Source: Candidatus Thorarchaeota archaeon
Lineage (GTDB): Archaea > Asgardarchaeota > Thorarchaeia > Thorarchaeales > Thorarchaeaceae
Length of the DNA: 64,000 nt
Reading direction: 5' to 3'
Assembly (NCBI GenBank): GCA_021498125.1
Contig: JAIZWL010000006.1
Span: forward strand, 1-64,000
Position numbers and translations under genes: made by a program. A model generated the notes under the pieces. It saw only the letters and a list, made by a program, of their open reading frames with translations. It had not been told where the DNA came from and did not search any database. Positions 1 to 64,000 of this stretch are shown here, one piece after another; the first letter of the stretch is position 1; each line of letters starts with the position of its first letter.

Positions 1-9
1 TGTTTGTAG

Positions 10-236
10 GAGTTTAATTACTCCCGGCCACAAGTCACGTATGACCTTCACTCTGATGGTGAGGTTGTTATTGCCCACTGCCGTTGGTGGGCGGACTATG
101 GACCTCCTGTCCAAGAAAGTCCAACTTACAATCAACGATATCCGTGGATAGAATTAGAGATTGAAACGCCGCAAACAAAATATATACGATATGCCGATCG
201 TTGTCAGGTCAATGCGTTTCAGTCTTTATTCGGTTA
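10..236 (+). other. Gene-poor left edge with a start-less open frame
   Basis: No convincing gene lies in the first 340 bases. One frame stays open from just after an in-frame TAG at 7-9 to a TAG at 234-236 (75 codons) and reads like protein, with W, H, C and acidic residues well mixed, but it has no ATG, GTG or TTG near its beginning. It may be the tail of a decayed gene or chance. Bases 237-340 hold nothing I recognise. Confidence 0.2.
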
Positions 237-340
237 GCTCCCATAATCTGAAGATTTTGACTTCTTTTTTAGAGGCGATCTGCATGGCGTAGATATTACT
301 GAGGATTCTGGGTGTGTATTCTGTAACTATTGCAATGTGA

Positions 341-607
341 TCATTCTTCTTCTGCTACGTTTATCCCCAGTTTCTTTTCCATATCTTGAATTATTTTCTT
401 GCAAGATTCTTTCTCTTCAGCAGTGAGTTTCATTTCTGCTATTAACTTGTCCACCAGCATAAATGTTCGTATGAGGCCGACTTCCTCGACTATTTGTTTG
501 AGGCCATACTCTTCAACGATCCGCTTGAGGCCTATTTCTCTGATAACGTTCTCAGGTCCGAAATCATCGATCAATTCTCTGAGTGTGGCGACCTCGTTCA
601 TATTCAT
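341..607 (-). CDS. Small protein matching the tail of the upstream PD-(D/E)XK protein
   Basis: An 88-residue protein nearly collinear with the last 70 residues of the gene just upstream (662-1510): both have EVATL-(K/R)-ELI-(D/E)-DFG near the start and end in KKLG. Residues 21-47 are three tandem nine-residue units (VIREIGLKR, IVEEYGLKQ, IVEEVGLIR); the larger protein has two. It lacks the nuclease core. An AGGAG lies six bases before the third codon (ATG), so translation may begin at 601. The gene follows the larger one by 54 bases on the same strand, so it looks like a 3'-end duplication. Function unknown; it could pair with the larger protein's tail. Confidence 0.55.
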   Translation of the reverse strand: MNMNEVATLRELIDDFGPENVIREIGLKRIVEEYGLKQIVEEVGLIRTFMLVDKLIAEMKLTAEEKESCKKIIQDMEKKLGINVAEEE

Positions 608-661
608 CTCCTATTAGTAGGGTCTTTTCTTTCGAACTAATGGTGATTTTATTTTTCTTAA

Positions 662-1510
662 TTATAGGCCGAGTTTCTTTAATATATCTTGAAACATTTT
701 CCTGTAAACTTTCCTTTCTCCAGGAGTGAGTTCCTTGGTTGAGATTATCTCATCGAATATCAATATCGTCTGTTCGAGGCCGTACTCCTCAATGATCTTT
801 TTGAGGCCGAGTTCTTTGATGACGTTTTCGGCTCCGAAATCTTCAATTAATTCTTTTAGTGTTGCAACCTCGGTCACATCGATCCCCTTCTTTTTCAGTA
901 TCTGCTGGATATCTTTTCTTTGAATCTTATAGAGCGTGTAGCCATATAACTTAGTTGTTGAATTTTGATAAATGAGATCCACTATCTGCTCAAGGTCATT
1001 TACTCTAAACATGAGAAATGGAAGGTTTTCCAGTTTTATCTCCAATTGATTTACGTCTATGAACAGAAGTTGCAGGCTCTTGAAGTCCATGATGGCGGTA
1101 TGTTTTTTCACGCCCGGAATGATCTCTTGTGTCTGGCTGTCTATGGTCTCCTGTAATCGCTTTGAGACGCCTACGTATATCAGAACTGATGCTATTCCTT
1201 CCCCAAAAAATGCGATCTTCTTCTCCATTGCAAATAGCCCGCAGTAACTCACAAGCCGCCATATGTGTTCCTCTTGTAGCGTATCTGTCGGCCCCTTGAA
1301 CTCGTAGACCACATATGGTGGAAGGTTGTTGATGAGCCATGCCACTATCCCAAGATTCGATGGTGCAGGACATTGGCGCTGCGTTATCAGGTCAACACGC
1401 AAGGGGAACTTAGCGACCTCCGGCCCCGCAATCGTCCGTACACATTTTTTCGGAAGTACATGCTCCATGATCCCCTTGAACGCCGAATCGTGTTGATCTT
1501 GTTCCTTCAC
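662..1510 (-). CDS. PD-(D/E)XK nuclease-like protein (Rpn/transposase-associated type)
   Basis: A 282-residue protein beginning at GTG. The N-terminal HDSAFK motif, then VDL with D40, then YEFKGP with E70 and K72, match the D...E-x-K core of PD-(D/E)XK nucleases, in the style of the Rpn and PD-(D/E)XK transposase-like families. Residues 77-95 (Q, E, R and W rich) fit the following helix. The C-terminal 70 residues form a separate helical region with two nine-residue GL-x-x-I-x-E-E-Y repeats. Family assignment is from motifs only. Such genes are often mobile or poorly conserved; the partial duplication downstream agrees with that. A role in DNA cleavage is inferred, not shown. Confidence 0.6.
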   Translation of the reverse strand: MKEQDQHDSAFKGIMEHVLPKKCVRTIAGPEVAKFPLRVDLITQRQCPAPSNLGIVAWLINNLPPYVVYEFKGPTDTLQEEHIWRLVSYCGLFAMEKKIAFFGEGIASVLIYVGVSKRLQETIDSQTQEIIPGVKKHTAIMDFKSLQLLFIDVNQLEIKLENLPFLMFRVNDLEQIVDLIYQNSTTKLYGYTLYKIQRKDIQQILKKKGIDVTEVATLKELIEDFGAENVIKELGLKKIIEEYGLEQTILIFDEIISTKELTPGERKVYRKMFQDILKKLGL

Positions 1511-1595
1511 GGTCTTCCCTCGTCAGTCTAAATCGTTTCTCCCTCTTACTCTCAATGACGGTCACTATCTTATTACTCGGCTCACTATAAATTCA

Positions 1596-1952
1596 TCACT
1601 CTCTTAGCCAGATGAACGTGGAGCAACTCAAGACGACTCCAAGTCCGAGGATCATGAACCATAGCGTCGCCATCTGCCCGTAGACCATTGTCGCAAGAAG
1701 GTAGTGCGCTCCGGCGATGCTGCCCGATCCTATTGTGAATATCAGTCGCAGCGGCCGCGAGTGGACGAACGCAACTATGAACGTCGTGAGCCAGAAGAGA
1801 CCTGCACTGCCCAGAAACAGGAGATCCATCAGGTCGTTAATCCCAAATGTCGTGAATGCGTTGAACATGTAGAATCCCACCAATCCTAAACCCCCAAGAA
1901 AGACCAGATAATACGTTATACGCTTCGTGTCCATCAGTGACATGTTCTTCAC
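1596..1952 (-). CDS. Small four-helix membrane protein, unknown function
   Basis: A 118-residue hydrophobic protein with about four predicted membrane helices (roughly residues 12-30, 40-62, 67-88, 94-114) separated by short loops. I do not recognise the family. It begins at GTG (1952) after a GGAGGGG stretch, or at an in-frame ATG at 1943 preceded by AGGTGA; both are plausible. It points away from the complex I-like operon and sits alone between that operon's promoter region and the nuclease-like gene. No catalytic or metal-binding motif is visible. Confidence 0.5.
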   Translation of the reverse strand: MKNMSLMDTKRITYYLVFLGGLGLVGFYMFNAFTTFGINDLMDLLFLGSAGLFWLTTFIVAFVHSRPLRLIFTIGSGSIAGAHYLLATMVYGQMATLWFMILGLGVVLSCSTFIWLRE

Positions 1953-2161
1953 CTTTGCTCCCCTCCTCTCTCCCTCCTGTATTTAACCTCTTTGAGGCGG
2001 TTAAGATTAAGTCGAATATTTCCACAATCACAACAATAACCATCGGTTAATTGAAACAGATGTATTGTTATCGAGTCGAAGTGTTTTTATCCAGCATCTT
2101 AGGAGTGCAGGTTTCAAGAAAGAACGAAATGACAGTGCTCGAACAGTTTAAAGGGATACAG

Positions 2162-2226
2162 GTTACGATTTTGTAACTTGTTCACATAAATATGGCCCAA
2201 TTGAGTCTGTCATACCCGTTTAGGAG
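2162..2226 (+). promoter_or_regulatory. Promoter of the complex I-like operon with upstream palindrome
   Basis: A TATA-like ATAAATAT lies at 2186-2193. A start site about 25 bases on would leave a short leader containing AGGAG (2222-2226) before the ATG at 2239. Immediately upstream is a palindrome, GTTAC-N6-GTAAC, at 2162-2177, placed where a transcription factor could touch the promoter. The elements are visible; their use is inferred. Confidence 0.45.
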
Positions 2227-2238
2227 TTGAAACCGATC

Positions 2239-2679
2239 ATGAGGCTCTTCATCGACTTCATACCCGTCCTGCTCTGGGCCGGCTTGGCTGCTGCCCTTGT
2301 CATTATCATGTTGCTGACATCGTGGGTGCTCCGGCCTCATATTTTACAGAACTCGGAGAAGACTGCGACATACGAATGTGGTGAAGACCCGATCGGACCA
2401 GCACGGATCTCGTTTCCGTACAGTTACATAACCTACACGATTCTCTTCTTGGTAGTTGATCTCATGGGTGCATTTCTCTGGCTCTACGCGGCATCAACGC
2501 TCAGGTTCTCCGCGGTGGTCGTCTGGCAGATGGTCATTTTCATTGGCCTGTTTATGGTTGGCATCGGGTACATGCTCAAGCACATTCCCTCGACGATCCT
2601 CAGCGGGTCCGAGACCCTTGAGCTCTGGCGTCGGTACAAAGAGGAAGAGGCGATTGAACAGGAAGGGAGGCACCACTGA
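2239..2679 (+). CDS. nuoA: Complex I-like subunit A (NuoA/FpoA)
   Basis: A 146-residue membrane subunit with three helices and the NuoA signature YECGEDPIG in the first loop. It helps form the quinone cavity and the E-channel beside NuoH, J and K. In the second helix the usual F-D-V-E reads V-D-L-M, so the aspartate stays but the conserved glutamate (E. coli Glu81 position, from memory) is Met. I chose ATG 2239 because AGGAG ends at 2226; a TTG at 2227 directly abuts that site and is less likely. It is the first gene of an 11-gene operon and overlaps the next gene by one base (TGATG). Confidence 0.93.
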   Translation: MRLFIDFIPVLLWAGLAAALVIIMLLTSWVLRPHILQNSEKTATYECGEDPIGPARISFPYSYITYTILFLVVDLMGAFLWLYAASTLRFSAVVVWQMVIFIGLFMVGIGYMLKHIPSTILSGSETLELWRRYKEEEAIEQEGRHH

Positions 2680-3326
2680 TGCAAGAGATCGAGTTACTCT
2701 TCGAACAGGCGGAGTTCATCGCCATTGCTGCAATAGTGATCATACTGGCCTATCTGGCACTTGAGCACAAGGACATTGTTTATTCGGTATTCTTCTTTGG
2801 TATGATGGCCTCGGTCGTTGCTGGCTTCTTTCTGTTATTGGAGGCCCCCTTCGTGGCCGGTATGCAGATCGCAGTCTACACGGGCGGCATCACGGCACTG
2901 ATTATCTTTGGTGTGCTTCTCATTCCCCGGGCTCAAGACTCCTCTCTTGAGATCATTCAGACACCTCGCATGCGGAAGATCGGGCTGGCCCTTTCGGGGT
3001 CGGTGGCCATTCTCTCAGCCTTTACCGCCCTGCTCTTCCCTTGGGCTTCATCGTTTCCCTCCGATAGACCTGACATCTCGCAGAGCCTAGAGGGCTTGGC
3101 GCAGTGGTTGTGGGGAACGCATGGCATTTACGTTCAAATTATAGCGTTGATCATTTTCACTACCTTAGTTGGGGCGATGGTCCTTGTGCGGATGGAGAAA
3201 GAGGAGCATCTCGATCCCTTCACTAAAGACTTCCATCCGCCCTTTGCCGAGCTGGGAACGGCCCCTCCCCCGGCTGGCGTGGTTCCTGAGATTGAGGCAG
3301 TTGACGCGGAGGTCGAGGAAGAATGA
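2679..3326 (+). CDS. nuoJ: Complex I-like subunit J (NuoJ/FpoJ)
   Basis: A 215-residue membrane protein with about five helices. The QIAVYTGGITALIIFGVLL segment is the NuoJ third helix, with the Tyr-Gly-Gly region that forms the pi-bulge important for coupling. The tail after the last helix is about 35 residues, acidic and proline-rich, and probably cytoplasmic. NuoJ sits beside NuoA, K and H in the ion-translocating arm. Here it directly follows nuoA, whereas in the common bacterial order it follows nuoI. It ends with a four-base overlap with nuoK. Confidence 0.9.
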   Translation: MQEIELLFEQAEFIAIAAIVIILAYLALEHKDIVYSVFFFGMMASVVAGFFLLLEAPFVAGMQIAVYTGGITALIIFGVLLIPRAQDSSLEIIQTPRMRKIGLALSGSVAILSAFTALLFPWASSFPSDRPDISQSLEGLAQWLWGTHGIYVQIIALIIFTTLVGAMVLVRMEKEEHLDPFTKDFHPPFAELGTAPPPAGVVPEIEAVDAEVEEE

Positions 3327-3640
3327 TTCCGTTAAGTTGGTACCTCGTAGTTGCGTTCGTGCTTATTGGCATGGGCGCCTATGGCATGATCGTGAAACGT
3401 AATCTGATCCGGATACTCATCAGCGCGGAGATCATGGGGAATGGGGTCAGTATCGCCATTATTGCGACAGCCCTCTTCAGTCCCACATACAGCATGACCG
3501 GACAGGCTCTAGTGATTCTAGTAATTGCGGTCTCCGCGGCTCATACTGCTCTGGCAATGGTTCTCATGCTTCTATACAATCGAAGATACCATACTGTCGA
3601 TCTCGGTCTGGCAGCTGCAAAGATGGAGGAGAGTGCATAG
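3323..3640 (+). CDS. nuoK: Complex I-like subunit K (NuoK/FpoK)
   Basis: A 105-residue, three-helix subunit typical of NuoK/MrpC. The first conserved glutamate is present in SAEIMGN (E. coli Glu36 position). The second, normally A-A-E-A in the third helix (Glu72), reads S-A-A-H-T, so a histidine replaces a residue of the proton path. MrpC proteins also lack this glutamate, so the change may reflect a subfamily rather than damage. The start ATG overlaps the nuoJ stop, and the stop abuts the nuoC ATG, which suggests tight translational coupling. Confidence 0.92.
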   Translation: MIPLSWYLVVAFVLIGMGAYGMIVKRNLIRILISAEIMGNGVSIAIIATALFSPTYSMTGQALVILVIAVSAAHTALAMVLMLLYNRRYHTVDLGLAAAKMEESA

Positions 3641-4165
3641 ATGAGCGACTTTTCAGCATCCGACTTTTCAAGAGCGGTCCTTCACACTTTCCCGGGAGTG
3701 ACCACTGAGTCCGTGAGTGAACGTCTAGTCAAGTTCAGTGTGCCCGCATCAATGATCCGGGACGTGGTGCAGTACATCGCGGACAATGTTCCACAACCCC
3801 TTCCCGAGTCGGTCTTCGGAGTGGACCTTGAGGACGATAACTACGAACTGATCTACATCTTCTGGTCACATCCGGCACGCTTTCTCTGTCAGATCCGAGT
3901 GCAGTTGCAGGGGGCCACACCATCGATCTCCACGGTCAGTGATATTTTCCCCGGGCTGGAATGGCACGAGCGAGAGACCCATGAGATGTTCGGGATCAAT
4001 TTTGAGGGCCACCCCGATCTCAGGCTACTCTTGCTTCCGGAAGAACTGGAGGGCAAGTACCCTCTGCGTAAGCGATTCAAGACAGATCGTAGTCGGCTTG
4101 CAGAGTCAGGTCTTCCGGTTGTGAAACCTCGACCACGACCCAAGAAGGAGGCTGAGAGCAAATGA
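3641..4165 (+). CDS. nuoC: Complex I-like subunit C (NuoC/FpoC)
   Basis: A 174-residue peripheral subunit. The C-terminal half has the family signature W-H-E-R-E-x-x-E-M-F-G-I followed by F-E-G-H-P-D-L-R and L-L-L-P-E. It has no cofactor and links the NuoD and NuoI parts of the connecting module. The last 20 residues are basic and proline-rich. It is separate from NuoD (fused in E. coli) and overlaps it by four bases. No nuoB lies on either side, although nuoB usually precedes nuoC. Confidence 0.9.
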   Translation: MSDFSASDFSRAVLHTFPGVTTESVSERLVKFSVPASMIRDVVQYIADNVPQPLPESVFGVDLEDDNYELIYIFWSHPARFLCQIRVQLQGATPSISTVSDIFPGLEWHERETHEMFGINFEGHPDLRLLLLPEELEGKYPLRKRFKTDRSRLAESGLPVVKPRPRPKKEAESK

Positions 4166-5298
4166 GTCCTGACATCCGCGACGAGGCAGTAGAGATCTGG
4201 TTTGGGCCACAGCACGTGTCTGCTCATGGCTGGGCTGCAAAGCTTACTGTAGTTGGCGATTATATTGTCGAGTGCGACCCGAATGCGGGATACTTCCACA
4301 GGTCAGCCGAGAAGGTACTTGAGTTCCGTGACTTCAAGCAGGGCAGTCTTGTCCTTGAGCGGATGTGTATGCTTGAGGCCTTTCTTGCCGAATATCCGTA
4401 CCTTAGCGCAGTGGAACAGATCGCTGGTCTTGAGGTCCCCGAGCGCGCAAAGGTGCTGAGGACGATCATGATGGAGGCCAGCCGAATTCACAGTCTTCAG
4501 TTCTGGTGGGGGCAGCTCTCTGCAGAACTTGGGCTCTTTGCGATGACCCTCTGGCCATGGGTTGACCGAGAGTTCTTCCTTGACACCTTTGAGGAGCTGA
4601 CGGGATCGCGGCACGCAGCCTCGTTCGGAACTCCCGGTGGGATTCGTTTTGATTTCACGGACAAAGTGCGAGCGAAACTGCTCAAGGCCATAGACCGACT
4701 GGAGTCGAACCTGCCCAAGTTCAAGGACATGCTTCTACACAGTCCGACCTTTAAGATGCGGACAAAGGACGTAGCGCTCTATGACGCGGAGCAGGCGATC
4801 AAGTGGGGTCTGAGCGGGCCGAACATCAAGGCATGTGGTGTTCCCATGGACTTGCGTAAGGACTGGCCCGACCCGAATCTTGCGTACGATCGAGTGGACT
4901 GGGAGGTCCCGGTCTATGAGAATCCTGAGCATCCCGGTCAGAGCGACGCTTATGACAGAATGGTCCAGCGGTTTATGGAGGTCGAGAACTCGGTCAATAT
5001 CATTAAACAATTGTTGGACCAGATTCCCGATGGGCCGATCGTTGACCCGAAGGCAAGGGCGAAGGTGAATCGACTACCTGCGGGTGAGGCCTATGGTCGA
5101 GTTGAGGGAACACGGGGGATCACGACGGTCTGGCTTAAGACGATGGACAAGGCCAAGACTGCGTGGCGGGCGAAGATCAGAGGCCCGTGTTTTGCCTCGT
5201 ACTATTCGTTGAAGCATTTGGTGCCGGGCTCGACCTTTGCAGACTTTGTTGTAGTATTTGGAAGCCTAGACCCCTACCCCGGGTGGTGGGACCGATGA
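4162..5298 (+). CDS. nuoD: Complex I-like subunit D (NuoD/FpoD)
   Basis: A 378-residue 49-kDa-type subunit that with NuoB forms the quinone pocket. Family landmarks are GPQH-x-S-A-H-G near the N-terminus, G-Y-F-H-R-S-x-E-K, A-V-E-Q-I-A-G-L-E-V-P-E-R-A and a late G-E-A-Y-G-R-V-E-G. The usual HP(S/A)(T/A)HG motif is HVSAHG here. Aligned by eye, the position of the quinone-contacting Tyr (D-Y-V in canonical proteins; bovine Tyr108) is Met in ERMCML. The [NiFe]-binding cysteines of hydrogenase large subunits are absent, so this is not a hydrogenase. The stop overlaps the nuoH start (ATGA). Confidence 0.92.
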   Translation: MSPDIRDEAVEIWFGPQHVSAHGWAAKLTVVGDYIVECDPNAGYFHRSAEKVLEFRDFKQGSLVLERMCMLEAFLAEYPYLSAVEQIAGLEVPERAKVLRTIMMEASRIHSLQFWWGQLSAELGLFAMTLWPWVDREFFLDTFEELTGSRHAASFGTPGGIRFDFTDKVRAKLLKAIDRLESNLPKFKDMLLHSPTFKMRTKDVALYDAEQAIKWGLSGPNIKACGVPMDLRKDWPDPNLAYDRVDWEVPVYENPEHPGQSDAYDRMVQRFMEVENSVNIIKQLLDQIPDGPIVDPKARAKVNRLPAGEAYGRVEGTRGITTVWLKTMDKAKTAWRAKIRGPCFASYYSLKHLVPGSTFADFVVVFGSLDPYPGWWDR

Positions 5299-6437
5299 AC
5301 GGAGGAATTCTCTTGCAGTTTGACATATTCGCTTGGATATCCGGGATCCTTGACTGGGTCGGTGGAGTGATCTCGTGGTGGCTTGCCCTTATTGGTGGTA
5401 TTCTTGACTATGTGGGGGGAGTCATTGTGTGGGTCTGGGATCTTGCCTGGGCCAACTTCTTTCTCCTCTTCAAGGCCATTGTCTTTCCCGGTCTTGTCTT
5501 TATCCTCATGCTGATCATCTTTGATGTATGGTTCACGCGAAAAGTGTGGGCGCGAGTGCAGGCACGTCGTGGGCCTCTCCATATTGGAAAGTACGGTGGA
5601 CTCCAACTCTTTGCTGATGCGATCAAACTCGTGGCAAAAGAGAATATCATCCCCGAGGGTGCGAAACGCTGGATGTTCCGGTTTCTCCCCGGCTTCCTTC
5701 TGGTCGTTGTGTTGCTCCCGTTCGTGTTCATTCCGTGGAGTACCACTTGGGTCATTGCTGATCTCTCAGTCAGCCTTGTCCTCGTCTTTGCCTTTCTGAC
5801 CGCAGTACCGGTCACTGCTCTACTGATAGGCTGGGTGAGCGGTTCAAAGTACACGCTCATCGGTGGTTTTCGCGCAGCTAACAATCAGTTCGCAGCAGAG
5901 ATCCCCCTCATTGTTTCTTCAGTAGGTCCTGCACTCTTGGCCGGGTCTCTGAGCATCTTGAGCATCTCACAGGCGCAGTCGCAGATTTGGTACATCTTCC
6001 TTCTCCCCATCTGCTTTGTGACATTTCTTGTGTCTGGAATTGCGAGTATTGGGCTCGTGCCTCTTGATGCCCCGGTGGCCGATAGCGAGATCATCTTCGG
6101 TTGGAGGACGGAACTTGCAGGAATCTATTTCACCATGACGTACTTTGCCGAGTTCGCGAAGCAGGTACTCTACTCTGCACTGATGGTGACCTTCTTCTTT
6201 GGAGGCAGCTATGGTGTTCCATCTTTCCCACCCGTTCTGAACTTTTTCCTCAAGTTCCTCGTTGTGCTGTTCTTCTTCATCATAGTGACATCATCGTTCT
6301 ACCGTATTCGACAGGACCAGATCGTCAAGTACAGTTGGAAGTACCTGATGCCACTGTCTGTCATTAACATCGTCATCGTGCTGGTTGCACTGGTGTATCT
6401 ACCCGGTCTTGCAGGGTTGCTTGTAATGGGAGGTTAG
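5295..6437 (+). CDS. nuoH: Complex I-like subunit H (NuoH/FpoH)
   Basis: A 380-residue membrane subunit with about eight helices that joins the peripheral and membrane arms. Recognisable segments are ARVQARRGP, GGLQLFADAIKLVAKE and RAANNQFAAEIPL (the glutamate of the canonical Y-E-I is kept). The segment normally F-D-L-P-E-A-E-x-E-L-V reads L-D-A-P-V-A-D-S-E-I-I, so some loop acids differ. The frame is open further upstream, but ATG 5295 overlaps the nuoD stop and is preceded by no membrane helix of its own. The N-terminal 50 residues, with repeated W-G-G-V-I, are unusual. Confidence 0.9.
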   Translation: MNGGILLQFDIFAWISGILDWVGGVISWWLALIGGILDYVGGVIVWVWDLAWANFFLLFKAIVFPGLVFILMLIIFDVWFTRKVWARVQARRGPLHIGKYGGLQLFADAIKLVAKENIIPEGAKRWMFRFLPGFLLVVVLLPFVFIPWSTTWVIADLSVSLVLVFAFLTAVPVTALLIGWVSGSKYTLIGGFRAANNQFAAEIPLIVSSVGPALLAGSLSILSISQAQSQIWYIFLLPICFVTFLVSGIASIGLVPLDAPVADSEIIFGWRTELAGIYFTMTYFAEFAKQVLYSALMVTFFFGGSYGVPSFPPVLNFFLKFLVVLFFFIIVTSSFYRIRQDQIVKYSWKYLMPLSVINIVIVLVALVYLPGLAGLLVMGG

Positions 6438-6440
6438 GCT

Positions 6441-6872
6441 ATGAGTAAGCTAGGAGTCATTCGTGATCTTATTCAGGTACTTCGTCACATTGTGAGACAG
6501 GTCTTCACTAGACCCTTCACATACTTCTATCCATTTGAGGATCGAGAGTATCCCGAGCGCACCCGAGGCCGGCACATCCATATTCGAGAGAACTGTACGG
6601 CGTGCGGTCAGTGTGTCCGTGCCTGTCCTGTTGTGGCCATCCGCATTGACAAGAGCGATCGCAAGTACGAGAAAGATGCAGCCCTCTACTTTGATTACTC
6701 ACGATGCATCTTCTGTGGTCTGTGCGTTGAAGCCTGCAGGTTTGATGCGTTGTACCACACACCGGTCGTGGATCTCAGTGAGGAGACCCGTGACGACCTC
6801 ATGTTCGGTCCCGACAAGATCGAGACCCTTGACCGAGAGCCACTGGAGTGGCGTGGAAGGAGGTTCAGGTAA
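6441..6872 (+). CDS. nuoI: Complex I-like ferredoxin subunit I (NuoI/FpoI)
   Basis: A 143-residue subunit with two four-cysteine [4Fe-4S] motifs: C52, C55, C58, C62 and C89, C92, C95, C99. The second motif ends C-R where the first ends C-P. In complex I these are clusters N6a and N6b, which pass electrons toward NuoB. As no NADH-binding genes are present, this subunit would be the docking point for an external donor such as reduced ferredoxin or an F420H2 oxidoreductase (inference). It overlaps the following nuoM by one base. Confidence 0.93.
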   Translation: MSKLGVIRDLIQVLRHIVRQVFTRPFTYFYPFEDREYPERTRGRHIHIRENCTACGQCVRACPVVAIRIDKSDRKYEKDAALYFDYSRCIFCGLCVEACRFDALYHTPVVDLSEETRDDLMFGPDKIETLDREPLEWRGRRFR

Positions 6873-8383
6873 TGCAGTTAGTCGGTTTCCCCTATATGAC
6901 ATCATCATTGTTGCTTCTGTTCATCGGAGCGATCCTCATCTACATCCTCAAGGGACACCTTGAACAGGCTGCTGGAAAAGTCGCAGTCTTCTTTTCATTT
7001 CTCTCCCTTGTGATGATGGCACCTCCCTTTTATCGTCTGATGGTCGAGGGCGGTGTGGCCATGGAGGCATACACATGGTCAGTATATCTCGGAGAGTTCG
7101 GTCTCTTCCTTGATGGCATTGCTTTCCCGATCACCTTTGCAGTCGTCGTGTTGGGATTTCTCTCAGTCGTCTATGCCGTAGGCTATACCGAACACAGTGA
7201 GAACAAGCCCACGTTCTTTGCCAACCTGCTCTTCTTCATCATGGGCATGGAATGGGTCACACTCGCAACGAACCTCATCGAGTTCTTCATGGCTTGGGAA
7301 CTCATGCTTGTCCCCTCATACTTCCTCATTCTCTTCTGGGGTCTTCCCGAGACCCGGAAACGTACAGCCATGAAGTTCTGGCTCTACACGCAGTCCGGAG
7401 CTCTTGCCATTCTTGTTGGCTTTGCTCTCATCTACCTCTTGTCCGGATCATTTGTCCTTGCTACTATTCAGACCGCCCTTCTGTCCGAGACCGCCCTGAA
7501 CACGCTCAAGCTAATCTTTGTGCTTCTCGCAGCCGGTTTCTTGGTCAAGATGGCAGTGTTCCCGATCCATTGGTGGCTGCCTCCTGTTCATGCAGAGGCT
7601 CCCACTCCGGTTTCGGTGCTTCTCTCAGGCGCAATGATCGAGACTGGTGCCTATGCGCTTGTGAGGTTCGGGTCGATCATGCTCGGTCCTGCGGCACTGG
7701 CGCTGTCCTTCTGGATCGCTGCACTTGGTGTTGTCACCATGTTCTATGGCGGGTTCATGGCCCTTGCCCAAGTGGACATCAAGCGACTACTGGCCTACTC
7801 ATCGGTCTCGCAGATGGGCTACGTTCTCTTTGCTCTCGGTGTCATGACGACCTTTGGTGTCGAGGGTGGCCTATTTCATCTCATCAATCACGCCTTTTCA
7901 AAGGGTCTACTCTTCATGACCGCAGGAGCAGTGATCCATCAGACGCATACTCGCGATATTGGGAAGATGGGAGGTCTCTCGAACAAGATGCCGATCACAG
8001 CCTTCGCGGCTGCAATTGGGGCCCTGAGCATTGCAGGCAGTCCTCCTCTCTCCGGTTTTGCCAGTGAGTGGATGATGTTCTACGGCGGTTTTCAAGCCTC
8101 GATGTTGGGCGATGGTGGTATTGGAATTCTTCCGTTCTTCATACTCTCCATCCTTGCTGTGTCAAGTACGATCCTTAGTGCAGGCTATATGCTACGATTT
8201 CTTTGGCGGGTCTTTCTCGGACCCGTTCCTGACGACCTTGAGTCGGTCACGGAGGCCTCGCGCTCCATGGTCATTCCCATGGTAATTCTGGGCTTCCTTA
8301 TCGTGTTCTTTGGAATATTTCCCGATATAGCATTGAACGTCATAGTTCCCGCGGTGGAGGCCGTGTCGAATATTATTCCGTGA
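6872..8383 (+). CDS. nuoM: Antiporter-like subunit M, first copy (NuoM1)
   Basis: A 503-residue protein with about 14 helices of the NuoL/M/N-MrpA/D family. Landmarks: MAWELMLVPSYF (helix 5 glutamate), FLVKMAVFPIHWWLP (helix 7 lysine), HAEAPTPVSVLLSG, and LINHAFSKGLLF. In the helix after the PTPVS loop the usual L-L-K-x-G reads M-I-E-T-G, so a channel lysine is Glu. I chose ATG 6872, after an AGGAGGT, over an earlier GTG inside nuoI. It lies between nuoI and nuoL, an unusual place for an M subunit, and is the additional antiporter of this operon. Confidence 0.88.
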   Translation: MQLVGFPYMTSSLLLLFIGAILIYILKGHLEQAAGKVAVFFSFLSLVMMAPPFYRLMVEGGVAMEAYTWSVYLGEFGLFLDGIAFPITFAVVVLGFLSVVYAVGYTEHSENKPTFFANLLFFIMGMEWVTLATNLIEFFMAWELMLVPSYFLILFWGLPETRKRTAMKFWLYTQSGALAILVGFALIYLLSGSFVLATIQTALLSETALNTLKLIFVLLAAGFLVKMAVFPIHWWLPPVHAEAPTPVSVLLSGAMIETGAYALVRFGSIMLGPAALALSFWIAALGVVTMFYGGFMALAQVDIKRLLAYSSVSQMGYVLFALGVMTTFGVEGGLFHLINHAFSKGLLFMTAGAVIHQTHTRDIGKMGGLSNKMPITAFAAAIGALSIAGSPPLSGFASEWMMFYGGFQASMLGDGGIGILPFFILSILAVSSTILSAGYMLRFLWRVFLGPVPDDLESVTEASRSMVIPMVILGFLIVFFGIFPDIALNVIVPAVEAVSNIIP

Positions 8384-8394
8384 GGTGAGCCAAG

Positions 8395-10617
8395 ATGTTG
8401 TTCGGACTACCCTATTACCTGATTCTTGTGATCCCCTTTGTTGGTTCTCTACTTGTCCCCGTCATGGGCAAGTTCAGTGAGCGCCTTCGTGATTGGACTC
8501 CCTCCATCTTCATGGGTGCATCAATGGTCCTTGCATGGTCCTTGCTCGGAGACCTTGGTTCACCACAGGGCCCCACAAGTTGGCCGTGGATCAATGCACT
8601 TGGTCTTAATTTCACGGTCCTCCTCGATCCTCTCTCCATCATTATGGCCGTGCTTGCCAGTACGCTCTGTTTCCTCATCTATGTCTATTCGACCGAGTAC
8701 ATGGCGCACGAAGAGGATCGTGACAGATTCTTCTTCCTCATGCTTGCCTTTGGTGGCGGGATGCTTACCCTTGTCCTCAGTGACAACCTGCTTATTGCAT
8801 TCATTGGTTGGGAGATCATGGGCTTCTGTTCCTACGGTCTCATCGGTTTCTGGAACGATAAGAAGAATCCACCCGAGACCGAGCCGGATGCGATCGTCTC
8901 TACTAACCCACTTCTCCAGTACGAGACCGAGGGCGAGTACAATACGCAGTGCGGGACAAAGGCCTTCATTGTCACAAGGATCGGTGACGCCTTCATGCTT
9001 GGGGGCATTCTCATTCTCTTTGCTTTCACACAGACATTCTCCTTCACCGAGATGGCGCAAGACTACCAGCAATGGTGGCAGCTCATCGCGGCGGGTGGAA
9101 TGCTGGTTCCTACATTCTTGCTCATCTTCGCAGGTGCCGTTGGCAAGTCTGGTCAGTTCCCACTTCAGGTGTGGCTCCCAGAGGCAATGGCCGGCCCCAC
9201 ATCGGTCTCGGCCCTCATTCATGCCGCGACAATGGTCAAGGCAGGTGTGTACATCACAGCCCGATTCCTTGTCACAATGGTGGGCGCAGCAGAGAGCAGT
9301 CACGAGACCGTGAGTATTGGTCTTGTGCCAACGCAGCTCGTCGGGCTGACACCAGCAATTCCGTTCTTCACAGTGGTTGCGATCATTGGAGCGATTACCG
9401 CCTTGATGACGGCCACGATGGGTCTGGTATCGAACGAGCTGAAACAGATTCTTGCATTCTCGACGCTCAGTCAACTGGGCTACATGATGCTGGGAATCGG
9501 TACTGCCGGACTGCTTCAGCATTACGAGCCTGCCTTTACCGCCTCCGTCCTGCACGTGATCAGTCATGGTGCATTCAAGGCGCTCCTCTTCCTCGCCTCG
9601 GGCGGGATCATCCATGCGCTACATTCCAAGTACGTCACGAAGATGGGCGGTCTCAAAGAGTACATGCCCAAGACGTTCAAGGTCATGTGGATCGGTGTGC
9701 TTGCTCTCTCGGGCATTCCGCCGTTCTCGGGCTTCTGGTCAAAGGATTCTATCATTGAGTACGCATACGAGCTGACGGCTCATGGCATGCTCGGCTGGAT
9801 TCTGTTCGGGTTTGCAGTCCTTGCAGCGGCGTGCACGATCTTCTACAGCATTCGCATGATGGGTCTCACTTTCTATGGTCCACCACACAGTCATCACGAG
9901 ACCTCTTCTGAGGACCACGGTGACGATCTTATCGAGGAGGCTCATGATGAGAGTGACCATCACGGTGCAATTCACGATCCCGGCCCGGCAATGATGATCC
10001 CGCTCTACATCCTTGCGGCCTTTACGATCATTGCCTTTCTGGTCTATCCCTTCGTTGAGATATTCATAGCTGAGAGTGGAGTCTACACTGCTGAGGCATG
10101 GACCGGCATCCTTGTCGAGATGACAGTGGCCAAGTTCACAACTGGTGCCGTTCCCTTCCTTCTCACTCTGGGCGCTCTTGCTCTTGGTGGTGTCCCGGCA
10201 TACATAATTTACATCAAACACGCGGACAGAAAGAACGCGATCGTTCCCGAGAAGGGGATCCTTCGCCGTGTCTACAATTTCCTCCGCCATCGCTGGTACA
10301 TCAATGAGGCCTACTACTGGATCCTCTACAAGTTCCTCTCGCTTGCGTCTTGGTGGCGTACTCGGATCGACGAACGGATCATAGACGGTATCGACTTCAA
10401 GTCGGCAGATGCCGCGCGTGGCGCATCACGTCGCATACGCTGGTTCGATGAGAAGGTCGTGGATGGCTTTGCCGAGGGGATCGGTACTGCTGGCTATCGT
10501 GCCTCTGATGATGGCCTCCAGCTCCAGACTGGGCGCATCAACGACTATGTTGCAATGGTGATTTTTGGTATGGGCATCCTGTTGGTTGTCCTACTCATCA
10601 TGCTGGGGGTGATCTAA
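8395..10617 (+). CDS. nuoL: Antiporter-like subunit L with enlarged lateral helix (NuoL)
   Basis: A 740-residue protein, about 130 longer than E. coli NuoL. The helix 5 glutamate (GWEIMGFCSYGL), helix 7 lysine (GKSGQFPLQVWLPEAM), helix 8 lysine (TMVKAGVY) and HGAFKALLF are all intact. A loop near residues 495-525 is rich in His and acidic residues. After helix 15 comes the long amphipathic helix HL and the final helix. HL is about 110 residues here against about 83 recalled for E. coli, and it contains two related units 26 residues apart (RIDERIIDG at 657-665, WFDEKVVDG at 683-691). HL may reach across four rather than three antiporter subunits. Confidence 0.92.
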   Translation: MLFGLPYYLILVIPFVGSLLVPVMGKFSERLRDWTPSIFMGASMVLAWSLLGDLGSPQGPTSWPWINALGLNFTVLLDPLSIIMAVLASTLCFLIYVYSTEYMAHEEDRDRFFFLMLAFGGGMLTLVLSDNLLIAFIGWEIMGFCSYGLIGFWNDKKNPPETEPDAIVSTNPLLQYETEGEYNTQCGTKAFIVTRIGDAFMLGGILILFAFTQTFSFTEMAQDYQQWWQLIAAGGMLVPTFLLIFAGAVGKSGQFPLQVWLPEAMAGPTSVSALIHAATMVKAGVYITARFLVTMVGAAESSHETVSIGLVPTQLVGLTPAIPFFTVVAIIGAITALMTATMGLVSNELKQILAFSTLSQLGYMMLGIGTAGLLQHYEPAFTASVLHVISHGAFKALLFLASGGIIHALHSKYVTKMGGLKEYMPKTFKVMWIGVLALSGIPPFSGFWSKDSIIEYAYELTAHGMLGWILFGFAVLAAACTIFYSIRMMGLTFYGPPHSHHETSSEDHGDDLIEEAHDESDHHGAIHDPGPAMMIPLYILAAFTIIAFLVYPFVEIFIAESGVYTAEAWTGILVEMTVAKFTTGAVPFLLTLGALALGGVPAYIIYIKHADRKNAIVPEKGILRRVYNFLRHRWYINEAYYWILYKFLSLASWWRTRIDERIIDGIDFKSADAARGASRRIRWFDEKVVDGFAEGIGTAGYRASDDGLQLQTGRINDYVAMVIFGMGILLVVLLIMLGVI

Positions 10618-10618
10618 G

Positions 10619-12139
10619 ATGCAGAACGAACTCGCTCTCTCAATCATCTCATTGGTTCCCATGAACATCTTGGCATTTATGATGCTCCTCCCGGCAGTCG
10701 GCGCAGTCATTGCCTATCTTGCTGGTGAGCGGGGGTCTCGTGTGATCACCCTCCTCATCACGGTCGTAGAACTGGTTCTTGCTCTGGCTCTCATGGGCGC
10801 AATTGACCCACAGATCAATCCCGCTGACCCTAATGTCGGAATGAACTATCTCTGGGAGTTCACCATGGGCACCATCAATTATGGCTCTCATACCACATCT
10901 CTCCAGATCGCACTCGGTGTTGATGGGCTCTCCGCGGTCATGGTCCTTCTTGCAAACATTGTTGTACTTGCCGCAGCTCTCTGCTCCAATCATATCACCG
11001 AATCACGAAAGCTCTACTACTCACTCTTCATGCTCTTACAGACAGGTCTCATCGGAGTGTTCCTTGCTGTCGATCTGATGGCGTTCTTCATCTTCTGGGA
11101 GCTGGTCCTTATTCCCATGTTCTTTATCATCGGACGCTGGGGTGAAGAGGGTTCACAGCACGCTGCGATCAAGTTCTTCATCTACACCCATTTTGGTTCG
11201 GCAGTGATGCTGATTGGTTTCTTTGTCCTCTATTTTGTGTCTGGACTCTATACCTTCAATATGCTTGTCCTGAGAAGTGCGGGTCTCTCACCGGATATTC
11301 AGATCGGTTTTGCACTGGCCGTATTCGTTGGTGCCGGTGTCAAACTCCCCGTCTGGCCGCTGCACAACTGGCTTCCGTGGGCGCATGTCAAGGCTCCTAC
11401 TCCGGGTTCGGTCATCCTTGCAGGTATTCTCCTCAAGATGGGTGGGTATGGCTTTCTCCGTCTTGGCCTCTGGATGGTGCCTGAGGGCTTTGCACGACTG
11501 AGCATACCCTTTGCAGCCTTAGCGGTGTTCACCTGTATCTACGCCGCCTTTGTGGCCCTTGCCCAGACTGACCTCAAGAGCATGGTCGCATACACATCGA
11601 TCAATCACATGGCGTGGGTGCTGCTCGGTGTGGCGGTTGGATCGGCAATGGCCATTCAGGGTGCAGTATACATGATGTTCTCTCACGGAGTCATCATCTC
11701 GATCATGTTCATTGTGGCCGGAGAACTCAAGCACTTGACGGGCACACGAAACATTCCTGAGATCAAAGGCCTTGGAAAACAGGCACCACGCCTCTCTGCG
11801 ATCTTTGTTCTGGGCTCGCTTGCGGCCTTTGGGCTACCCGGGTTCAGCGGATTCCTCGCGGAGTTCTTCACGCTGATGGGTGCCGTTCCCGTCTTCGTCT
11901 GGAGTGGATTCATCACACTTGGAGTCTTTCTCACGGTCGGTTATCTGCTGTGGACGCTGAACCGAATCGTCTTCTCTGAGCCTGATCCAGAACACTACAT
12001 CAGGAAGGCTCCGTGGCAGGATCTCATTGCTCCTGTGCTTCTCCTGATTCCGGTCATTCTTCTCGGGTTCTGGCCGGACCTGATCATGACCTTCATACAA
12101 CCCTTCGCCGAACTCATTGTCGGAGGTGCAACACCATGA
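10619..12139 (+). CDS. nuoM: Antiporter-like subunit M, second copy (NuoM2)
   Basis: A 506-residue, 14-helix subunit that looks like an ordinary NuoM. It has the helix 5 glutamate in FWELVLIPMFF, GVKLPVWPLHNWLPWAH with the helix 7 lysine, and AGILLKMGGYGFLRLG with the lysine that is Glu in the first copy. It starts one base after the nuoL stop and overlaps nuoN by four bases. With the first copy the operon encodes two M-type pumps plus L and N. The two copies differ enough that a recent duplication is unlikely. Confidence 0.9.
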   Translation: MQNELALSIISLVPMNILAFMMLLPAVGAVIAYLAGERGSRVITLLITVVELVLALALMGAIDPQINPADPNVGMNYLWEFTMGTINYGSHTTSLQIALGVDGLSAVMVLLANIVVLAAALCSNHITESRKLYYSLFMLLQTGLIGVFLAVDLMAFFIFWELVLIPMFFIIGRWGEEGSQHAAIKFFIYTHFGSAVMLIGFFVLYFVSGLYTFNMLVLRSAGLSPDIQIGFALAVFVGAGVKLPVWPLHNWLPWAHVKAPTPGSVILAGILLKMGGYGFLRLGLWMVPEGFARLSIPFAALAVFTCIYAAFVALAQTDLKSMVAYTSINHMAWVLLGVAVGSAMAIQGAVYMMFSHGVIISIMFIVAGELKHLTGTRNIPEIKGLGKQAPRLSAIFVLGSLAAFGLPGFSGFLAEFFTLMGAVPVFVWSGFITLGVFLTVGYLLWTLNRIVFSEPDPEHYIRKAPWQDLIAPVLLLIPVILLGFWPDLIMTFIQPFAELIVGGATP

Positions 12140-13641
12140 TGCAACTCGTATCCACATTTGCCGATCTCATTCGTTCCCTGTTCGCCCCCTTGACCGACCT
12201 GATGGTGCGATACATCCCTGCGACGTGGTTGGGATCCCTTCCTGTTCTCACGTTGCTTGCGTTCGCTATCATCTCACTTGCGGTGGGGATGCGGTACAAT
12301 CCGTTCATTCTCAGTCTCATCGGTGTTGTCCTTGCGGGTATTGAGATGGTCGTGATCGACAGCGGTCTCTATGGGGTTTCATTTGGTGGACTCTTTGTCA
12401 GAGGTGCCTTTGCTGACTTTTTCATCTATATCATTCTGATTGCGTCGTTTCTGGTGGTGCTTGCCTCCAACTCGTTCATTGGCGATAAGGGGCCTTTCCA
12501 TTTCTTGTTGCTGATGTCAGTCGCAGGTGCGCTGTGGATCGTCATGGCCACTGATCTGGTCGGGCTCTTTCTCGCGTGGGAGATGATGTCTACTCCCACA
12601 TATGCTCTGGCCGCAATGGGGCCAAAACGCGCAGCCGTGGATGGTGCGATCAAGTACTTTGTCATGGGCCTTCTTGCATCGATGCTGATGCTCGTTGGTA
12701 TTGCTTTGGTCTATGGTGTTGCTGGAACTGTGAACATTGCTGAGGTCGCTCAAGTCGTTCAGGTCTATTGGACGAATCCTACGCTCGATACATCCGCAGT
12801 GGCCACTCTATTGTTGGCAGTAGTGCTCTTTGTGATCGCCTTTGGATTCAAGATCGGTGTCTTTCCCGGCTGGATGTGGGTGGCTGACACCTACGGGAGT
12901 GCGGATGGTACGGTCTCTGCATACCTTGCTGGCGGGACCAAAAAGGCGGGTGTAGGTGCCATCATGCGGATCTTGTTCGCTGGGTTCTTTGTGGCCCGTC
13001 TTGAGTGGATGCCCCTTCTGGTGGGCGGGGCGATTTTCACGATGTTCATCGGAAACATTCTTGCTCTCAGAGAGAAGAATATCATGCGCATGCTTGCATA
13101 TTCCAGTATTGCCATGATGGGGTACCTATTCATCGGTCTTGCAGCAGGTACTCAGCTTGGTGCGTCAGCGGCGATGTTTCATGCATTTGTTCACGCTCTG
13201 ATGAAGACCTCAGCTTTCATTCTTGTCTGGGCACTATCACTTCGTCTGGCAAAGAGAGTCACCTATGACGATCTGGAAGGTCTCAACAAGAGGTCTCCTG
13301 TGGCCGCAGCACTCTTGGCAGTCTTGATGCTTGCTCTCTCGGGGATGCCCCTTACTGCTGGCTTCTGGTCAAAGCTGATCCTCTTTGCAAGTGCTGTCGA
13401 AGTTGGCATGTGGTGGCTGGCCCTGCTTGGTGTCCTCAACTCGGTGATCTCGCTCGGCTACTATCTGCGAGTGCTGAAGGTATGCTACATGTTCGAACCA
13501 CGTTCCGACGAGACCATAAAGATCTCAAGGCTCTCGCTGATCGCAGTCGGTATCGGTGTCCTTGGTGTCTTTGTGTTGTTTATCATACCCGGTCTCGTGC
13601 TGGACTATGCTACACTTGCAGCAATGGCTCTGATTGGATGA
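12136..13641 (+). CDS. nuoN: Antiporter-like subunit N (NuoN)
   Basis: A 501-residue, 14-helix subunit. Landmarks: FLAWEMMSTPTYALA (helix 5), FGFKIGVFPGWMWVADTY (helix 7 lysine), a K-K-A-G-V-G in helix 8 and HAFVHALMKTSAF. NuoN sits next to NuoK in complex I. The ATG at 12136 overlaps the nuoM2 stop and is followed by a second ATG at 12139. Longer upstream frames run inside nuoM2 and are not needed. This is the last gene of the operon; a strong hairpin follows. Confidence 0.9.
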   Translation: MMQLVSTFADLIRSLFAPLTDLMVRYIPATWLGSLPVLTLLAFAIISLAVGMRYNPFILSLIGVVLAGIEMVVIDSGLYGVSFGGLFVRGAFADFFIYIILIASFLVVLASNSFIGDKGPFHFLLLMSVAGALWIVMATDLVGLFLAWEMMSTPTYALAAMGPKRAAVDGAIKYFVMGLLASMLMLVGIALVYGVAGTVNIAEVAQVVQVYWTNPTLDTSAVATLLLAVVLFVIAFGFKIGVFPGWMWVADTYGSADGTVSAYLAGGTKKAGVGAIMRILFAGFFVARLEWMPLLVGGAIFTMFIGNILALREKNIMRMLAYSSIAMMGYLFIGLAAGTQLGASAAMFHAFVHALMKTSAFILVWALSLRLAKRVTYDDLEGLNKRSPVAAALLAVLMLALSGMPLTAGFWSKLILFASAVEVGMWWLALLGVLNSVISLGYYLRVLKVCYMFEPRSDETIKISRLSLIAVGIGVLGVFVLFIIPGLVLDYATLAAMALIG

Positions 13642-13664
13642 TATCAAATCGCGGGTCACTTACG

Positions 13665-13694
13665 TCAAGGCAGGGATTTGTTTCTCTGTCTTGA
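13665..13694 (+). terminator. Hairpin after the complex I-like operon
   Basis: A 12-bp stem (13665-13676 with 13683-13694, two G-U pairs) and a six-base loop, followed by T-rich sequence ending in TTTTT. It lies 24 bases after the nuoN stop. The base pairing is visible; its role as terminator or 3'-end stabiliser is inferred. Confidence 0.55.
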
Positions 13695-13874
13695 TCTCTT
13701 TTCTACTGTTTTTGGCCCCTCTTGATAATGTGACTATCCTTAATATGGGATGTCACGTTCATTACTTTAGTCTGAGCTGGCTTTCAAGCAAGTAATTTCT
13801 CGGGTGATTGCATTTTCTAATATCTACCAATCTGCCAGAAAAGTCGCAACCAGACGAATGAAAAATAAGTAAGC

Positions 13875-13898
13875 CTCGCCCCGTGTTACAGGGGCGAG
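13875..13898 (-). terminator. Hairpin after the first giant surface-protein gene
   Basis: A perfect 8-bp stem, CTCGCCCC with GGGGCGAG, and an eight-base loop. On the minus strand it follows the stop at 13922 and is followed by TTATTTTTC. A similar GC-rich hairpin ends the paralogous gene at 22611-22631. Confidence 0.6.
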
Positions 13899-13921
13899 TT
13901 ATGTAAGTCTGTTAGTTAGAC

Positions 13922-16900
13922 CTAATGTCCTGCGCGTTTGCCCAGAATGACCACAATCACGATTACAATTGTTGCTCCTCCGATGATGAGGACGATCGTG
14001 ATTGTGATGATGTTTGGTCCTGGTTGAGTGGTCCCCGTAGTTGAATTGGTCGGAGACGTGGCTGTCGTTGTGGTTGACGTTGGGGGTGTAGTAGTTGTCG
14101 TGGTTGTTGTTGTAGTCGTCGTCGTAGTTGTCGTTGTCGTGGTTGTAGTAGATTGGACCGTGACAGTGACAGAGTCCTGTACAGTATTGCCGCTCTGATC
14201 ACTGAGAGTGATGGTGTAGACATGAGTGCCCACTTCAAGACCATCAAGTGATACAACCATCTGTTCGGAGCTTGCGTTCCATGATCCCGTCCGAACAGTC
14301 TCATTGTCAAGATCAATGCTGTACGTGGCAGGAGCAAAATCATCTCCATTCCACACTATTGTCAGTCCAGTCTCTCCAAGATCCATTGTGACATCGGCTG
14401 GATGATTGACCTCAGGTGCAGTAGTATCGACCACCTTCACAGTCACGCTATCAGCTGCAGTGTTACCCGAGCTGTCACGCACTTCGATGGTGAAGAGGTA
14501 TGTTCCCACAGAACGCCCGTCCACAGAAACAGTGTAGTCTCCGTTCGTCCACGTGGTCCATGATCCTGTTGTGCCGTTCACCACAACTCTGTAGGTGTCG
14601 GGGTCGAGATCGCTCAGCGACCATGTAATGGAGTGGCCAGTCGTGCCAAGTTCATATGTAATGTCCTCAGGGCTACTGACAGAAGGTGCAGTTGTATCAG
14701 TCACTGTTACGATGACCGTATCCACTGCCACATTACCGGATCCGTCTTGGACTTCCACAGTATAGTTGTGGGTACCTTTGGACAGGCCATCTACATTGAC
14801 GCTGTATGACCCATTTGTCCAGCTTGCCCACGCACCCGAAGCATCATCAACATAGACCCTGTAAGTGTCAGGATCTCTGTCGCCTAATGTCCAAGTAATG
14901 GAGTGGCCAGTCGTACCGAGCTCGTATGCAATGTCGTCAGGATTGTTGACCTCTGGAACAATTGAATCTGAGACCGTGACCATTACGGTGTCAGTTACAA
15001 CATTATCGCTTACATCTTGCACCACGATAGTGTAGTTGTGTTGTCCAACTGCCAGACCGTCAATGTTGACTTCATAGCTTCCATTCGTCCAGCTGGCCCA
15101 AGAACCCGCAACTCCATCCACATAGACGCGATAGGTGTCTGGGTTTACGTCGCCAAGAGTCCACACGATCTTGTGACTGGTCGTACCGAGCTCGTACGAG
15201 GTATCCGGAGGACTTGTCACATCCGGGTTCGTTGTGTCATCAACAACAGTCACGTAGACCGTGTCAGTTGCAACGTTATTGCTTCCGTCATTCACTTCTA
15301 TTGTGTACTCGTAGACTCCAACTGCAAGGCCGTCCACTGAGATACTGTAGGTACCGTTCGTCCATGATGTCCAGTCACGAGTTGTGCCATTACTGATGAT
15401 CCGGTACTGGTTCGGGTGCGCGTCGCTCAGGGTCCATGACAATTCATTGCCCGTAGTTCCGAGACCGTATGACAGGTCATCGGGAGAACTGACACTTGGT
15501 GCAGTATAGTCTCGTACGGCCACACGAACGTACTTGACGCTCTGGTAGCCTGCTTGATTCGTCACACGGATCGTGTAAGTGTAGTTGTTCGTGCTATACG
15601 GTAGGCCATGTTCAATATCGCAGGTGAACGATCCAGTGGTGCTACCTGACGCAACCATAAGTCCAGACCATGACGAAGTGACGGTCCAGCTGCTAAGATA
15701 GGCTCCTGCAATTGTGAACTCGAAGACTGGTGGAGTAGGATCATTTACGGGATCCCAATGAATCCATAGCGGTTCACCAGCATAGACTCCCTGATAGAGT
15801 CCACCTGCTGGCGCAAAGCTGCTATCCACATCCGAGATTGTGGGACGATCGGTCACATGAGTGGTTGTTGTTGGACCATTTAGCAGTACGGTGATGGCAT
15901 ATGTGTTCTCAGTCGTAGAGTTGACAAAGAACAAGCGATCCCCGATCGTGTGGTATGTGGCCGTGAATACAAAGTACGAACCGTTCCACGTGGTGACCAT
16001 GTCTGCAAGTACTGCTGTGTCATCGCTTCCGAGCCAGTGGCTATCATATGCCAGTCGTGCGCGAAATGCGACAGTACAGGTCTCGTCAACAAGTACCCAC
16101 TGAGGTGAGGACAGGTCATAGATCTCGACTGCATCCCAGACGACTGTTACAGATTGGCCGTTTTGGTCAACTGTTACAATTCCGTAGTTGGTCCCACTGC
16201 ACTGGACTGTGTTATAGGTCTCGGCCTTCACCGTGCTTGAAGATCGACTGATCCTCCACACTCCACTGCCTTGGTAGCTGGCAACGTGATCGTTGATGCG
16301 TACAGTTCCGATAGTGATGAATGTGCCATCGTATGCATGGACTAACAGTACGTCTATGTTCACCAAAGTGTTGATGTTGACTCTGGAATCTGTGACACTG
16401 TATGACTGGACCAGTACCTCATCCCACACACAATATGTTTCATCGTTGGTGAGAATTGCGGTGATGCCATATGAGTCGTCACCAGCCGCAGAGGCAACAG
16501 TATATCCACGTCTTCCAACTGTGCTATGCACGAAGGTCGTTGAGTTGAGGTTTAGCGTTCCTGTGTATACTCCGTTATCGTAGGCGTATACTGCGGAGAC
16601 CACGATACCCGTTGCATTGTCACCAGTGTTAATCCGTTGATCAAGGGGGTCAGTAATGCTGACGACCAGCGCATCCCAGATACAGTAGGTTTCTTCATTT
16701 GACTGGATTACCATGATGCCATACGAGTCGTCACCAGCCGCTGATGTGACAGTGTACCCATGTTTTCCGACTGTGCTATAGGCAAAGGTTGTGGAATTGA
16801 GATTTAATGTACCATCGTAGTTCGTGCCATCGTAGGCGTACACTGCACTGGCCACGATTCCAGTGGCTGTCTGACCAATATTGATTCTCTGGTCTGCTGG

Positions 16901-19894
16901 ATCTGCGACATGGACTATGAGTGCGTCCCAGATACAGTACGTGAGATCGTTCGTTTGGATGGCAGTGATCCCATAGCTGTCATCACCACCCACACTTGAG
17001 ACCGTGTACCCATGCTTGCCTACTGAGTTGTATAGAAACGTTGTAGAGTTGAGTGTCACAGTTCCATCATAGGCTGTGTTGTCATACGCATAGGTCACAG
17101 TGACTACGATGCCTGATGCATTCTCGCCGAGATTGATTCTCTGATCAGTTGGGCCAGTAATGTCCACGACGACCGCATCCCAGATGACAGTCGTACTCTT
17201 TCCATTCTGATTGACAGTAGTAATGCCATGAGCGTTTCCACTTACTTGGACCGTATTGTAGGTGACACCTGTGACAGAGCCGTAATTCTGGGATATTCTC
17301 CAGACCCCGCCAGATCCGGAGTAGGTCGCGGTGGCTCCGTTTATCGTGACCGTGCCATCTGTCACTGGCGAGCCATCGGATGAATAAACCAAGGTGGTCT
17401 CGATGGTCACAAGCGTACCAATATTGACATGACTGTCACTCACATGATACGATTGGACACCGACCTCGTCCCATGTTACTCCGATCGATTGCGAGTTTTG
17501 ATCCACTAAAGAAATACCATATTGGTTGCCACTGCAAGCAACAGTGTCAAAGAGAATACTGGTCACGGAGTTCTTCGTGATGGTTGCTCTCCATATACCA
17601 CTCCCCTGATATGTGGTCGAGTACCCATTGATGGTCACGGTACCATCGGTCACGTCAGTAGAATCATAGGCATATTGTAACTTTACATCTACGTTCACTG
17701 TGGTTCCAATGTTGACCCAAGTGTCCTCCACTGTGTACGAGACTACTTTGATCTGGTCCCAGATGACCGTCACGCTCTGTGAGTTTTGATTGACCACAGT
17801 CAGACCGTATGTATCCCCAGAGATTGTTACTGAGTTGAATATACCACTACCGACTGTGCTCTCGGTGTGTGTAATGGACCAGACACCATTACTACCTGTG
17901 TAGGTTGCGGCAGTGCCATTGATGGTCACGGTGCCAGTTGTCACATAGGCATGATCGTATTCGTATATGAGATGCGCCGTTATGGTCGCTTCTGCATTTA
18001 GATTCACTCTGTCTTCAGGGTCGCTGGTGCATTCCATCGATACGATCTTTACTCGATCCGCAATGGTAGTACGAGAGTATGACGTATCGAGTAAATTGTT
18101 ATCAGATGTCTTATCTCTTACAAAGAATTGGAAAGTATTTGGCCCAACATAATTGTCTGTGGTGACTGCGGTACTGAATGTGCCATCTAGATGAGCGGGT
18201 GGGTACCATGTAACAGAATGAGTTGTTGCTCTCTTGACCTCGACTTTTATGTACGAGGGGTATGGTGCCACATGGCTAGCCGAACCGTGATATTGGATAT
18301 CTCCCGATGCAGTAAGAGACCCACCCACATCACACCTGCTGTCGGATAATGTGTGCGTGAGAAGTGATAGTCGAGTTTCAACATCCCAGTTGACGTTATA
18401 GATATCTGTGTCTGAGGCACTGTAGTAATCAATGACCTTGGTACGAATGTCCATGTCAGTTATGTCCGGATGGTTCCAGAGAATTCTGATATGCCATGTG
18501 ACAACAAGATCGTTCCCGCTACCCGAAGTGGATCCGGTCCCAATATCGATATAGGAACCACCAGCTACTTCTGTCCATGAGCCTGTCCCCCTATCATACC
18601 GTGCCTCCCAGAGTACGGATCCTGATGAGCTGTTGTATCCCGCAATGTAGCAGTAATGAATATTTGAATAGCCGTCCTCATCATGATAGTATGTTTTGAA
18701 GTATGCATAATTATCGGTATTTCCGCTTTTCATCGCGTATATGTTATCCGTATCATATAGCGTATTGATCGCTGTGGGGGTACCACTATTATGAGGAATG
18801 TGGTTTGACAGATAGATGTACATCCGCTCGATAAGCCATGTGTTCTTGGTTCCGTCTCCTGTATGAGACGCATCCGTTAGTCGTACCAAGAAGGTACTGG
18901 ATGTGAGATATGAATGGATATCCCACGAGGTAACTCCACTGCTTGACTTGGTTCCAAGTGTGTGCCAACTACTGCCAGCCCAGCATTGAACTACGAGTGA
19001 TTCGCTCACAGAAGTTCGAAAGTCGATGTATAGTCGTTCGTAGGAATATTCATTGTACGTGACGCTATTGAACCTGAATCGCTGATCTATTTGGTGGTCG
19101 GTTCCAGCCTCGACCTTGTGAACATCAAGGTATACAAACCCTGCATCGCCTCCCGTTTTTCCACGATATCTGACCTGAAATGCACTATGCAGATATTGCG
19201 GATCAGTGATAGGTCCATAACTCTTCAGAGTCCAGTCTGCTGTGTCGCCCGTTAAATGTCCCTGAAGATCCCAATTTCCATCAGAGTCCTTAAAATAAAT
19301 ATCAAGTGAAGGATGTGATGTCAAATATGCGTCTAATTTATAATAAAATGACATCTTAAATCGTTCAACATGGCTTAGATCATATGTTGGGCTGAGCAAG
19401 TACCCCTTGTTATCATCGCCCCCACTCCCTTCCGATTGGATCCATGCGCAGGTCGATCCAACCTTTCCACCAGAGGTCTTTAGTTCCCAATCGGTATGAG
19501 AACTATCAGCAGCCTCAGACCAACCAGTTCCTGGCCAAGGATTCCAGTTTGTCTTCTCTTCGAGTGTTGTGTATGAAGTGGCTGTTTCAGTGAATGTCGC
19601 ATAGTTGTCGTTATTTGCTTTCATATTGTCAAAGTCTGCCACTGCACCATACCCATCATAGTAGTGATCGTCAACATAGTCGTTTGTTGCCGCCGTTGCA
19701 AAGCGTGCTGTTGGTTGTTCAACTTGAATATCTTTTATTATATTGACCGTATCTCCTGTTGACTTTTCTGTTCCTGTGGTCTGTTCCTGTGGAATCGTTG
19801 TATTGTTCCCGTTTAGTGAAACAGCCCAGAGGGAGAGAAACAGCAGGAGCATTCCCAGTACCATGTATGTCTCTCGCTTTCTAAATGAATGCAA
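13922..19894 (-). CDS. Giant cell-surface protein 1 with Ig-like repeats and Thr stalk
   Basis: A 1,990-residue protein anchored at both ends. Order of parts: a short basic N-terminus and a signal or anchor helix (residues 11-28); a 550-residue globular region; eight units of about 85-93 residues ending in V-x-W-D or C-I-W-D; a transition domain; five Ig-like units of about 90 residues with S-Y-E-L-G-T-T and S-W-T-N-G-x-Y; a Thr-rich stalk of about 50 residues; a final helix starting PGPN and a basic end. Many N-x-T/S sites suggest N-glycosylation. The TTG at 19894 follows GAGGAG and aligns with the start of the paralog. Probably surface layer or adhesion; substrate unknown. Confidence 0.88.
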   Translation of the reverse strand: MHSFRKRETYMVLGMLLLFLSLWAVSLNGNNTTIPQEQTTGTEKSTGDTVNIIKDIQVEQPTARFATAATNDYVDDHYYDGYGAVADFDNMKANNDNYATFTETATSYTTLEEKTNWNPWPGTGWSEAADSSHTDWELKTSGGKVGSTCAWIQSEGSGGDDNKGYLLSPTYDLSHVERFKMSFYYKLDAYLTSHPSLDIYFKDSDGNWDLQGHLTGDTADWTLKSYGPITDPQYLHSAFQVRYRGKTGGDAGFVYLDVHKVEAGTDHQIDQRFRFNSVTYNEYSYERLYIDFRTSVSESLVVQCWAGSSWHTLGTKSSSGVTSWDIHSYLTSSTFLVRLTDASHTGDGTKNTWLIERMYIYLSNHIPHNSGTPTAINTLYDTDNIYAMKSGNTDNYAYFKTYYHDEDGYSNIHYCYIAGYNSSSGSVLWEARYDRGTGSWTEVAGGSYIDIGTGSTSGSGNDLVVTWHIRILWNHPDITDMDIRTKVIDYYSASDTDIYNVNWDVETRLSLLTHTLSDSRCDVGGSLTASGDIQYHGSASHVAPYPSYIKVEVKRATTHSVTWYPPAHLDGTFSTAVTTDNYVGPNTFQFFVRDKTSDNNLLDTSYSRTTIADRVKIVSMECTSDPEDRVNLNAEATITAHLIYEYDHAYVTTGTVTINGTAATYTGSNGVWSITHTESTVGSGIFNSVTISGDTYGLTVVNQNSQSVTVIWDQIKVVSYTVEDTWVNIGTTVNVDVKLQYAYDSTDVTDGTVTINGYSTTYQGSGIWRATITKNSVTSILFDTVACSGNQYGISLVDQNSQSIGVTWDEVGVQSYHVSDSHVNIGTLVTIETTLVYSSDGSPVTDGTVTINGATATYSGSGGVWRISQNYGSVTGVTYNTVQVSGNAHGITTVNQNGKSTTVIWDAVVVDITGPTDQRINLGENASGIVVTVTYAYDNTAYDGTVTLNSTTFLYNSVGKHGYTVSSVGGDDSYGITAIQTNDLTYCIWDALIVHVADPADQRINIGQTATGIVASAVYAYDGTNYDGTLNLNSTTFAYSTVGKHGYTVTSAAGDDSYGIMVIQSNEETYCIWDALVVSITDPLDQRINTGDNATGIVVSAVYAYDNGVYTGTLNLNSTTFVHSTVGRRGYTVASAAGDDSYGITAILTNDETYCVWDEVLVQSYSVTDSRVNINTLVNIDVLLVHAYDGTFITIGTVRINDHVASYQGSGVWRISRSSSTVKAETYNTVQCSGTNYGIVTVDQNGQSVTVVWDAVEIYDLSSPQWVLVDETCTVAFRARLAYDSHWLGSDDTAVLADMVTTWNGSYFVFTATYHTIGDRLFFVNSTTENTYAITVLLNGPTTTTHVTDRPTISDVDSSFAPAGGLYQGVYAGEPLWIHWDPVNDPTPPVFEFTIAGAYLSSWTVTSSWSGLMVASGSTTGSFTCDIEHGLPYSTNNYTYTIRVTNQAGYQSVKYVRVAVRDYTAPSVSSPDDLSYGLGTTGNELSWTLSDAHPNQYRIISNGTTRDWTSWTNGTYSISVDGLAVGVYEYTIEVNDGSNNVATDTVYVTVVDDTTNPDVTSPPDTSYELGTTSHKIVWTLGDVNPDTYRVYVDGVAGSWASWTNGSYEVNIDGLAVGQHNYTIVVQDVSDNVVTDTVMVTVSDSIVPEVNNPDDIAYELGTTGHSITWTLGDRDPDTYRVYVDDASGAWASWTNGSYSVNVDGLSKGTHNYTVEVQDGSGNVAVDTVIVTVTDTTAPSVSSPEDITYELGTTGHSITWSLSDLDPDTYRVVVNGTTGSWTTWTNGDYTVSVDGRSVGTYLFTIEVRDSSGNTAADSVTVKVVDTTAPEVNHPADVTMDLGETGLTIVWNGDDFAPATYSIDLDNETVRTGSWNASSEQMVVSLDGLEVGTHVYTITLSDQSGNTVQDSVTVTVQSTTTTTTTTTTTTTTTTTTTTTPPTSTTTTATSPTNSTTGTTQPGPNIITITIVLIIGGATIVIVIVVILGKRAGH
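14160..15515 (-). repeat. Five tandem Ig-like repeats in giant surface protein 1
   Basis: Five coding repeats of about 270 bases. Each unit has P-x-V-x-x-P, an E-L-G-T-T-G turn, I-x-W-x-L-x-D, D-P-D-T-Y-R-V, W-T-N-G, V-D-G-L and D-x-S-G-N-x-x-x-D-x-V. The same unit occurs in the paralog (22870-24210) and in a shorter form in the protein at 60431-62173. Boundaries are approximate. Confidence 0.75.
15845..18062 (-). repeat. Eight tandem beta-type repeats in giant surface protein 1
   Basis: Eight coding units of about 250-280 bases in two flavours: one with G-T-V-T-I-N-G and Y-G-I-x-x-V-(D/N)-Q-N-(S/G)-Q-S, and one with D-Q-R-I-N, L-N-S-T-T-F, G-D-D-S-Y-G-I and Y-C-I-W-D. The paralog at 24545-26515 has seven, one fewer of the D-Q-R-I-N type. 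Confidence 0.7.
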
Positions 19895-19953
19895 AAGTAT
19901 CTCTCCTCATCTCTATTGCCATAAACTGGCTGTAGTAGGAACATCAAAAAATT

Positions 19954-19963
19954 CGTATAAATG
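19954..19963 (-). promoter_or_regulatory. TATA-like element upstream of giant surface gene 1
   Basis: On the minus strand the stretch reads CATTTATACG, a plausible TATA box about 60-70 bases before the TTG start, in an AT-rich gap of about 200 bases that otherwise holds nothing I recognise. Position alone supports it. Confidence 0.3.
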
Positions 19964-20096
19964 TTTGCACTAATGCATATTGAAATGAGGATGTTGTTTA
20001 CTATTTATCACCATATTTAATATATATTTTGAGCTTTGTTATAATTCTAAATTTACGAACAGTGCTAGAACAATTAGTCACCTCGGTACTATTCTA

Positions 20097-21509
20097 TTAA
20101 GCCCCTATCTTTTTCCAAAACTTGCTGGATCCTCTCTGTTTGCCGAATCCGGCCAGGTCATCCATTTTGACAACGAGTCTATCAAGCCATGGAAAATTCA
20201 TTGTGAGCCAGACGATGAACTTGTGGAAGATGTTGTTCGGTTTGTTGTACGGGCACGAACGCAGGCAGTTCGAACAGTCTGCTCCATTTGCCATCCAGAA
20301 TCCGTAACAGGTTTCTGGATTGATGTACCACTTATTGACACCCGGATTATTGGAGATCGTCTTGCCTTGCCATGTTCGCCCCTTCCCATAGGCAATGCTC
20401 TGTGATGGGCAGGTACGGGCACACTTCTCACATACCTCGCAGAACTTGACGACCGATGAACAGAACTTCAGGTCTGGCTTATCCGGAACAAGAGGCATGT
20501 CGGTCAATACCTTGGCAATGCGGACTCGCGAGCCGAACTCTTTTGTGATGAGCAGTCCATGTCGGCCGTACTGCCCGAGACCTGCATCAATCGCCACCGG
20601 GACACTCAGACCCACATCGTTACCGCAAGGGATCGCACTATATCCAAGGCGTCGGATGAATGCGGCAAGTTCGGTTTCTATGAATGTCATCACGGAATAA
20701 CATCTTGCCACTTCGGCCGAGGCTGTGAACCCCGGAGAACTGGCAATGGCGTCATAGTCCATCTCGATGGCCATGACAACGACATGATCGATCTCTTCAG
20801 GAACGTCATACGGTTGGTCGCGTCTATCCGCAGTGTATAGCCATCGTCTGTCCAATTCTGTAATGCCAACGAGGGATGCTCCAAAGAATCGGGCTGTGCG
20901 TTTGATCATCCGTGTGAGAGCTTCAGGGTCAAGTCGTGGTCGCTTTCGCTTTGTTTTCAGTTCTTCTCGTGCACGCTCTATGTATTCATGGCGATTTCTA
21001 AGCAGGTCATGGATCTCCCACGCCGCGGCGCCAAGTATGCTACCATACCTCTCATATTCGGGTATGTGCTTGGAGATCATTGCCTCTGCGCCCCAGTACT
21101 CATCATGTTGGTAGTGTACAAAACTGGTATCGTATATTGCGCGTGCGAAAATCGTCTTACTCTCAGGGAACTGTGCAAATTCTTCGCTGACCTCGTACGG
21201 TCGCCCTGCAAGATCGAGTGGCCGATGGTTTTTGGGATGGTCCGAGTGTGGAACTGGTTGAGGTGATGAGGACGCAAGTAGGGACTGTGACATAGAAGTA
21301 GTTACAGCTCCTAGTGGGCATGCACGAACACAAGCGAGACACTCAGTACAACGGGCCGCATCAATCACGGGGGGTTGCCCCTTATGAAGGACCCTTAGTG
21401 GTGATCTCTCTCCATGAACTTGGGTACAGGCCACAAGACATTCCAGTTCGCACTCGGTTGGCCTACATCGTTCTCCTATGACGCGCAATCCCATGTCGCT
21501 CACCACCAT
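20097..21509 (-). CDS. Reductive-dehalogenase-like protein with N-terminal ferredoxin domain
   Basis: A 470-residue protein. Residues 15-64 hold two cysteine clusters (C15, C20, C24, C28, unusually spaced; C54, C57, C60, C64, canonical). Residues 190-350 resemble the corrinoid-binding region of RdhA and QueG: A-R-C-Y-S with Y270 at the expected catalytic tyrosine, L-G-Y-S-A-I-P, and G-R-H-G-L-L-I-T-x-E-F-G-S with T-D-M-P-L-V-P-D-K-P. The end has C356, C359, C362, C366 and C400, C411, C414, C418, the RdhA two-cluster pattern. There is no Tat signal or membrane anchor, so it is probably cytoplasmic. It may be a corrinoid reductase of unknown substrate; dehalogenation is not established. Confidence 0.72.
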   Translation of the reverse strand: MVVSDMGLRVIGERCRPTECELECLVACTQVHGERSPLRVLHKGQPPVIDAARCTECLACVRACPLGAVTTSMSQSLLASSSPQPVPHSDHPKNHRPLDLAGRPYEVSEEFAQFPESKTIFARAIYDTSFVHYQHDEYWGAEAMISKHIPEYERYGSILGAAAWEIHDLLRNRHEYIERAREELKTKRKRPRLDPEALTRMIKRTARFFGASLVGITELDRRWLYTADRRDQPYDVPEEIDHVVVMAIEMDYDAIASSPGFTASAEVARCYSVMTFIETELAAFIRRLGYSAIPCGNDVGLSVPVAIDAGLGQYGRHGLLITKEFGSRVRIAKVLTDMPLVPDKPDLKFCSSVVKFCEVCEKCARTCPSQSIAYGKGRTWQGKTISNNPGVNKWYINPETCYGFWMANGADCSNCLRSCPYNKPNNIFHKFIVWLTMNFPWLDRLVVKMDDLAGFGKQRGSSKFWKKIGA

Positions 21510-21555
21510 GAGACCTTCGAATTCATGGTATTAATGCCACGATGTGCGTAACGGC

Positions 21556-22455
21556 CTACTCGGTCAATCGCTTCATATGTTCGACGATGATGGTTCTAAT
21601 ATCGGACGCTGCTTGAGAATATGTTGCGAACCGGATAATGGGCACGCCGTGTTCCTTGGCCTCCGTAAGCATATGTTCTTGGATCAACCGTGCCGCTGCA
21701 AATTCTTCCATGCGCGTCTTGTACTCCTTGGTAATGGTGGTCAATCCCGATTTGCCTCTCTTGTCCATGAACATATTCTTGTGTAGTTCTGGTCCCGGCT
21801 CGATGAGGATCTCCACAGCTCCTGCGATATCACGGAACTCCCCCGGAATGATATGTACACCCTCTACAAGTCCGGTTGCCCCCTCGGAAGAAACGTTCCT
21901 GACAGTCTTTCGAAGATGTGGGTCTATGATCTCATATTGTGCCAGAAATCCCCGGACAACTGGCGAAAGCCTGTCCGGACCAGTCTGCCTGTATTTGAAT
22001 GCCTGATAGGTATGGCAAAATAATTCGGGTGCGTCTTGTTTCGAGTATGTGGCTCGAAGGATCTGACGAATCGTGTCTGTGCTCAGAAGTCTCGTTGCAG
22101 CAATGTCCGTTGCAAGTGTGAGTGCAAGCATACTTTTCCCAGTAGCTGATGCCCCTTCAAGTACAAGGAGTATTGGTGGCACGTCTCGATCCTTTCGTCT
22201 TTGCATCTCATATTTATTGATTATTTTAAGATGTTCATACCAGTTGTGATCGATCTCTTCAATCCGTTCTAATGTGTCGTTGAAAATATACTCTTCAAGG
22301 TCGATACTGTCTTTTTGAGGAGCTGATCTTATGGCCTCAGTGGTGATTCTGTATGCGATGTCGTCCTTGACTCCTGCAAGTCTTAGTCGTCCATACACTA
22401 TGATGTGCGGGAATGGCGGTGGGGCGTGAGTGTCATGATCTTTGTGTATGTTCAT
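21556..22455 (-). CDS. 2-phosphoglycerate kinase-like protein
   Basis: A 299-residue protein. Residues 16-85 look like an ATP-cone-type regulatory domain. A Walker A motif, GASATGKS, lies at 101-108, followed by L-S-T-D-T-I-R-Q-I-L-R and H-T-Y-Q-A-F-K-Y-R, both typical of archaeal 2-phosphoglycerate kinase. That enzyme makes 2,3-bisphosphoglycerate, the precursor of the osmolyte cyclic 2,3-diphosphoglycerate in some methanogens. The gene lies 46 bases upstream of the RdhA-like gene on the same strand and may share its transcript. A related kinase with another substrate is possible. Confidence 0.75.
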   Translation of the reverse strand: MNIHKDHDTHAPPPFPHIIVYGRLRLAGVKDDIAYRITTEAIRSAPQKDSIDLEEYIFNDTLERIEEIDHNWYEHLKIINKYEMQRRKDRDVPPILLVLEGASATGKSMLALTLATDIAATRLLSTDTIRQILRATYSKQDAPELFCHTYQAFKYRQTGPDRLSPVVRGFLAQYEIIDPHLRKTVRNVSSEGATGLVEGVHIIPGEFRDIAGAVEILIEPGPELHKNMFMDKRGKSGLTTITKEYKTRMEEFAAARLIQEHMLTEAKEHGVPIIRFATYSQAASDIRTIIVEHMKRLTE

Positions 22456-22610
22456 ATTTTCATCAAGCCACTCTGCACTTCAAAACTCTACTGATTATTT
22501 CTTTCTGTGTCTTTGCCTCTCATAATCCCCCACTGAAGACGACTTGATGTACTGACTATTCCTCTATCAATGAACATCGTTTTTAAAAAAAGAGAAAATA
22601 AAAATAAGCC

Positions 22611-22631
22611 CCCGCCCCCAAAGGGGACGAG
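22611..22631 (-). terminator. Hairpin after the second giant surface-protein gene
   Basis: As minus-strand RNA, a 9-bp stem (two G-U pairs) and a three-base loop, followed by CTTATTTTTATTTTC. It lies 29 bases past the stop at 22660 and resembles the hairpin after the paralogous gene in place and composition. Confidence 0.55.
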
Positions 22632-22659
22632 GTACAAGACTGCTAGTCCTGTGTGTTCT

Positions 22660-25600
22660 CTATGGCGCTCCACGCTTGCCAATGATCACTACAATTACAA
22701 TTACTACTGTCACACCACCGATGACGAGAACAATTGTAATGATCATGATGTTTGGACCTGGCGTTGATGTTGCTGTGGTATTCGTAGTGGTCGTTGGAGA
22801 TGTAGTCGTTGTTGCAGTGGTGGTAGTGGTTGTAGTCGTTGTAGTGGTAGTCGTCTGTGCAGTCACAGTCACAGTGACAGAGTCTGTAACAAAATTGCCG
22901 CTTCCATCCTGTAGAGTGATGACAAACACATGTTCGCCGACAGCGAGCCCATCAAGCGGTACTGTGATGACTTCTGAGCTGGCATTCCACGATCCCGCCT
23001 TGATCACTACACCATCACAAGTGATGTTATAGGTGGCCGGATCAAAATCGCTTCCATTCCAGCTGATGGTCAGTCCGGTCTCGCCGAACTCCATTGTGAC
23101 ATTCTCAGGATGGTTGATCTCTGGAGCGACTGTATCAACAACGGTCACGGTCACGCTGTCCGTCGCTGTATTACCCGAGCCGTCCTTCACCTCAATAGAG
23201 AGGGTGTGAGTGCCAACAGACTGGCCATCGACAGTCACGGAGTAATCCCCATTTGTCCATGAGGCCCACTCACCTGCTGTTCCGTCAATGATGACTCTGT
23301 AGGTATCGGGATCGAGATCGCTGAGTGACCATGTTATGGAGTGACCTGTGGTTCCCAGTTCGTATGTAAGATCGTCAGGACTGCTGACAGTGGGCGCGGT
23401 TGTATCGGACACTGTAACTACGACTGTATCGGTAACAGTATTCTCTGAGGAATCACGGACCTCTACAGTGTAATTGTGGGTACCTATCGCGAGCCCGTCC
23501 ACACTTACAATGTGTGAACCATTCGTCCAAGCAGTCCAGCTACCAGGAGTGCCATCAACGTATACTCTGTACGTATCGGGGTCTTGATCGCCAAAGGTCC
23601 AATTAATAATATGACCGGTGGTTCCATACTCGTAGGCGAGATCATCTGGACTATTGATGTCCGGTGCAATGGTGTCAGTCACCGTTACTATGACAGTATC
23701 CACCACCATGTTGCCCACGCTGTCCTTGGCCTCGATCGTATAGTTGTAGGTTCCTACCGCCAGTCCATCGGCATCGACTGTATAGGTTCCATTTGTCCAA
23801 CTGGTCCAGTCTCCGGCTACGCCATCGAGGTGTACTCTGTACGTATCGGGATTGATATCTCCAAGAGTCCAAGCAATTGTATGACCCGTCGTACCTAGCT
23901 CATACAAGATATCTGTTGGGCTGGTCACATCTGGGCTTGTTGAGTCTTCAATCACAGTCACATATACCGTATCATATGCAGTATTACTGCTGCCATCATT
24001 GGCCTCCAGAGTGTATTCGTAGACTCCAACACCAAGACCATCTACAGAGATGTTATAGGTCCCATTCGTCCATGACGCCCAATCACGAGTTGTTCCATTG
24101 CCAGTGATTCGGTACTGGTTCGGGTGCGCGTCGCTCAAGGTCCATGCAAGGCTGTGTCCAGTAGTTCCGTATCCATAGACCAGATCTCCGGCTGAGATAA
24201 TAGCTGGAGCAGTATAGTCTCTGACTGTGACCCTAACGTACTTTTCACTCTGGTACCCCGCCTCATTTGTTACTCGAATGAGGTATGTGTAGTTACCAGT
24301 ATTGTATGGCAGACCAGCCTCTACCTGACTTGTGAATGTTCCTGCGCTAGTTCCCGTTGTGATGATATGTCCTGACCACAATGATGTGACAGTCCATTCA
24401 TGTAGATATCCTCCTGTTATTGTGAAATAGAACTCTGGAGGTGTGGGATCATTGACAGGATCCCAGTGGATCCATAATGGTTCTCCACTGTAGACGCCCT
24501 GATAGAGCCCACCAATGGGAGCAAAGGTACTATCAACATCAGTTATCGAGGGTATGTCCGTGACGTGGGTCCGAGTTGTTGGGGCATTCTGCAAAGTAGT
24601 AATGCTATAACCGGTTTCTGTTGTCGAGTTGACATAGAACAGTCGGTCTCCAACAGAATGGTACACTATCGAGTAGACAAAGTACGAACCATTCCATGTT
24701 GCGGGTCCATTAGCAATGACTGCCAAGTCACCGGGACCAACAGTGAGGCCATCATAGACCAGTCGCGCTCTGAAGATGACCGTGCAGGTCGTATCGACAA
24801 GCACCCACTCGGGTGAGGACAGGTCATAGATCTCAATGGCGTCCCAGATGACTGTTGTTGACTGGCCGTTCTGGTCGATTGCAGTAATGCCGTAATCAGT
24901 TCCACTACACTGGACTGAGTCGTAAGTCTGCCCAGTAACCGTGCTTGAAGTCTGAGTGATCCTCCAGACGCCACTGCCCTGATATGTGGCAGTCACACTG
25001 TTGATAGTCACTGTTCCAGTGGTCACCGATGAACCATCAAACTTGTGGACCAGTAGCACATCGATGTTTACATTGTCGTTGATGTTTGTCCGTGAATCAG
25101 ACACAGTATATGACTGAACAACTATTTGATCCCAGATGCAGTAGGTTTCATCATTGGACTGAATGACTGAGATACCATAGGAGTCATCACCATCTGCACT
25201 AGCGACGGTGTAACCATGCTTCCCTACTGTGCTGTAGACGAACGTTGTAGAGTTGAGGTTCAGGGTCCCGTCATATGATGCACCGTCATAGACGTAGGTC
25301 GCGCTCGCTGTGATCCCCGTTGCTGCCTGATTGATGTTGATGCGTTGATCGCTTGGTCCCGTGAGATGCACGATGAGTGCATCCCAGATGCAGTAGGTTT
25401 CATCATTGGACTGGATGACCGATATGCCATAGGAGTCATCACCACCCACGCTCGTGACCGTGTAACCACGTTTACCTACTGAATCGTACAGGAAGGTCGT
25501 TGAGTTAAGATTCACTGTGCCATCGTAGGGTTGTCCATCGTAGGCATAGGTGACGGTCACGACGATTCCGGAGGCATTGTCGCCAATGTTTATTCGTTGA

Positions 25601-28374
25601 TCGGTGGGTCCTGCAAACTCCACGTTGACCGCGTCCCAGATGACCGTCACACTCTGAGAGTTCTGATCCATCTTGGTGACGCCATGTGCGTTGCCTAGCG
25701 ACTGAACTGTATTGTATGTCACACTGGTGACACTACTATAGGTCTGGGTCAGTCTCCAGACTCCACAACTTCCTGAATAGGTGGCAGAGGCTCCATTGAT
25801 GGTGACCGTACCATCGACTACTGGAGTACCATCATATGCATAGGTGATAGTGGTCTCAATGAGTACCGAGGTGCCAATGTCAACACGAGTGTCTGCTACT
25901 GAGTATGACTGGACAACAACCTCGTCCCAGATGACCGTTACGCTCTGAGAGTTCTGGTCAATGCTTGAGATGTCATACTGGTCACCGCTCGTGGCAACTG
26001 TGTCGAATTGGATACTACCTACATTGTCCCGGGTGACCGTGGCACGCCAGACACCCTCGCCTTGATGGCTCGTGGCATATCCGTTGATGGTCACAGTACC
26101 ATCGACCACATTTGTTGAATCATAGACATATTGCAGCTTCACATCTATGTTCACAGCAGTTCCTGTATTCACCCATGTGTCTTCGACCGTATACGAGATG
26201 ACCTTGATCCGATCCCAGATGACAGTCACGCTCTGAGAGTTCTGGTTGACTGTTGTGATGTTATAGGTATTTCCTGAAACGCTCACGCTGTCAAAGGTCA
26301 CAGACCCCACGTCGTTCTCGGAGTGAGTGATCGTCCAGATCCCGCCAGATCCAGAGTAGGTTGCAGCGGCTCCGTTAATGGTGACCGTGCCATCTGTTAT
26401 TGGATTGCTATCGTATTCGTAGACCAGATGCGCAGAGATGGTGACAGTTTGATCTATCGTTGTTCTATCTTGGGTATCATTACTTGTCAATGAGGCGACC
26501 TTTACACGATCTACTATAGGGATCTTGCTATAGGATGTGTCCAGCAGGCTGTAGCTATTGGTGCGGTCATAGACATAGTACTCAAATCTGTTAGTTCCCA
26601 CATAATTGTCAGTTGTGACGAGTATGTTGAATGTGCCATTTGATGCGGGAGGACCCGTCCAATTATGTGAATTAGCCGAATTTCGGCTAATCTTCACAAG
26701 TACCTCTGCCGGGTCTGGTGCAACATGGGATGATGACCTATAGTATTCGATAGTTCCCATTGCTCTCAGTGACTGGCCTACATCACAACGGTAGTCGGAT
26801 AGCGCATATGATCGCAATGCCAATCGAGTTTCAACATCCCAGTTCAGATTGTATATGTCGCTGTCTGATGCACCATTATTATCAGCAACGCGAGTACGGA
26901 TGTCCATGTTTATTGTATCTGGATGTTTCCAGAGAAACCTGATGTGCCAAGTGATTGTAAGGCTGTATGTATTGCTACTTACCGAACTAGATCCGAGTTG
27001 GATGTATTGAGCACCTGATACTATATTCCATGATGCTGTGTTTCTATCATACCGTGCCTCCCAGAGGACGGCCCCTCCTGAGTATCCGGCTATGTAACAA
27101 TAGTGGATATTGGCATAACCATCACCATCTACATGCGATGTTCTAATGTATGCATAGTTGTTAGGGTTTTGAGTTCGCATTGCGTAGAGGTTATCTAGAT
27201 CGTATAGCGAATTGATGGCCGTAGGTGTGCCACTGTTGTATGGAATGTGGTTGAACAGATAGATATACATCCGCTCTATTAGCCACGAAGTCTTGATCGC
27301 ATCAGAGCCTGGTGCGGCATCATAGAGTCTGACCAAAAAAGTGTTAGAGGTCAGATATGAATGAATATTGAAAGAATGGATTCCCCCATCCCTGACACTA
27401 CCAACTGTGACCCAATCATCATTGTACCAACATTGAACGTAGAGCATTTCATCAACAGTTGAATGAAGGTCTATCTTTAGTTGTTCTATTGAATATTCAT
27501 TGTAGTTGACGGTATTGAATCTGAAATGCTGATCTAATTGGTGATTCGTCCCTCCCTCAATTTTGTGGTCATCCAGACTAATGTATGCCCCCATGTCCGC
27601 TCCACTAACAGTTCCTCTGTATTTTACTTGAAATGAACTGTGAAGATATTGTGTGTCTGTAAGATTATATTTAAATTGTTTCCATGTTGCGCCTAATTGT
27701 GTAATTGACAAGGTGACTAATGTGTCCCATGATCCGCTTGAATCTTTTATTAGAACTCTGAGTAATATTGTTCCGGAATGGATTTTTTCTCCTTTTGCAA
27801 AGAATGAGAGCCTGAACCGTTCTACATGACTAGTATCATATGTTGGGCTTACCAACTCTCCTTGTCCAAAATAGGTGCCATGTCCATCAGAATGGACGTC
27901 ATTGATGGATGCGCAGTTGGTTCCAACTTGGGCATCATGTGTGTTTATGGCCCAGTCGGTGTACCCTCCATATGCCACTTCAGTCCAGCCTGTTCCGGGC
28001 CATGGGTTCCAATTTGACTTTTCATCAAGTGTTGTAAACGCCAATGCCTCTTCAGACAGGGTGGCATAATCCTCAGTGTCCGCCTTCATATTATCGAAGT
28101 CCGTGACCGAACCATTTCCGTCGTAGGTATAATCATCGACGTAATCACTTGTTGCGGCTGTTGCAAAGCGTGTTGTTGGTTGTTCAATCTGCACATCGTC
28201 AAATTGAACGTTTTTCGCCTGATCTGGAGTCGTACCTGTTGTGTTCTCTGAAACTGATGGCGTGCTATTAAATGCAAACATATTGCTTCCAAATAGCGAT
28301 ACCGTCCAGACAGAGAAGAGCAACAGTATAGCTCCCAGTATAATGTATCTCTCCTTTCCTCTCTTTGAGAGCAA
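22660..28374 (-). CDS. Giant cell-surface protein 2, paralog of protein 1
   Basis: A 1,904-residue paralog of the protein at 13922-19894 with the same order: anchor helix, an N-terminal region beginning F-A-T-A-A-T-(S/N)-D-Y-V-D-D, seven beta-type units (24545-26515), a transition domain with I-Y-D-L-S-S-P, five Ig-like units (22870-24210), Thr stalk, PGPN, final helix and basic end. The frame is open to 28404, but TTG 28374 preceded by GAGGAG aligns codon for codon with the start of protein 1, so I prefer it. The 86-residue length difference is close to one missing repeat unit. Probable surface or adhesive role; no enzyme motif seen. Confidence 0.88.
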   Translation of the reverse strand: MLSKRGKERYIILGAILLLFSVWTVSLFGSNMFAFNSTPSVSENTTGTTPDQAKNVQFDDVQIEQPTTRFATAATSDYVDDYTYDGNGSVTDFDNMKADTEDYATLSEEALAFTTLDEKSNWNPWPGTGWTEVAYGGYTDWAINTHDAQVGTNCASINDVHSDGHGTYFGQGELVSPTYDTSHVERFRLSFFAKGEKIHSGTILLRVLIKDSSGSWDTLVTLSITQLGATWKQFKYNLTDTQYLHSSFQVKYRGTVSGADMGAYISLDDHKIEGGTNHQLDQHFRFNTVNYNEYSIEQLKIDLHSTVDEMLYVQCWYNDDWVTVGSVRDGGIHSFNIHSYLTSNTFLVRLYDAAPGSDAIKTSWLIERMYIYLFNHIPYNSGTPTAINSLYDLDNLYAMRTQNPNNYAYIRTSHVDGDGYANIHYCYIAGYSGGAVLWEARYDRNTASWNIVSGAQYIQLGSSSVSSNTYSLTITWHIRFLWKHPDTINMDIRTRVADNNGASDSDIYNLNWDVETRLALRSYALSDYRCDVGQSLRAMGTIEYYRSSSHVAPDPAEVLVKISRNSANSHNWTGPPASNGTFNILVTTDNYVGTNRFEYYVYDRTNSYSLLDTSYSKIPIVDRVKVASLTSNDTQDRTTIDQTVTISAHLVYEYDSNPITDGTVTINGAAATYSGSGGIWTITHSENDVGSVTFDSVSVSGNTYNITTVNQNSQSVTVIWDRIKVISYTVEDTWVNTGTAVNIDVKLQYVYDSTNVVDGTVTINGYATSHQGEGVWRATVTRDNVGSIQFDTVATSGDQYDISSIDQNSQSVTVIWDEVVVQSYSVADTRVDIGTSVLIETTITYAYDGTPVVDGTVTINGASATYSGSCGVWRLTQTYSSVTSVTYNTVQSLGNAHGVTKMDQNSQSVTVIWDAVNVEFAGPTDQRINIGDNASGIVVTVTYAYDGQPYDGTVNLNSTTFLYDSVGKRGYTVTSVGGDDSYGISVIQSNDETYCIWDALIVHLTGPSDQRININQAATGITASATYVYDGASYDGTLNLNSTTFVYSTVGKHGYTVASADGDDSYGISVIQSNDETYCIWDQIVVQSYTVSDSRTNINDNVNIDVLLVHKFDGSSVTTGTVTINSVTATYQGSGVWRITQTSSTVTGQTYDSVQCSGTDYGITAIDQNGQSTTVIWDAIEIYDLSSPEWVLVDTTCTVIFRARLVYDGLTVGPGDLAVIANGPATWNGSYFVYSIVYHSVGDRLFYVNSTTETGYSITTLQNAPTTRTHVTDIPSITDVDSTFAPIGGLYQGVYSGEPLWIHWDPVNDPTPPEFYFTITGGYLHEWTVTSLWSGHIITTGTSAGTFTSQVEAGLPYNTGNYTYLIRVTNEAGYQSEKYVRVTVRDYTAPAIISAGDLVYGYGTTGHSLAWTLSDAHPNQYRITGNGTTRDWASWTNGTYNISVDGLGVGVYEYTLEANDGSSNTAYDTVYVTVIEDSTSPDVTSPTDILYELGTTGHTIAWTLGDINPDTYRVHLDGVAGDWTSWTNGTYTVDADGLAVGTYNYTIEAKDSVGNMVVDTVIVTVTDTIAPDINSPDDLAYEYGTTGHIINWTFGDQDPDTYRVYVDGTPGSWTAWTNGSHIVSVDGLAIGTHNYTVEVRDSSENTVTDTVVVTVSDTTAPTVSSPDDLTYELGTTGHSITWSLSDLDPDTYRVIIDGTAGEWASWTNGDYSVTVDGQSVGTHTLSIEVKDGSGNTATDSVTVTVVDTVAPEINHPENVTMEFGETGLTISWNGSDFDPATYNITCDGVVIKAGSWNASSEVITVPLDGLAVGEHVFVITLQDGSGNFVTDSVTVTVTAQTTTTTTTTTTTTTATTTTSPTTTTNTTATSTPGPNIMIITIVLVIGGVTVVIVIVVIIGKRGAP

Positions 28375-28433
28375 CTGTATTCTTCTCCTCAATCGTATAG
28401 CCAAATTTGGCTGAATCCGACTTTATTGATATA

Positions 28434-28442
28434 CCTATAAAG
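28434..28442 (-). promoter_or_regulatory. TATA-like element upstream of giant surface gene 2
   Basis: CTTTATAGG on the minus strand, about 60 bases before the TTG start at 28374. The rest of the gap 28443-28865 is AT-rich and contains no gene or RNA that I can recognise. Confidence 0.35.
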
Positions 28443-28865
28443 TTTTGCAATTGTTACTATTGTGGAGGGGATTAAATTAAATTATGGTTCGTAATTTGAT
28501 CAAATCTGGACGAATATATTATTAATTATGGGATCATTGATTGAGGGATACGAATACATCGCGTGTTTGTCCTAGTCTACTCCAATCTGTCTTGCATGGT
28601 CGGATACCATTACGGTTTGATTCAAGACTCTTCGACTTGCATACTATCGTGATATCTGGTAAAGCGTAACCGCATATATTTAATTTTGCCCTCGCCAAAT
28701 TATTATTATACGCCTGAATTGTTTACTGCTAGGCATTACTACAAGTGTGTCATCAGTCAATCAGTCGTAGATTCTTTCATAAGTTGAATTACCAGTACAT
28801 AGCGTTGTTGCAGTATTGCCCATGTTTTCGTGAAACACGACCCAAGCAAGTGTGGTTTCCAGACA

Positions 28866-29312
28866 ATGACCGTGAACATACTTATCATCGATGACGATCC
28901 AGCCATTACGAAGATCCTCACGATCCTGATCAAGCGACAGGTTCCCAATGCCAAGATTATCATTGCCCACGATTGCATGACTGGTATTCAGGCGATTGAC
29001 AAGATGAAGACGGGTCGTATTCGAAAGAAACGTATCGTCCCCGATCTTGTACTTGTTGATGCACGGTTACCAGTCATTGATGGGTTTCAATGCTGTGAGC
29101 GTCTGCTTGATCTGGGTGTATCACGTATGGTGATGATGACAGCCACCCTGACTCCGGATCTCGTTCCTAAGGTGATAACAGCAGGAGCCGAGACCGTCTT
29201 CAAGAAGAGTGCAGGTCTCAAATCCATTGCTACTGCCACTGCTGCAATAGTGAACGCAATAGAACAGGAAAAAGAGGAGTTAGCAGCTGAGAAATCCAAA
29301 CGTTTTAGATGA
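28866..29312 (+). CDS. Stand-alone response-regulator receiver protein
   Basis: A 148-residue receiver domain: an acidic D-D-D after the first strand, the phosphoacceptor aspartate in LVLVDARLP, the Thr of MMTAT and the Lys of F-K-K-S. No output domain follows, only a charged C-terminal helix (residues 125-148). ATG 28866 begins the domain; a GTG at 28830 would add 12 residues of no clear function. No intact kinase lies nearby; the only kinase trace in the window is a remnant at 39071-39300. It probably relays phosphate within a pathway encoded elsewhere. Confidence 0.85.
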   Translation: MTVNILIIDDDPAITKILTILIKRQVPNAKIIIAHDCMTGIQAIDKMKTGRIRKKRIVPDLVLVDARLPVIDGFQCCERLLDLGVSRMVMMTATLTPDLVPKVITAGAETVFKKSAGLKSIATATAAIVNAIEQEKEELAAEKSKRFR

Positions 29313-29410
29313 TCTATCCGTTATTTTTGCTATTTACCTTGTCGTGGAAATCCTTTTGAGTAGACAATCGTATTTTATCTCCCGAGTGCACATTTCAGGC
29401 GGTCAAAAAA

Positions 29411-30997
29411 GTGCGATACAAACAATCAAGGTCCTTACTACTGGCTATAGCTGTATTTACATTAGTCCTTTTCATGTCAAGTTCTCTGGCGTCGGCTCAG
29501 AGTTCAGATGAATGGTACGGTGATGAAAATATCAAGGCGTACATCACAGTGAACGGTGTCAATATCAAGGATGCCTCTGAGACCAATCCGATCACCATCG
29601 ACCCTGAAGGTCACGACACACTCACTTTCAAGGTCAATGTGACGGCTCCCGTGCCGATCTATAATCTTACGGCTAAAGTCGCATTCTATTATCAGGGAGC
29701 CAAAATATTCTCCTATGAGATTCGTCAGAACGAGACTCAGGAGCTTCTACCGGGGACTCAGATTGGCTTTGAGGATCTTGAGGTCAACATCGGCGGTTAT
29801 CTCTCAAGTGCATCTGGGGACATACCCATCGACATTGCAACAGGGATCTATGAGACCTCTGTCGATATCTATTATTATTTACAGGGTGACGATTATACAG
29901 GCCCGCCGACCCACACTATCAGCGGCGGATTTTATGTCTTGCTTCCGCCTAATGGTATCATTGATGCCGTGACATCAGCAGTCGGTATTGTTGCAACTGT
30001 TTCTACTGTGGGTGTTGTCACAGGTCTTGGCAGCCAGATCTATACCATTCTCGATGGACTCCAGACGGCTCACAAGTTTCGCAGTATTCAAAAGAAGGTG
30101 CATGAACTAAGGGCCCTTCCAAATCTTGCAGTCATCGGTGCACTCCCCACGCTCTTCTCGATATTTGCAAGTATGAAGATGAAAAAGAAGAAAGACGTGA
30201 AAGAGTCTGAGAGTGTCTCGGAGTTTCGTCTGAAGCAGCGTCTCCGCGAAGCTGCACCAGCTGCATGGCCAAAAGATCGGTGTCCCACATGTGGCCGTAA
30301 ATGGCATGAAAAGACAAACACATGTAAGAAGTGTCACATTGATGAAGAAGAGGCGCGTCGGCGTTACGCGGAGCTACTCGTCTCAAAAGTCCCCCGTGCT
30401 ATCAAGGTGCTGGGAAAGAAAAAGGCATTATCGATCAAGAAACTTGCAAAGAAGACCAAGTCCAATCAGTACAATGCTGGAGTGATTGGAGCCGCAATGG
30501 TCGATGCTGGATTGTGTGAGGTCACAAAGATAGAGACCCCCATTAAAGGATTCGTCTTGAACATTGCAGGTCTTGCATTCCTCATACTCACATGGCAGCA
30601 ACTGCTTGGTGGTGCATCGAGCAAATGGCAGACAACTCTCACTATTGTGGGAGGCGCTCTCTCTTTAGCTGTGATTGTAGCACTGTACTTTGCTCGAAAG
30701 ATGCAGATTGAGAAACTGCAAGCCGAGACGGAAGCGAAACAGGCAGAGGCCCGTGCTACTGTTCCTGATGACACTCCTGAGAGCGCACCCGCTTCCGACT
30801 CGCTGCTTGATATCTCTGATGAGTCTTCGCCAGTGGACACGGAAGAATCAGACGGATCGGTGGAACCTTCAGAACTCGAGTTTGATCCCACTGAATCGCC
30901 TGAAGATGCCACTAATGATGATGTTGATGGTGAATCTACGACTATTGACTCAGATGAGTTTAGCGGCTCTTCGGACAATACGGACAACAACGAGTAG
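29411..30997 (+). CDS. Membrane protein with extracellular beta domain and cytoplasmic zinc ribbon
   Basis: A 528-residue protein starting at GTG. A signal peptide (about residues 1-30, ending A-S-A-Q) leads into an outside domain of about 150 residues with N-x-T sites. Helices follow near 180-215 and 235-255, then a cytoplasmic zinc ribbon (C-P-T-C and C-K-K-C), a winged-helix-like stretch with L-S-I-K-K-L-A-K-K-T-K, two more helices (about 378-395 and 405-425) and an acidic Ser/Glu/Asp-rich tail of about 90 residues. I do not recognise a named family. The arrangement suggests a receptor linking the surface to a nucleic-acid- or protein-binding inside part (inference). Confidence 0.7.
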   Translation: MRYKQSRSLLLAIAVFTLVLFMSSSLASAQSSDEWYGDENIKAYITVNGVNIKDASETNPITIDPEGHDTLTFKVNVTAPVPIYNLTAKVAFYYQGAKIFSYEIRQNETQELLPGTQIGFEDLEVNIGGYLSSASGDIPIDIATGIYETSVDIYYYLQGDDYTGPPTHTISGGFYVLLPPNGIIDAVTSAVGIVATVSTVGVVTGLGSQIYTILDGLQTAHKFRSIQKKVHELRALPNLAVIGALPTLFSIFASMKMKKKKDVKESESVSEFRLKQRLREAAPAAWPKDRCPTCGRKWHEKTNTCKKCHIDEEEARRRYAELLVSKVPRAIKVLGKKKALSIKKLAKKTKSNQYNAGVIGAAMVDAGLCEVTKIETPIKGFVLNIAGLAFLILTWQQLLGGASSKWQTTLTIVGGALSLAVIVALYFARKMQIEKLQAETEAKQAEARATVPDDTPESAPASDSLLDISDESSPVDTEESDGSVEPSELEFDPTESPEDATNDDVDGESTTIDSDEFSGSSDNTDNNE

Positions 30998-31016
30998 GTA
31001 GTAAAAAATAGAACAC

Positions 31017-31037
31017 GTGACGGGGAGACCCCGTCAC
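31017..31037. terminator. Bidirectional terminator hairpin
   Basis: A perfect 9-bp stem, GTGACGGGG with CCCCGTCAC, and a three-base loop, between converging genes that end at 30997 (+) and 31051 (-). T-rich sequence follows on the plus strand, and GTGTTCTATTTTTT follows on the minus strand, so it can serve both. Confidence 0.7.
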
Positions 31038-31050
31038 ATCTCTTTCTCTC

Positions 31051-32430
31051 TTATTGTGTTGCAGCACTCATTCGACAGTCCTTGACTCGGACTGAGGGAA
31101 TGAACGTTGGGGTGGCGACTTCCCACCAATATACTTGTGTGCGATCCTTTCCCATGGCATCGATGTTCGCAAACATCCGCATTACGTTATCACTGATACG
31201 GAGGTTTTTGATCGGTCTCATCTCTCCATCCTTGACGAGAAACATCGCATCGCGTGGAATTGTCGAAAACTCGCCCGTCTGATAGTTCTGGAAGCGCGTA
31301 TACCAGTTACAGGTGACGTAAATGGTCGGGCGATCACTCTCAAGAAGTTCTTCCAGTGTGTGATCACCCTGATTGAAGACGATATTCGAGGAGACCGGTA
31401 GTAACATCTTCAGGCTCTGGCTCAGTGATGCCGCACCAGAACTTCCTGTAGACTCGGTCTCGAACATCCGGGCCGTGGTCGTATTGTGCACAAACCCTTT
31501 GAGTACGCCTTCCTCTACTAACGTGGTCTTGCGTGATGGTGTGCCCTCAAAATCGAACGACCTACTTCCCAGACCCTCTGGCATGGCCGGGTCATCCCAC
31601 ACTGTGACATGTTCAGGTGCAATGCTCTGCCCCATGCGATCCGCGAGTGGTGAGATCCCGATCATGACGTAGAACGGATTTGCCGCGCCGGGCACGAATC
31701 CGAGGACATCGGCAGCCACCGTAGGACTCAGGACGAGATCATATTTTCCGGGTTCACCTTGCACTGCGGTACTGGCCTGTTTTGATAGGCGCCCTGCTTT
31801 TGTTCCCGCCTCGACCATCTGTTTCTCTGAAGCAGTGGGTTTGGTCCCACACGAGAGTCCCTGACCTGAGTAGTCAAGTTCGTCTTGGAACGCACGTACA
31901 TTGAGATCATAGACCGTAGATGTCGACTCGCCACTTGGACCGTACGATGAACGGAAGTATCTCTCCCGCTTACCAAAGGCCAGTGATCCCGCGACTCGAA
32001 TGGCTCCCTCTTCAATTGCTGCATCTATGGCCGCATTGACGTATTCCGGAGCCTTCTCGGTGAAGTCATCAAATTTGGGGTCGACAAGATCGGGGACTGG
32101 TGTGTACTTGCTCACTGTTTCCTCGACACCTGCAAAAAAGAATGATTCTGGAAGATGTTTGATGAACTCAATGCCATCATCGACCGTCTGCTTTGCTTCT
32201 TCAATGCTGGTGACAGAACGTTCAGTGAAACCTGATTGAGCGCCCTTGAGAATGATGAACATCTCAAGTTTCATCTCTTGCCAGCGCTTTGATATGTCAA
32301 TGGCATTTTGCGAGAAGCGGATCTGTGATTCCTTGCCTATGGTCCCACGTATGATGATCCCTTCTGTCTTATCCGCAGCATAGTCAATAGTCGCATCAAT
32401 AATTGTCTTCATCTCGTCAATACCGACCAT
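31051..32430 (-). CDS. tldE: TldE/PmbA-type subunit of the TldD/TldE protease
   Basis: A 459-residue member of the TldD/PmbA family without the HExxxH metal motif of its partner, as expected for TldE. The C-terminal two-thirds has the conserved G-L-G-S-R-S-F-D-F-E-G-T-P and T-C-N-W-Y-T-R-F-Q-N-Y-Q-T-G-E-F-S. In bacteria TldD and TldE form a heterodimeric metalloprotease that degrades unfolded peptides and matures some RiPPs; in archaea the role is less clear. It starts within the tldD stop codon (TAATG), so the two are translationally coupled. Confidence 0.88.
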   Translation of the reverse strand: MVGIDEMKTIIDATIDYAADKTEGIIIRGTIGKESQIRFSQNAIDISKRWQEMKLEMFIILKGAQSGFTERSVTSIEEAKQTVDDGIEFIKHLPESFFFAGVEETVSKYTPVPDLVDPKFDDFTEKAPEYVNAAIDAAIEEGAIRVAGSLAFGKRERYFRSSYGPSGESTSTVYDLNVRAFQDELDYSGQGLSCGTKPTASEKQMVEAGTKAGRLSKQASTAVQGEPGKYDLVLSPTVAADVLGFVPGAANPFYVMIGISPLADRMGQSIAPEHVTVWDDPAMPEGLGSRSFDFEGTPSRKTTLVEEGVLKGFVHNTTTARMFETESTGSSGAASLSQSLKMLLPVSSNIVFNQGDHTLEELLESDRPTIYVTCNWYTRFQNYQTGEFSTIPRDAMFLVKDGEMRPIKNLRISDNVMRMFANIDAMGKDRTQVYWWEVATPTFIPSVRVKDCRMSAATQ

Positions 32431-33869
32431 TATCCAACACCTCCCAGTCTGATCCCTCTGAATCGCACATCGCCGCCCCCAGCATAGACTGGCACGCCCT
32501 GCATGGGATCGCTCTTACCACAGGTCCCTGGAAAGTCGAATCGGAGTTCTTTGCTCACGGCATCAACAGCACTCAGCATGCCCACACTGGTGGTTTCAAG
32601 CACTGGTCGTTTGACCATGATGTCTGTCAATTCGCCATTCCGTATCAGGTACGCCTCGGACCCAGTATACTTCGATTGATATCTTCGATCATCAATGTTC
32701 CATTCTTGGAAGCTCCTCATGAAGATCCCAAGTTTCACATCTTCCACAAGTTCTTCGAACGAGTAGTCGCCGGGCTCAAAGAAAGTGTTCGCCATTCTGA
32801 TGATCGGTTCTCGATTGAACGCAGATGCTCTTGCTGCGCCATTGGAACCCATACCGAATCGGACACCGAACTCACGATTGAGAAGTGGTTCATTGATGAT
32901 GCCGTTCTTGATGAGTGTCCGTTTTCTTGCCTTGACGCCCTCATCATCATAGAGGTAGAATCCCCCGGTATTCGGAATGGTCGGGTCTTCGCTCACAGTG
33001 ACCGCTTCGCTGCCGACACGCGACTCGCCCAACTTGAGATCGCGCCAGAAGCTCTCTCCGGCCTGTGCTCCCTCTCGGCCCATGATTCTATCGCCCTCGC
33101 TTGGATGACCGACATTCTCATGTGATATGATCCCTGCCACTTCAGGTCCCACGATGATATCAACAGGACCATCAAGTAGTTCTTTCATTGCTTTGGCTTG
33201 GGTGGCTGCCTTCTTTAAGCGCTCCACCTCGTCGCCAATCTTCTCGATGACCTGTGCATCTTTGATTTGTTCCCAGCCCCCACAGCGGGTGAAGTCGAGA
33301 AACCTCTGTTCCGACCCAGACTCGGCGGCGGCAGTCAATAGGACGATCATGAAGATGTGTTCTAGGTGCCCCATGATCTTTGTTCCCTCGCTGGTCACGA
33401 GATATTTGTCCGTCACAGTGGGCGTGAGCATCATGGTATACTGCATCAGACCACTCATCTGTTCATTCATCTGTTGAGCGAGATCCATGATGTCTTCGAT
33501 TCCCACTTTGCTCAGTGGTTGTTTGGCGTGAACAGACCATGTGTCCTCATTGGTTACAGGCTCCCCCAGATCTATTGGCTCCTTTCGATGCGAGTTCTTA
33601 GCCATCTTGAAGGCGGCTGTGATCGCCTCTTCGGCCAATGACTTGTCGATCCGATCGAAAGCAGCGAATCCGATATTGCCGTCAACAAGCAGCCGCACGC
33701 CAATGCCTGACTCTGGACTGGTACCTCCAGAGACCGGTTCGCCGTTCCGGTAGGCAAGGCCGCGTCCGACTTTTCGCTCGTATCTGGCCTCAACATATTT
33801 TGCACCGAGTCCGCGTCCGAATTCGACGCAATACTCAGCAAGATCGTGTGCTTCGGTCAATTCAAACAA
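32430..33869 (-). CDS. tldD: TldD metalloprotease subunit
   Basis: A 479-residue protein with the TldD active-site motif H-E-N-V-G-H (HExxxH) in GIISHENVGHPSEGD and the G-x-G-V-R-L-L-V-D-G-N-I-G-F-A-A region near residue 65. The end has C-G-K-S-D-P-M-Q-G-V-P-V and G-G-G-D-V-R-F-R-G, both usual for the family. The start is TTG; no ATG fits. It is the first gene of the tldD-tldE pair, facing away from the flavoprotein gene at 33998 across a 128-base gap that must hold both promoters. Confidence 0.9.
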   Translation of the reverse strand: MFELTEAHDLAEYCVEFGRGLGAKYVEARYERKVGRGLAYRNGEPVSGGTSPESGIGVRLLVDGNIGFAAFDRIDKSLAEEAITAAFKMAKNSHRKEPIDLGEPVTNEDTWSVHAKQPLSKVGIEDIMDLAQQMNEQMSGLMQYTMMLTPTVTDKYLVTSEGTKIMGHLEHIFMIVLLTAAAESGSEQRFLDFTRCGGWEQIKDAQVIEKIGDEVERLKKAATQAKAMKELLDGPVDIIVGPEVAGIISHENVGHPSEGDRIMGREGAQAGESFWRDLKLGESRVGSEAVTVSEDPTIPNTGGFYLYDDEGVKARKRTLIKNGIINEPLLNREFGVRFGMGSNGAARASAFNREPIIRMANTFFEPGDYSFEELVEDVKLGIFMRSFQEWNIDDRRYQSKYTGSEAYLIRNGELTDIMVKRPVLETTSVGMLSAVDAVSKELRFDFPGTCGKSDPMQGVPVYAGGGDVRFRGIRLGGVG

Positions 33870-33997
33870 TGTCTACTTGTTCGCTTCTTTGAGATAAACC
33901 ATCCGAATTGCGCCAAGTGAAATCATCACTATCCAAAGATTGAAGTCTGATGGTTCTCGACTCTATGGCAATGCTCTGACATTCAGGTGATACGATC

Positions 33998-35359
33998 TTG
34001 GTCGAAACTATTGCAATCATAGGTTGTGGTGCTGCTGGAGCTACTGCTGCTATGCAGGCCCGCAAATTCAACAGGAAGGTACAGATCACCATCTTTAACG
34101 AGGAACCCTATTCTCAGTATTCCCGGTGCGGGCTCCCATACACGATTTCTGGTAAGGTTGCCGCTTTTGACGACCTGATTCTGACACCACCCGAGAACTG
34201 GGCTGGCCTAAAAGTGGATGCTAAGTTTAGCACCCGTGTGACTGAGATTGATCATGGGTCTCGTGAGCTGAAGTACGTCGGAGAAGACGGAGAGGGCACG
34301 CTCAAGTACGATGCTCTCATCTTTGCTACTGGTGCCAGAAATGCGGACCCACCTATTGAGGGTCTTGACAAGGAACGTGTCTATGGTCTGCGGACTATAG
34401 ATGATGCAAAGGCCTTGGTGAAGGAGGCCGACCAAGCTAAGAATATGGTCATTATTGGTGGCGGACTTATTGGGATGGAGGCCGCAGAGGCATTCCACGA
34501 ACGCGGTGTACATGTGACCGTCGTCGAGTTCTTACCTAACGTTCTTCTCGCAATGGTCGATCCCGACATGGCACGAATCATTGAGGAACACGTGACCGCA
34601 CAAGGCGTCACACTTCTGACCAACACTGCGGCAGAGGCGATTCTTGGTGAGAACAGTCCCACTGCAGTTCGTGTCAAAAATCGTGAGTCTGGTGAAGTTC
34701 AAGAAATCCCTGCTGATGCTGTAATTGTCGCAACTGGTGTTAGAGCTGTAGTCGATCTTGCAAAGAGCATTGGTGTCGAGATTGGTCCCGCTCATGGTAT
34801 CAAGGTCAATGACAAGATGGAGACCAACGTTGAGGGCGTTTATGCCTGTGGTGATTGCTGCGAGCATGTGGAGTTCGTCACACGTAAACCGATGGTCGGA
34901 GGTCTCGGGACAGTTGCAGTTCGTCAGGGTCGAGTTGCTGGGATCAACGCTGCTGGCGGCGATGTGGTCTTCCCCGGGATCGTTGGTGCCAAGGTAACAA
35001 ACCTGTTTGGTCTTGAGATCGCAAGTACCGGGTTCACAGAAAATCTTGCACAGCGGTTTGAGGTCCCTGTTGTCAAAGGTTCCGTCAAAGGTCTCACCAA
35101 GCCCCCATACTATCAAGGTGGAAAAGACATCAAGGTCAAGACGTTCTATGAAAAGGGAACAGGGCGGTTGGTTGGTGGCCAGATCGTCGGGGTCGAGGAT
35201 GCGGCCATGCGGATCAACGTCATCACGCTTGGCATTCAGACCAAGATCAATGCAGCAGAACTCTTTGATTTCGAGAACTGCTATGCTCCCGCCGTGTGTG
35301 ATACTTGGGATCCTATTGTGACATCAGCAGAGGCTGCGCGTAGACGGCTTAAGATGTGA
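33998..35359 (+). CDS. CoA-disulfide reductase/NADH oxidase-type flavoprotein
   Basis: A 453-residue pyridine nucleotide-disulfide oxidoreductase. FAD-binding G-C-G-A-A-G at residues 9-14, the single redox cysteine in S-R-C-G-L-P-Y, NAD(P)H-binding G-G-G-L-I-G-M-E in the middle, and Y-A-C-G-D-C before the dimer domain place it with CoA-disulfide reductases, NADH oxidases and polysulfide reductases. It could reduce CoA disulfide or polysulfide, or consume oxygen; sequence alone cannot decide. TTG 33998 is preceded by AGGTGA at a good distance. It is transcribed away from tldD. Confidence 0.85.
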   Translation: MVETIAIIGCGAAGATAAMQARKFNRKVQITIFNEEPYSQYSRCGLPYTISGKVAAFDDLILTPPENWAGLKVDAKFSTRVTEIDHGSRELKYVGEDGEGTLKYDALIFATGARNADPPIEGLDKERVYGLRTIDDAKALVKEADQAKNMVIIGGGLIGMEAAEAFHERGVHVTVVEFLPNVLLAMVDPDMARIIEEHVTAQGVTLLTNTAAEAILGENSPTAVRVKNRESGEVQEIPADAVIVATGVRAVVDLAKSIGVEIGPAHGIKVNDKMETNVEGVYACGDCCEHVEFVTRKPMVGGLGTVAVRQGRVAGINAAGGDVVFPGIVGAKVTNLFGLEIASTGFTENLAQRFEVPVVKGSVKGLTKPPYYQGGKDIKVKTFYEKGTGRLVGGQIVGVEDAAMRINVITLGIQTKINAAELFDFENCYAPAVCDTWDPIVTSAEAARRRLKM

Positions 35360-35466
35360 GCCGCTACCACGGCCTTTGTCTTGTTGACGTAGGTTGAAGC
35401 CATACTCAAAATCGCTTACAGCATTAGAGATAACGCCTAGCACATTGGTACTGGAGGTGACATTGG

Positions 35467-35910
35467 ATTTCCTTCGCAAAGTTCGTGAAGTATCTGCGTG
35501 AACGAGATGAACGATCAAAAGAAGAGTTCCCTCGCTTTATCGAGGAGTTACGCACAGGTAAGTGGGGGCCGACCTCTGCAATTCTGTTTGGTTCCCGTGC
35601 TCGTGGTGAGGCCTCGTTCATGAGTGATTTCGATGTCTTATTGATCACTCCCTCCGATATTGATGCGAAAGCTTTGAGAATGTGGGCACGAGAATTCCGC
35701 GTCGATCTATTTGTCGTCCCTGAGAATTTAGCCACCGAGTTGATATCTGGTCTTCACACAGTATTGCTTGATGCATTGACACAGGGCCGTGTTCTCTATG
35801 ATGATCGAGAGATAATCCCCCTGCTACGAGAGACATGCCAGAGTGTGATCGAGGCTCGAAATCTTCAGCGTACTCTCCAAGGTTGGGTACTTCGCTCCGC
35901 TTTTTTGTGA
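35467..35910 (+). CDS. MNT-type minimal nucleotidyltransferase, start uncertain
   Basis: A nucleotidyltransferase of about 141-147 residues with G-S-R-A-R-G-E and the metal-binding S-D-F-D-V, then V-D-L-F-V-V for the third acid. Such proteins often pair with a HEPN partner as toxin-antitoxin modules, but no HEPN gene adjoins. A strong GGAGGTGA at 35453-35460 is six bases before an in-frame ATT (35467) and 24 before the first GTG (35485), so a rare ATT start is possible; otherwise use 35485. The other in-range start, TTG 35463, is out of frame and stops after 12 codons. Confidence 0.75.
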   Translation: MSFAKFVKYLRERDERSKEEFPRFIEELRTGKWGPTSAILFGSRARGEASFMSDFDVLLITPSDIDAKALRMWAREFRVDLFVVPENLATELISGLHTVLLDALTQGRVLYDDREIIPLLRETCQSVIEARNLQRTLQGWVLRSAFL

Positions 35911-35922
35911 AATGCTGTTAGC

Positions 35923-36408
35923 CTATCCGACAAGCATCTCAATATTATTCAATGGAAAGATGAATGAGTTGAACTGGCTCGCAGCTGTAGTGATGATGTC
36001 CACTGAGTCTACTGTTCCCTCGGTGTTCCCATGAAGATAGGCTGCCTTTGCGATCTCTTCAGCGGTCTCCCAACTCGGGACCATCCCGATTTCCGGTCCC
36101 AGTGTGGAGACTGCTACTCTCCGATCCCCTTCTCTATCTGCTTCCTGAAGGAATTTGGTGACCGCCTTGAATATCAGAGTACGCCTTTTTTCGTCATGGA
36201 TAGTGATTCGTGTCCAGTACTCAACTCGTTTTGCTGAACTGTCTTCTTTTGCAGTCAGTCCCATATGCCCATTGGTACCAGTCGGTGATAACGAGACCCC
36301 AAGAGGGATATTGTCTGCCTTTAGAGCAGCGTCCATCTCGGAGTCATCATAGGGCCCGAGTCTGAGCGTGATCGTCAATCGGCCAAAGACCCATGTCCGC
36401 GGTTCCAT
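35923..36408 (-). CDS. Macro-domain-like protein lacking the ADP-ribose motif
   Basis: A 161-residue protein that I would not recognise alone. Its C-terminal half aligns without gaps, by eye, to the macro-domain gene just upstream: V-A-V-S-T-L-G-P-E-I-G-M-V-P-S against I-A-F-P-A-I-G-A-G-V-G-G-L-T-S, followed in both by helices and a strand of similar length. The N-terminal half has no V-N-A-A-N motif. It is probably a diverged macro-domain paralog that no longer binds ADP-ribose in the usual way, or a partner of its neighbour. Its first base is the last base of the upstream gene. Confidence 0.55.
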   Translation of the reverse strand: MEPRTWVFGRLTITLRLGPYDDSEMDAALKADNIPLGVSLSPTGTNGHMGLTAKEDSSAKRVEYWTRITIHDEKRRTLIFKAVTKFLQEADREGDRRVAVSTLGPEIGMVPSWETAEEIAKAAYLHGNTEGTVDSVDIITTAASQFNSFIFPLNNIEMLVG

Positions 36409-36956
36409 CAGCGATCACCACGGACCTCGTGAAGGGCCCTCTCAAATGCATTCGTGCCCTGTGCGTCATACCCCACCAATACTATTCTCTCTACCGACCC
36501 GGGATTTTCTGCAAATTTCGTTACACCATTGATGATCGCACGGGCCGCCTCTTCACTTGTGAGACCACCCACTCCTGCCCCAATTGCTGGAAATGCTATC
36601 TCTCGGATCCCTCGCTCAGCAGCCAATCGCATGGCATGTTCTACAGAGGACTGGACGTTTTCTAAGGTGGCCCTTCCCCCCGGCGGCATCCCTGCGCAAT
36701 GGATGACATACCTTGCCCGTAATCTGCCACCACTGGTGATCACGGCCTCTCCCGGCCTGATGGGTCCTTGGGCCATTGCCTCCTTCTCGATCTCCGGGCC
36801 GCCCCTGCTCTTGATTGCTCCTGCTACTCCCGAGCCCATCCAGAGGTCCGAGTTTGCAGCATTCACTATTGCCTCTGTATCCAACTCGGAGATGTCACCG
36901 CTCTCGACCTGTATCGTGATCCTCCCGATCTGCAACTCCATTGCATTCACATCCAT
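36408..36956 (-). CDS. Macro domain protein (ADP-ribose binding or hydrolysis)
   Basis: A 182-residue single macro domain with G-D-I-S-E-L, A-I-V-N-A-A-N-S, W-M-G-S-G-V-A-G-A-I and F-P-A-I-G-A-G-V-G-G, the loops that hold ADP-ribose. Members remove ADP-ribose from proteins or nucleic acids or hydrolyse O-acetyl-ADP-ribose. A Nudix hydrolase gene starts 80 bases away on the other strand, which supports ADP-ribose metabolism. The overlap with the next gene suggests one transcript. Confidence 0.88.
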   Translation of the reverse strand: MDVNAMELQIGRITIQVESGDISELDTEAIVNAANSDLWMGSGVAGAIKSRGGPEIEKEAMAQGPIRPGEAVITSGGRLRARYVIHCAGMPPGGRATLENVQSSVEHAMRLAAERGIREIAFPAIGAGVGGLTSEEAARAIINGVTKFAENPGSVERIVLVGYDAQGTNAFERALHEVRGDR

Positions 36957-37037
36957 GGTAGGGATAGTCGCTTATTCGTAAAAGTCTGTTGTCAACATTC
37001 TGTCATAAATCCTAAAAGGACCGGGGCGAGACCTCTC

Positions 37038-37628
37038 TTGGCGAGGTCACTGAACGACATTGATAATCACGAGATTGCTGCATTGATTGAGAGGTATGGC
37101 CGTCCGCGACGACTACATTTCTCAGCTGACTTTCTTGACTTCGAATGTGAGTTGGTCAAGCGTAGTGCTGCAAAGGGTCGACATCATGATATCACCTGTT
37201 TTATCCGTGTCGGGGACAAGTTCGCAGTGATCCAGAAGCATGACTATGCGGGCACTGTCATCTTCCGTGCACCCTCTGGTGGTGCTAATCCCGGAGAACC
37301 GCTTGACGTTGCGGCCCGACGCGAGATGCGGGAAGAGACTGGTCTGGATGTTGAACTGCGACGGTTCGTTCTTGATGTGACCTTGGATGTGCGGTGTGCG
37401 GACGGCGTGATACCGTGGAGGTCTCTTGTCTTTCTCGCGGATGCTACCAGTAGCGATCTTCACATCATCGATACGCACGAGATCCATGCTGTTCGTCTTA
37501 TGTCCCGTGAGGAACTTCTTGGTGATGTCGAAGAGGCCATGCTCAGATCGGGATGGGGTGGCTTTGCGTACCGTGCATTCCTCAGCAGATCCTTTTTCGA
37601 GACGATGGATCAATTAGGTCTCCACTGA
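37038..37628 (+). CDS. Nudix hydrolase
   Basis: A 196-residue protein with a complete Nudix box: G, five residues, E, seven residues, then REMREETGL. An extra N-terminal region of about 50 residues precedes the domain. The open frame extends far upstream through the macro gene but has no sensible start there; TTG 37038 lies about 30 bases after a TATA-like CATAAATCC near 37002, so a short leader is likely. Given the macro gene facing away from it, ADP-ribose or a related dinucleotide is a reasonable substrate guess. Confidence 0.8.
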   Translation: MARSLNDIDNHEIAALIERYGRPRRLHFSADFLDFECELVKRSAAKGRHHDITCFIRVGDKFAVIQKHDYAGTVIFRAPSGGANPGEPLDVAARREMREETGLDVELRRFVLDVTLDVRCADGVIPWRSLVFLADATSSDLHIIDTHEIHAVRLMSREELLGDVEEAMLRSGWGGFAYRAFLSRSFFETMDQLGLH

Positions 37629-37685
37629 ACCAAGTGTGAGTGAAAAAGTAAAACGAGAAATGAAATGAAAAGAAAAATAATAGAA

Positions 37686-37702
37686 GGCTGTACTTAGCAG
37701 CC
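37686..37702 (-). terminator. Hairpin after the TFB gene
   Basis: GGCTG with CAGCC around a seven-base loop, just past the stop at 37718 on the minus strand, followed by TTCTATTATTTTTCTTTT. The short stem but long T-rich run fits an archaeal terminator. Confidence 0.5.
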
Positions 37703-37717
37703 CCCTATCTCTTTAGA

Positions 37718-38692
37718 CTATACAGGCATCATAGTGATGCCAAGTTTCTGTACCAGTTCCTTGTACCGGTTCCGCACGGTCACTTCTGTGACTCCAGCCG
37801 CCATCGCAATGTCTCGCTGAGTGACCCTATGGTCTGTGAGAATCGATGCGATGTAGATCGCTGCTGCTGCAAGGCCACGAGGATCGCGTCCCGTCACGAG
37901 GCTTCTGTTCTCCTTTGCCTTGGTGAGGATCTCTAAGACTTTCTTCTGCACCTCACCAGGAAGATGGAGTTGGGCAATGAAGCGTGGAACATAGTTCGCA
38001 GGGTCTGAGATCGGCATCCGGAGCTTGAGCTTCTCGACCAGTAACCTGTAGTGCTGACCGATCTTCTTCTTGCTCACTCGTGAGTGGCGTGAGATCTCTT
38101 CAAGTGAACGTGGTGCATTTCTCAGTCTGCATGCTGCGTAGATTGCAGCCCCGACCATGGCGTCGATGGACCGGCTTCTGGCAAGTCTTCGGACAATGAG
38201 CTTTCTGTACAACAGAGCGGCAAGTTCCTTGATGCTCTTTGACAGTCCAAGCTGTGATGCCAGTCTATCAAGTTCTGACATGGCCTGTGCAAGATTTCTG
38301 TCAACTGAGCTGTGCACCCGTGTCCGAATCTGCCACTTTCTCATGCGGTAGATTTCTGAGCGTCTATGTGCAGAGAACTTTTTACCCTGACTGTCATGGT
38401 CTCGCCAATCGATCATTGTTGAGAGACCTTTGTCGTGGATAGAATAGTTCGTTGGTGCGCCAGTTCTTGAGCGTGCATCTCTCTCATCACTTGTGAAGGC
38501 TCTCCATTCGGGGCCAGTGTCGATTCTGTGCTCGCTGATGACCAGCCCACAAGTCGCGCAGATTCTCTCCCCTTTTTGTAGATCCTGGACTATTTCGTGT
38601 CCTCCACATTCTGGGCATGTAAACTCGTATTCTTTTCTAGACTTCTCGTGATGTTTCCTTGGTCGTTCGCTTCGTGATGCCAATACTTTCAC
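37718..38692 (-). CDS. tfb: Transcription initiation factor B (TFB/TFIIB)
   Basis: A 324-residue archaeal TFIIB homologue. A zinc ribbon (C26, C29, C45, C48) leads into the B-finger/linker with G-P-E-W-R-A-F and two cyclin-like repeats (about 125-215 and 220-315), each about 90 residues and ending in helix-turn-helix segments such as V-S-K-K-K-I-G and V-T-E-V-T-V-R-N. TFB bridges TBP-bound promoters and RNA polymerase. The N-terminal 20 residues are basic and not conserved. The start is GTG 38692, or TTG three codons later, which has a better spaced AGGTGA. It is monocistronic, with an AT-rich palindrome upstream. Confidence 0.95.
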   Translation of the reverse strand: MKVLASRSERPRKHHEKSRKEYEFTCPECGGHEIVQDLQKGERICATCGLVISEHRIDTGPEWRAFTSDERDARSRTGAPTNYSIHDKGLSTMIDWRDHDSQGKKFSAHRRSEIYRMRKWQIRTRVHSSVDRNLAQAMSELDRLASQLGLSKSIKELAALLYRKLIVRRLARSRSIDAMVGAAIYAACRLRNAPRSLEEISRHSRVSKKKIGQHYRLLVEKLKLRMPISDPANYVPRFIAQLHLPGEVQKKVLEILTKAKENRSLVTGRDPRGLAAAAIYIASILTDHRVTQRDIAMAAGVTEVTVRNRYKELVQKLGITMMPV

Positions 38693-38803
38693 CTTCCGTT
38701 CGTGCAGGCGGTATGCGGTACACTGTCTTCACTAGTATGCAGCTGTGGTGGCAGCAAAAACTCTGTCTTCAAATGGCATTGACACCTGCTTATCCGCTAC
38801 ATT

Positions 38804-38829
38804 TATATAGTGTACAGAATTACTATATA
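38804..38829. promoter_or_regulatory. TATA-containing palindrome upstream of TFB
   Basis: An exact inverted repeat, TATATAGT-N10-ACTATATA, about 110 bases before the TFB start. Both arms look like TATA boxes, one on each strand, so this may be a pair of divergent promoters or an operator. No gene that I trust starts rightward from it. The rest of 38693-39070 holds only a weak 61-codon frame (38849-39034) that I do not accept. Confidence 0.4.
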
Positions 38830-39070
38830 AAGGTTTCGGTATGAATGAATGATTTCCACATATAACTATTCATTTTCCCCCATCTATAGTATTGCCAAAT
38901 TTGGATTTAAATCTATTGCTGTCAATAAAAATATGTCAGGCGCTACTTTTCCGGCAACAAAACGCATGAAGATTGGTCAAGATAATGAGGTCATGTTTAG
39001 ATCATTGTCGGATGAACGCAGATCTAATGGATAGTCTTACTGCTTCATATACAGAATATTGGACGTTCAG

Positions 39071-39300
39071 CTACTGGTGGTGTTGGTCTGTTGTCAAAGA
39101 TCCGCGTGGGGCAAGCGGAGCCTGCGGGATCCAGATGTGATATACAGTACCTTGGGTCCAATCATCTTGAACTCGATTTGTGACGGACAATTTCCCCCCT
39201 GCAAGTGTGATGATATCTCGGGCGACATGTAGGTCCACATCGCCGAATCGGTGGCGGAGGTCAAACAACGTGCATTTTTTTCGGCGGGAATGATGCTTAC
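39071..39300 (-). pseudogene. Remnant of a histidine-kinase ATPase domain
   Basis: The minus strand from 39268 down encodes the end of a HATPase_c domain: L-F-D-L-R-H-R-F-G, H-V-A-R-D-I-I-T-L-A-G-G-K, and R-V-Q-D-D-W-T-Q-G-T-V-Y. That matches the usual last third of archaeal kinases (box with L-x-L-x-x-V, G-G, then T-x-G-A-x-F). Just upstream, I-I-P-A-E-K-N-A-R continues the alignment in a different frame, so at least one frameshift is present, and stops occur before that. Bases 39301-39473 may hold more of the remnant but are not readable. No full kinase exists here. Confidence 0.6.
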
Positions 39301-39473
39301 AATGACTACCAGTCCTCAGAGTGCCTGTAGTGGTTGTAACCTCCGAGTTGAAGGTGAATCGGACTCAGTTTGCATAACACCTTCGCCGTTCGTGCTGTTA
39401 GCCATGCTGTTTGTTAATCAACATATGGAAATAAAATCTCCGTGCCCCAAAATTATTCTCGAGATCAAGGTCG

Positions 39474-39944
39474 CTATGCTGACTTTTTGTGTGCTCTAGC
39501 AGATCCTATTGTCTTCAGAAATGCGTTCAACAATTTTCGTCCTTGGTCATTGTTAGCCAGATACTCTGTGAATGCCTCGATCCTGTCAAAGGTCTCCTGA
39601 TGGATCAAATGCTCGATCTCACAGGCATCACTCTCAGCTATCTGCTCGTCAACTCCTAGAAGAACAAAGAGGTCCTGCAGGACATCATAAGTACGCATCA
39701 GCCGCTTGGCAATGCGTTGTCCTCGTCTGGTCAGATTTACCGCTCTGTACTTTTCATAGCCGACCATCTCCATCTCTGCAAGTCTCTGGAGGGCGGCTGT
39801 GACGCTTGGTGCTCGTACACCGAGCCTCTCTGCAATATCGGTCACTGAGGCCGCACCGTTCTCTCTCTCGATCTCATAGATGGTCTTAATATACATCTCA
39901 AGAGCGTCAGTGAGTCCGTCCTCAGCCTCTCGTCTTCCTGACAT
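39474..39944 (-). CDS. DtxR/MntR-family metal-dependent repressor
   Basis: A 156-residue DtxR-family protein with an N-terminal winged helix (S-V-T-D-I-A-E-R-L-G-V-R-A-P-S-V-T) and a dimer/metal domain with E-x-C-E-I-E-H and H-x-E-T-F. There is no SH3-like third domain. I chose ATG 39944 because it starts at the conserved region; it lies 23 bases inside the FeoC-like gene. It is the last gene of a ferrous-iron operon whose promoter has two DtxR-type palindromes, so it probably represses its own operon when iron is sufficient (inference). Confidence 0.87.
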   Translation of the reverse strand: MSGRREAEDGLTDALEMYIKTIYEIERENGAASVTDIAERLGVRAPSVTAALQRLAEMEMVGYEKYRAVNLTRRGQRIAKRLMRTYDVLQDLFVLLGVDEQIAESDACEIEHLIHQETFDRIEAFTEYLANNDQGRKLLNAFLKTIGSARAHKKSA

Positions 39945-40197
39945 GCTGAACACCCCGTTTGGTAATCTTGAATGTCCTACCTTCTCTCTGGTTGCGTGTA
40001 CAGGCCGCGTACATAGGACATGATTTGCACGTGGATCCAATGTCACAAGAAGTTGCGACCTCCTCGATAAGGCCACGGCGTACTAGTAAGACAAGAATGT
40101 CCCCCAAGGTCTCGGGCTGGACGCCAACCTCCTGTGCCAGATCACGAGTGGTTATGATCCTGTCTTCCATCATCGTCTTGAGGATCGTGCCAATCAT
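39922..40197 (-). CDS. FeoC-like winged-helix protein with a cysteine cluster
   Basis: A 91-residue protein with an N-terminal winged helix (residues 1-45) and four cysteines in the order C-x6-C-x2-C-x5-C, a pattern of Fe-S-binding FeoC. FeoC modulates FeoB and may sense iron or oxygen through the cluster. It starts at ATG 40197, overlapping the preceding stop by one base, and overlaps the DtxR-like gene by 23 bases. The position in the operon supports the name; sequence similarity alone is modest. Confidence 0.7.
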   Translation of the reverse strand: MIGTILKTMMEDRIITTRDLAQEVGVQPETLGDILVLLVRRGLIEEVATSCDIGSTCKSCPMYAACTRNQREGRTFKITKRGVQHVRKTRG

Positions 40198-40649
40198 TAC
40201 TTTGCCTCCTCCGGCTCATTTGCCAATTTTCTAGATAACCATACAACCACCACTATTGGCATAGTCACGAGATAGACGACAAGCGACCACGTCAGGCCCT
40301 CTGTGATCGACCAGCTCGCCCAGTCCTCAAGGCGCAATGCCCATCCGAGAAGGTTGGATGAGATCACAATGACCCTGAGCAGAAATACTACTGTTGCAAG
40401 AATCAGTCCTACAATGATGAATGCGAAGGCCTCGGGTTCTTTATGGCGTGTCTGGAGTAACCCTTCACAGAACACTGCTCCAATAACAATGATTAGGAAA
40501 CTATCCATTAGGTCTGGATTGAATAGGCTGACCGAGAAGCCTCCCAAAGATACGAGTAACTCCACCAATCCCACTATGAGATATATGGGGCATAATATGA
40601 ATGACAGAACTCTCCACAGGTCTTGATCTTGTTGCAGCCAATCAGCCAA
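40197..40649 (-). CDS. Four-helix membrane protein of the iron operon
   Basis: A 150-residue protein with four predicted helices (about 15-38, 46-62, 72-95, 118-140) and a short polar tail. I do not recognise the family. TTG 40649 overlaps the end of the FeoB membrane subunit by eight bases, and the next gene begins on its stop. Being fixed in the operon suggests that it works with the FeoB permease, for example as an accessory subunit, but nothing in the sequence shows the role. Confidence 0.65.
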   Translation of the reverse strand: MADWLQQDQDLWRVLSFILCPIYLIVGLVELLVSLGGFSVSLFNPDLMDSFLIIVIGAVFCEGLLQTRHKEPEAFAFIIVGLILATVVFLLRVIVISSNLLGWALRLEDWASWSITEGLTWSLVVYLVTMPIVVVVWLSRKLANEPEEAK

Positions 40650-41958
40650 TGAACAGGCCTCCTATCAGATACACAAGTGTGGCAATAAAGTATGCAAGGA
40701 GCATCTGGTACGTCACTGAGAATGCTGTCCATTTCCACGAGCCAGTTTCCTTCTTCACAGCACCAATCGTTCCCACACACGGCACATAGAGCAATACAAA
40801 GATCATGAGTGCGAACGCCGAAATAGGGGTCATGGTTCCCAGAAGTGCTGCATGAAGACCACTGGTCCCTTGCACTGCAAAGATGATCGATAGCGATTGA
40901 ATGACAGCCTCTTTTGCAAGGATGCCAAAGATGAGGCCCACCACGATCTGCCAACTGAATCCCATGTGTGCAAAGATTGGCTCCGAGAGTTTTCCGAGGA
41001 ATCCCACATATGACTGCTCGATGGGCACACCGTAGCCTGCGGGCCCAAAGGATGAGGCGACCCATATGACCAGGCTACCGATGAAGAGGTATGTTCCTGC
41101 CTGTTTTAGAAACATGACTCCGCGTTCCCACATGTGGCGGAACGATCCGTGAACGGTGGGAAGCTGATAGAGTGGTAATTCCATGACCAGTGGTGATGAT
41201 TCTCCTTTGAAGAGGAACTTCTTGAAGAGGGTGGCCATGATGATTGCCATGACGATTCCGAAGATGTAGAGGAAGAAGATGATCGTGCCTGCATATGCTG
41301 GGAAGAAGATTCCTGCAAGAAGCACATAGACCGGGAGTCTTGCGGAACATGAGATGAGTGGTGCTACAAGGATGGTGGTCAGTCTGTTTGCCTCGCCATC
41401 AACGGTCCGTGAGGCGCTGACAGCAGCCACACTGCATCCAAATCCAAGGAGTAGGGGTATGAATGATCTCCCATGAAGTCCGATTTTGACCATCCAACGG
41501 TCCATGACGAAGGCTGCTCTGGCAAGATACCCTGTGTCCTCAAGGACTGAGATTGCCAAGTACAGAAAGAAGATCGGAGGGACAAACGTGAGAATGAATC
41601 CGACTCCTCCCAGAACGCCGTCCGTGATCAATGAGGCCAGCCATGGGATGGGGATTTGTGATGTGAATCCGCCAAGCCAATCAAAGAGGAGTTCGATAAG
41701 TGACATGAAGACTCGTGAGGCCTCAAAAGTGAACGTGAACATTGCCCACATGACCACTAAGAAGACGGGGATCCCCAGATACTTGTGGAGAAAGACGCGA
41801 TCCAGCATGTCGCTGATGGTCCACTTTTCTTTGCCTGCCTTGTAGGCATCGGAGAGAATGTCACCAATGATCTTGTATCTCTCATCCGCTAACACTATTT
41901 GAGGATCTGCCATGTCTTCCTCACTGAATTCTAGAAAGGGCTCTTGGTCGTCACTCAT
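40642..41958 (-). CDS. feoB: FeoB membrane (permease) domain as a separate protein
   Basis: A 438-residue protein corresponding to the C-terminal part of FeoB: a short R-Y-K-I-I linker, then about 8-9 helices with two Gate-type halves. P-L-L-L-G-F-G-C and S-C-S-A-R-L-P-V-Y-V-L-L-A-G are FeoB core motifs. The usual GFGCNVPA reads GFGCSVAA, changing two residues next to a proposed pore cysteine. It starts at ATG 41958 overlapping the stop of the G-domain gene (ATGA), so the single FeoB chain of most organisms is split here. Ferrous iron import is the expected role. Confidence 0.9.
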   Translation of the reverse strand: MSDDQEPFLEFSEEDMADPQIVLADERYKIIGDILSDAYKAGKEKWTISDMLDRVFLHKYLGIPVFLVVMWAMFTFTFEASRVFMSLIELLFDWLGGFTSQIPIPWLASLITDGVLGGVGFILTFVPPIFFLYLAISVLEDTGYLARAAFVMDRWMVKIGLHGRSFIPLLLGFGCSVAAVSASRTVDGEANRLTTILVAPLISCSARLPVYVLLAGIFFPAYAGTIIFFLYIFGIVMAIIMATLFKKFLFKGESSPLVMELPLYQLPTVHGSFRHMWERGVMFLKQAGTYLFIGSLVIWVASSFGPAGYGVPIEQSYVGFLGKLSEPIFAHMGFSWQIVVGLIFGILAKEAVIQSLSIIFAVQGTSGLHAALLGTMTPISAFALMIFVLLYVPCVGTIGAVKKETGSWKWTAFSVTYQMLLAYFIATLVYLIGGLFIG

Positions 41959-42761
41959 TGGATTCCCACCGCCAGGATCTTTTCTCGTAACTCGTCATCG
42001 ACCACAAGAGGCAGTATCTCTGGGTCTCTCTCCAGCAGTCGTAGTGCAACCCATCTTGGAGGGTATCTTTCCAACAGCTCCCTCTCGTTTTCCAGAAGCA
42101 TGACTATCTCTTTGAGCGATTTCTCGATCTTGGGACTGTATTTGATGGATGGCGGATGGAGACGCTCGTATTGCCCATGATGATGTAAGCGTGGATGATA
42201 ATGCAGATGGTCCTTATCGATATCGCCCGGAAGATGTTCATCTGCGTTGGATTCGCCAGTGAGAACATGAGGCGGTACCGCTTTCAGTATTGCCTCCTTG
42301 AGTTCCTCCATGCCCTCTTTCTTTGGGGCCGTTGTGATAACAACGGGAGCTCCAAGTCGCTCGGACAATTTCTCGATGTCAATCTTATCGCCCCTCGACC
42401 GTACGACATCGTACATGTTCAGTACTACAACAAGCCTCAACTGGAGTTCGATCAGTAAGAGTGTGAGGTAGAGGTTCCGTTCAAGCTGGGATGCATTCAA
42501 GATATCTACTACCACATCAGGACGGTTGTCGATGAGATATTCTCTGGCCACACGCTCGTCCTCGGAGAGCGCACTTAGACTGTACACCCCGGGAAGATCG
42601 ATGAGCTCAAACTCGTAGCCCTTGTACTTGTAGTATCCTGACTTCATCTCCACCGTCTTACCGGGCCAGTTTCCCGTATGTTGTCGTGAACCAGTGAGAT
42701 TGTTAAAGACAACTGATTTTCCAACATTTGGATTCCCGATCAATGCGACTCGGATCTTCAT
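41955..42761 (-). CDS. feoB: FeoB GTPase domain as a separate protein
   Basis: A 268-residue G-protein domain of FeoB: G1 GNPNVGKS, Thr in N-W-P-G-K-T-V-E, G3 D-L-P-G-V-Y-S-L, and G4 N-M-Y-D (N-x-x-D). The regulatory helical domain follows, with a His-rich insertion near residues 180-205 (seven histidines in about 20 residues) that could bind metal. The chain ends before the membrane part, which is encoded by the next gene with a four-base overlap. GTP binding here gates Fe(II) transport by the partner. Confidence 0.92.
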   Translation of the reverse strand: MKIRVALIGNPNVGKSVVFNNLTGSRQHTGNWPGKTVEMKSGYYKYKGYEFELIDLPGVYSLSALSEDERVAREYLIDNRPDVVVDILNASQLERNLYLTLLLIELQLRLVVVLNMYDVVRSRGDKIDIEKLSERLGAPVVITTAPKKEGMEELKEAILKAVPPHVLTGESNADEHLPGDIDKDHLHYHPRLHHHGQYERLHPPSIKYSPKIEKSLKEIVMLLENERELLERYPPRWVALRLLERDPEILPLVVDDELREKILAVGIQ

Positions 42762-42766
42762 GTCTT

Positions 42767-43120
42767 CTATGACACCTCTTCTACAAGTAGTTGACTAGCA
42801 ATCCCGTGGCCGAGAGCAATTCGGGTGCCTCGTATCTCAACCAGAACGGGACCACTTCTCCCACCTTGGACGATCTCGAACACACAGCCCCATGTGAATC
42901 CGAGGTCCATGAGGCGTCGGAGCATCTCCCTGTTTCGTCCTGTGAGACCATGTCTTCCTCCGCGAACCTTGTGTCTTCCTCGTCCACGTGCGGCACGTTG
43001 ATGGCCTCTTATGAATGAGTCTTGTGCGATCCCAACGAGTCTACATACTCTTCCTGATGGTACAGTGGTGAGAATCTTTGGTTTCCCCTTGACCTTGTGC
43101 GCCAATGTATCAATCTCCAT
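42767..43120 (-). CDS. feoA: FeoA-like SH3-type regulator of FeoB
   Basis: A 117-residue protein. The core has L-R-R-L-M-D-L-G-F, V-Q-G-G-R-S-G-P-V and V-E-I-R-G-T-R-I-A-L-G, typical FeoA. A basic segment of about 25 residues (rich in R, G, H) is inserted after the first strand, near residues 38-62, so it is longer than the usual 75-85. FeoA binds FeoB and stimulates transport. It is the first gene of the iron operon, five bases before the G-domain gene. No Shine-Dalgarno is obvious, so the mRNA may be nearly leaderless. Confidence 0.88.
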   Translation of the reverse strand: MEIDTLAHKVKGKPKILTTVPSGRVCRLVGIAQDSFIRGHQRAARGRGRHKVRGGRHGLTGRNREMLRRLMDLGFTWGCVFEIVQGGRSGPVLVEIRGTRIALGHGIASQLLVEEVS

Positions 43121-43161
43121 GTTGTCTATTTATTCGTACCATCTCTTTGGCACCCTATACT

Positions 43162-43196
43162 TTTAGCTTCGTCTAAATATTTTAGTCTTGTCTAAC
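43162..43196 (-). promoter_or_regulatory. Two tandem DtxR-type operators upstream of feoA
   Basis: TTTAGCTTCGTCTAAA at 43162-43177 and TTTAGTCTTGTCTAAC at 43181-43196 are two copies of TTTAG-N6-CTAA(A/C), 19 bases apart. They resemble DtxR/IdeR/MntR boxes. On the minus strand a TATA-like AAAGTATAGG (43155-43164) overlaps the nearer copy, so a bound repressor would block TBP. They lie about 40-75 bases before feoA, whose operon ends in a DtxR-family gene. They might also affect the divergent gene at 43303. Confidence 0.7.
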
Positions 43197-43302
43197 TCAA
43201 AGGATGCAGTTATCCAGATTTAAAGCTTGTTAATGCGACATGTTTCACTAGACCAGACCATAACCGTTAACATGGATTATGCTCTTAAAATCACGAACAA
43301 CA

Positions 43303-44688
43303 ATGTCATATCACAAGACCCCTCTGAAATATGGAACCGCGACAATTGACGAATTTATCCCGACCAAGTTTGCCAAGACCAAGGTGCTTGAGGTCGAAGA
43401 GTTCATACCGGATTTTGATGACTTTGAAACGCGACTTGATCACGTTATGCGTAACCCTATTGGCTCGCCTCCACTTGAGGAATTGGTGAAAAAGTTCTAT
43501 TCGAAGGGTAATGACATAATCATTGTTGTAGACGATAACACACGTCCTAATGTCCACACCAAGCTGATCATTCCCCCGCTCACAAAATATCTTCTATCCT
43601 TAGGTGTGGAACGGGACGATCTTAAGATCATGGTGGCAAGTGGGACTCACACTCCACCGTCAAAGCAGGCGTTAGAAGAGAAGATCTTTGGTCCTTCAAT
43701 CTATGCTGACTGGAAGGACAATATCCTGATTCACAACTGCGACTCCGGAAATCGTGACATGGGGGTCTCAGCAATGGGTACTCCCATTCTGATCGATGAG
43801 CGGATCATGGATGCTTGTCTGGTCATCACACTGAGCGATTCGGAGTATCACTATTTCGCAGGGCAGGCCGGGACCGTCAAGTCGTTCTGTCCGGGTGTGG
43901 CCGGGCGTGAGACCATTCGTATCAACCATCCAAAGATGTTTGATCTTGAGCTTGGATTCAAGCCCGAGTGCCGGCTCGGAAACACAAAGGGCAATCCTGT
44001 GATCGAGGACATGATCGATATCGCAAAGAGGATGAAGGAGCACATCAATATCTTCTGTATCGACACCATTGTAAATAGTGGGGAGGTCGTGTACGTTCAG
44101 GCCGGTGACATCATTGAGTGCCATAAGGCCGCCTCTGAACCTTTGCGGAGGCTTCGTGTCATTGAGGTCGATGAGCCCGGAGATATTGTGTTTGTCTCAG
44201 TTGGTGATCTGGGAATCAATCTCTATCAGGCAGGCAAAGGGATACATGCCGCATGGAATGCAGTGCGTCATGATAAACGAGGCTGGATCGTGCTGCTGGC
44301 CCCCTGCGAGGATGGTATTGGAAGTGCGGCTTACGCAGAGGCAATGGAGGCCTCCAAAGGTATGAACGTGAAAGAGGCTCTCAAATTTGTCATCCAGACC
44401 TACTGCTCTGAGACGACCTTCAAGATCGGAAACCAGAAACCACCTGACCTCTATCGGATACTTCTCGATGTCGAAGAGGGTAACATCAAAGTGATTACCG
44501 GGGAAGACCCCAAGCTCCTTCGCGAGGTCTATCGCATGGAGGGACTCAATCCCTCGTCTACGGAGGATGTGCAGAGGATTCTACGCGAGCTTGTGGAGCG
44601 ATACGTCCAAGAGAATCCTGATATCCCCGACCCACGGATCTATGTGGTGCCAGATGCAGGGGTTCTGGTGCTGGTCAAAAATAGATGA
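43303..44688 (+). CDS. larA: LarA-family protein (nickel-pincer lactate-racemase type)
   Basis: A 461-residue member of the LarA/DUF2088 family: D-D-N-T-R-P, A-S-G-T-H-T-P-P, H-N-C-D-S, and A-P-C-E-D-G-I-G. The founding member racemises lactate with a nickel-pincer nucleotide; relatives act on other 2-hydroxy acids or epimerise sugar acids. No larB, larC or larE genes are nearby, so cofactor supply must be elsewhere. ATG 43279 is also in frame and would add eight residues; no ribosome site separates the two. Substrate unknown. Confidence 0.82.
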   Translation: MSYHKTPLKYGTATIDEFIPTKFAKTKVLEVEEFIPDFDDFETRLDHVMRNPIGSPPLEELVKKFYSKGNDIIIVVDDNTRPNVHTKLIIPPLTKYLLSLGVERDDLKIMVASGTHTPPSKQALEEKIFGPSIYADWKDNILIHNCDSGNRDMGVSAMGTPILIDERIMDACLVITLSDSEYHYFAGQAGTVKSFCPGVAGRETIRINHPKMFDLELGFKPECRLGNTKGNPVIEDMIDIAKRMKEHINIFCIDTIVNSGEVVYVQAGDIIECHKAASEPLRRLRVIEVDEPGDIVFVSVGDLGINLYQAGKGIHAAWNAVRHDKRGWIVLLAPCEDGIGSAAYAEAMEASKGMNVKEALKFVIQTYCSETTFKIGNQKPPDLYRILLDVEEGNIKVITGEDPKLLREVYRMEGLNPSSTEDVQRILRELVERYVQENPDIPDPRIYVVPDAGVLVLVKNR

Positions 44689-44827
44689 TTCCTCTCTGAG
44701 GATCTGGTCTTCAGACCTTGCAGTCTAACCGACCGCAATTGATAGAGAGGAGCCTCTCTTCAGATACTGGCAATTATTGCAGAGGCCTTTTTATGCAGAT
44801 GATGTGCGGTCTTCATGGGTAGTGCCA

Positions 44828-46264
44828 ATGATAAAAGTCTACAATACGCTATCACGGTCAAAGGAAGAGTTCAAGCCACTTGAAGAGAATCATGTTCGAA
44901 TGTATGTCTGTGGCCCGACCGTGTACGACTATCCACACATCGGCAATGCACGATCCTTTGTCGTCTTTGATATGATCCGCCGGTATCTCGAGTATAGCGG
45001 ATATCGAGTCACCTACATCACGAATTTTACAGATGTTGATGACAAGATGATCTCCCGCGCAAATGAGGCTGGGATCTCAGTGCAGGAGTTGGCCGCACGG
45101 TTCATCTCAGAGTACTATAGGATTGCCCACGAGCTGAATATCAAACCCGCAACTGTCAATCCCCGTGCCACAGAACATATTGATGATATCATCGAGATGA
45201 TTGAGTTGATCATCAAGAACGGCCGTGGATATGTGGTTGACGGAGATGTCTATTTTGACGTGAGCGAGCATCCCAATTATGGAGTGCTCTCACGGATCTC
45301 ACCCGATGAACTATCTGCGGGAGCTCGTGTGGATGTGGATGAGCGAAAGACCGACCCACGGGACTTTGCGTTATGGAAGTCTGAAAAGCCCGGTGAGCCC
45401 TCGTGGGACAGTCCGTGGGGAAAGGGTCGACCCGGTTGGCACGCTGAGTGTTCAGTCATGGGTGCGTACTATCTAGGACTGCCATTTGACATTCATGGTG
45501 GTGGACAAGACTTGATCTTTCCACATCACGAGAATGAGATAGCTCAGTCATCAGCCGCTTACGGTGTCGAGACCCCGATCAAGTACTGGCTCCACAATGG
45601 CTTTCTGACAATCGAGTCCGACAAGATGAGCAAGAGTGAAGGTAACTTCTTTACTGCCCGAGAGGTCCTTGATCACTTCGATCATCAGGCGGTCCGGCTG
45701 TTTCTCATCTCTGGTCATTATCGTCAGCCACTGGATTACAACACGAAGGCCCTTGAGCAGGCCACACAATCGGTTGAGCGAATACGCAACGCAGTTGATA
45801 CGATACGCGGTCGCATCTCGATCCTCGAAAAACGGGGAAGTGGCAAGACGGAGGCTGACGACAAGATCGTTGAGGCTATTGATGCGCTCCGCTCTGGTTT
45901 TGAGAGAGAGATGAATGATGACTTCAACTCGCCAGGTGCTCTTGCAGAGGTCTTCGCTTTCATTCGAGTGCTAAACACATTTGTGAAGGATGCTGAAAAG
46001 ACAGCGGTTCTTAGAAAGGCACTGGCCACGCTCTCTGAACTTCTTGGAGTCCTCGGTATTGATGTGACAAAGAGTACTGACTCCGATGCGGGTGCTGGTG
46101 ACTCGGTGCGCCTTGAGGGAGTGATCGAACTTCTGCTTGAGGTCCGGGAGAACGCTAGGAAAAACAAAGACTGGGCAACGTCCGATCGTATCCGTGACCG
46201 CCTCAAGGAACTGGGCGTCATTGTTGGCGATACCAAAGATGGCCCGACTTGGAAGCTCGAGTAG
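44828..46264 (+). CDS. cysS: Cysteinyl-tRNA synthetase
   Basis: A 478-residue class I synthetase: zinc-binding C28 in V-C-G-P-T, H-I-G-N at 37-40, a zinc-site W-H-A-E-C-S, H-H-E-N-E-I, and K-M-S-K-S near residue 267. An idiosyncratic C-terminal helix bundle follows. It attaches cysteine to tRNA(Cys). Its presence means that the organism does not rely only on the SepRS/SepCysS route. ATG 44828 begins the conserved region; an in-frame upstream ATG at 44777 sits on a possible TATA (TTTTTATG). A hairpin terminator follows. Confidence 0.97.
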   Translation: MIKVYNTLSRSKEEFKPLEENHVRMYVCGPTVYDYPHIGNARSFVVFDMIRRYLEYSGYRVTYITNFTDVDDKMISRANEAGISVQELAARFISEYYRIAHELNIKPATVNPRATEHIDDIIEMIELIIKNGRGYVVDGDVYFDVSEHPNYGVLSRISPDELSAGARVDVDERKTDPRDFALWKSEKPGEPSWDSPWGKGRPGWHAECSVMGAYYLGLPFDIHGGGQDLIFPHHENEIAQSSAAYGVETPIKYWLHNGFLTIESDKMSKSEGNFFTAREVLDHFDHQAVRLFLISGHYRQPLDYNTKALEQATQSVERIRNAVDTIRGRISILEKRGSGKTEADDKIVEAIDALRSGFEREMNDDFNSPGALAEVFAFIRVLNTFVKDAEKTAVLRKALATLSELLGVLGIDVTKSTDSDAGAGDSVRLEGVIELLLEVRENARKNKDWATSDRIRDRLKELGVIVGDTKDGPTWKLE

Positions 46265-46276
46265 ATATTCTCTTTT

Positions 46277-46298
46277 CAACGGGGCCTCGGCTCCGTTG
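46277..46298 (+). terminator. Hairpin after cysS
   Basis: A 9-bp stem (one G-U pair) closing a four-base loop, CAACGGGGC with GCTCCGTTG, followed by CACAGTTTATTTATTTCTT. It lies 12 bases past the cysS stop, between converging genes. Confidence 0.6.
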
Positions 46299-46325
46299 CA
46301 CAGTTTATTTATTTCTTAATAAAGA

Positions 46326-47351
46326 TCACGCGTCTTCAGCAACGATGACCGACTTACCGTTTGCGGTCTCTATTACACGAGCCTTGCCTTCCTTTTCCAG
46401 AACTCGCGCAAGATCAAGGGTTTCGGCCAGTGCCAAGACAAGTTGCGTGACATCATAGTCACCATAGAGTCTACGTGAGAGTTGATAGATTGATGTTGGC
46501 TTATCGGTGAGCAGTTCAAGGAGTTGTTGTAGTTTTCTCTGGATGTCGGATTTTAATTCACTAACACGTTCTCTGAGACTTTGGACGTTCATTCTATGAC
46601 CGGGAAGAATTCGATAACCGTTGTACTTGAGGATCAGATCTAACGAGTCCAGATAGGTCAGCATTGATATCCCGGGCCCCTCAAAATCTAGGCTGGGATT
46701 TGAACTGATATCTCCAAGTACATGGTCTCCCGTAAAGAGCAGTCTTGCATCATCCGCAGCAAAGCACACCGACCCCCGAGTGTGTCCCGGTGTCCAGATC
46801 ACTACCAGCATTCCGATTCCGGACTCAAGAATCTCCCCCTCACTGAGCGTCTGAATAGATGGGACTGCCTGTGCAAGTGAGAGAAAGTATTTTGCCAATT
46901 GTTCTGTATTGATTGCCGCGATCGCCTCTTCGGGTGCGCCTCCCTCTTTGGCGATCTTCATGTATGCCTTCATTCTCTCTGGCATGTACTCATTATGATA
47001 TGCGAGACGATAGACATCCTCGCTATGAATTGCAATCAGTGGCTCTTTTAGACCGTGTGATCTTCTTGCGTCTAGAAACATTCCAGCCATGCCTGTGTGA
47101 TCGATGTGCCCGTGAGTGAGGAGTATCTGTTCTATGTCTTCAAAATGGTAGCCTAGATTCGACAAGATTTCTTGCATCTTTTCTATGGCTGGTGGATATT
47201 GTGGTCCCACATCAATGAGTGTGAGTGGTTCTCCTTCGATGAGATAGCTGTTGACGGTGCCCACAGGAAATGGTGTGGGGATCTCAAATAGATGCACTCC
47301 GTGAATTATCTCAGGCACAATTCGGTACTCCTTTACTTGCTCCTGCAGCAC
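46326..47351 (-). CDS. Metallo-beta-lactamase-fold hydrolase with C-terminal winged helix
   Basis: A 341-residue protein. The MBL core has T-H-G-H-I-D-H-T-G, a later T-P-G-H-T-R-G-S, T-G-D-H and a final G-H-R, giving the usual binuclear metal site. Residues 255-341 form a winged-helix-like tail (S-I-Y-Q-L-S-R-R-L-Y-G and so on) as in LACTB2-type proteins, which act on RNA or other esters. The insertion of about 60 residues between the HxHxDH motif and the next histidine is helical. Substrate not predictable from sequence. Confidence 0.82.
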   Translation of the reverse strand: MLQEQVKEYRIVPEIIHGVHLFEIPTPFPVGTVNSYLIEGEPLTLIDVGPQYPPAIEKMQEILSNLGYHFEDIEQILLTHGHIDHTGMAGMFLDARRSHGLKEPLIAIHSEDVYRLAYHNEYMPERMKAYMKIAKEGGAPEEAIAAINTEQLAKYFLSLAQAVPSIQTLSEGEILESGIGMLVVIWTPGHTRGSVCFAADDARLLFTGDHVLGDISSNPSLDFEGPGISMLTYLDSLDLILKYNGYRILPGHRMNVQSLRERVSELKSDIQRKLQQLLELLTDKPTSIYQLSRRLYGDYDVTQLVLALAETLDLARVLEKEGKARVIETANGKSVIVAEDA

Positions 47352-47464
47352 TAGTGCAGAGTTGTCCGTATCTCAATATATGTTACTGATATTTTACAGT
47401 TTTTTGTAGTCTTATTTTCAGAAAGAGTTTCCATTTATTATAATACTTTTTTCTGGCGACCACG

Positions 47465-48367
47465 CTATTTTCGATAGAGCTTGAATTGGCAGCTCTCATC
47501 GCCCATTGCTCGACAAGCCACCTCTTTGACGGTGATCGCCGGATTGTTGAGTGCTCCTTCTATGAATCCGCTAAAGAACCCACAGATCGGCCTATCTGCG
47601 GTCTTGCCCCGACAGATTGGGCAGAGCTTGATGTCGAAGAGTTCGTGTTTCGTGTCAAGATTTACAACGGAGATCTCATCAAGTAATTTGAGTACGTGTT
47701 GAAGATTGACAACATACTCTCCACTCAGCCGCTCTTTAGCAATCATATGACCCGAGTAGAGACCTATCGCGTAGGATAACTTGTCAACGGTTTCTTCATC
47801 TTCTGTGAAATATTGATCAAGTCTGCGTACGATCTTAATAGTATCTTCAGGATATCCCTCGATGATATCTAGTCCCACATGCAGTAGTTCATACAAGCTC
47901 TGTAGAGGAATGTCCACTGGAAGATACTGTTGTAATGCGGGATACTTCTCAATGATATTTCTCAGGCTCTGGTAGATTTCTTCAATACGTGACTTGAATG
48001 CCTCAAATGTGTCCGCTATTGCGATAGCTCCGTCATCATGAAGAATGTCCCCGTACGTGGAGAAGAACTCCCGTCTGATCTGGTTGATGAAGATCTCCGC
48101 GAACTTCTCATGTTTCTCGTCCGAGGCGTGGACTACGAATAACAGCGGACTATGTGAGCTGTATACAAGAACCCCGTCAGATACGGTTATTGACTTGATC
48201 TCCTTGTGGCCGAGTTCCTTCATCAGTGCGTTGATGGCGCTGGAGAACCCTCCAAAGAGATTGACAAAGCCCTCTATTCCCTCCGTGGTCGAGGGGTCAA
48301 GGTCTATGCTCAACAGTGGAAGACCATCCATATGGATGATCATGACTGTTTGAATGATGCTATTCAT
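47465..48367 (-). CDS. Longin/Roadblock-like domain fused to a V4R domain
   Basis: A 300-residue protein. Residues 1-115 read like a Roadblock/longin sensor domain: a strand with I-I-H-M-D-G-L-P-L-L-S, a helix, then I-K-S-I-T-V-S-D-G-V-L-V-Y. Residues 185-300 are a 4-vinyl-reductase (V4R) domain ending C-P-I-C-R-G, E-V-A-C-R-A-M-G-D-E-S-C-Q-F, with cysteines suited to metal or ligand binding. ATG 48367 overlaps the upstream gene by eight bases. It is the last gene of a three-gene unit with two small membrane proteins; a membrane-linked sensor is a fair guess. Confidence 0.72.
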   Translation of the reverse strand: MNSIIQTVMIIHMDGLPLLSIDLDPSTTEGIEGFVNLFGGFSSAINALMKELGHKEIKSITVSDGVLVYSSHSPLLFVVHASDEKHEKFAEIFINQIRREFFSTYGDILHDDGAIAIADTFEAFKSRIEEIYQSLRNIIEKYPALQQYLPVDIPLQSLYELLHVGLDIIEGYPEDTIKIVRRLDQYFTEDEETVDKLSYAIGLYSGHMIAKERLSGEYVVNLQHVLKLLDEISVVNLDTKHELFDIKLCPICRGKTADRPICGFFSGFIEGALNNPAITVKEVACRAMGDESCQFKLYRK

Positions 48368-48734
48368 TCGTGTCTTCTCCGAATAGACGATGGCTGAAAT
48401 CATAGAACTGACGGAATGCGAAGATGAGAATGAAAATCCCACCTAAGAGTAGAAACAATCTCGTTGGTTTCCAGATGAGATCGTAGAACTCCTTTGGGGT
48501 GAACCATATCCATTCATCAATCGCATCCATAATGGTGCTAACGAGGCCGAGGATCGCAAACAGCATGAGGGAGTAGAACGTCCGTTTTCGTTCGATGACC
48601 GGGTATCGATTCTTTGCATAATAGATACTCACCAGTACGATGACAAATGCGATCGCTGCTCCTGCATCCAAGAACGCCTTGAACAATTCAAGTGGTGTGT
48701 CTGGTGGATGAAATATCGTGCCAACCTGCATCAT
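48360..48734 (-). CDS. Small three-helix membrane protein, second of a pair
   Basis: A 124-residue protein with three predicted helices. The middle one ends with S-T-I-M-D-A-I-D-E-W-I-W-F, similar to H-G-I-F-D-A-L-D in the protein encoded just upstream, so the two look like distant half-size paralogs. The frame is open to 48815, but ATG 48734 overlaps the upstream stop (ATGA) and removes a Cys/Trp-rich stretch that looks noncoding. It may form a complex with its neighbour and with the V4R protein. Confidence 0.65.
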   Translation of the reverse strand: MMQVGTIFHPPDTPLELFKAFLDAGAAIAFVIVLVSIYYAKNRYPVIERKRTFYSLMLFAILGLVSTIMDAIDEWIWFTPKEFYDLIWKPTRLFLLLGGIFILIFAFRQFYDFSHRLFGEDTNE

Positions 48735-49066
48735 TGCACCTCCCATAGGCTCGCCCCATAAACAGCGATGCCATAGATTCCCAACGCGAATAATAGTAGG
48801 CCAATTACAAAACATGACCCATCAAGGACATTTAACAGATCCACAGTGAAATCATCGAACTGTAGGGTGTCGAGAGCGTCGAAGATTCCATGGAGCATTA
48901 AAAAGAACAAGCCTGCAAGGATTTTATTCCATCCTTTTGATGTAAGCTTGGGATGTTTTGATTGAACCATGAATGCAAAGATAAATGCCATGAGAAAGCC
49001 AATTGCAATTAATAATTCTATACTGATTAATGGAAGATCCTGTGGATCCAGCAGGCCATCTTGCAT
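48731..49066 (-). CDS. Small three-helix membrane protein, first of a pair
   Basis: A 111-residue protein with three predicted helices (about 14-34, 47-65, 80-105) and the motif F-L-M-L-H-G-I-F-D-A-L-D after the second. It resembles the next protein in layout. Together the two would give six helices, close to the 7TM part of the longin-bearing protein at 57391-58626. I know no family name. First gene of a three-gene unit. Confidence 0.65.
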   Translation of the reverse strand: MQDGLLDPQDLPLISIELLIAIGFLMAFIFAFMVQSKHPKLTSKGWNKILAGLFFLMLHGIFDALDTLQFDDFTVDLLNVLDGSCFVIGLLLFALGIYGIAVYGASLWEVQ

Positions 49067-49176
49067 GATATCACCACCTATTCTACCTGACTCTCCTTCT
49101 GTTAAATCTTCTCAGTCTTGCTTTGCACTCCTCTTTCTCGTCGCTACGGGCTACTGACGGTGTATTGTATGTCCTT

Positions 49177-51285
49177 TCAAAGTTCTTCGAAATAGATCCG
49201 TAACAGTTCAGCGACCGATCTGGCCCGCGATACGCAGCCTCGATCCCGGTATGGCTTTGATCCGTCAAACATGTCGGATATGGTACCAAGGCAACCTGTG
49301 CGAATGGTGTCCAGCACTGGCCGGAAAAAGTGTTTGTCCGCATATTTTATATTTTCTTTTGTCTTGCCTTTGACCTTCAAGTATGCAGAGATATATGGGC
49401 CGATGAGCCACGGATGGACGGCACCCTGATGGACTGCTCCAGCTCTGCTCTTTGGTCCGCCGGTCACTGCTCGTGCAAAACGCGGATCTCGTGGGGATAG
49501 TGTTCGAAGTCCATATGGTGTCAGTAACTCATCAGTGACGACCTTGAGAACTGCCTCAGCCCTCTCTTTGTCTAAGAGATTGAAGGGTAGAGCAATAGAG
49601 AAGATCTGATTTGGTCTGATGGACTTGTCCACCTTCTCATCACTGACCACATCGTATAGATATTTTAATTCGTCATCCCAGAAGGTCTGGATGAATGCCT
49701 CTCGCACCCACTGCGCGACTGCAAGGTACTCGTAAGGATCATACCCCCGCATCTCATTCATCTCGCCCATGGCCATGAGGGCATTGAACCAGAGCGCGTT
49801 GACCTCCACGCACTTTCCTATCCGCGGAGTCGCAACCCAGTTTCCAATACGTTCATTCATCCACGAGACCTCGACTCCCTCAATTCCTGAACAGATGAGT
49901 CCGTCAACATCCTCGTGGATATTGTACTTGGTGCCCATTCGATATGCGCTGATTATTGATTCAAGAGTGTCCCAGATTATTCCTGAAAGGAATTCGGTAT
50001 CAGTTGTTGACTTCACATAATGCCAGACCGCAAGGATATACCAGAGCGAGGCATCTACACTATCGTACTCAGGTTGGATACCTCTCTGAGGAAAGTCGTT
50101 TGGAACGAGTCCGTAGCGTGAATGGCGTGCGTATGTCTTCAGGATCTCTCGTGCATCATTAAACCGTCCCAGTGAGATCGTCAGACCCGGCAATGATATC
50201 AGTGAGTCAAGACCAATGTCCTCAAGATGATGGTATCCGGCTATGACCGAGCGCGAACGAGAGGTCGCCCGATCAACAATGAACGAGTCCGCATTGAACA
50301 CAAGCCATTCGATATCCTCCTCACGAGGCTTGTCCGTCAGAGCATAGGCACGGTCGTTGAGAACTTTTCGTCGGCGAAGCTCGTCAAAGCGAAGTTTGAG
50401 AAAGTCCTTGCGGGTCGCCTTCATCAATGGGCCGAGATCGCGTGTGAGGTCCTTTCGTGAGGGGCCTGCTGCAAATAGAAAAGAGAGGTAATGCTCACCG
50501 GGCTCAAGAACCGTGTGAAAGACGCCGGGGATCCAGAGCTGTTCCTTATGTGGCAGTCCCATGGCCTTGTCGCGTCGATAGACCTGTGGTTCGGTGACTC
50601 GGATCTTACTCGGAGAGAACTCGGCATCTGGGGTCCAACAATACATCCACGGACTGCTTAGTCTCTCATCAAATGCGTAGTACGAGTGTTCATTGACTGG
50701 TTCATACTGAGGAGTAAAGTCAAGATATGTGGGTCGAGTGTGGAGACCTCTGTTTGTGTGAAGCGGGGTCACTGTAAAGACGATCTCATCGTTTGTTGAG
50801 ATCTCATAGCTCACGGTTGTGATGTTACGCCGATAGGGCATGAATACGGTCTTCTTCAGGGTCACTGCGCCTGTACAGTACGTCATTGTGGGCAGCGGGT
50901 TGAGGGCGAACCCCTTTAGCATCCGATAGCCGCGGTGGGTGACTCCCTCTTCTGTCTGTTCAGTAGACAGATTGTATTCTTCCTTGGGAGTAATCACCAC
51001 TTCATCCAGTCGCGAGAGTGTGAGCCAGCGATCAACTGGTGGGTTGAGGGCTGCGACCATCAGCCCGTGATAGCCTCGGGTGTTGAGACCTACAATTGTC
51101 GATGACGCATACCCTCCAAGACCATTTGTGCTAAGCCATTCAAATGTGACGGCTCTGTTCAGTCTGAGGTCTGCATCTTTTAACACAATTGGCAAGGCGT
51201 GGGTCTCCAACGGCTCTACATAGAAACGGCGGTGTACATCCCTTAAAACCTTACGAGGTAAATCTCTTCCGATGAATTTATTCAC
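49177..51285 (-). CDS. Glycogen debranching enzyme (archaeal GDE, amylo-alpha-1,6-glucosidase)
   Basis: A protein of up to 702 residues with the archaeal GDE layout: an N-terminal beta domain with W-L-S-T-N-G-L-G-G-Y-A and N-T-R-G-Y-H-G-L, then an (alpha/alpha)6 barrel with T-P-R-I-G-K-C-V-E-V-N-A-L-W-F-N-A-L and H-Q-G-A-V-H-P-W-L-I-G-P-Y. It should hydrolyse alpha-1,6 branches of glycogen. The barrel motif that I recall as W-M-D reads W-M-N here, which may remove an acid group. The GTG at 51285 is only seven bases from a TATA-like box, so the true start may be an in-frame TTG or GTG 25-35 codons later. Confidence 0.87.
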   Translation of the reverse strand: MNKFIGRDLPRKVLRDVHRRFYVEPLETHALPIVLKDADLRLNRAVTFEWLSTNGLGGYASSTIVGLNTRGYHGLMVAALNPPVDRWLTLSRLDEVVITPKEEYNLSTEQTEEGVTHRGYRMLKGFALNPLPTMTYCTGAVTLKKTVFMPYRRNITTVSYEISTNDEIVFTVTPLHTNRGLHTRPTYLDFTPQYEPVNEHSYYAFDERLSSPWMYCWTPDAEFSPSKIRVTEPQVYRRDKAMGLPHKEQLWIPGVFHTVLEPGEHYLSFLFAAGPSRKDLTRDLGPLMKATRKDFLKLRFDELRRRKVLNDRAYALTDKPREEDIEWLVFNADSFIVDRATSRSRSVIAGYHHLEDIGLDSLISLPGLTISLGRFNDAREILKTYARHSRYGLVPNDFPQRGIQPEYDSVDASLWYILAVWHYVKSTTDTEFLSGIIWDTLESIISAYRMGTKYNIHEDVDGLICSGIEGVEVSWMNERIGNWVATPRIGKCVEVNALWFNALMAMGEMNEMRGYDPYEYLAVAQWVREAFIQTFWDDELKYLYDVVSDEKVDKSIRPNQIFSIALPFNLLDKERAEAVLKVVTDELLTPYGLRTLSPRDPRFARAVTGGPKSRAGAVHQGAVHPWLIGPYISAYLKVKGKTKENIKYADKHFFRPVLDTIRTGCLGTISDMFDGSKPYRDRGCVSRARSVAELLRIYFEEL

Positions 51286-51290
51286 TTCTT

Positions 51291-51349
51291 GTATTTATAC
51301 GTGTACTAGTCATGTCCTAGTACACGTATGACTCTTGCTAGTACACGTG
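51291..51349 (-). promoter_or_regulatory. Promoter with three operator-like repeats upstream of the GDE gene
   Basis: Three copies of a 12-base word: TACGTGTACTAG at 51298-51309, its exact inverse CTAGTACACGTA at 51317-51328, and CTAGTACACGTG at 51338-51349. The first two form a perfect palindrome with a seven-base spacer; the third repeats the second two helical turns away. The minus-strand TATA-like TATAAATA (51292-51299) touches the first copy. This looks like the binding site of a dedicated, perhaps sugar-responsive, regulator (inference). Confidence 0.65.
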
Positions 51350-51392
51350 AGTAACTAGCTCCCTATTTGACCAAATGGTCACGTATGCTATT

Positions 51393-51968
51393 TTATTCTT
51401 CGATTCCCAAGACCTTGTGGACCATACCTGTTGCAGTGCGGCCAATTGCTATCAGCACGATCTCTATCAAGATGGACATGATGACGATTCCGACTGCGAT
51501 TGTGAATGCGAAGAAGCTGAGCGATGTAGTGGCAAGGGTGATGAGGTAGTATTTGTAGACCAGCCAGTATCCCCACAGGCCCATGATCAGAATGAGACCC
51601 ACCGCAAGACCATACATGATGATCACAGTCTTGACTCCCGGTTTGCTGAGATCCACAGCCTCGAGGTCTGGGCCGATGACGACTCGTCCGAGTCGGCGGT
51701 TTGCTCGTACAAAGAAACCGATGGCTCCGAGAAAGAAGAAGAGCGTGATCATTGCACCGAGAAGAAGCAGAAAGATTGCAGTGTCCGTACCAATATTTTC
51801 TATGACTCCTCCCGGCCTACTTACAGCATAGGCCACAATTGAGCCTAGGGCTGCAATCCCACTGGTGAGGAGTGTTACAAACGCCACAGTGGCGGTGCCT
51901 CTAAAGAGGGAGGTCACATCTATCTTAGTCTCCTCATCCACGGTTGCTGGTTCAATGTCCTCGCTCAT
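51393..51968 (-). CDS. Four-helix membrane protein, unknown function
   Basis: A 191-residue protein with an acidic N-terminal 25 residues and four predicted helices (about 30-50, 68-90, 118-140, 150-178). ATG 51968 follows GAGGAG at seven bases, so I reject the longer open frame to 52019. A short G-x-D-L-E-A-V-D-L-S loop joins helices two and three. I do not recognise it. It lies between the divergent MFS gene and the GDE promoter and appears to be transcribed alone. Confidence 0.65.
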   Translation of the reverse strand: MSEDIEPATVDEETKIDVTSLFRGTATVAFVTLLTSGIAALGSIVAYAVSRPGGVIENIGTDTAIFLLLLGAMITLFFFLGAIGFFVRANRRLGRVVIGPDLEAVDLSKPGVKTVIIMYGLAVGLILIMGLWGYWLVYKYYLITLATTSLSFFAFTIAVGIVIMSILIEIVLIAIGRTATGMVHKVLGIEE

Positions 51969-52236
51969 GAAGGTCTCCTCTCGGATTATTTTCAGTGTAG
52001 GTACGTATTCACGACACATAAAGGATTGTGTTGTTGATTCCCATCCCCTTATGATTGCTGCTGATGCAATTATGATCCGGTCGCTCGTTTAAAGATGCCT
52101 GATAGAATATTGCTCTGAGTTGCTACGGTCTCTCACTGGCACTTGATTTTCGGTATTCGTTCCACGTTTCTCAGGCCAGTTTCGGTATGGCTATAAGCCA
52201 GAGGAACCCAGAACTCTGTCATCAAGGAGGTCCTAA

Positions 52237-53478
52237 ATGCACCGATCTGGTCAATCTCTTCCCGCTCCAAGGTCTGACACCGTGTTGGGTCTGAACTCGC
52301 GGCTCTGGAGATTGGCATTTGTGCTTGGGATCGCTCAATTTTCTGCAAGCCTCTGGCTCTGGCAGTTCTCAATTCATCTTGAGACCATTATTGTTCCCTG
52401 GCAAATGGGGGTGACTTTCACAGCAGGGACCGTTGCCATACTCGTGGCCTCACCGGTCTCGGGTTTTGTCTCGGATCGGCTCGGCCGTAAGGTGACACTG
52501 ATTTCGGCCTTCATTCCAATACTGCTTGGACTGGCACTCCTCTATGCATTACCCCTGTGGCCCCATGTAGTCATTGCCTTTGGTCTCATCCGCCTTGGCT
52601 GGGGAATCATCATGATCATCTCGCGCGCTATTCCCGCCGACGAGATCTCTTTGAGTGCGAGCACGGACTCTATCAGGATCTTTGCCATGGTGCTTGTCCC
52701 GACCTACATCTTTGATGGCATGGGGCCGCTTCTCGGAGGATATATACTAACGACTGGTGGTGTTCCGACCACACTCTATCTCATTGCGTTCTTTGTTGCT
52801 CTTCTTGCAATGATTGCAACTATGGTCTTTGTTTCGGAGTCGCTAAGTTCAGGTGCGAAGGACAAGGCTAAGACTGAGGGTCTCAGATCCTTTGCCAAGC
52901 TGGGGCGGCCGTTCTGGTTGCTTGTGGCAGGCACTGTGGGAATCGCCTTTTTCTTCAGGATGACAATGCCCTATTTTGGAAATCTCTGTGTCGGTGAATG
53001 GGGGATCGATGAGGGAGTGTACGCGATTAGCTGGAGTGCCTATTCCTTTACCTCTGCTCTGTTATCATATACGATCAGTGGCTTTGCGGACCGAAATAAG
53101 ACGGGGGCCTTTCTCTTTGCGATTGCGGGGAATGCCGTCATTATGGGCCTGCTCGCCATAGGTTCTGGTGCATGGATGCTTGTGCTCATCAACATACTCT
53201 GGGCTGCACCTCTCGTGCTCTGGATGTCCGCCGAGAGCTCTCTTGTGATTGAAGGGATTCCCGAACATCGGCATGGGAGTGCGTTGGGGACGTACCGTGT
53301 CGTAATGATGATCGCAGGACTTGTGGCCGCCAATATTGGTGCCTATATCTGGGAGGTGACCGGTTCGTTGCGTACACTCTATGTCTTTGCCACGGTGGCA
53401 ACTGTGCTCTGTACACTTCTGCTGGCTGTACTTCTGAAGGTCCGTGCAAATTATCTCAAGACTGACTCAAATGCTTAA
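52237..53478 (+). CDS. Major facilitator superfamily transporter
   Basis: A 413-residue protein with about 12 predicted helices in two halves. Motif A of the MFS is clear in the loop after helix 2: G-F-V-S-D-R-L-G-R-K. The central loop (about residues 205-225) is short and charged. ATG 52237 follows AAGGAGGT at the right distance. The cargo cannot be told; drug and small-metabolite exporters look alike at this level. It ends 84 bases before nurA. Confidence 0.87.
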   Translation: MHRSGQSLPAPRSDTVLGLNSRLWRLAFVLGIAQFSASLWLWQFSIHLETIIVPWQMGVTFTAGTVAILVASPVSGFVSDRLGRKVTLISAFIPILLGLALLYALPLWPHVVIAFGLIRLGWGIIMIISRAIPADEISLSASTDSIRIFAMVLVPTYIFDGMGPLLGGYILTTGGVPTTLYLIAFFVALLAMIATMVFVSESLSSGAKDKAKTEGLRSFAKLGRPFWLLVAGTVGIAFFFRMTMPYFGNLCVGEWGIDEGVYAISWSAYSFTSALLSYTISGFADRNKTGAFLFAIAGNAVIMGLLAIGSGAWMLVLINILWAAPLVLWMSAESSLVIEGIPEHRHGSALGTYRVVMMIAGLVAANIGAYIWEVTGSLRTLYVFATVATVLCTLLLAVLLKVRANYLKTDSNA

Positions 53479-53561
53479 GGGATCACTCGCTGAAACGGAG
53501 AGTGGTTCTTATTAGGCCCTTGTGCCAACTGATAATGTAAACCGGTAAGCGAGGGATATAC

Positions 53562-55463
53562 TTGGCAGAACCGCGTTCGACAATTGCCCGAAGGATTCGA
53601 AGCACTGGTACACAGCTTCTCTCCGGTGCCCAAAAGCAGGTGGTGGATTACAAGGCGCGGTTCGATCGGCTCAAGGATGTATACGATTCTTTTCTCAGTC
53701 GTTTACTCATTCAATATCAGACGGATTTGGCAGACGTGAAATTCGTCGATTCATTCTTTGGAAAGAGAGACCTGACCTTTGCAGGAGTCGATGGCACGAT
53801 CTACAAGTACCCGACCTTCGACTTGATTGTCTTCTTTGCTGGAGCCTATTCCTCTGAGGGTACAATCATTGTTGCTGATGATGGACGATTAGAAATTACT
53901 TACCGCAAGTCGCGTCTTGAGTCAGGAACTGGAATCTCCTCAGTCCTGCCGGTCTATATCAATGAAGTGGCAATGATTGATCAGACAATATTGACCCGTG
54001 ACGAAGAAGGTCGTATCGATGAGACCTTGACTCGTTCGGATGACTGGATCATCGACAACACAGCTTTTGCAGATTACATGATGGGGCTCTCGGAATTCTA
54101 TTTGGGTTACAAGCTCGTGACGCAGGAGCATCCTGTTGATATTCTTCTCATGGATCGGATTCTCTCTTCAGAGGTGTCTTCGTTCTATGCTGAGACCTCC
54201 CCGTTGAGGATTGATCTTGACAAAGATTGTGGCCTCATTGGTTGTAAGGTGGATGGTAAAAAGTTCACCAAGACCGAATGGTCCTATGCGCGTCGTCTGA
54301 TCGGCAATCCCGGTCTTGATACGCCCCCGGCCAGAGGCGAATTTCTCTTACCGCGTATCATTAGTGATCTTCTCTCAAAAGGCCCTATGACTAAGGAGGA
54401 AATCTTGAACAATCTTGGTCTTACCGGACCTATGTGGGAACGGCGTCTTGATAAGGTGCTTAAAGAGGCTGTTCGGGCGCGAGACGGTGTGGGCCCTGTG
54501 ATCAAGAGAAAGCAGGACTATTATCATGCAATTCCTCAACTGAGAGGTCTCCTTCAACGGATAGCTCATCTTGTTGATGACGTATGTGAGAGGATCTTCT
54601 CTCTTGACGAGAGTGTCTTGTACGACCAGCGTTTCAAGATTGATGGGCGTTGGATCACTACAAACGACTTAGCATTTCTTAGCCTGATGTCGTTGTATCT
54701 TACAATGGACCAGTGCTGGAAGAATCCCACTCTGCTCGTAGGTGTTGCCAAGGACTCTTCGGCTCGTGATCTCAAATCTCAGTTGTTGCCAGTTCTCAAT
54801 TATGTAGGTCGTTTTCGGGGCGGTTTTGGTCCTCATGGCGATGTCCCCGACACAGACCGCATGATTCTCCAGTGGGTCTCTCTTCAGGAGTTTAACCGCT
54901 TGAAGACCCCTTGGGCCACGTGTGAATATGATACAGCGTTCAAGACGATCGTCCCGCATTTTGATAGGAAGCCGGGTCTCGTTTCTGGTGCGCGGAGAAA
55001 TCAGGTCTCGCTCAATCGCACTTTCATCAAGGCGTATTTCCAATTATCGCAGGCACGTAGTGATCCCAAGCTCCGGAGTAATGTGCTCCTCTATGATCGA
55101 CTTGCGTATCCGCAGTATGATGTGGGCGACCCTCAGACGGTGGTTCTACAGCACGACTATAACTATGGGCCTGAGCCACTTCCGGTCATCTTCTATGAGG
55201 GGGCAGACAATCCTATTCAGAAGTTTATCATCACGCTCTTTGCTCATATGACGCAGGCAAGTATTCCAGAGATGTTCGGTCATATACGGCCGCTCTTCGA
55301 GGCGGACAAGATCGCAAAGTATCATTATGATGAACAGGTACGTGTGATCAATAGTACACAGGCATGGTTGGTCGCCCGGCCAGAGCTGAGAGAGTATCTG
55401 TTCTATCTGGGTTCATTTAGAGAACGGAGGTCAGACATTGAACACACACGAAAATATTCCTGA
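53562..55463 (+). CDS. nurA: NurA nuclease with an inserted winged-helix region
   Basis: A 633-residue NurA-family protein, well above the usual 300-450. The N-terminal catalytic strand F-A-G-V-D-G (D77) and a later L-L-V-G-V-A-K-D-S-S (about residue 391) are both NurA motifs. Between them are about 200 extra residues including a winged-helix-like stretch (about 262-330, with M-T-K-E-E-I-L-N-N-L-G). NurA forms a ring nuclease with HerA and resects DNA ends. TTG 53562 follows GAGGG. It overlaps herA by 26 bases. No Mre11 or Rad50 gene lies alongside, unlike many archaea. Confidence 0.85.
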   Translation: MAEPRSTIARRIRSTGTQLLSGAQKQVVDYKARFDRLKDVYDSFLSRLLIQYQTDLADVKFVDSFFGKRDLTFAGVDGTIYKYPTFDLIVFFAGAYSSEGTIIVADDGRLEITYRKSRLESGTGISSVLPVYINEVAMIDQTILTRDEEGRIDETLTRSDDWIIDNTAFADYMMGLSEFYLGYKLVTQEHPVDILLMDRILSSEVSSFYAETSPLRIDLDKDCGLIGCKVDGKKFTKTEWSYARRLIGNPGLDTPPARGEFLLPRIISDLLSKGPMTKEEILNNLGLTGPMWERRLDKVLKEAVRARDGVGPVIKRKQDYYHAIPQLRGLLQRIAHLVDDVCERIFSLDESVLYDQRFKIDGRWITTNDLAFLSLMSLYLTMDQCWKNPTLLVGVAKDSSARDLKSQLLPVLNYVGRFRGGFGPHGDVPDTDRMILQWVSLQEFNRLKTPWATCEYDTAFKTIVPHFDRKPGLVSGARRNQVSLNRTFIKAYFQLSQARSDPKLRSNVLLYDRLAYPQYDVGDPQTVVLQHDYNYGPEPLPVIFYEGADNPIQKFIITLFAHMTQASIPEMFGHIRPLFEADKIAKYHYDEQVRVINSTQAWLVARPELREYLFYLGSFRERRSDIEHTRKYS

Positions 55464-57306
55464 AACATTGTTTACAGATTTTGATGGGATCTTTGATGGC
55501 ACCCTTGCCAGAGTGGTGACAGTGCCCGCGAATTATACTTCAGAGTGGGCGGGATCTGCTGCACGGTATGAGTGCAAGATCAAAGTCCGGTACAACAAGG
55601 AACTGATGTCCTTGCTTGAAGAGGGCATGATGCTTGCAGTACCGAATTTCAGAGGCGTGTCGAAAAAGAGTGTCAAAGATAACATTCAGCGTTTTACCGT
55701 CATGGTCATCTCAAAGGTCTGGCCACAGCACTATGGTCTCAAGGGTGTGAGTGATAGCCACTATTTCCCTCTACAGTTTGAGGTCACTGAACAGGCGGTT
55801 GATGACTGGGACACGGACGACCAGACGACCATGCTTGTTGAGATGTCCGCGATTCCCATAAACCAAGACCTCGTGGTATTACCGGATGGGACGATTGAGT
55901 TCCGGAAGGGCTTTTCTTATCCCCTTGTTGGTTCGAAGGTTCACGTCCTGAGTATGGAGACCATAGACTACGTGTACAATGCTCGTGTACGTGAGGCCCT
56001 TGGAGTAAAGACGGGCAAGACGGTTTCGAACCCACGTAAAGATCCGCGGGTTGGTGTGTTACGAATGTTTCAGGAATCGGACGTAGAGATTCCTATCTAT
56101 GTTGATCTTGAGAAACTCGTTCGTTATCACTTTGGGATTTTCTCATTTACCGGTGGTGGGAAGAGCAACCTGCTCTCCAACCTCTTCAGGCGAATCCTCT
56201 ATCACAGCCCCGATACGAAGCTCGTCATCTTTGACATAAGCTGTGAGTATCCCTTCCTTCTCAGCGATGTTCTTCTGGACCCAAAGATCTCCAGCTCCGT
56301 CATTCTCGAACAAGAGGCAACTAGTGGGGCAGATTTTGCGCGATCAATAGTCAAACCCCGCGACTTTGAGGACGACCCTCGCGCGTCTAAGGTCTTAGAA
56401 TCGGTCTTTGATCGTGGTGTTGTGACCTTCTACAGTCCGCCCTCGACTCAGATCCCCACGTATGGTGCGATCCTGAGCGAGATTCGGACGCTACGGAATG
56501 GAAGTCTTGACCGGCCCAACTATGTTCAGGCGATGGATGACATCTTGTATTCGGTGGTTGGTTGGATGGGTTCGTGGGGCAAGAACGAGGGTGATATGAT
56601 CGATGATGACTTTGTTGACCATCTCTCCAAGGCGTCTATGGATGCAATGGCCAAGTTCAAGGTCAATGAACGTGCGACCATTCACGCTTGGGCATCGACA
56701 AGAGACTCGTTGAAGATTTCAATTCAACGAGCTCAAGGGGCTGTCCAAAAAGGTGTGACGACTACTGAGATTCTTAAGATGCTAGGCGGAGACGAACGGC
56801 TCATCATTATCTCCATTGCAGACCCAGACACGTTGAGAGAACTTGTGATCCGTCTGACCAGTGCTTCTCTAAAATACAGGAAGAAGACCTTTGAGATCAA
56901 GCCTCACATACTCTTTGTGTTCGATGAGGCGCAGGAGTTCATTCCTAGCCGTGCCTCAGGTCTGCTTGATGATTGCAGTCGTGCTGTGGAGCGGTTGCTC
57001 AGGCAGGGACGAAAATACGGGCTTGGTGGTGCTATTGCCACGCAGCGGATTGCTTATCTGAATACGAACATCTTGCAGCAACTGCATACCTTCTTTGTGG
57101 GGACTCTTCCGCGACCCTATGATCGGACTGTGGTCAGCAGCTCATTTCAGATTGATCTTAGCATCCTCGACAAGACCCTAGAGTTTCCGCCAGGTTCGTG
57201 GTTGCTCTCAAGCTATATTGCCACAGGACTTGATAATGTACCGATCTTTGTCAAGGCTGATAATTCCGAGGACGTATTACGATCTCACGTCGAGAAGTAC
57301 TCCTAG
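55438..57306 (+). CDS. herA: HerA-type hexameric DNA translocase
   Basis: A 622-residue HerA/FtsK-like ATPase. The N-terminal 180 residues fit the HAS-barrel. Walker A is F-T-G-G-G-K-S-N near 236-243, Walker B is L-F-V-F-D-E-A-Q-E-F near 490-500, and R-Q-G-R-K-Y-G-L-G with A-T-Q-R carries the arginine finger and sensor. It powers NurA in end resection. TTG 55438 has GGAGG seven bases upstream, inside nurA, so translation is coupled. The glycine replacing serine in the usual G-S-G-K-S is a mild variation. Confidence 0.92.
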   Translation: MNTHENIPETLFTDFDGIFDGTLARVVTVPANYTSEWAGSAARYECKIKVRYNKELMSLLEEGMMLAVPNFRGVSKKSVKDNIQRFTVMVISKVWPQHYGLKGVSDSHYFPLQFEVTEQAVDDWDTDDQTTMLVEMSAIPINQDLVVLPDGTIEFRKGFSYPLVGSKVHVLSMETIDYVYNARVREALGVKTGKTVSNPRKDPRVGVLRMFQESDVEIPIYVDLEKLVRYHFGIFSFTGGGKSNLLSNLFRRILYHSPDTKLVIFDISCEYPFLLSDVLLDPKISSSVILEQEATSGADFARSIVKPRDFEDDPRASKVLESVFDRGVVTFYSPPSTQIPTYGAILSEIRTLRNGSLDRPNYVQAMDDILYSVVGWMGSWGKNEGDMIDDDFVDHLSKASMDAMAKFKVNERATIHAWASTRDSLKISIQRAQGAVQKGVTTTEILKMLGGDERLIIISIADPDTLRELVIRLTSASLKYRKKTFEIKPHILFVFDEAQEFIPSRASGLLDDCSRAVERLLRQGRKYGLGGAIATQRIAYLNTNILQQLHTFFVGTLPRPYDRTVVSSSFQIDLSILDKTLEFPPGSWLLSSYIATGLDNVPIFVKADNSEDVLRSHVEKYS

Positions 57307-57390
57307 TGATGCCACTTAGTCTGTGACATACTGGATGGAAGAGTGGGGCCCTATGATGATGAACGGGCCCCCGTTCCCTGTTGCAACTTA

Positions 57391-58626
57391 TCACTCACTT
57401 GTTTCAACAACTGATGAGTCCGCGTCCTCTTTTTCTTCTTCTTCTTTCACATCTTCTTCCTTTGCCTCTTTTTCTTCCTTCTCTTCCTTCTCCTCCTCAA
57501 CATCCGCCGCTTCGATCACAGGATGTTTCTCCTGTACGGATTCGTCCAAGAATACCAGATATGGAAATGATGCTTTGACAAGGCTGTCAAGAGTGCTCTC
57601 TATATCCGGATTCATTCTCACGGAATCGGATTTTAGGTCAAGGAAGAGTGGCTCGGGAATCGAGTCAAGTACCATCTGAAGTGAACGCCGTGCGAAGTAG
57701 GTGGCTCGCTCACAGATGAGCAGGGCCGTGAGATCCTCACGCCATTCGAAGAGCAGAGTTCGATGGGTGATGTCGATTCGTCGTAGCTGCGCATTGGTCT
57801 GAAGACTCTCCGAGAGGACAGAGGAGATCGCAGCAATTGACATACTCATGAGCTGGTCTGAGACAACGATTTTTTCGAAGCCTCGTGACTGTATTGCCCG
57901 GGAGTAGACCGCGATCCCAGTAGTGTTGAAGATGATGATCCGAAAGAGTGGTGTTGGTAGCCTGTACAGATAATTTGGATTTCCAAGGTACACTCCTATC
58001 AACATGACCAATCCGATAAAGGTGACCAGATCTCCTATCTCGTAGACCGATACTTCAGCGATAGACTTGAGTGAGAAAAAGTTCCCGATGATCGGGGGAA
58101 TCCCTCCAACTGCCAAGACCAGCAGTGCTGAGGTCTCGACCATCCCTTCACGCTCATGCGTCATCATCCAGCTCTTGATGGATACTGACGCTCCGAACAA
58201 GAATGCGTTCATGCGGATTGCATCATGAGCAAAGTCGTTGGCCATCGTCAGCTGATGGATGCTTGTCCCCTGCGTGATCATGACTGCCGTAGTGATTACT
58301 CCCATTCCCACAAATGCACTCATTATTGCGAGTCGGATAAGCTGAGGTCTCAGACGTGATACTTGTTCAAAATGAATGTATATCGCGTAGTACATGAAAA
58401 TGTACGCAAAGCCATTGGCTAAGACTGATGTATTCGAGTTCAGGAAGTCTGGCAGGAATGGCCGGAACGCCCACAGTGTCAGACCAATGATTCCGAAGAT
58501 GAGGGCAATAGTCAATACATGTGCTCGTCGGTTCTTTCTGAATGTCTGGTAAATGAACAGGAGAACCAGTATTAACAAAACGATCCAGAGTGCGAGAACG
58601 ACCATGTTCTCGGGTTCTAATTGCAT
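57391..58626 (-). CDS. 7TM protein with longin-like domain and Glu/Lys tail
   Basis: A 411-residue protein. Residues 8-230 hold about seven helices. Residues 238-335 resemble a Roadblock/longin sensor domain: R-I-I-I-F-N-T-T-G-I-A-V-Y-S, a helix with A-A-I-S-S-V-L-S-E, and L-L-F-E-W-R-E-D. The last 40 residues are almost only Glu and Lys, with short E-E-K repeats. ATG 58626 seems best; GTG and earlier codons add little. It is probably a receptor whose inside domain binds partner proteins, perhaps small GTPase regulators as Roadblock proteins do (inference). No kinase domain. Confidence 0.65.
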   Translation of the reverse strand: MQLEPENMVVLALWIVLLILVLLFIYQTFRKNRRAHVLTIALIFGIIGLTLWAFRPFLPDFLNSNTSVLANGFAYIFMYYAIYIHFEQVSRLRPQLIRLAIMSAFVGMGVITTAVMITQGTSIHQLTMANDFAHDAIRMNAFLFGASVSIKSWMMTHEREGMVETSALLVLAVGGIPPIIGNFFSLKSIAEVSVYEIGDLVTFIGLVMLIGVYLGNPNYLYRLPTPLFRIIIFNTTGIAVYSRAIQSRGFEKIVVSDQLMSMSIAAISSVLSESLQTNAQLRRIDITHRTLLFEWREDLTALLICERATYFARRSLQMVLDSIPEPLFLDLKSDSVRMNPDIESTLDSLVKASFPYLVFLDESVQEKHPVIEAADVEEEKEEKEEKEAKEEDVKEEEEKEDADSSVVETSE

Positions 58627-58819
58627 CACTTGACACACCAACTTGGGAGCAATCGTTGAATATTATAGGAAAAATAAGTGCTTCTCGCCATATTATGTTT
58701 CTTTGACTGTATTCCTTAGAGCTTATGAACCACCAAAACGAAAAACGCGAAAAATATCGGTCAGTGTTTCCGTCATATCTAAAAGCAACACACTTTGTTC
58801 TCACTTGGAGTCTGTTCAT

Positions 58820-59884
58820 ATGGCAGTGGATGTTGCACGAGGCCTTGCCCGTGGGTCACGATGGCTAAAGGCAAACACGAAGCGTCTTGCATTCAGACGA
58901 CTAAAGAAAGATGTTATAGATCGTGAAGCGTGTACCGAGTGTGGGGCGTGCGTTTCGAACTGCCCTGAGGATGCATTGGCCCTAGTAGAGACCGATGATC
59001 GATTCGTTCCCACGCTGACTGGTAAGTGTAGTGCTTGTGGGATCTGTTATGTCGTCTGTCCACGGACCCATGTCTTTTGGGACGATCTCCTTGGCGAATT
59101 CCGGAGTGTCTGGCAGGCCCGTGTAAAGGAAGGCCATGGTGGACAAAACGGTGGTGTGGTCACTGCCATTCTTGCCTATATGTTGGAGAATGATCTCACC
59201 GATGGAGCTGTGGTCGTGCGTCATGATGATGGACGGAAATGGCGGCCAGTTTCCACCATTGTCAGAACTCCTGAAGAGGTTCAAGCGTCAGGCGGGACAT
59301 GGTATACACACGCTCCTGTTGTTCAGGAGATGATGAACGGGTTTAGACAGGGTTTCTCGCGTATTGCTGTTGTCGGGACTTCGTGTGACATTGACGCCAT
59401 TCACAAACTTGAGACCCATCCTGCGGGTCTGTTACAAGTGGAGTCTGCTGCTCATGTCTTCAAGATCGGTCTCTTTTGTATGAAGGCCTTTGACTATAAA
59501 CGACTGAGAAATTTCATGGCCGAGTCGCACCTTGGGATGACCGAGATCACCAAGATGGAGATTACAGCCGGAAAGTTTCGTGTCTTTGTTGGTGATGAGG
59601 TCCGCGAGTGGCCCCTCTCTGTCTTTGATTCGATAGGTGCTTCTTCTTGTTCGTACTGTCACGATCTCACTGCCAAGAATAGTGATATCTCCTGTGGCAA
59701 CTTTGGCTCTGATGATGAGTGGACCTCAGTCATCATTCGTTCCGTAGAGGCTGAGCATATCTTTCAAGAGATGGTCGCGGCTGGAATTCTTGAGGCCGAG
59801 GTCATCGAGGGGAAACCACTCAGAACCATACGGAATATGGCCCGTGCAAAAGCAATGCGTTACTATTCTCTTCCCACAGTTTAA
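58820..59884 (+). CDS. frhB: FrhB/FpoF-type F420 oxidoreductase subunit
   Basis: A 354-residue protein. Two [4Fe-4S] motifs (C38, C41, C44, C48; C70, C73, C76, C80) precede the FrhB N- and C-domains, with H-G-G-Q-N-G-G-V-V-T, S-G-G-T-W-Y-T and S-S-C-S-Y-C-H-D. In methanogens this family reduces or oxidises coenzyme F420 through FAD: FrhB in hydrogenase, FpoF as input module of F420H2 dehydrogenase, and others in sulfite or glutamate metabolism. The frame opens at 58643, but ATG 58820, after GGAG, starts the protein. It overlaps no neighbour; the THEP1 gene follows after 25 bases. Confidence 0.87.
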   Translation: MAVDVARGLARGSRWLKANTKRLAFRRLKKDVIDREACTECGACVSNCPEDALALVETDDRFVPTLTGKCSACGICYVVCPRTHVFWDDLLGEFRSVWQARVKEGHGGQNGGVVTAILAYMLENDLTDGAVVVRHDDGRKWRPVSTIVRTPEEVQASGGTWYTHAPVVQEMMNGFRQGFSRIAVVGTSCDIDAIHKLETHPAGLLQVESAAHVFKIGLFCMKAFDYKRLRNFMAESHLGMTEITKMEITAGKFRVFVGDEVREWPLSVFDSIGASSCSYCHDLTAKNSDISCGNFGSDDEWTSVIIRSVEAEHIFQEMVAAGILEAEVIEGKPLRTIRNMARAKAMRYYSLPTV

Positions 59885-59909
59885 TAGATAAATATGCAAG
59901 CACGAAAAG

Positions 59910-60425
59910 ATGATGATGAACATTCTTCTGACTGGCCCTCCTGGAATCGGTAAGACCACAGCGATCCAGACCATTGTAGAACGATTAGGATCTGCTGTTG
60001 CAGGCGGCTTCTGGTCACGGGAGATTCGTCAAGACCGCCAGCGTGTAGGCTTCGAGATTATCTCACTGGCTGGCGAACTTGGCATTCTGGCACATGTTAA
60101 GGGCGTGACAGGACCGCGTCTTGGGAAATATCGAATCAATGTTGCGGATATTGAACGAGTGGCAGTTCCTGCGATGCGTGCAGCACGCGAAACCAACAAG
60201 ATCATTATTGTGGACGAGATCGCAAAGATGGAACTCTTCTCTCAGTCCTTCAGAGATGAGGTCTCACGCTGTCTGGATACGGGTCGTGTCATAGGGACTA
60301 TCCAACAACGTTCTCTAGATTTTCTTGATGCTGTACGAGCGAGACCTGATGTCTTACTTCTCACACTTACAAAAGAGAATAGAGTGCAGGCCCCTGAAAA
60401 AGTACTGGGCCTGCTCGATGTATAG
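59910..60425 (+). CDS. THEP1-family nucleoside-triphosphatase
   Basis: A 171-residue P-loop protein of the THEP1/NTPase_1 family: G-P-P-G-I-G-K-T-T at residues 9-17, G-G-F-W-S-R-E-I-R, and Walker B D-E-I-A-K-M-E-L. Members hydrolyse ATP, GTP and other NTPs slowly; the cell role is not settled. Three ATG codons stand at the start (59910, 59913 and 59916 are all in frame). It probably shares the FrhB-like transcript and converges with the surface-protein gene at 60431, five bases away. Confidence 0.88.
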   Translation: MMMNILLTGPPGIGKTTAIQTIVERLGSAVAGGFWSREIRQDRQRVGFEIISLAGELGILAHVKGVTGPRLGKYRINVADIERVAVPAMRAARETNKIIIVDEIAKMELFSQSFRDEVSRCLDTGRVIGTIQQRSLDFLDAVRARPDVLLLTLTKENRVQAPEKVLGLLDV

Positions 60426-60430
60426 TTGGT

Positions 60431-62173
60431 CTATCTTGTCTTGGTCTTGATATACAAGTATGTGATGACCAGTAAGGATAGCGCACCAAGTATGAGAATT
60501 GGCACCCATAGCAATGGGGGAGTGATGTCTTCGGTAAACCCTGTCACTACAACGGGTGTCCACTCTGACGTGTAGACGTTGTGCGCTGTGGAGTTATCGG
60601 TCACAAGAACTCGATAGTAGACAGTAGAGCCGATTGAAAATGCTCCTATGTCTGCCATGTACATTCCATCAGTAAACAGGGTCATATTCTTCTGGTGAAT
60701 GTTCGTTTCATCGATGCGCCATTCGACTTTCACATCTGAGATGTTGTTCAGATCCCACGCATACGCTTGGACAGTGAGGTTATTCTCTTCAGGAGAATTG
60801 TACGCTTGGATCACTGCAATGTCCGTGACCAGTGGCAGATGTGCATCTGGAGTGACGGTGACATTGACCAACGAGATTGTCGTCTGGTTAAAGTAGTCAA
60901 TGAGCGTGAGATTGAAGATATGCATGCCCACAGTCATATTATCCGCGGTCACGTTGAAGGCCATGTTCTCCCATGTGCCTGCTTCAATTACTTCGCCATC
61001 TCGAGTAAGGTTGAATGTCTTTGGGTTGCTCTCATCAATTGACCAATTGACGAAGTATCCCGTGTATCCCTCCTCATAGGAATAGTCTGGTGTGGCATTC
61101 ACAACAGGCGCTCGGACATCTTTGTAGACTGTGACATTGACAGCATCACTGGCTGAATGTCCGAACTTGTCAAACAGTGTGATATTGTAAGTGTAGTTTC
61201 CCACGTACAGTTTGTCGATGTACACAAAGATCTGGTCGCCTTGAGGATTAACTAGGGTCCAGTCCGTGTTCGTTATGTTGTCAAGTGGGACTTCAGACTC
61301 CTTGAAGTATCCATAGGTCTTGTTGATGTACGTATACGTGATCGTGATTGTGTAATTCTTGGGATTACTGTCGTAAACGGTCCACTCAAGTTTGTTGCCC
61401 TTCGCACCATACTCATAAGAGATGTCATCGGGAGATGTGACAGTCGGATTGGTCAGGTCCTCATAAACTGTGATGTTTACGACACTTGTGGAATTATGTC
61501 CAAGGGTGTCATTGACAAATAGCGTGTAGATGTACCAGTAGGATGCATTACCGCCATCGATATTGATCGAAATATTGCTGCCATCCCAATCACCCGCTTC
61601 GATCACTTTGGAAGGGCTGTTTGGATCATTTGACTCACGAGTGACATTGTACACATCAGGATTGGTTTCAGTGATGTTCCATTTGATGTAGTGGCCAAAG
61701 CTACCTTCTTCATATGAGAAGTTGGCAGGCTGCGTGATAATGGGTGCTGCATTGTCTGGAACGACAGTGACTATGACTTCATCTGAAGCGGACTCATTCT
61801 GCTTGTTGAAGACTGTGCAGACAAACGTGAAGGTTCGTGGCAGTGAGTACGTGAGATTATCAGTATAGAGCCGATCCATGCTGGCTATTATCTCTTCTCC
61901 AAACCACTCATTTGAGAGAAATGTTTCGCCATCGCGGGTGATCGTGTAATTCTTCGGGTCTGACGTTGTAGCATTCCATACGATATTCTTGCCGTGTGTG
62001 CCATTTTCAAACGACAGATCCGGAGGGTGATTTATCGAAATCTCTGCGATAACGTGACCGTTATTCGCTATCGAGATCTGTGGTATTCCAATGAACACAG
62101 TAATTGCTGGTGATAGTACAACCCACGCAACGATGATACTAAAGGCCATTCTCCGAATCTGACGCGTAGACAT
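60431..62173 (-). CDS. Cell-surface protein with four Ig-like repeats
   Basis: A 580-residue protein with an N-terminal signal/anchor helix (about 8-28) and a C-terminal helix (about 550-572) with a basic end. Between them are four Ig-like units of about 100-120 residues with S-Y-E-E-G, I-x-W and N-P-x-x-Y-N-(V/L)-T-R, related to the C-terminal units of the two giant proteins, and a fifth, different beta domain. There are about 40 N-x-S/T sites, so heavy N-glycosylation is likely. There is no Thr stalk. Probably a smaller member of the same surface family. Confidence 0.8.
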   Translation of the reverse strand: MSTRQIRRMAFSIIVAWVVLSPAITVFIGIPQISIANNGHVIAEISINHPPDLSFENGTHGKNIVWNATTSDPKNYTITRDGETFLSNEWFGEEIIASMDRLYTDNLTYSLPRTFTFVCTVFNKQNESASDEVIVTVVPDNAAPIITQPANFSYEEGSFGHYIKWNITETNPDVYNVTRESNDPNSPSKVIEAGDWDGSNISINIDGGNASYWYIYTLFVNDTLGHNSTSVVNITVYEDLTNPTVTSPDDISYEYGAKGNKLEWTVYDSNPKNYTITITYTYINKTYGYFKESEVPLDNITNTDWTLVNPQGDQIFVYIDKLYVGNYTYNITLFDKFGHSASDAVNVTVYKDVRAPVVNATPDYSYEEGYTGYFVNWSIDESNPKTFNLTRDGEVIEAGTWENMAFNVTADNMTVGMHIFNLTLIDYFNQTTISLVNVTVTPDAHLPLVTDIAVIQAYNSPEENNLTVQAYAWDLNNISDVKVEWRIDETNIHQKNMTLFTDGMYMADIGAFSIGSTVYYRVLVTDNSTAHNVYTSEWTPVVVTGFTEDITPPLLWVPILILGALSLLVITYLYIKTKTR

Positions 62174-62494
62174 TAAATCAGCTTCCCTTGAACGCGTTGA
62201 CTGCCCGCCCGAACTCTGCCCTCTGGTTTTATACTCTTCGGTGCGATAGCGGTTGTACTGATGTTCTCATTTTATATGGTTCGTATTCAGTATCGCATTT
62301 TCATTTTATATTTAGTTCTTAGTTTAGCACTTGGTCCTAATCATTCGTCCCTATGGTGCATTCTACCAAAATGGTCATTCTTCTACTCCGCTCCTAGGAG
62401 GCTTGTCTACTCTAGGCCTACTGCTAAGCAAATCCCACATAAGATATTAAGTGATGATGCGGTATTTGTATTAATTCTTGGAACCGTGACTGAG

Positions 62495-63436
62495 ATGCCA
62501 AAAGAGATGCATGCAATTTGGTGGGACGACAATCTGGGACCGATGATTGGGCGTTCTTATCCTGAAGGTGCTTCTCTCACGATAGAAGAGGCCCTTCGGA
62601 TATTCATGGGGCATGGGATCAATCAAGAGGCCAAAATAGGCTATACCAACCTCTCGCGTGGTCTTGTGATTTCTTTACTCTCCACGCCCAATTGTATTGC
62701 GGTCTTGTTGGACGAGCACGAAGATCCACAGCTTGTAGAGCGAAATCTCATCCGACTCGTAGATGAAATCGATTTCAACTCTTCAGACTGGGACTCGGAG
62801 ATTGCTCAGGCGTTTCAGCGTATCAATCAATTGTCGCAGAGTTCATCACGCGACCAATTGCTCAAGCGGGAAGATGTTCGTCGTCTTGTTAACGATATGA
62901 TTGATGGCCGGGTAGGAAAGATCGAGCCCTTGCACATCCTTAAGGCTGCGGATCGATATCCCAAGGCTGCGGAATATCTCACCGGGTCAGATGAAGAGAT
63001 TGCTCGTACTCTCAACGATCTTGTTTCCGTGGGGATTCTTGTTCCCAAGAGTCACGGGCGCAAACTTGTCTGTACAAAATGTGGCGGGACCGAGGTGGCT
63101 CTCACGCTCAGCTGTCCGAATTGTCATTCCACTGATCTCTACAAAGTCTACATGCTTCACTGCCCCGCCTGTGGAAAGATTACTCATGGCGTCATCATGG
63201 ATGATATGGAAGAGATCTCATGCCAGCATTGCAAGACGGCTATTCCTGTAGGCAAGATTAAAGTTCTGGGTATCGAGCTTCTCTGTAACAGTTGCTCCAC
63301 AGTCACACCTGATCCTCTCATAGTTCTGACCTGTGTCTCCTGCGGCAAACGTTTCTCTTCACTTGATCTTCTTGCTGGGACTGGCCTGTCCTTTGAGATC
63401 AATCCTGCTGGACTCAAAAAGCACAGTGAGGGATAG
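62495..63436 (+). CDS. Longin-like sensor domain plus multiple zinc ribbons
   Basis: A 313-residue protein. Residues 1-100 look like a longin/Roadblock-type alpha-beta domain (M-H-A-I-W-W-D-D-N-L-G-P-M-I-G). A helical, winged-helix-like middle follows. Residues 205-295 contain six C-x2-C pairs (C-T-K-C-G, C-P-N-C, C-P-A-C-G, C-Q-H-C, C-N-S-C, C-V-S-C-G), enough for about three zinc sites, somewhat like the TackOD1 metal-binding domain (tentative). I trimmed 78 codons upstream that look noncoding; GTG 62486 is another possible start. Role unknown; a regulator is likely. Confidence 0.68.
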   Translation: MPKEMHAIWWDDNLGPMIGRSYPEGASLTIEEALRIFMGHGINQEAKIGYTNLSRGLVISLLSTPNCIAVLLDEHEDPQLVERNLIRLVDEIDFNSSDWDSEIAQAFQRINQLSQSSSRDQLLKREDVRRLVNDMIDGRVGKIEPLHILKAADRYPKAAEYLTGSDEEIARTLNDLVSVGILVPKSHGRKLVCTKCGGTEVALTLSCPNCHSTDLYKVYMLHCPACGKITHGVIMDDMEEISCQHCKTAIPVGKIKVLGIELLCNSCSTVTPDPLIVLTCVSCGKRFSSLDLLAGTGLSFEINPAGLKKHSEG

Positions 63437-63451
63437 TTCGATCTATCCGTA

Positions 63452-63473
63452 TCCGGTGCACTTTTTCACCGGA
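63452..63473 (+). terminator. Hairpin between the zinc-ribbon gene and mtd
   Basis: TCCGGTG with CACCGGA, a 7-bp stem whose eight-base loop contains five Ts, 15 bases past the stop at 63436. It could end the upstream transcript; mtd starts 46 bases later. Confidence 0.45.
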
Positions 63474-63518
63474 AGCATTTTGAGTTAGGCCTTTGGTCAA
63501 ATTCATGGAGATTCTGCG

Positions 63519-64000
63519 ATGTCTAGTGAGAGGATCAAGATTGGCATTCTTAAACTTGGATGCATTGGGGCAGTCCCTTTTGCAGATGTTATGCTTGATG
63601 AGCGTGCAGAACGGAATGATATTGAAACCCGTGCATTTACAAGTGGTTCGAAGATGGATCCGGATATCTGCCTCGCGACTCTTGGATCTCTTCTTGAATA
63701 CGGCCCTGATTTGGTGGTTGTCGTTAGTCCCAATGCTTCATTACCCGGGCCGACCAAAGTGCGTGAACAGCTTCATGCTACTGGGATACCCACGCTCAAT
63801 GTTTCTGATGGTCCTGCTGAGAAGACGTTCTATACAAAGGATGAGGCGGGCAAAAAAATCCCCTCTGTACTTGACAGGCAAGGATTCGTGATACTGCCAA
63901 TGGATCCTATGATAGGAGCACGACGCGAGTTCCTAGACCCCTCTGAGATGGTCTTGTTTAATGCACATCTCCTACAGGTCTTTGCAGCAACGGGTGTCAC
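63519..64000 (+). CDS. mtd: F420-dependent methylene-H4MPT dehydrogenase, 5' part
   Basis: The first 160 codons of a gene that runs off the window. The start M-S-S-E-R-I-K-I-G-I-L-K-L-G-C-I-G, then R-A-F-T-S-G-S-K-M-D-P, V-V-S-P-N and L-P-M-D-P-M-I-G-A-R-R-E-F-L-D-P are the hallmarks of Mtd (usual length about 275-285). It oxidises methylene-tetrahydromethanopterin to methenyl-H4MPT with F420, or the reverse. ATG 63519 follows GGAG by eight bases. A different frame from 63493 overlaps it and should be ignored. Its presence implies the archaeal C1/Wood-Ljungdahl cofactors H4MPT and F420. Confidence 0.95.
   Translation, partial: MSSERIKIGILKLGCIGAVPFADVMLDERAERNDIETRAFTSGSKMDPDICLATLGSLLEYGPDLVVVVSPNASLPGPTKVREQLHATGIPTLNVSDGPAEKTFYTKDEAGKKIPSVLDRQGFVILPMDPMIGARREFLDPSEMVLFNAHLLQVFAATGV

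Follow-up and report, generated by a model that had tools for sequence, protein, structure and literature searches.

A complex I-like operon with four antiporter-like subunit genes, apparently of hybrid descent, in Thorarchaeota

Gene content and conservation of the operon

The window, by which we mean the whole 64,000-nucleotide stretch analyzed, lies at the beginning of contig C6 in a Thorarchaeota genome (3.1 Mb, 14 contigs) from a lineage among the archaea closest to eukaryotes. On the forward strand, positions 2239–13641 hold eleven overlapping or abutting open reading frames (ORFs) in the order A-J-K-C-D-H-I-M1-L-M2-N, the first ten recognized as A, J, K, C, D, H, I, M, L, and M by NCBIfam models and nuoN assigned by its position in a tree. 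The operon begins with nuoA (2239–2679; NF005839/PRK06073 matches, position kept in ~20 Thorarchaeial loci), nuoJ (2679–3326; NF005163), nuoK (3323–3640; NF004322, FpoK also), and nuoC (3641–4165; TIGR01961, FpoC), followed by nuoD (4162–5298; NF004739, 317 bits, and alignment), nuoH (5295–6437; NF004741, 266 bits; the ORF opens at 5163, with a start near 5295 likelier), and nuoI (6441–6872; TIGR01971). Two 4Fe-4S motifs can be read in the NuoI sequence, making this subunit a possible entry point for ferredoxin. A PF00361 profile search found exactly four antiporter-like subunits (ALS) at 2239–13641: M1 (6848–8383), NuoL (8395–10617, 740 aa; models, alignments, and tree), M2 (10619–12139; TIGR01972, 425 bits), and NuoN (12136–13641). 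The first-pass annotation had read four such subunits, in the order M-L-M-N, in place of three, and this was confirmed. Its overall gene order is also as we find it, except that it left out nuoB, which the operon itself lacks and which is present on contig C12 as a fusion to a FAD protein. The 11-subunit core of complex I (A, B, C, D, and H to N) is accordingly all encoded, B solely as this fusion. NuoEFG are absent, with no match to NuoF (PF01512) in the whole genome.

Synteny in related genomes, suggested earlier as a check on the locus, bore the arrangement out: the order A-J-K-C-D-H-I-M1-L-M2-N is kept in ~20 Thorarchaeial contigs, and M1 lies between I and L in every complete operon (70%–78% identity). 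Close relatives of NuoL (59%–77%) belong almost all to Thorarchaeota MAGs, two contigs being labelled Lokiarchaeota and two just "archaeon". Orthologs of NuoD and M1 at ≥70% occur in ~30 genomes, all of the same family as the window. Among 228 Asgard genomes, none above 47% was found outside that family, and its genera g10–g13 are without them.

NuoB is fused to a FAD-binding protein

In relatives, the gene upstream of nuoA encodes a FAD_binding_4 plus FAD-oxidase_C protein that carries a complete NuoB as its C-terminus. The fusion of the genome studied here (P0001, 655 aa) stands at the end of contig C12 and not on the window's contig; given that C6 starts at this point, the two contigs probably adjoin. 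A missing nuoB was thus rejected. An intact fused frame is present in 31 of 47 genomes of the family, and in 25 of those 31 nuoD follows on the same contig and strand, 3–10 kb downstream. The NuoB part scores 173 bits against TIGR01957 (cut-off 142.7) and retains all four N2 cysteines, tandem pair included. Based on alignment with Escherichia coli GlcD, the FAD part retains the flavin site and has lost the HxGDGNxH and EHG motifs, so it is probably no 2-hydroxyacid dehydrogenase, and a lactate or glycolate dehydrogenase was disfavored because these GlcD motifs are gone. The AF2 model of the fusion has a pLDDT of 41. Adjoining the fusion are genes for a CCG iron-sulfur protein, a MenA-like prenyltransferase (UbiA), and a polyprenyl synthase, all kept in G183 and G194. 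The protein resembles GlcD/D-lactate dehydrogenase FAD proteins in its two domains and in the GlcF-like CCG gene beside it, but differs from them in being fused to NuoB and in the loss of catalytic and metal motifs. For complex I subunits, a survey of archaeal fusions lists just B-C and B-C-D fusions (PMC11237513).

Some further features were observed around nuoB and the contig end. In several other Asgard families, NuoD proteins of ~670 aa match NuoB too (L120:8609–10624, L123:10268–12274) and are apparently D-B fusions. A small conserved membrane protein gene with no Pfam match (1596–1952, reverse strand) lies, in relatives, between nuoA and the FAD-nuoB region. Reverse-strand ORFs at 341–1510, between the contig end and the operon, contain a repeated short motif, have no Pfam match, and occupy the place of the FAD-nuoB gene in relatives; these ORFs may represent an insertion at which the assembly broke off.

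The membrane arm combines complex I and hydrogenase-type subunits

Descent was assessed in a tree of 109 antiporter-like rows, with bacterial 2M and Fpo sequences not among them. The window's N grouped with NuoN (100, starred) and M2 with NuoM (100, starred), whereas M1 grouped with M of Asgard group-4 hydrogenases and with Mb of another Asgard family, f27 (97, starred), and L with L of Asgard group-4 hydrogenases, not canonical NuoL (98, starred). A tree of M subunits also placed M1 with hydrogenase M (91/81, not starred). Approximately unbiased (AU) tests rejected M1 and M2 as one clade (P = 4e-38) and M1 with true NuoM (P = 0.008), and with them a simple NuoM duplicate as the source of M1. 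An Mrp origin was rejected as well, there being no grouping of M1 with MrpA/MrpD. Since M1 and L fall within hydrogenase-type clades and M2 and N within complex I clades, the arm is a hybrid by sequence descent: M2, N, B, D, and the rest are of complex I type, and L and M1 are of the Asgard group-4 hydrogenase L and M families. The annotated pair of NuoM genes consequently stands to the extent that both match TIGR01972 and that M2 is a true NuoM, but the two are of different families. The phylogeny proposed for the two copies likewise sets M2 with NuoM and keeps M1 apart from Mrp, but it places M1 with hydrogenase M and was run on references without bacterial 2M and Fpo.

These results bear on whether the operon encodes an ordinary 2M complex I, in which, as has been described in Nitrospira, M1 would have arisen by duplication of the NuoM already in the complex. 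Such a complex would account for M1 and M2 both exceeding the TIGR01972 cut-off and for an insertion in the lateral helix (HL) of NuoL equal in length to that of bacterial 2M complexes (PMC9040806). With the references used here, however, the AU tests reject both groupings of M1 that this origin would predict, and M1 and L both lie within hydrogenase-type clades, which leaves an ordinary 2M complex very improbable.

The same genome also encodes a system with three ALS. Three further PF00361 proteins (an L-M-N set) occur at C1:1.008–1.013 Mb and, together with the products of A-B-C-D-H-I genes on C3, among which D carries CxxC...CxxC, make up a group-4 [NiFe]-hydrogenase-like system, split over C3 and C1 (L047:7712–12837, L048:9170–13306). 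As the window's NuoD has no Ni-binding CxxC...CxxC motifs and its NuoB has a tandem-Cys N2 site, the window complex is itself no hydrogenase. Complex I-like group-4 [NiFe]-hydrogenases with an HL are known from Atabey- and Freyarchaeia (PMC11291895). Their L, with its HL, and their M are of the same families as the window's L and M1, and such an enzyme is present in the window's own genome; the hydrogenase has three ALS, however, and the window complex four.

Lateral helix length and the number of antiporter-like subunits

The HL of NuoL acts as a clasp along the row of antiporter subunits. Between the start of the HL and the last helix there are 55 residues in E. coli (three ALS) and 53–56 in Thermus, Thermosynechococcus, Mycobacterium, and Paracoccus (hand count from alignments; solved three-ALS complexes), compared with 84–85 in the window's L (84) and 17 orthologs, which have four ALS. 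The insertion of 26 residues maps to 10426–10503 (L residues 678–703; exact placement alignment-dependent), and a low-confidence AF2 model of L (pLDDT 60) places helices at 637–663 and 670–709 before the last membrane helix. The window's NuoL thus has the additional ~26 HL residues taken from PMC9040806 and PMC6606698 as the mark of a 2M complex; an insertion of 26 residues is on record for bacterial 2M complexes and for Manganitrophaceae (PMC9040806). The first-pass suggestion of an archaeal 2M-type complex I is consistent with four ALS and a lengthened HL, but less so with an M1 that is no copy of M2 and with hydrogenase-type M1 and L.

Within the hydrogenase-type L clade, HL length tracks the number of ALS genes in steps of ~27 residues per subunit, with one exception. 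It is 31–32 residues in seven operons with two adjacent ALS (the G170 contig ends inside the second), 58–59 in 13 three-ALS Asgard hydrogenases, 84–85 with four ALS, and 112 in family f27, with five. The exception is f20, with an HL of 81 and two ALS genes. Family f27 (G176–G180) has the order A-B-C-D-H-I-J-K-Ma-Mb-L-Mc-N at L112:4215–17306 (G177) and at L113, L114, L158, and L159 (G178, G176, G179). Its NuoL carries two HL insertions and, outside the HL (112 versus 59), shares ~80% identity with the L that belongs to the three-ALS hydrogenase of this family. Ma is stop-interrupted in G177 and intact in G176 and G178. At ~2 kb beyond nuoN, a FAD_binding_4 protein is encoded that is unfused and has a hydrophobic helix at its C-terminus.

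HL length is nevertheless no strict universal ruler: besides f20, canonical NuoL breaks the rule, with HLs of 85–87 in f7, f8, and f24 and 111 in f9, each with three ALS genes in the operon. The f7, f8, and f9 loci concerned (HL 85–111) are L160 and L161 (f9), L163–L165 (f8), and L166 (f7). Three ALS are present genome-wide in G041 and G052, and searches of near-complete f8 and f9 genomes found no extra ALS genes outside the operon. In f24 (G170), a partial ALS lies upstream of B. In f7, f8, and f9, one M possibly occurs twice in each complex, or the over-long HLs are relics; a long HL with three ALS occurs in Manganitrophaceae, too (PMC9040806). Because canonical three-ALS Asgard complex I can have a long HL, the insertion supports, and does not prove, a fourth subunit. 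Separately, L169 and L194 (G116, G126) have a tandem-duplicated ~24-residue repeat inside the HL in a two-ALS hydrogenase-like operon, an apparent case of recent lengthening without added ALS genes.

At the key positions, the canonical set of TM5 Glu, TM7 Lys, and TM12 Glu/Lys is complete in M2, L, and N. M1 matches it at TM5 (Glu), TM7 (Lys), and TM12 (Glu), but its TM8 Lys is replaced by Glu, a substitution shared by certain hydrogenase M subunits. Owing to this Glu, M1 may not pump like NuoM; ion pumping by M1 is plausible as judged from its residues. M1 could be an alternative or unused subunit, or part of the genome's own hydrogenase, and not share an arm with M2, leaving three ALS and an over-long HL. 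The TM8 replacement and the long HLs of three-ALS complexes in f7, f8, f9, and Manganitrophaceae would suit this explanation. We nonetheless think it unlikely, as the hydrogenase already has a separate M beside its L and N, M1 is retained between I and L at the identities given above, and HL length in the closest relatives of L follows ALS number, as in the ~80% identical f27 pair with three and five ALS. An M that groups with hydrogenase modules and does not fit the arm had been named beforehand as evidence against a 2M-type complex. M1 does group with hydrogenase modules, but the extra HL length of L, and the origin of L itself in the hydrogenase-type clade, argue for its place in the arm.

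Proposed electron path and energy conservation

Taken together, these observations are explained best, and in our judgment probably, by a "headless" complex I-like oxidoreductase with a four-ALS membrane arm, a hybrid with hydrogenase-type L and M1. The arm would probably be ordered L-M1-M2-N-K/J-A-H, its distal L-M1 pair having been acquired, we infer, from an Asgard group-4 hydrogenase, and the HL of NuoL would have gained one unit of ~26 residues that clasps the added subunit. Low-potential electrons would enter from reduced ferredoxin at NuoI and/or from a carrier exchanging with the FAD domain on NuoB, pass N2 in NuoB, and reduce, at the B-D-H site, an uncharacterized prenylated carrier. 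Together with the E-channel, the four ALS could translocate up to one extra proton (or Na+) per two electrons, ~5 versus 4 in canonical complex I, and each electron pair might thus yield more stored energy than is usual. Alternatively, it might run backward and reduce ferredoxin.

In complex I structures, a NuoD tyrosine is established to bind the quinone head group. Alignment shows Met at this position (RMCMLE) in all Thorarchaeial orthologs and Leu in f27; f8, f9, and f24 have Tyr. MenD, MqnA/D, and heme-copper oxidase were not found in the genome. One could accordingly suppose that the enzyme is no quinone reductase, that no lipid acceptor binds in the B-D-H cavity any longer, and that electrons travel via the NuoB-fused FAD domain and the adjacent CCG protein by GlcD/GlcF- or HdrD-like chemistry, a path in keeping with the conservation of both the fusion and the divergent CCG gene. 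Yet NuoD retains the GPxH His, the MenA-like prenyltransferase and polyprenyl synthase genes are syntenic, and neither GlcD motif (HxGDGNxH, EHG) is present in the FAD domain. We therefore rate this path as somewhat unlikely and prefer reduction of a prenylated carrier.

Relation to known complexes

Complex I of the 2M type was reportedly found in Nitrospira and Chloroflexi by Chadwick et al. in 2018. Archaeal 2M complex I has already been described in heterotrophic marine Thaumarchaeota, where, as here, NuoEFG are lacking (PMC7300363). The Thorarchaeial complex shares with 2M complexes a second NuoM-like subunit and a NuoL with ~26 extra HL residues. It differs in that, against references without published 2M clades, its extra M and its L are hydrogenase-type and no NuoM duplicate is involved, as well as in the order I-M-L-M-N, the fusion of NuoB to a FAD protein, and the loss of the quinone Tyr. 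Complex_I_3 of Manganitrophaceae has five ALS, as does f27, and is likewise a hybrid, in which a foreign MrpD-like ALS pair replaces NuoL and the HL is extended by 26 residues (PMC9040806); the foreign pair in Thorarchaeota is, in contrast, hydrogenase L/M-like. Among Asgard archaea, Sifarchaeia and Jordarchaeia are known to have a complex I that lacks NuoEFG (PMC9723677). Within our incomplete coverage of the literature, we came across no description of a Thorarchaeial 2M complex, a hydrogenase-derived L-M pair, a FAD-NuoB fusion, or a five-ALS Asgard complex. What is new is therefore the hybrid origin, the FAD-NuoB fusion, and the five-ALS relative in another Asgard family, and not an archaeal 2M complex as such. 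On the genomic evidence, the complex is real and conserved, and is best regarded as a complex I variant that resembles 2M complexes in its working and is hybrid by descent.

It has long been asked how hydrogenases gave rise to complex I and what number of ions complex I translocates for each electron pair. The operon family, the hydrogenase sister in its own genome, and the five-ALS relative provide natural constructs whose pumping subunits, all from one protein family, number from two to five. In them, the HL-length rule and the added proton are directly testable, and the FAD-NuoB fusion would be an unusual electron gate for complex I. More tentatively, and with a little less than an even chance of being right, Asgard redox pumps may form a modular series of two to five ALS, with the length of the clasp helix determining how many there are in ~27-residue steps. 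Thorarchaeota would then hold a four-pump version, in which a hydrogenase L-M pair is joined to a complex I core and a flavin domain fused to the N2-cluster subunit serves as a new electron gate.

Elsewhere in the window, two very large ORFs occupy the reverse strand at 13922–19894 and 22660–28404 (1990 and 1914 aa). The first is repeat-rich and surface-protein-like, with a C-terminal Thr-rich stretch and a membrane anchor.
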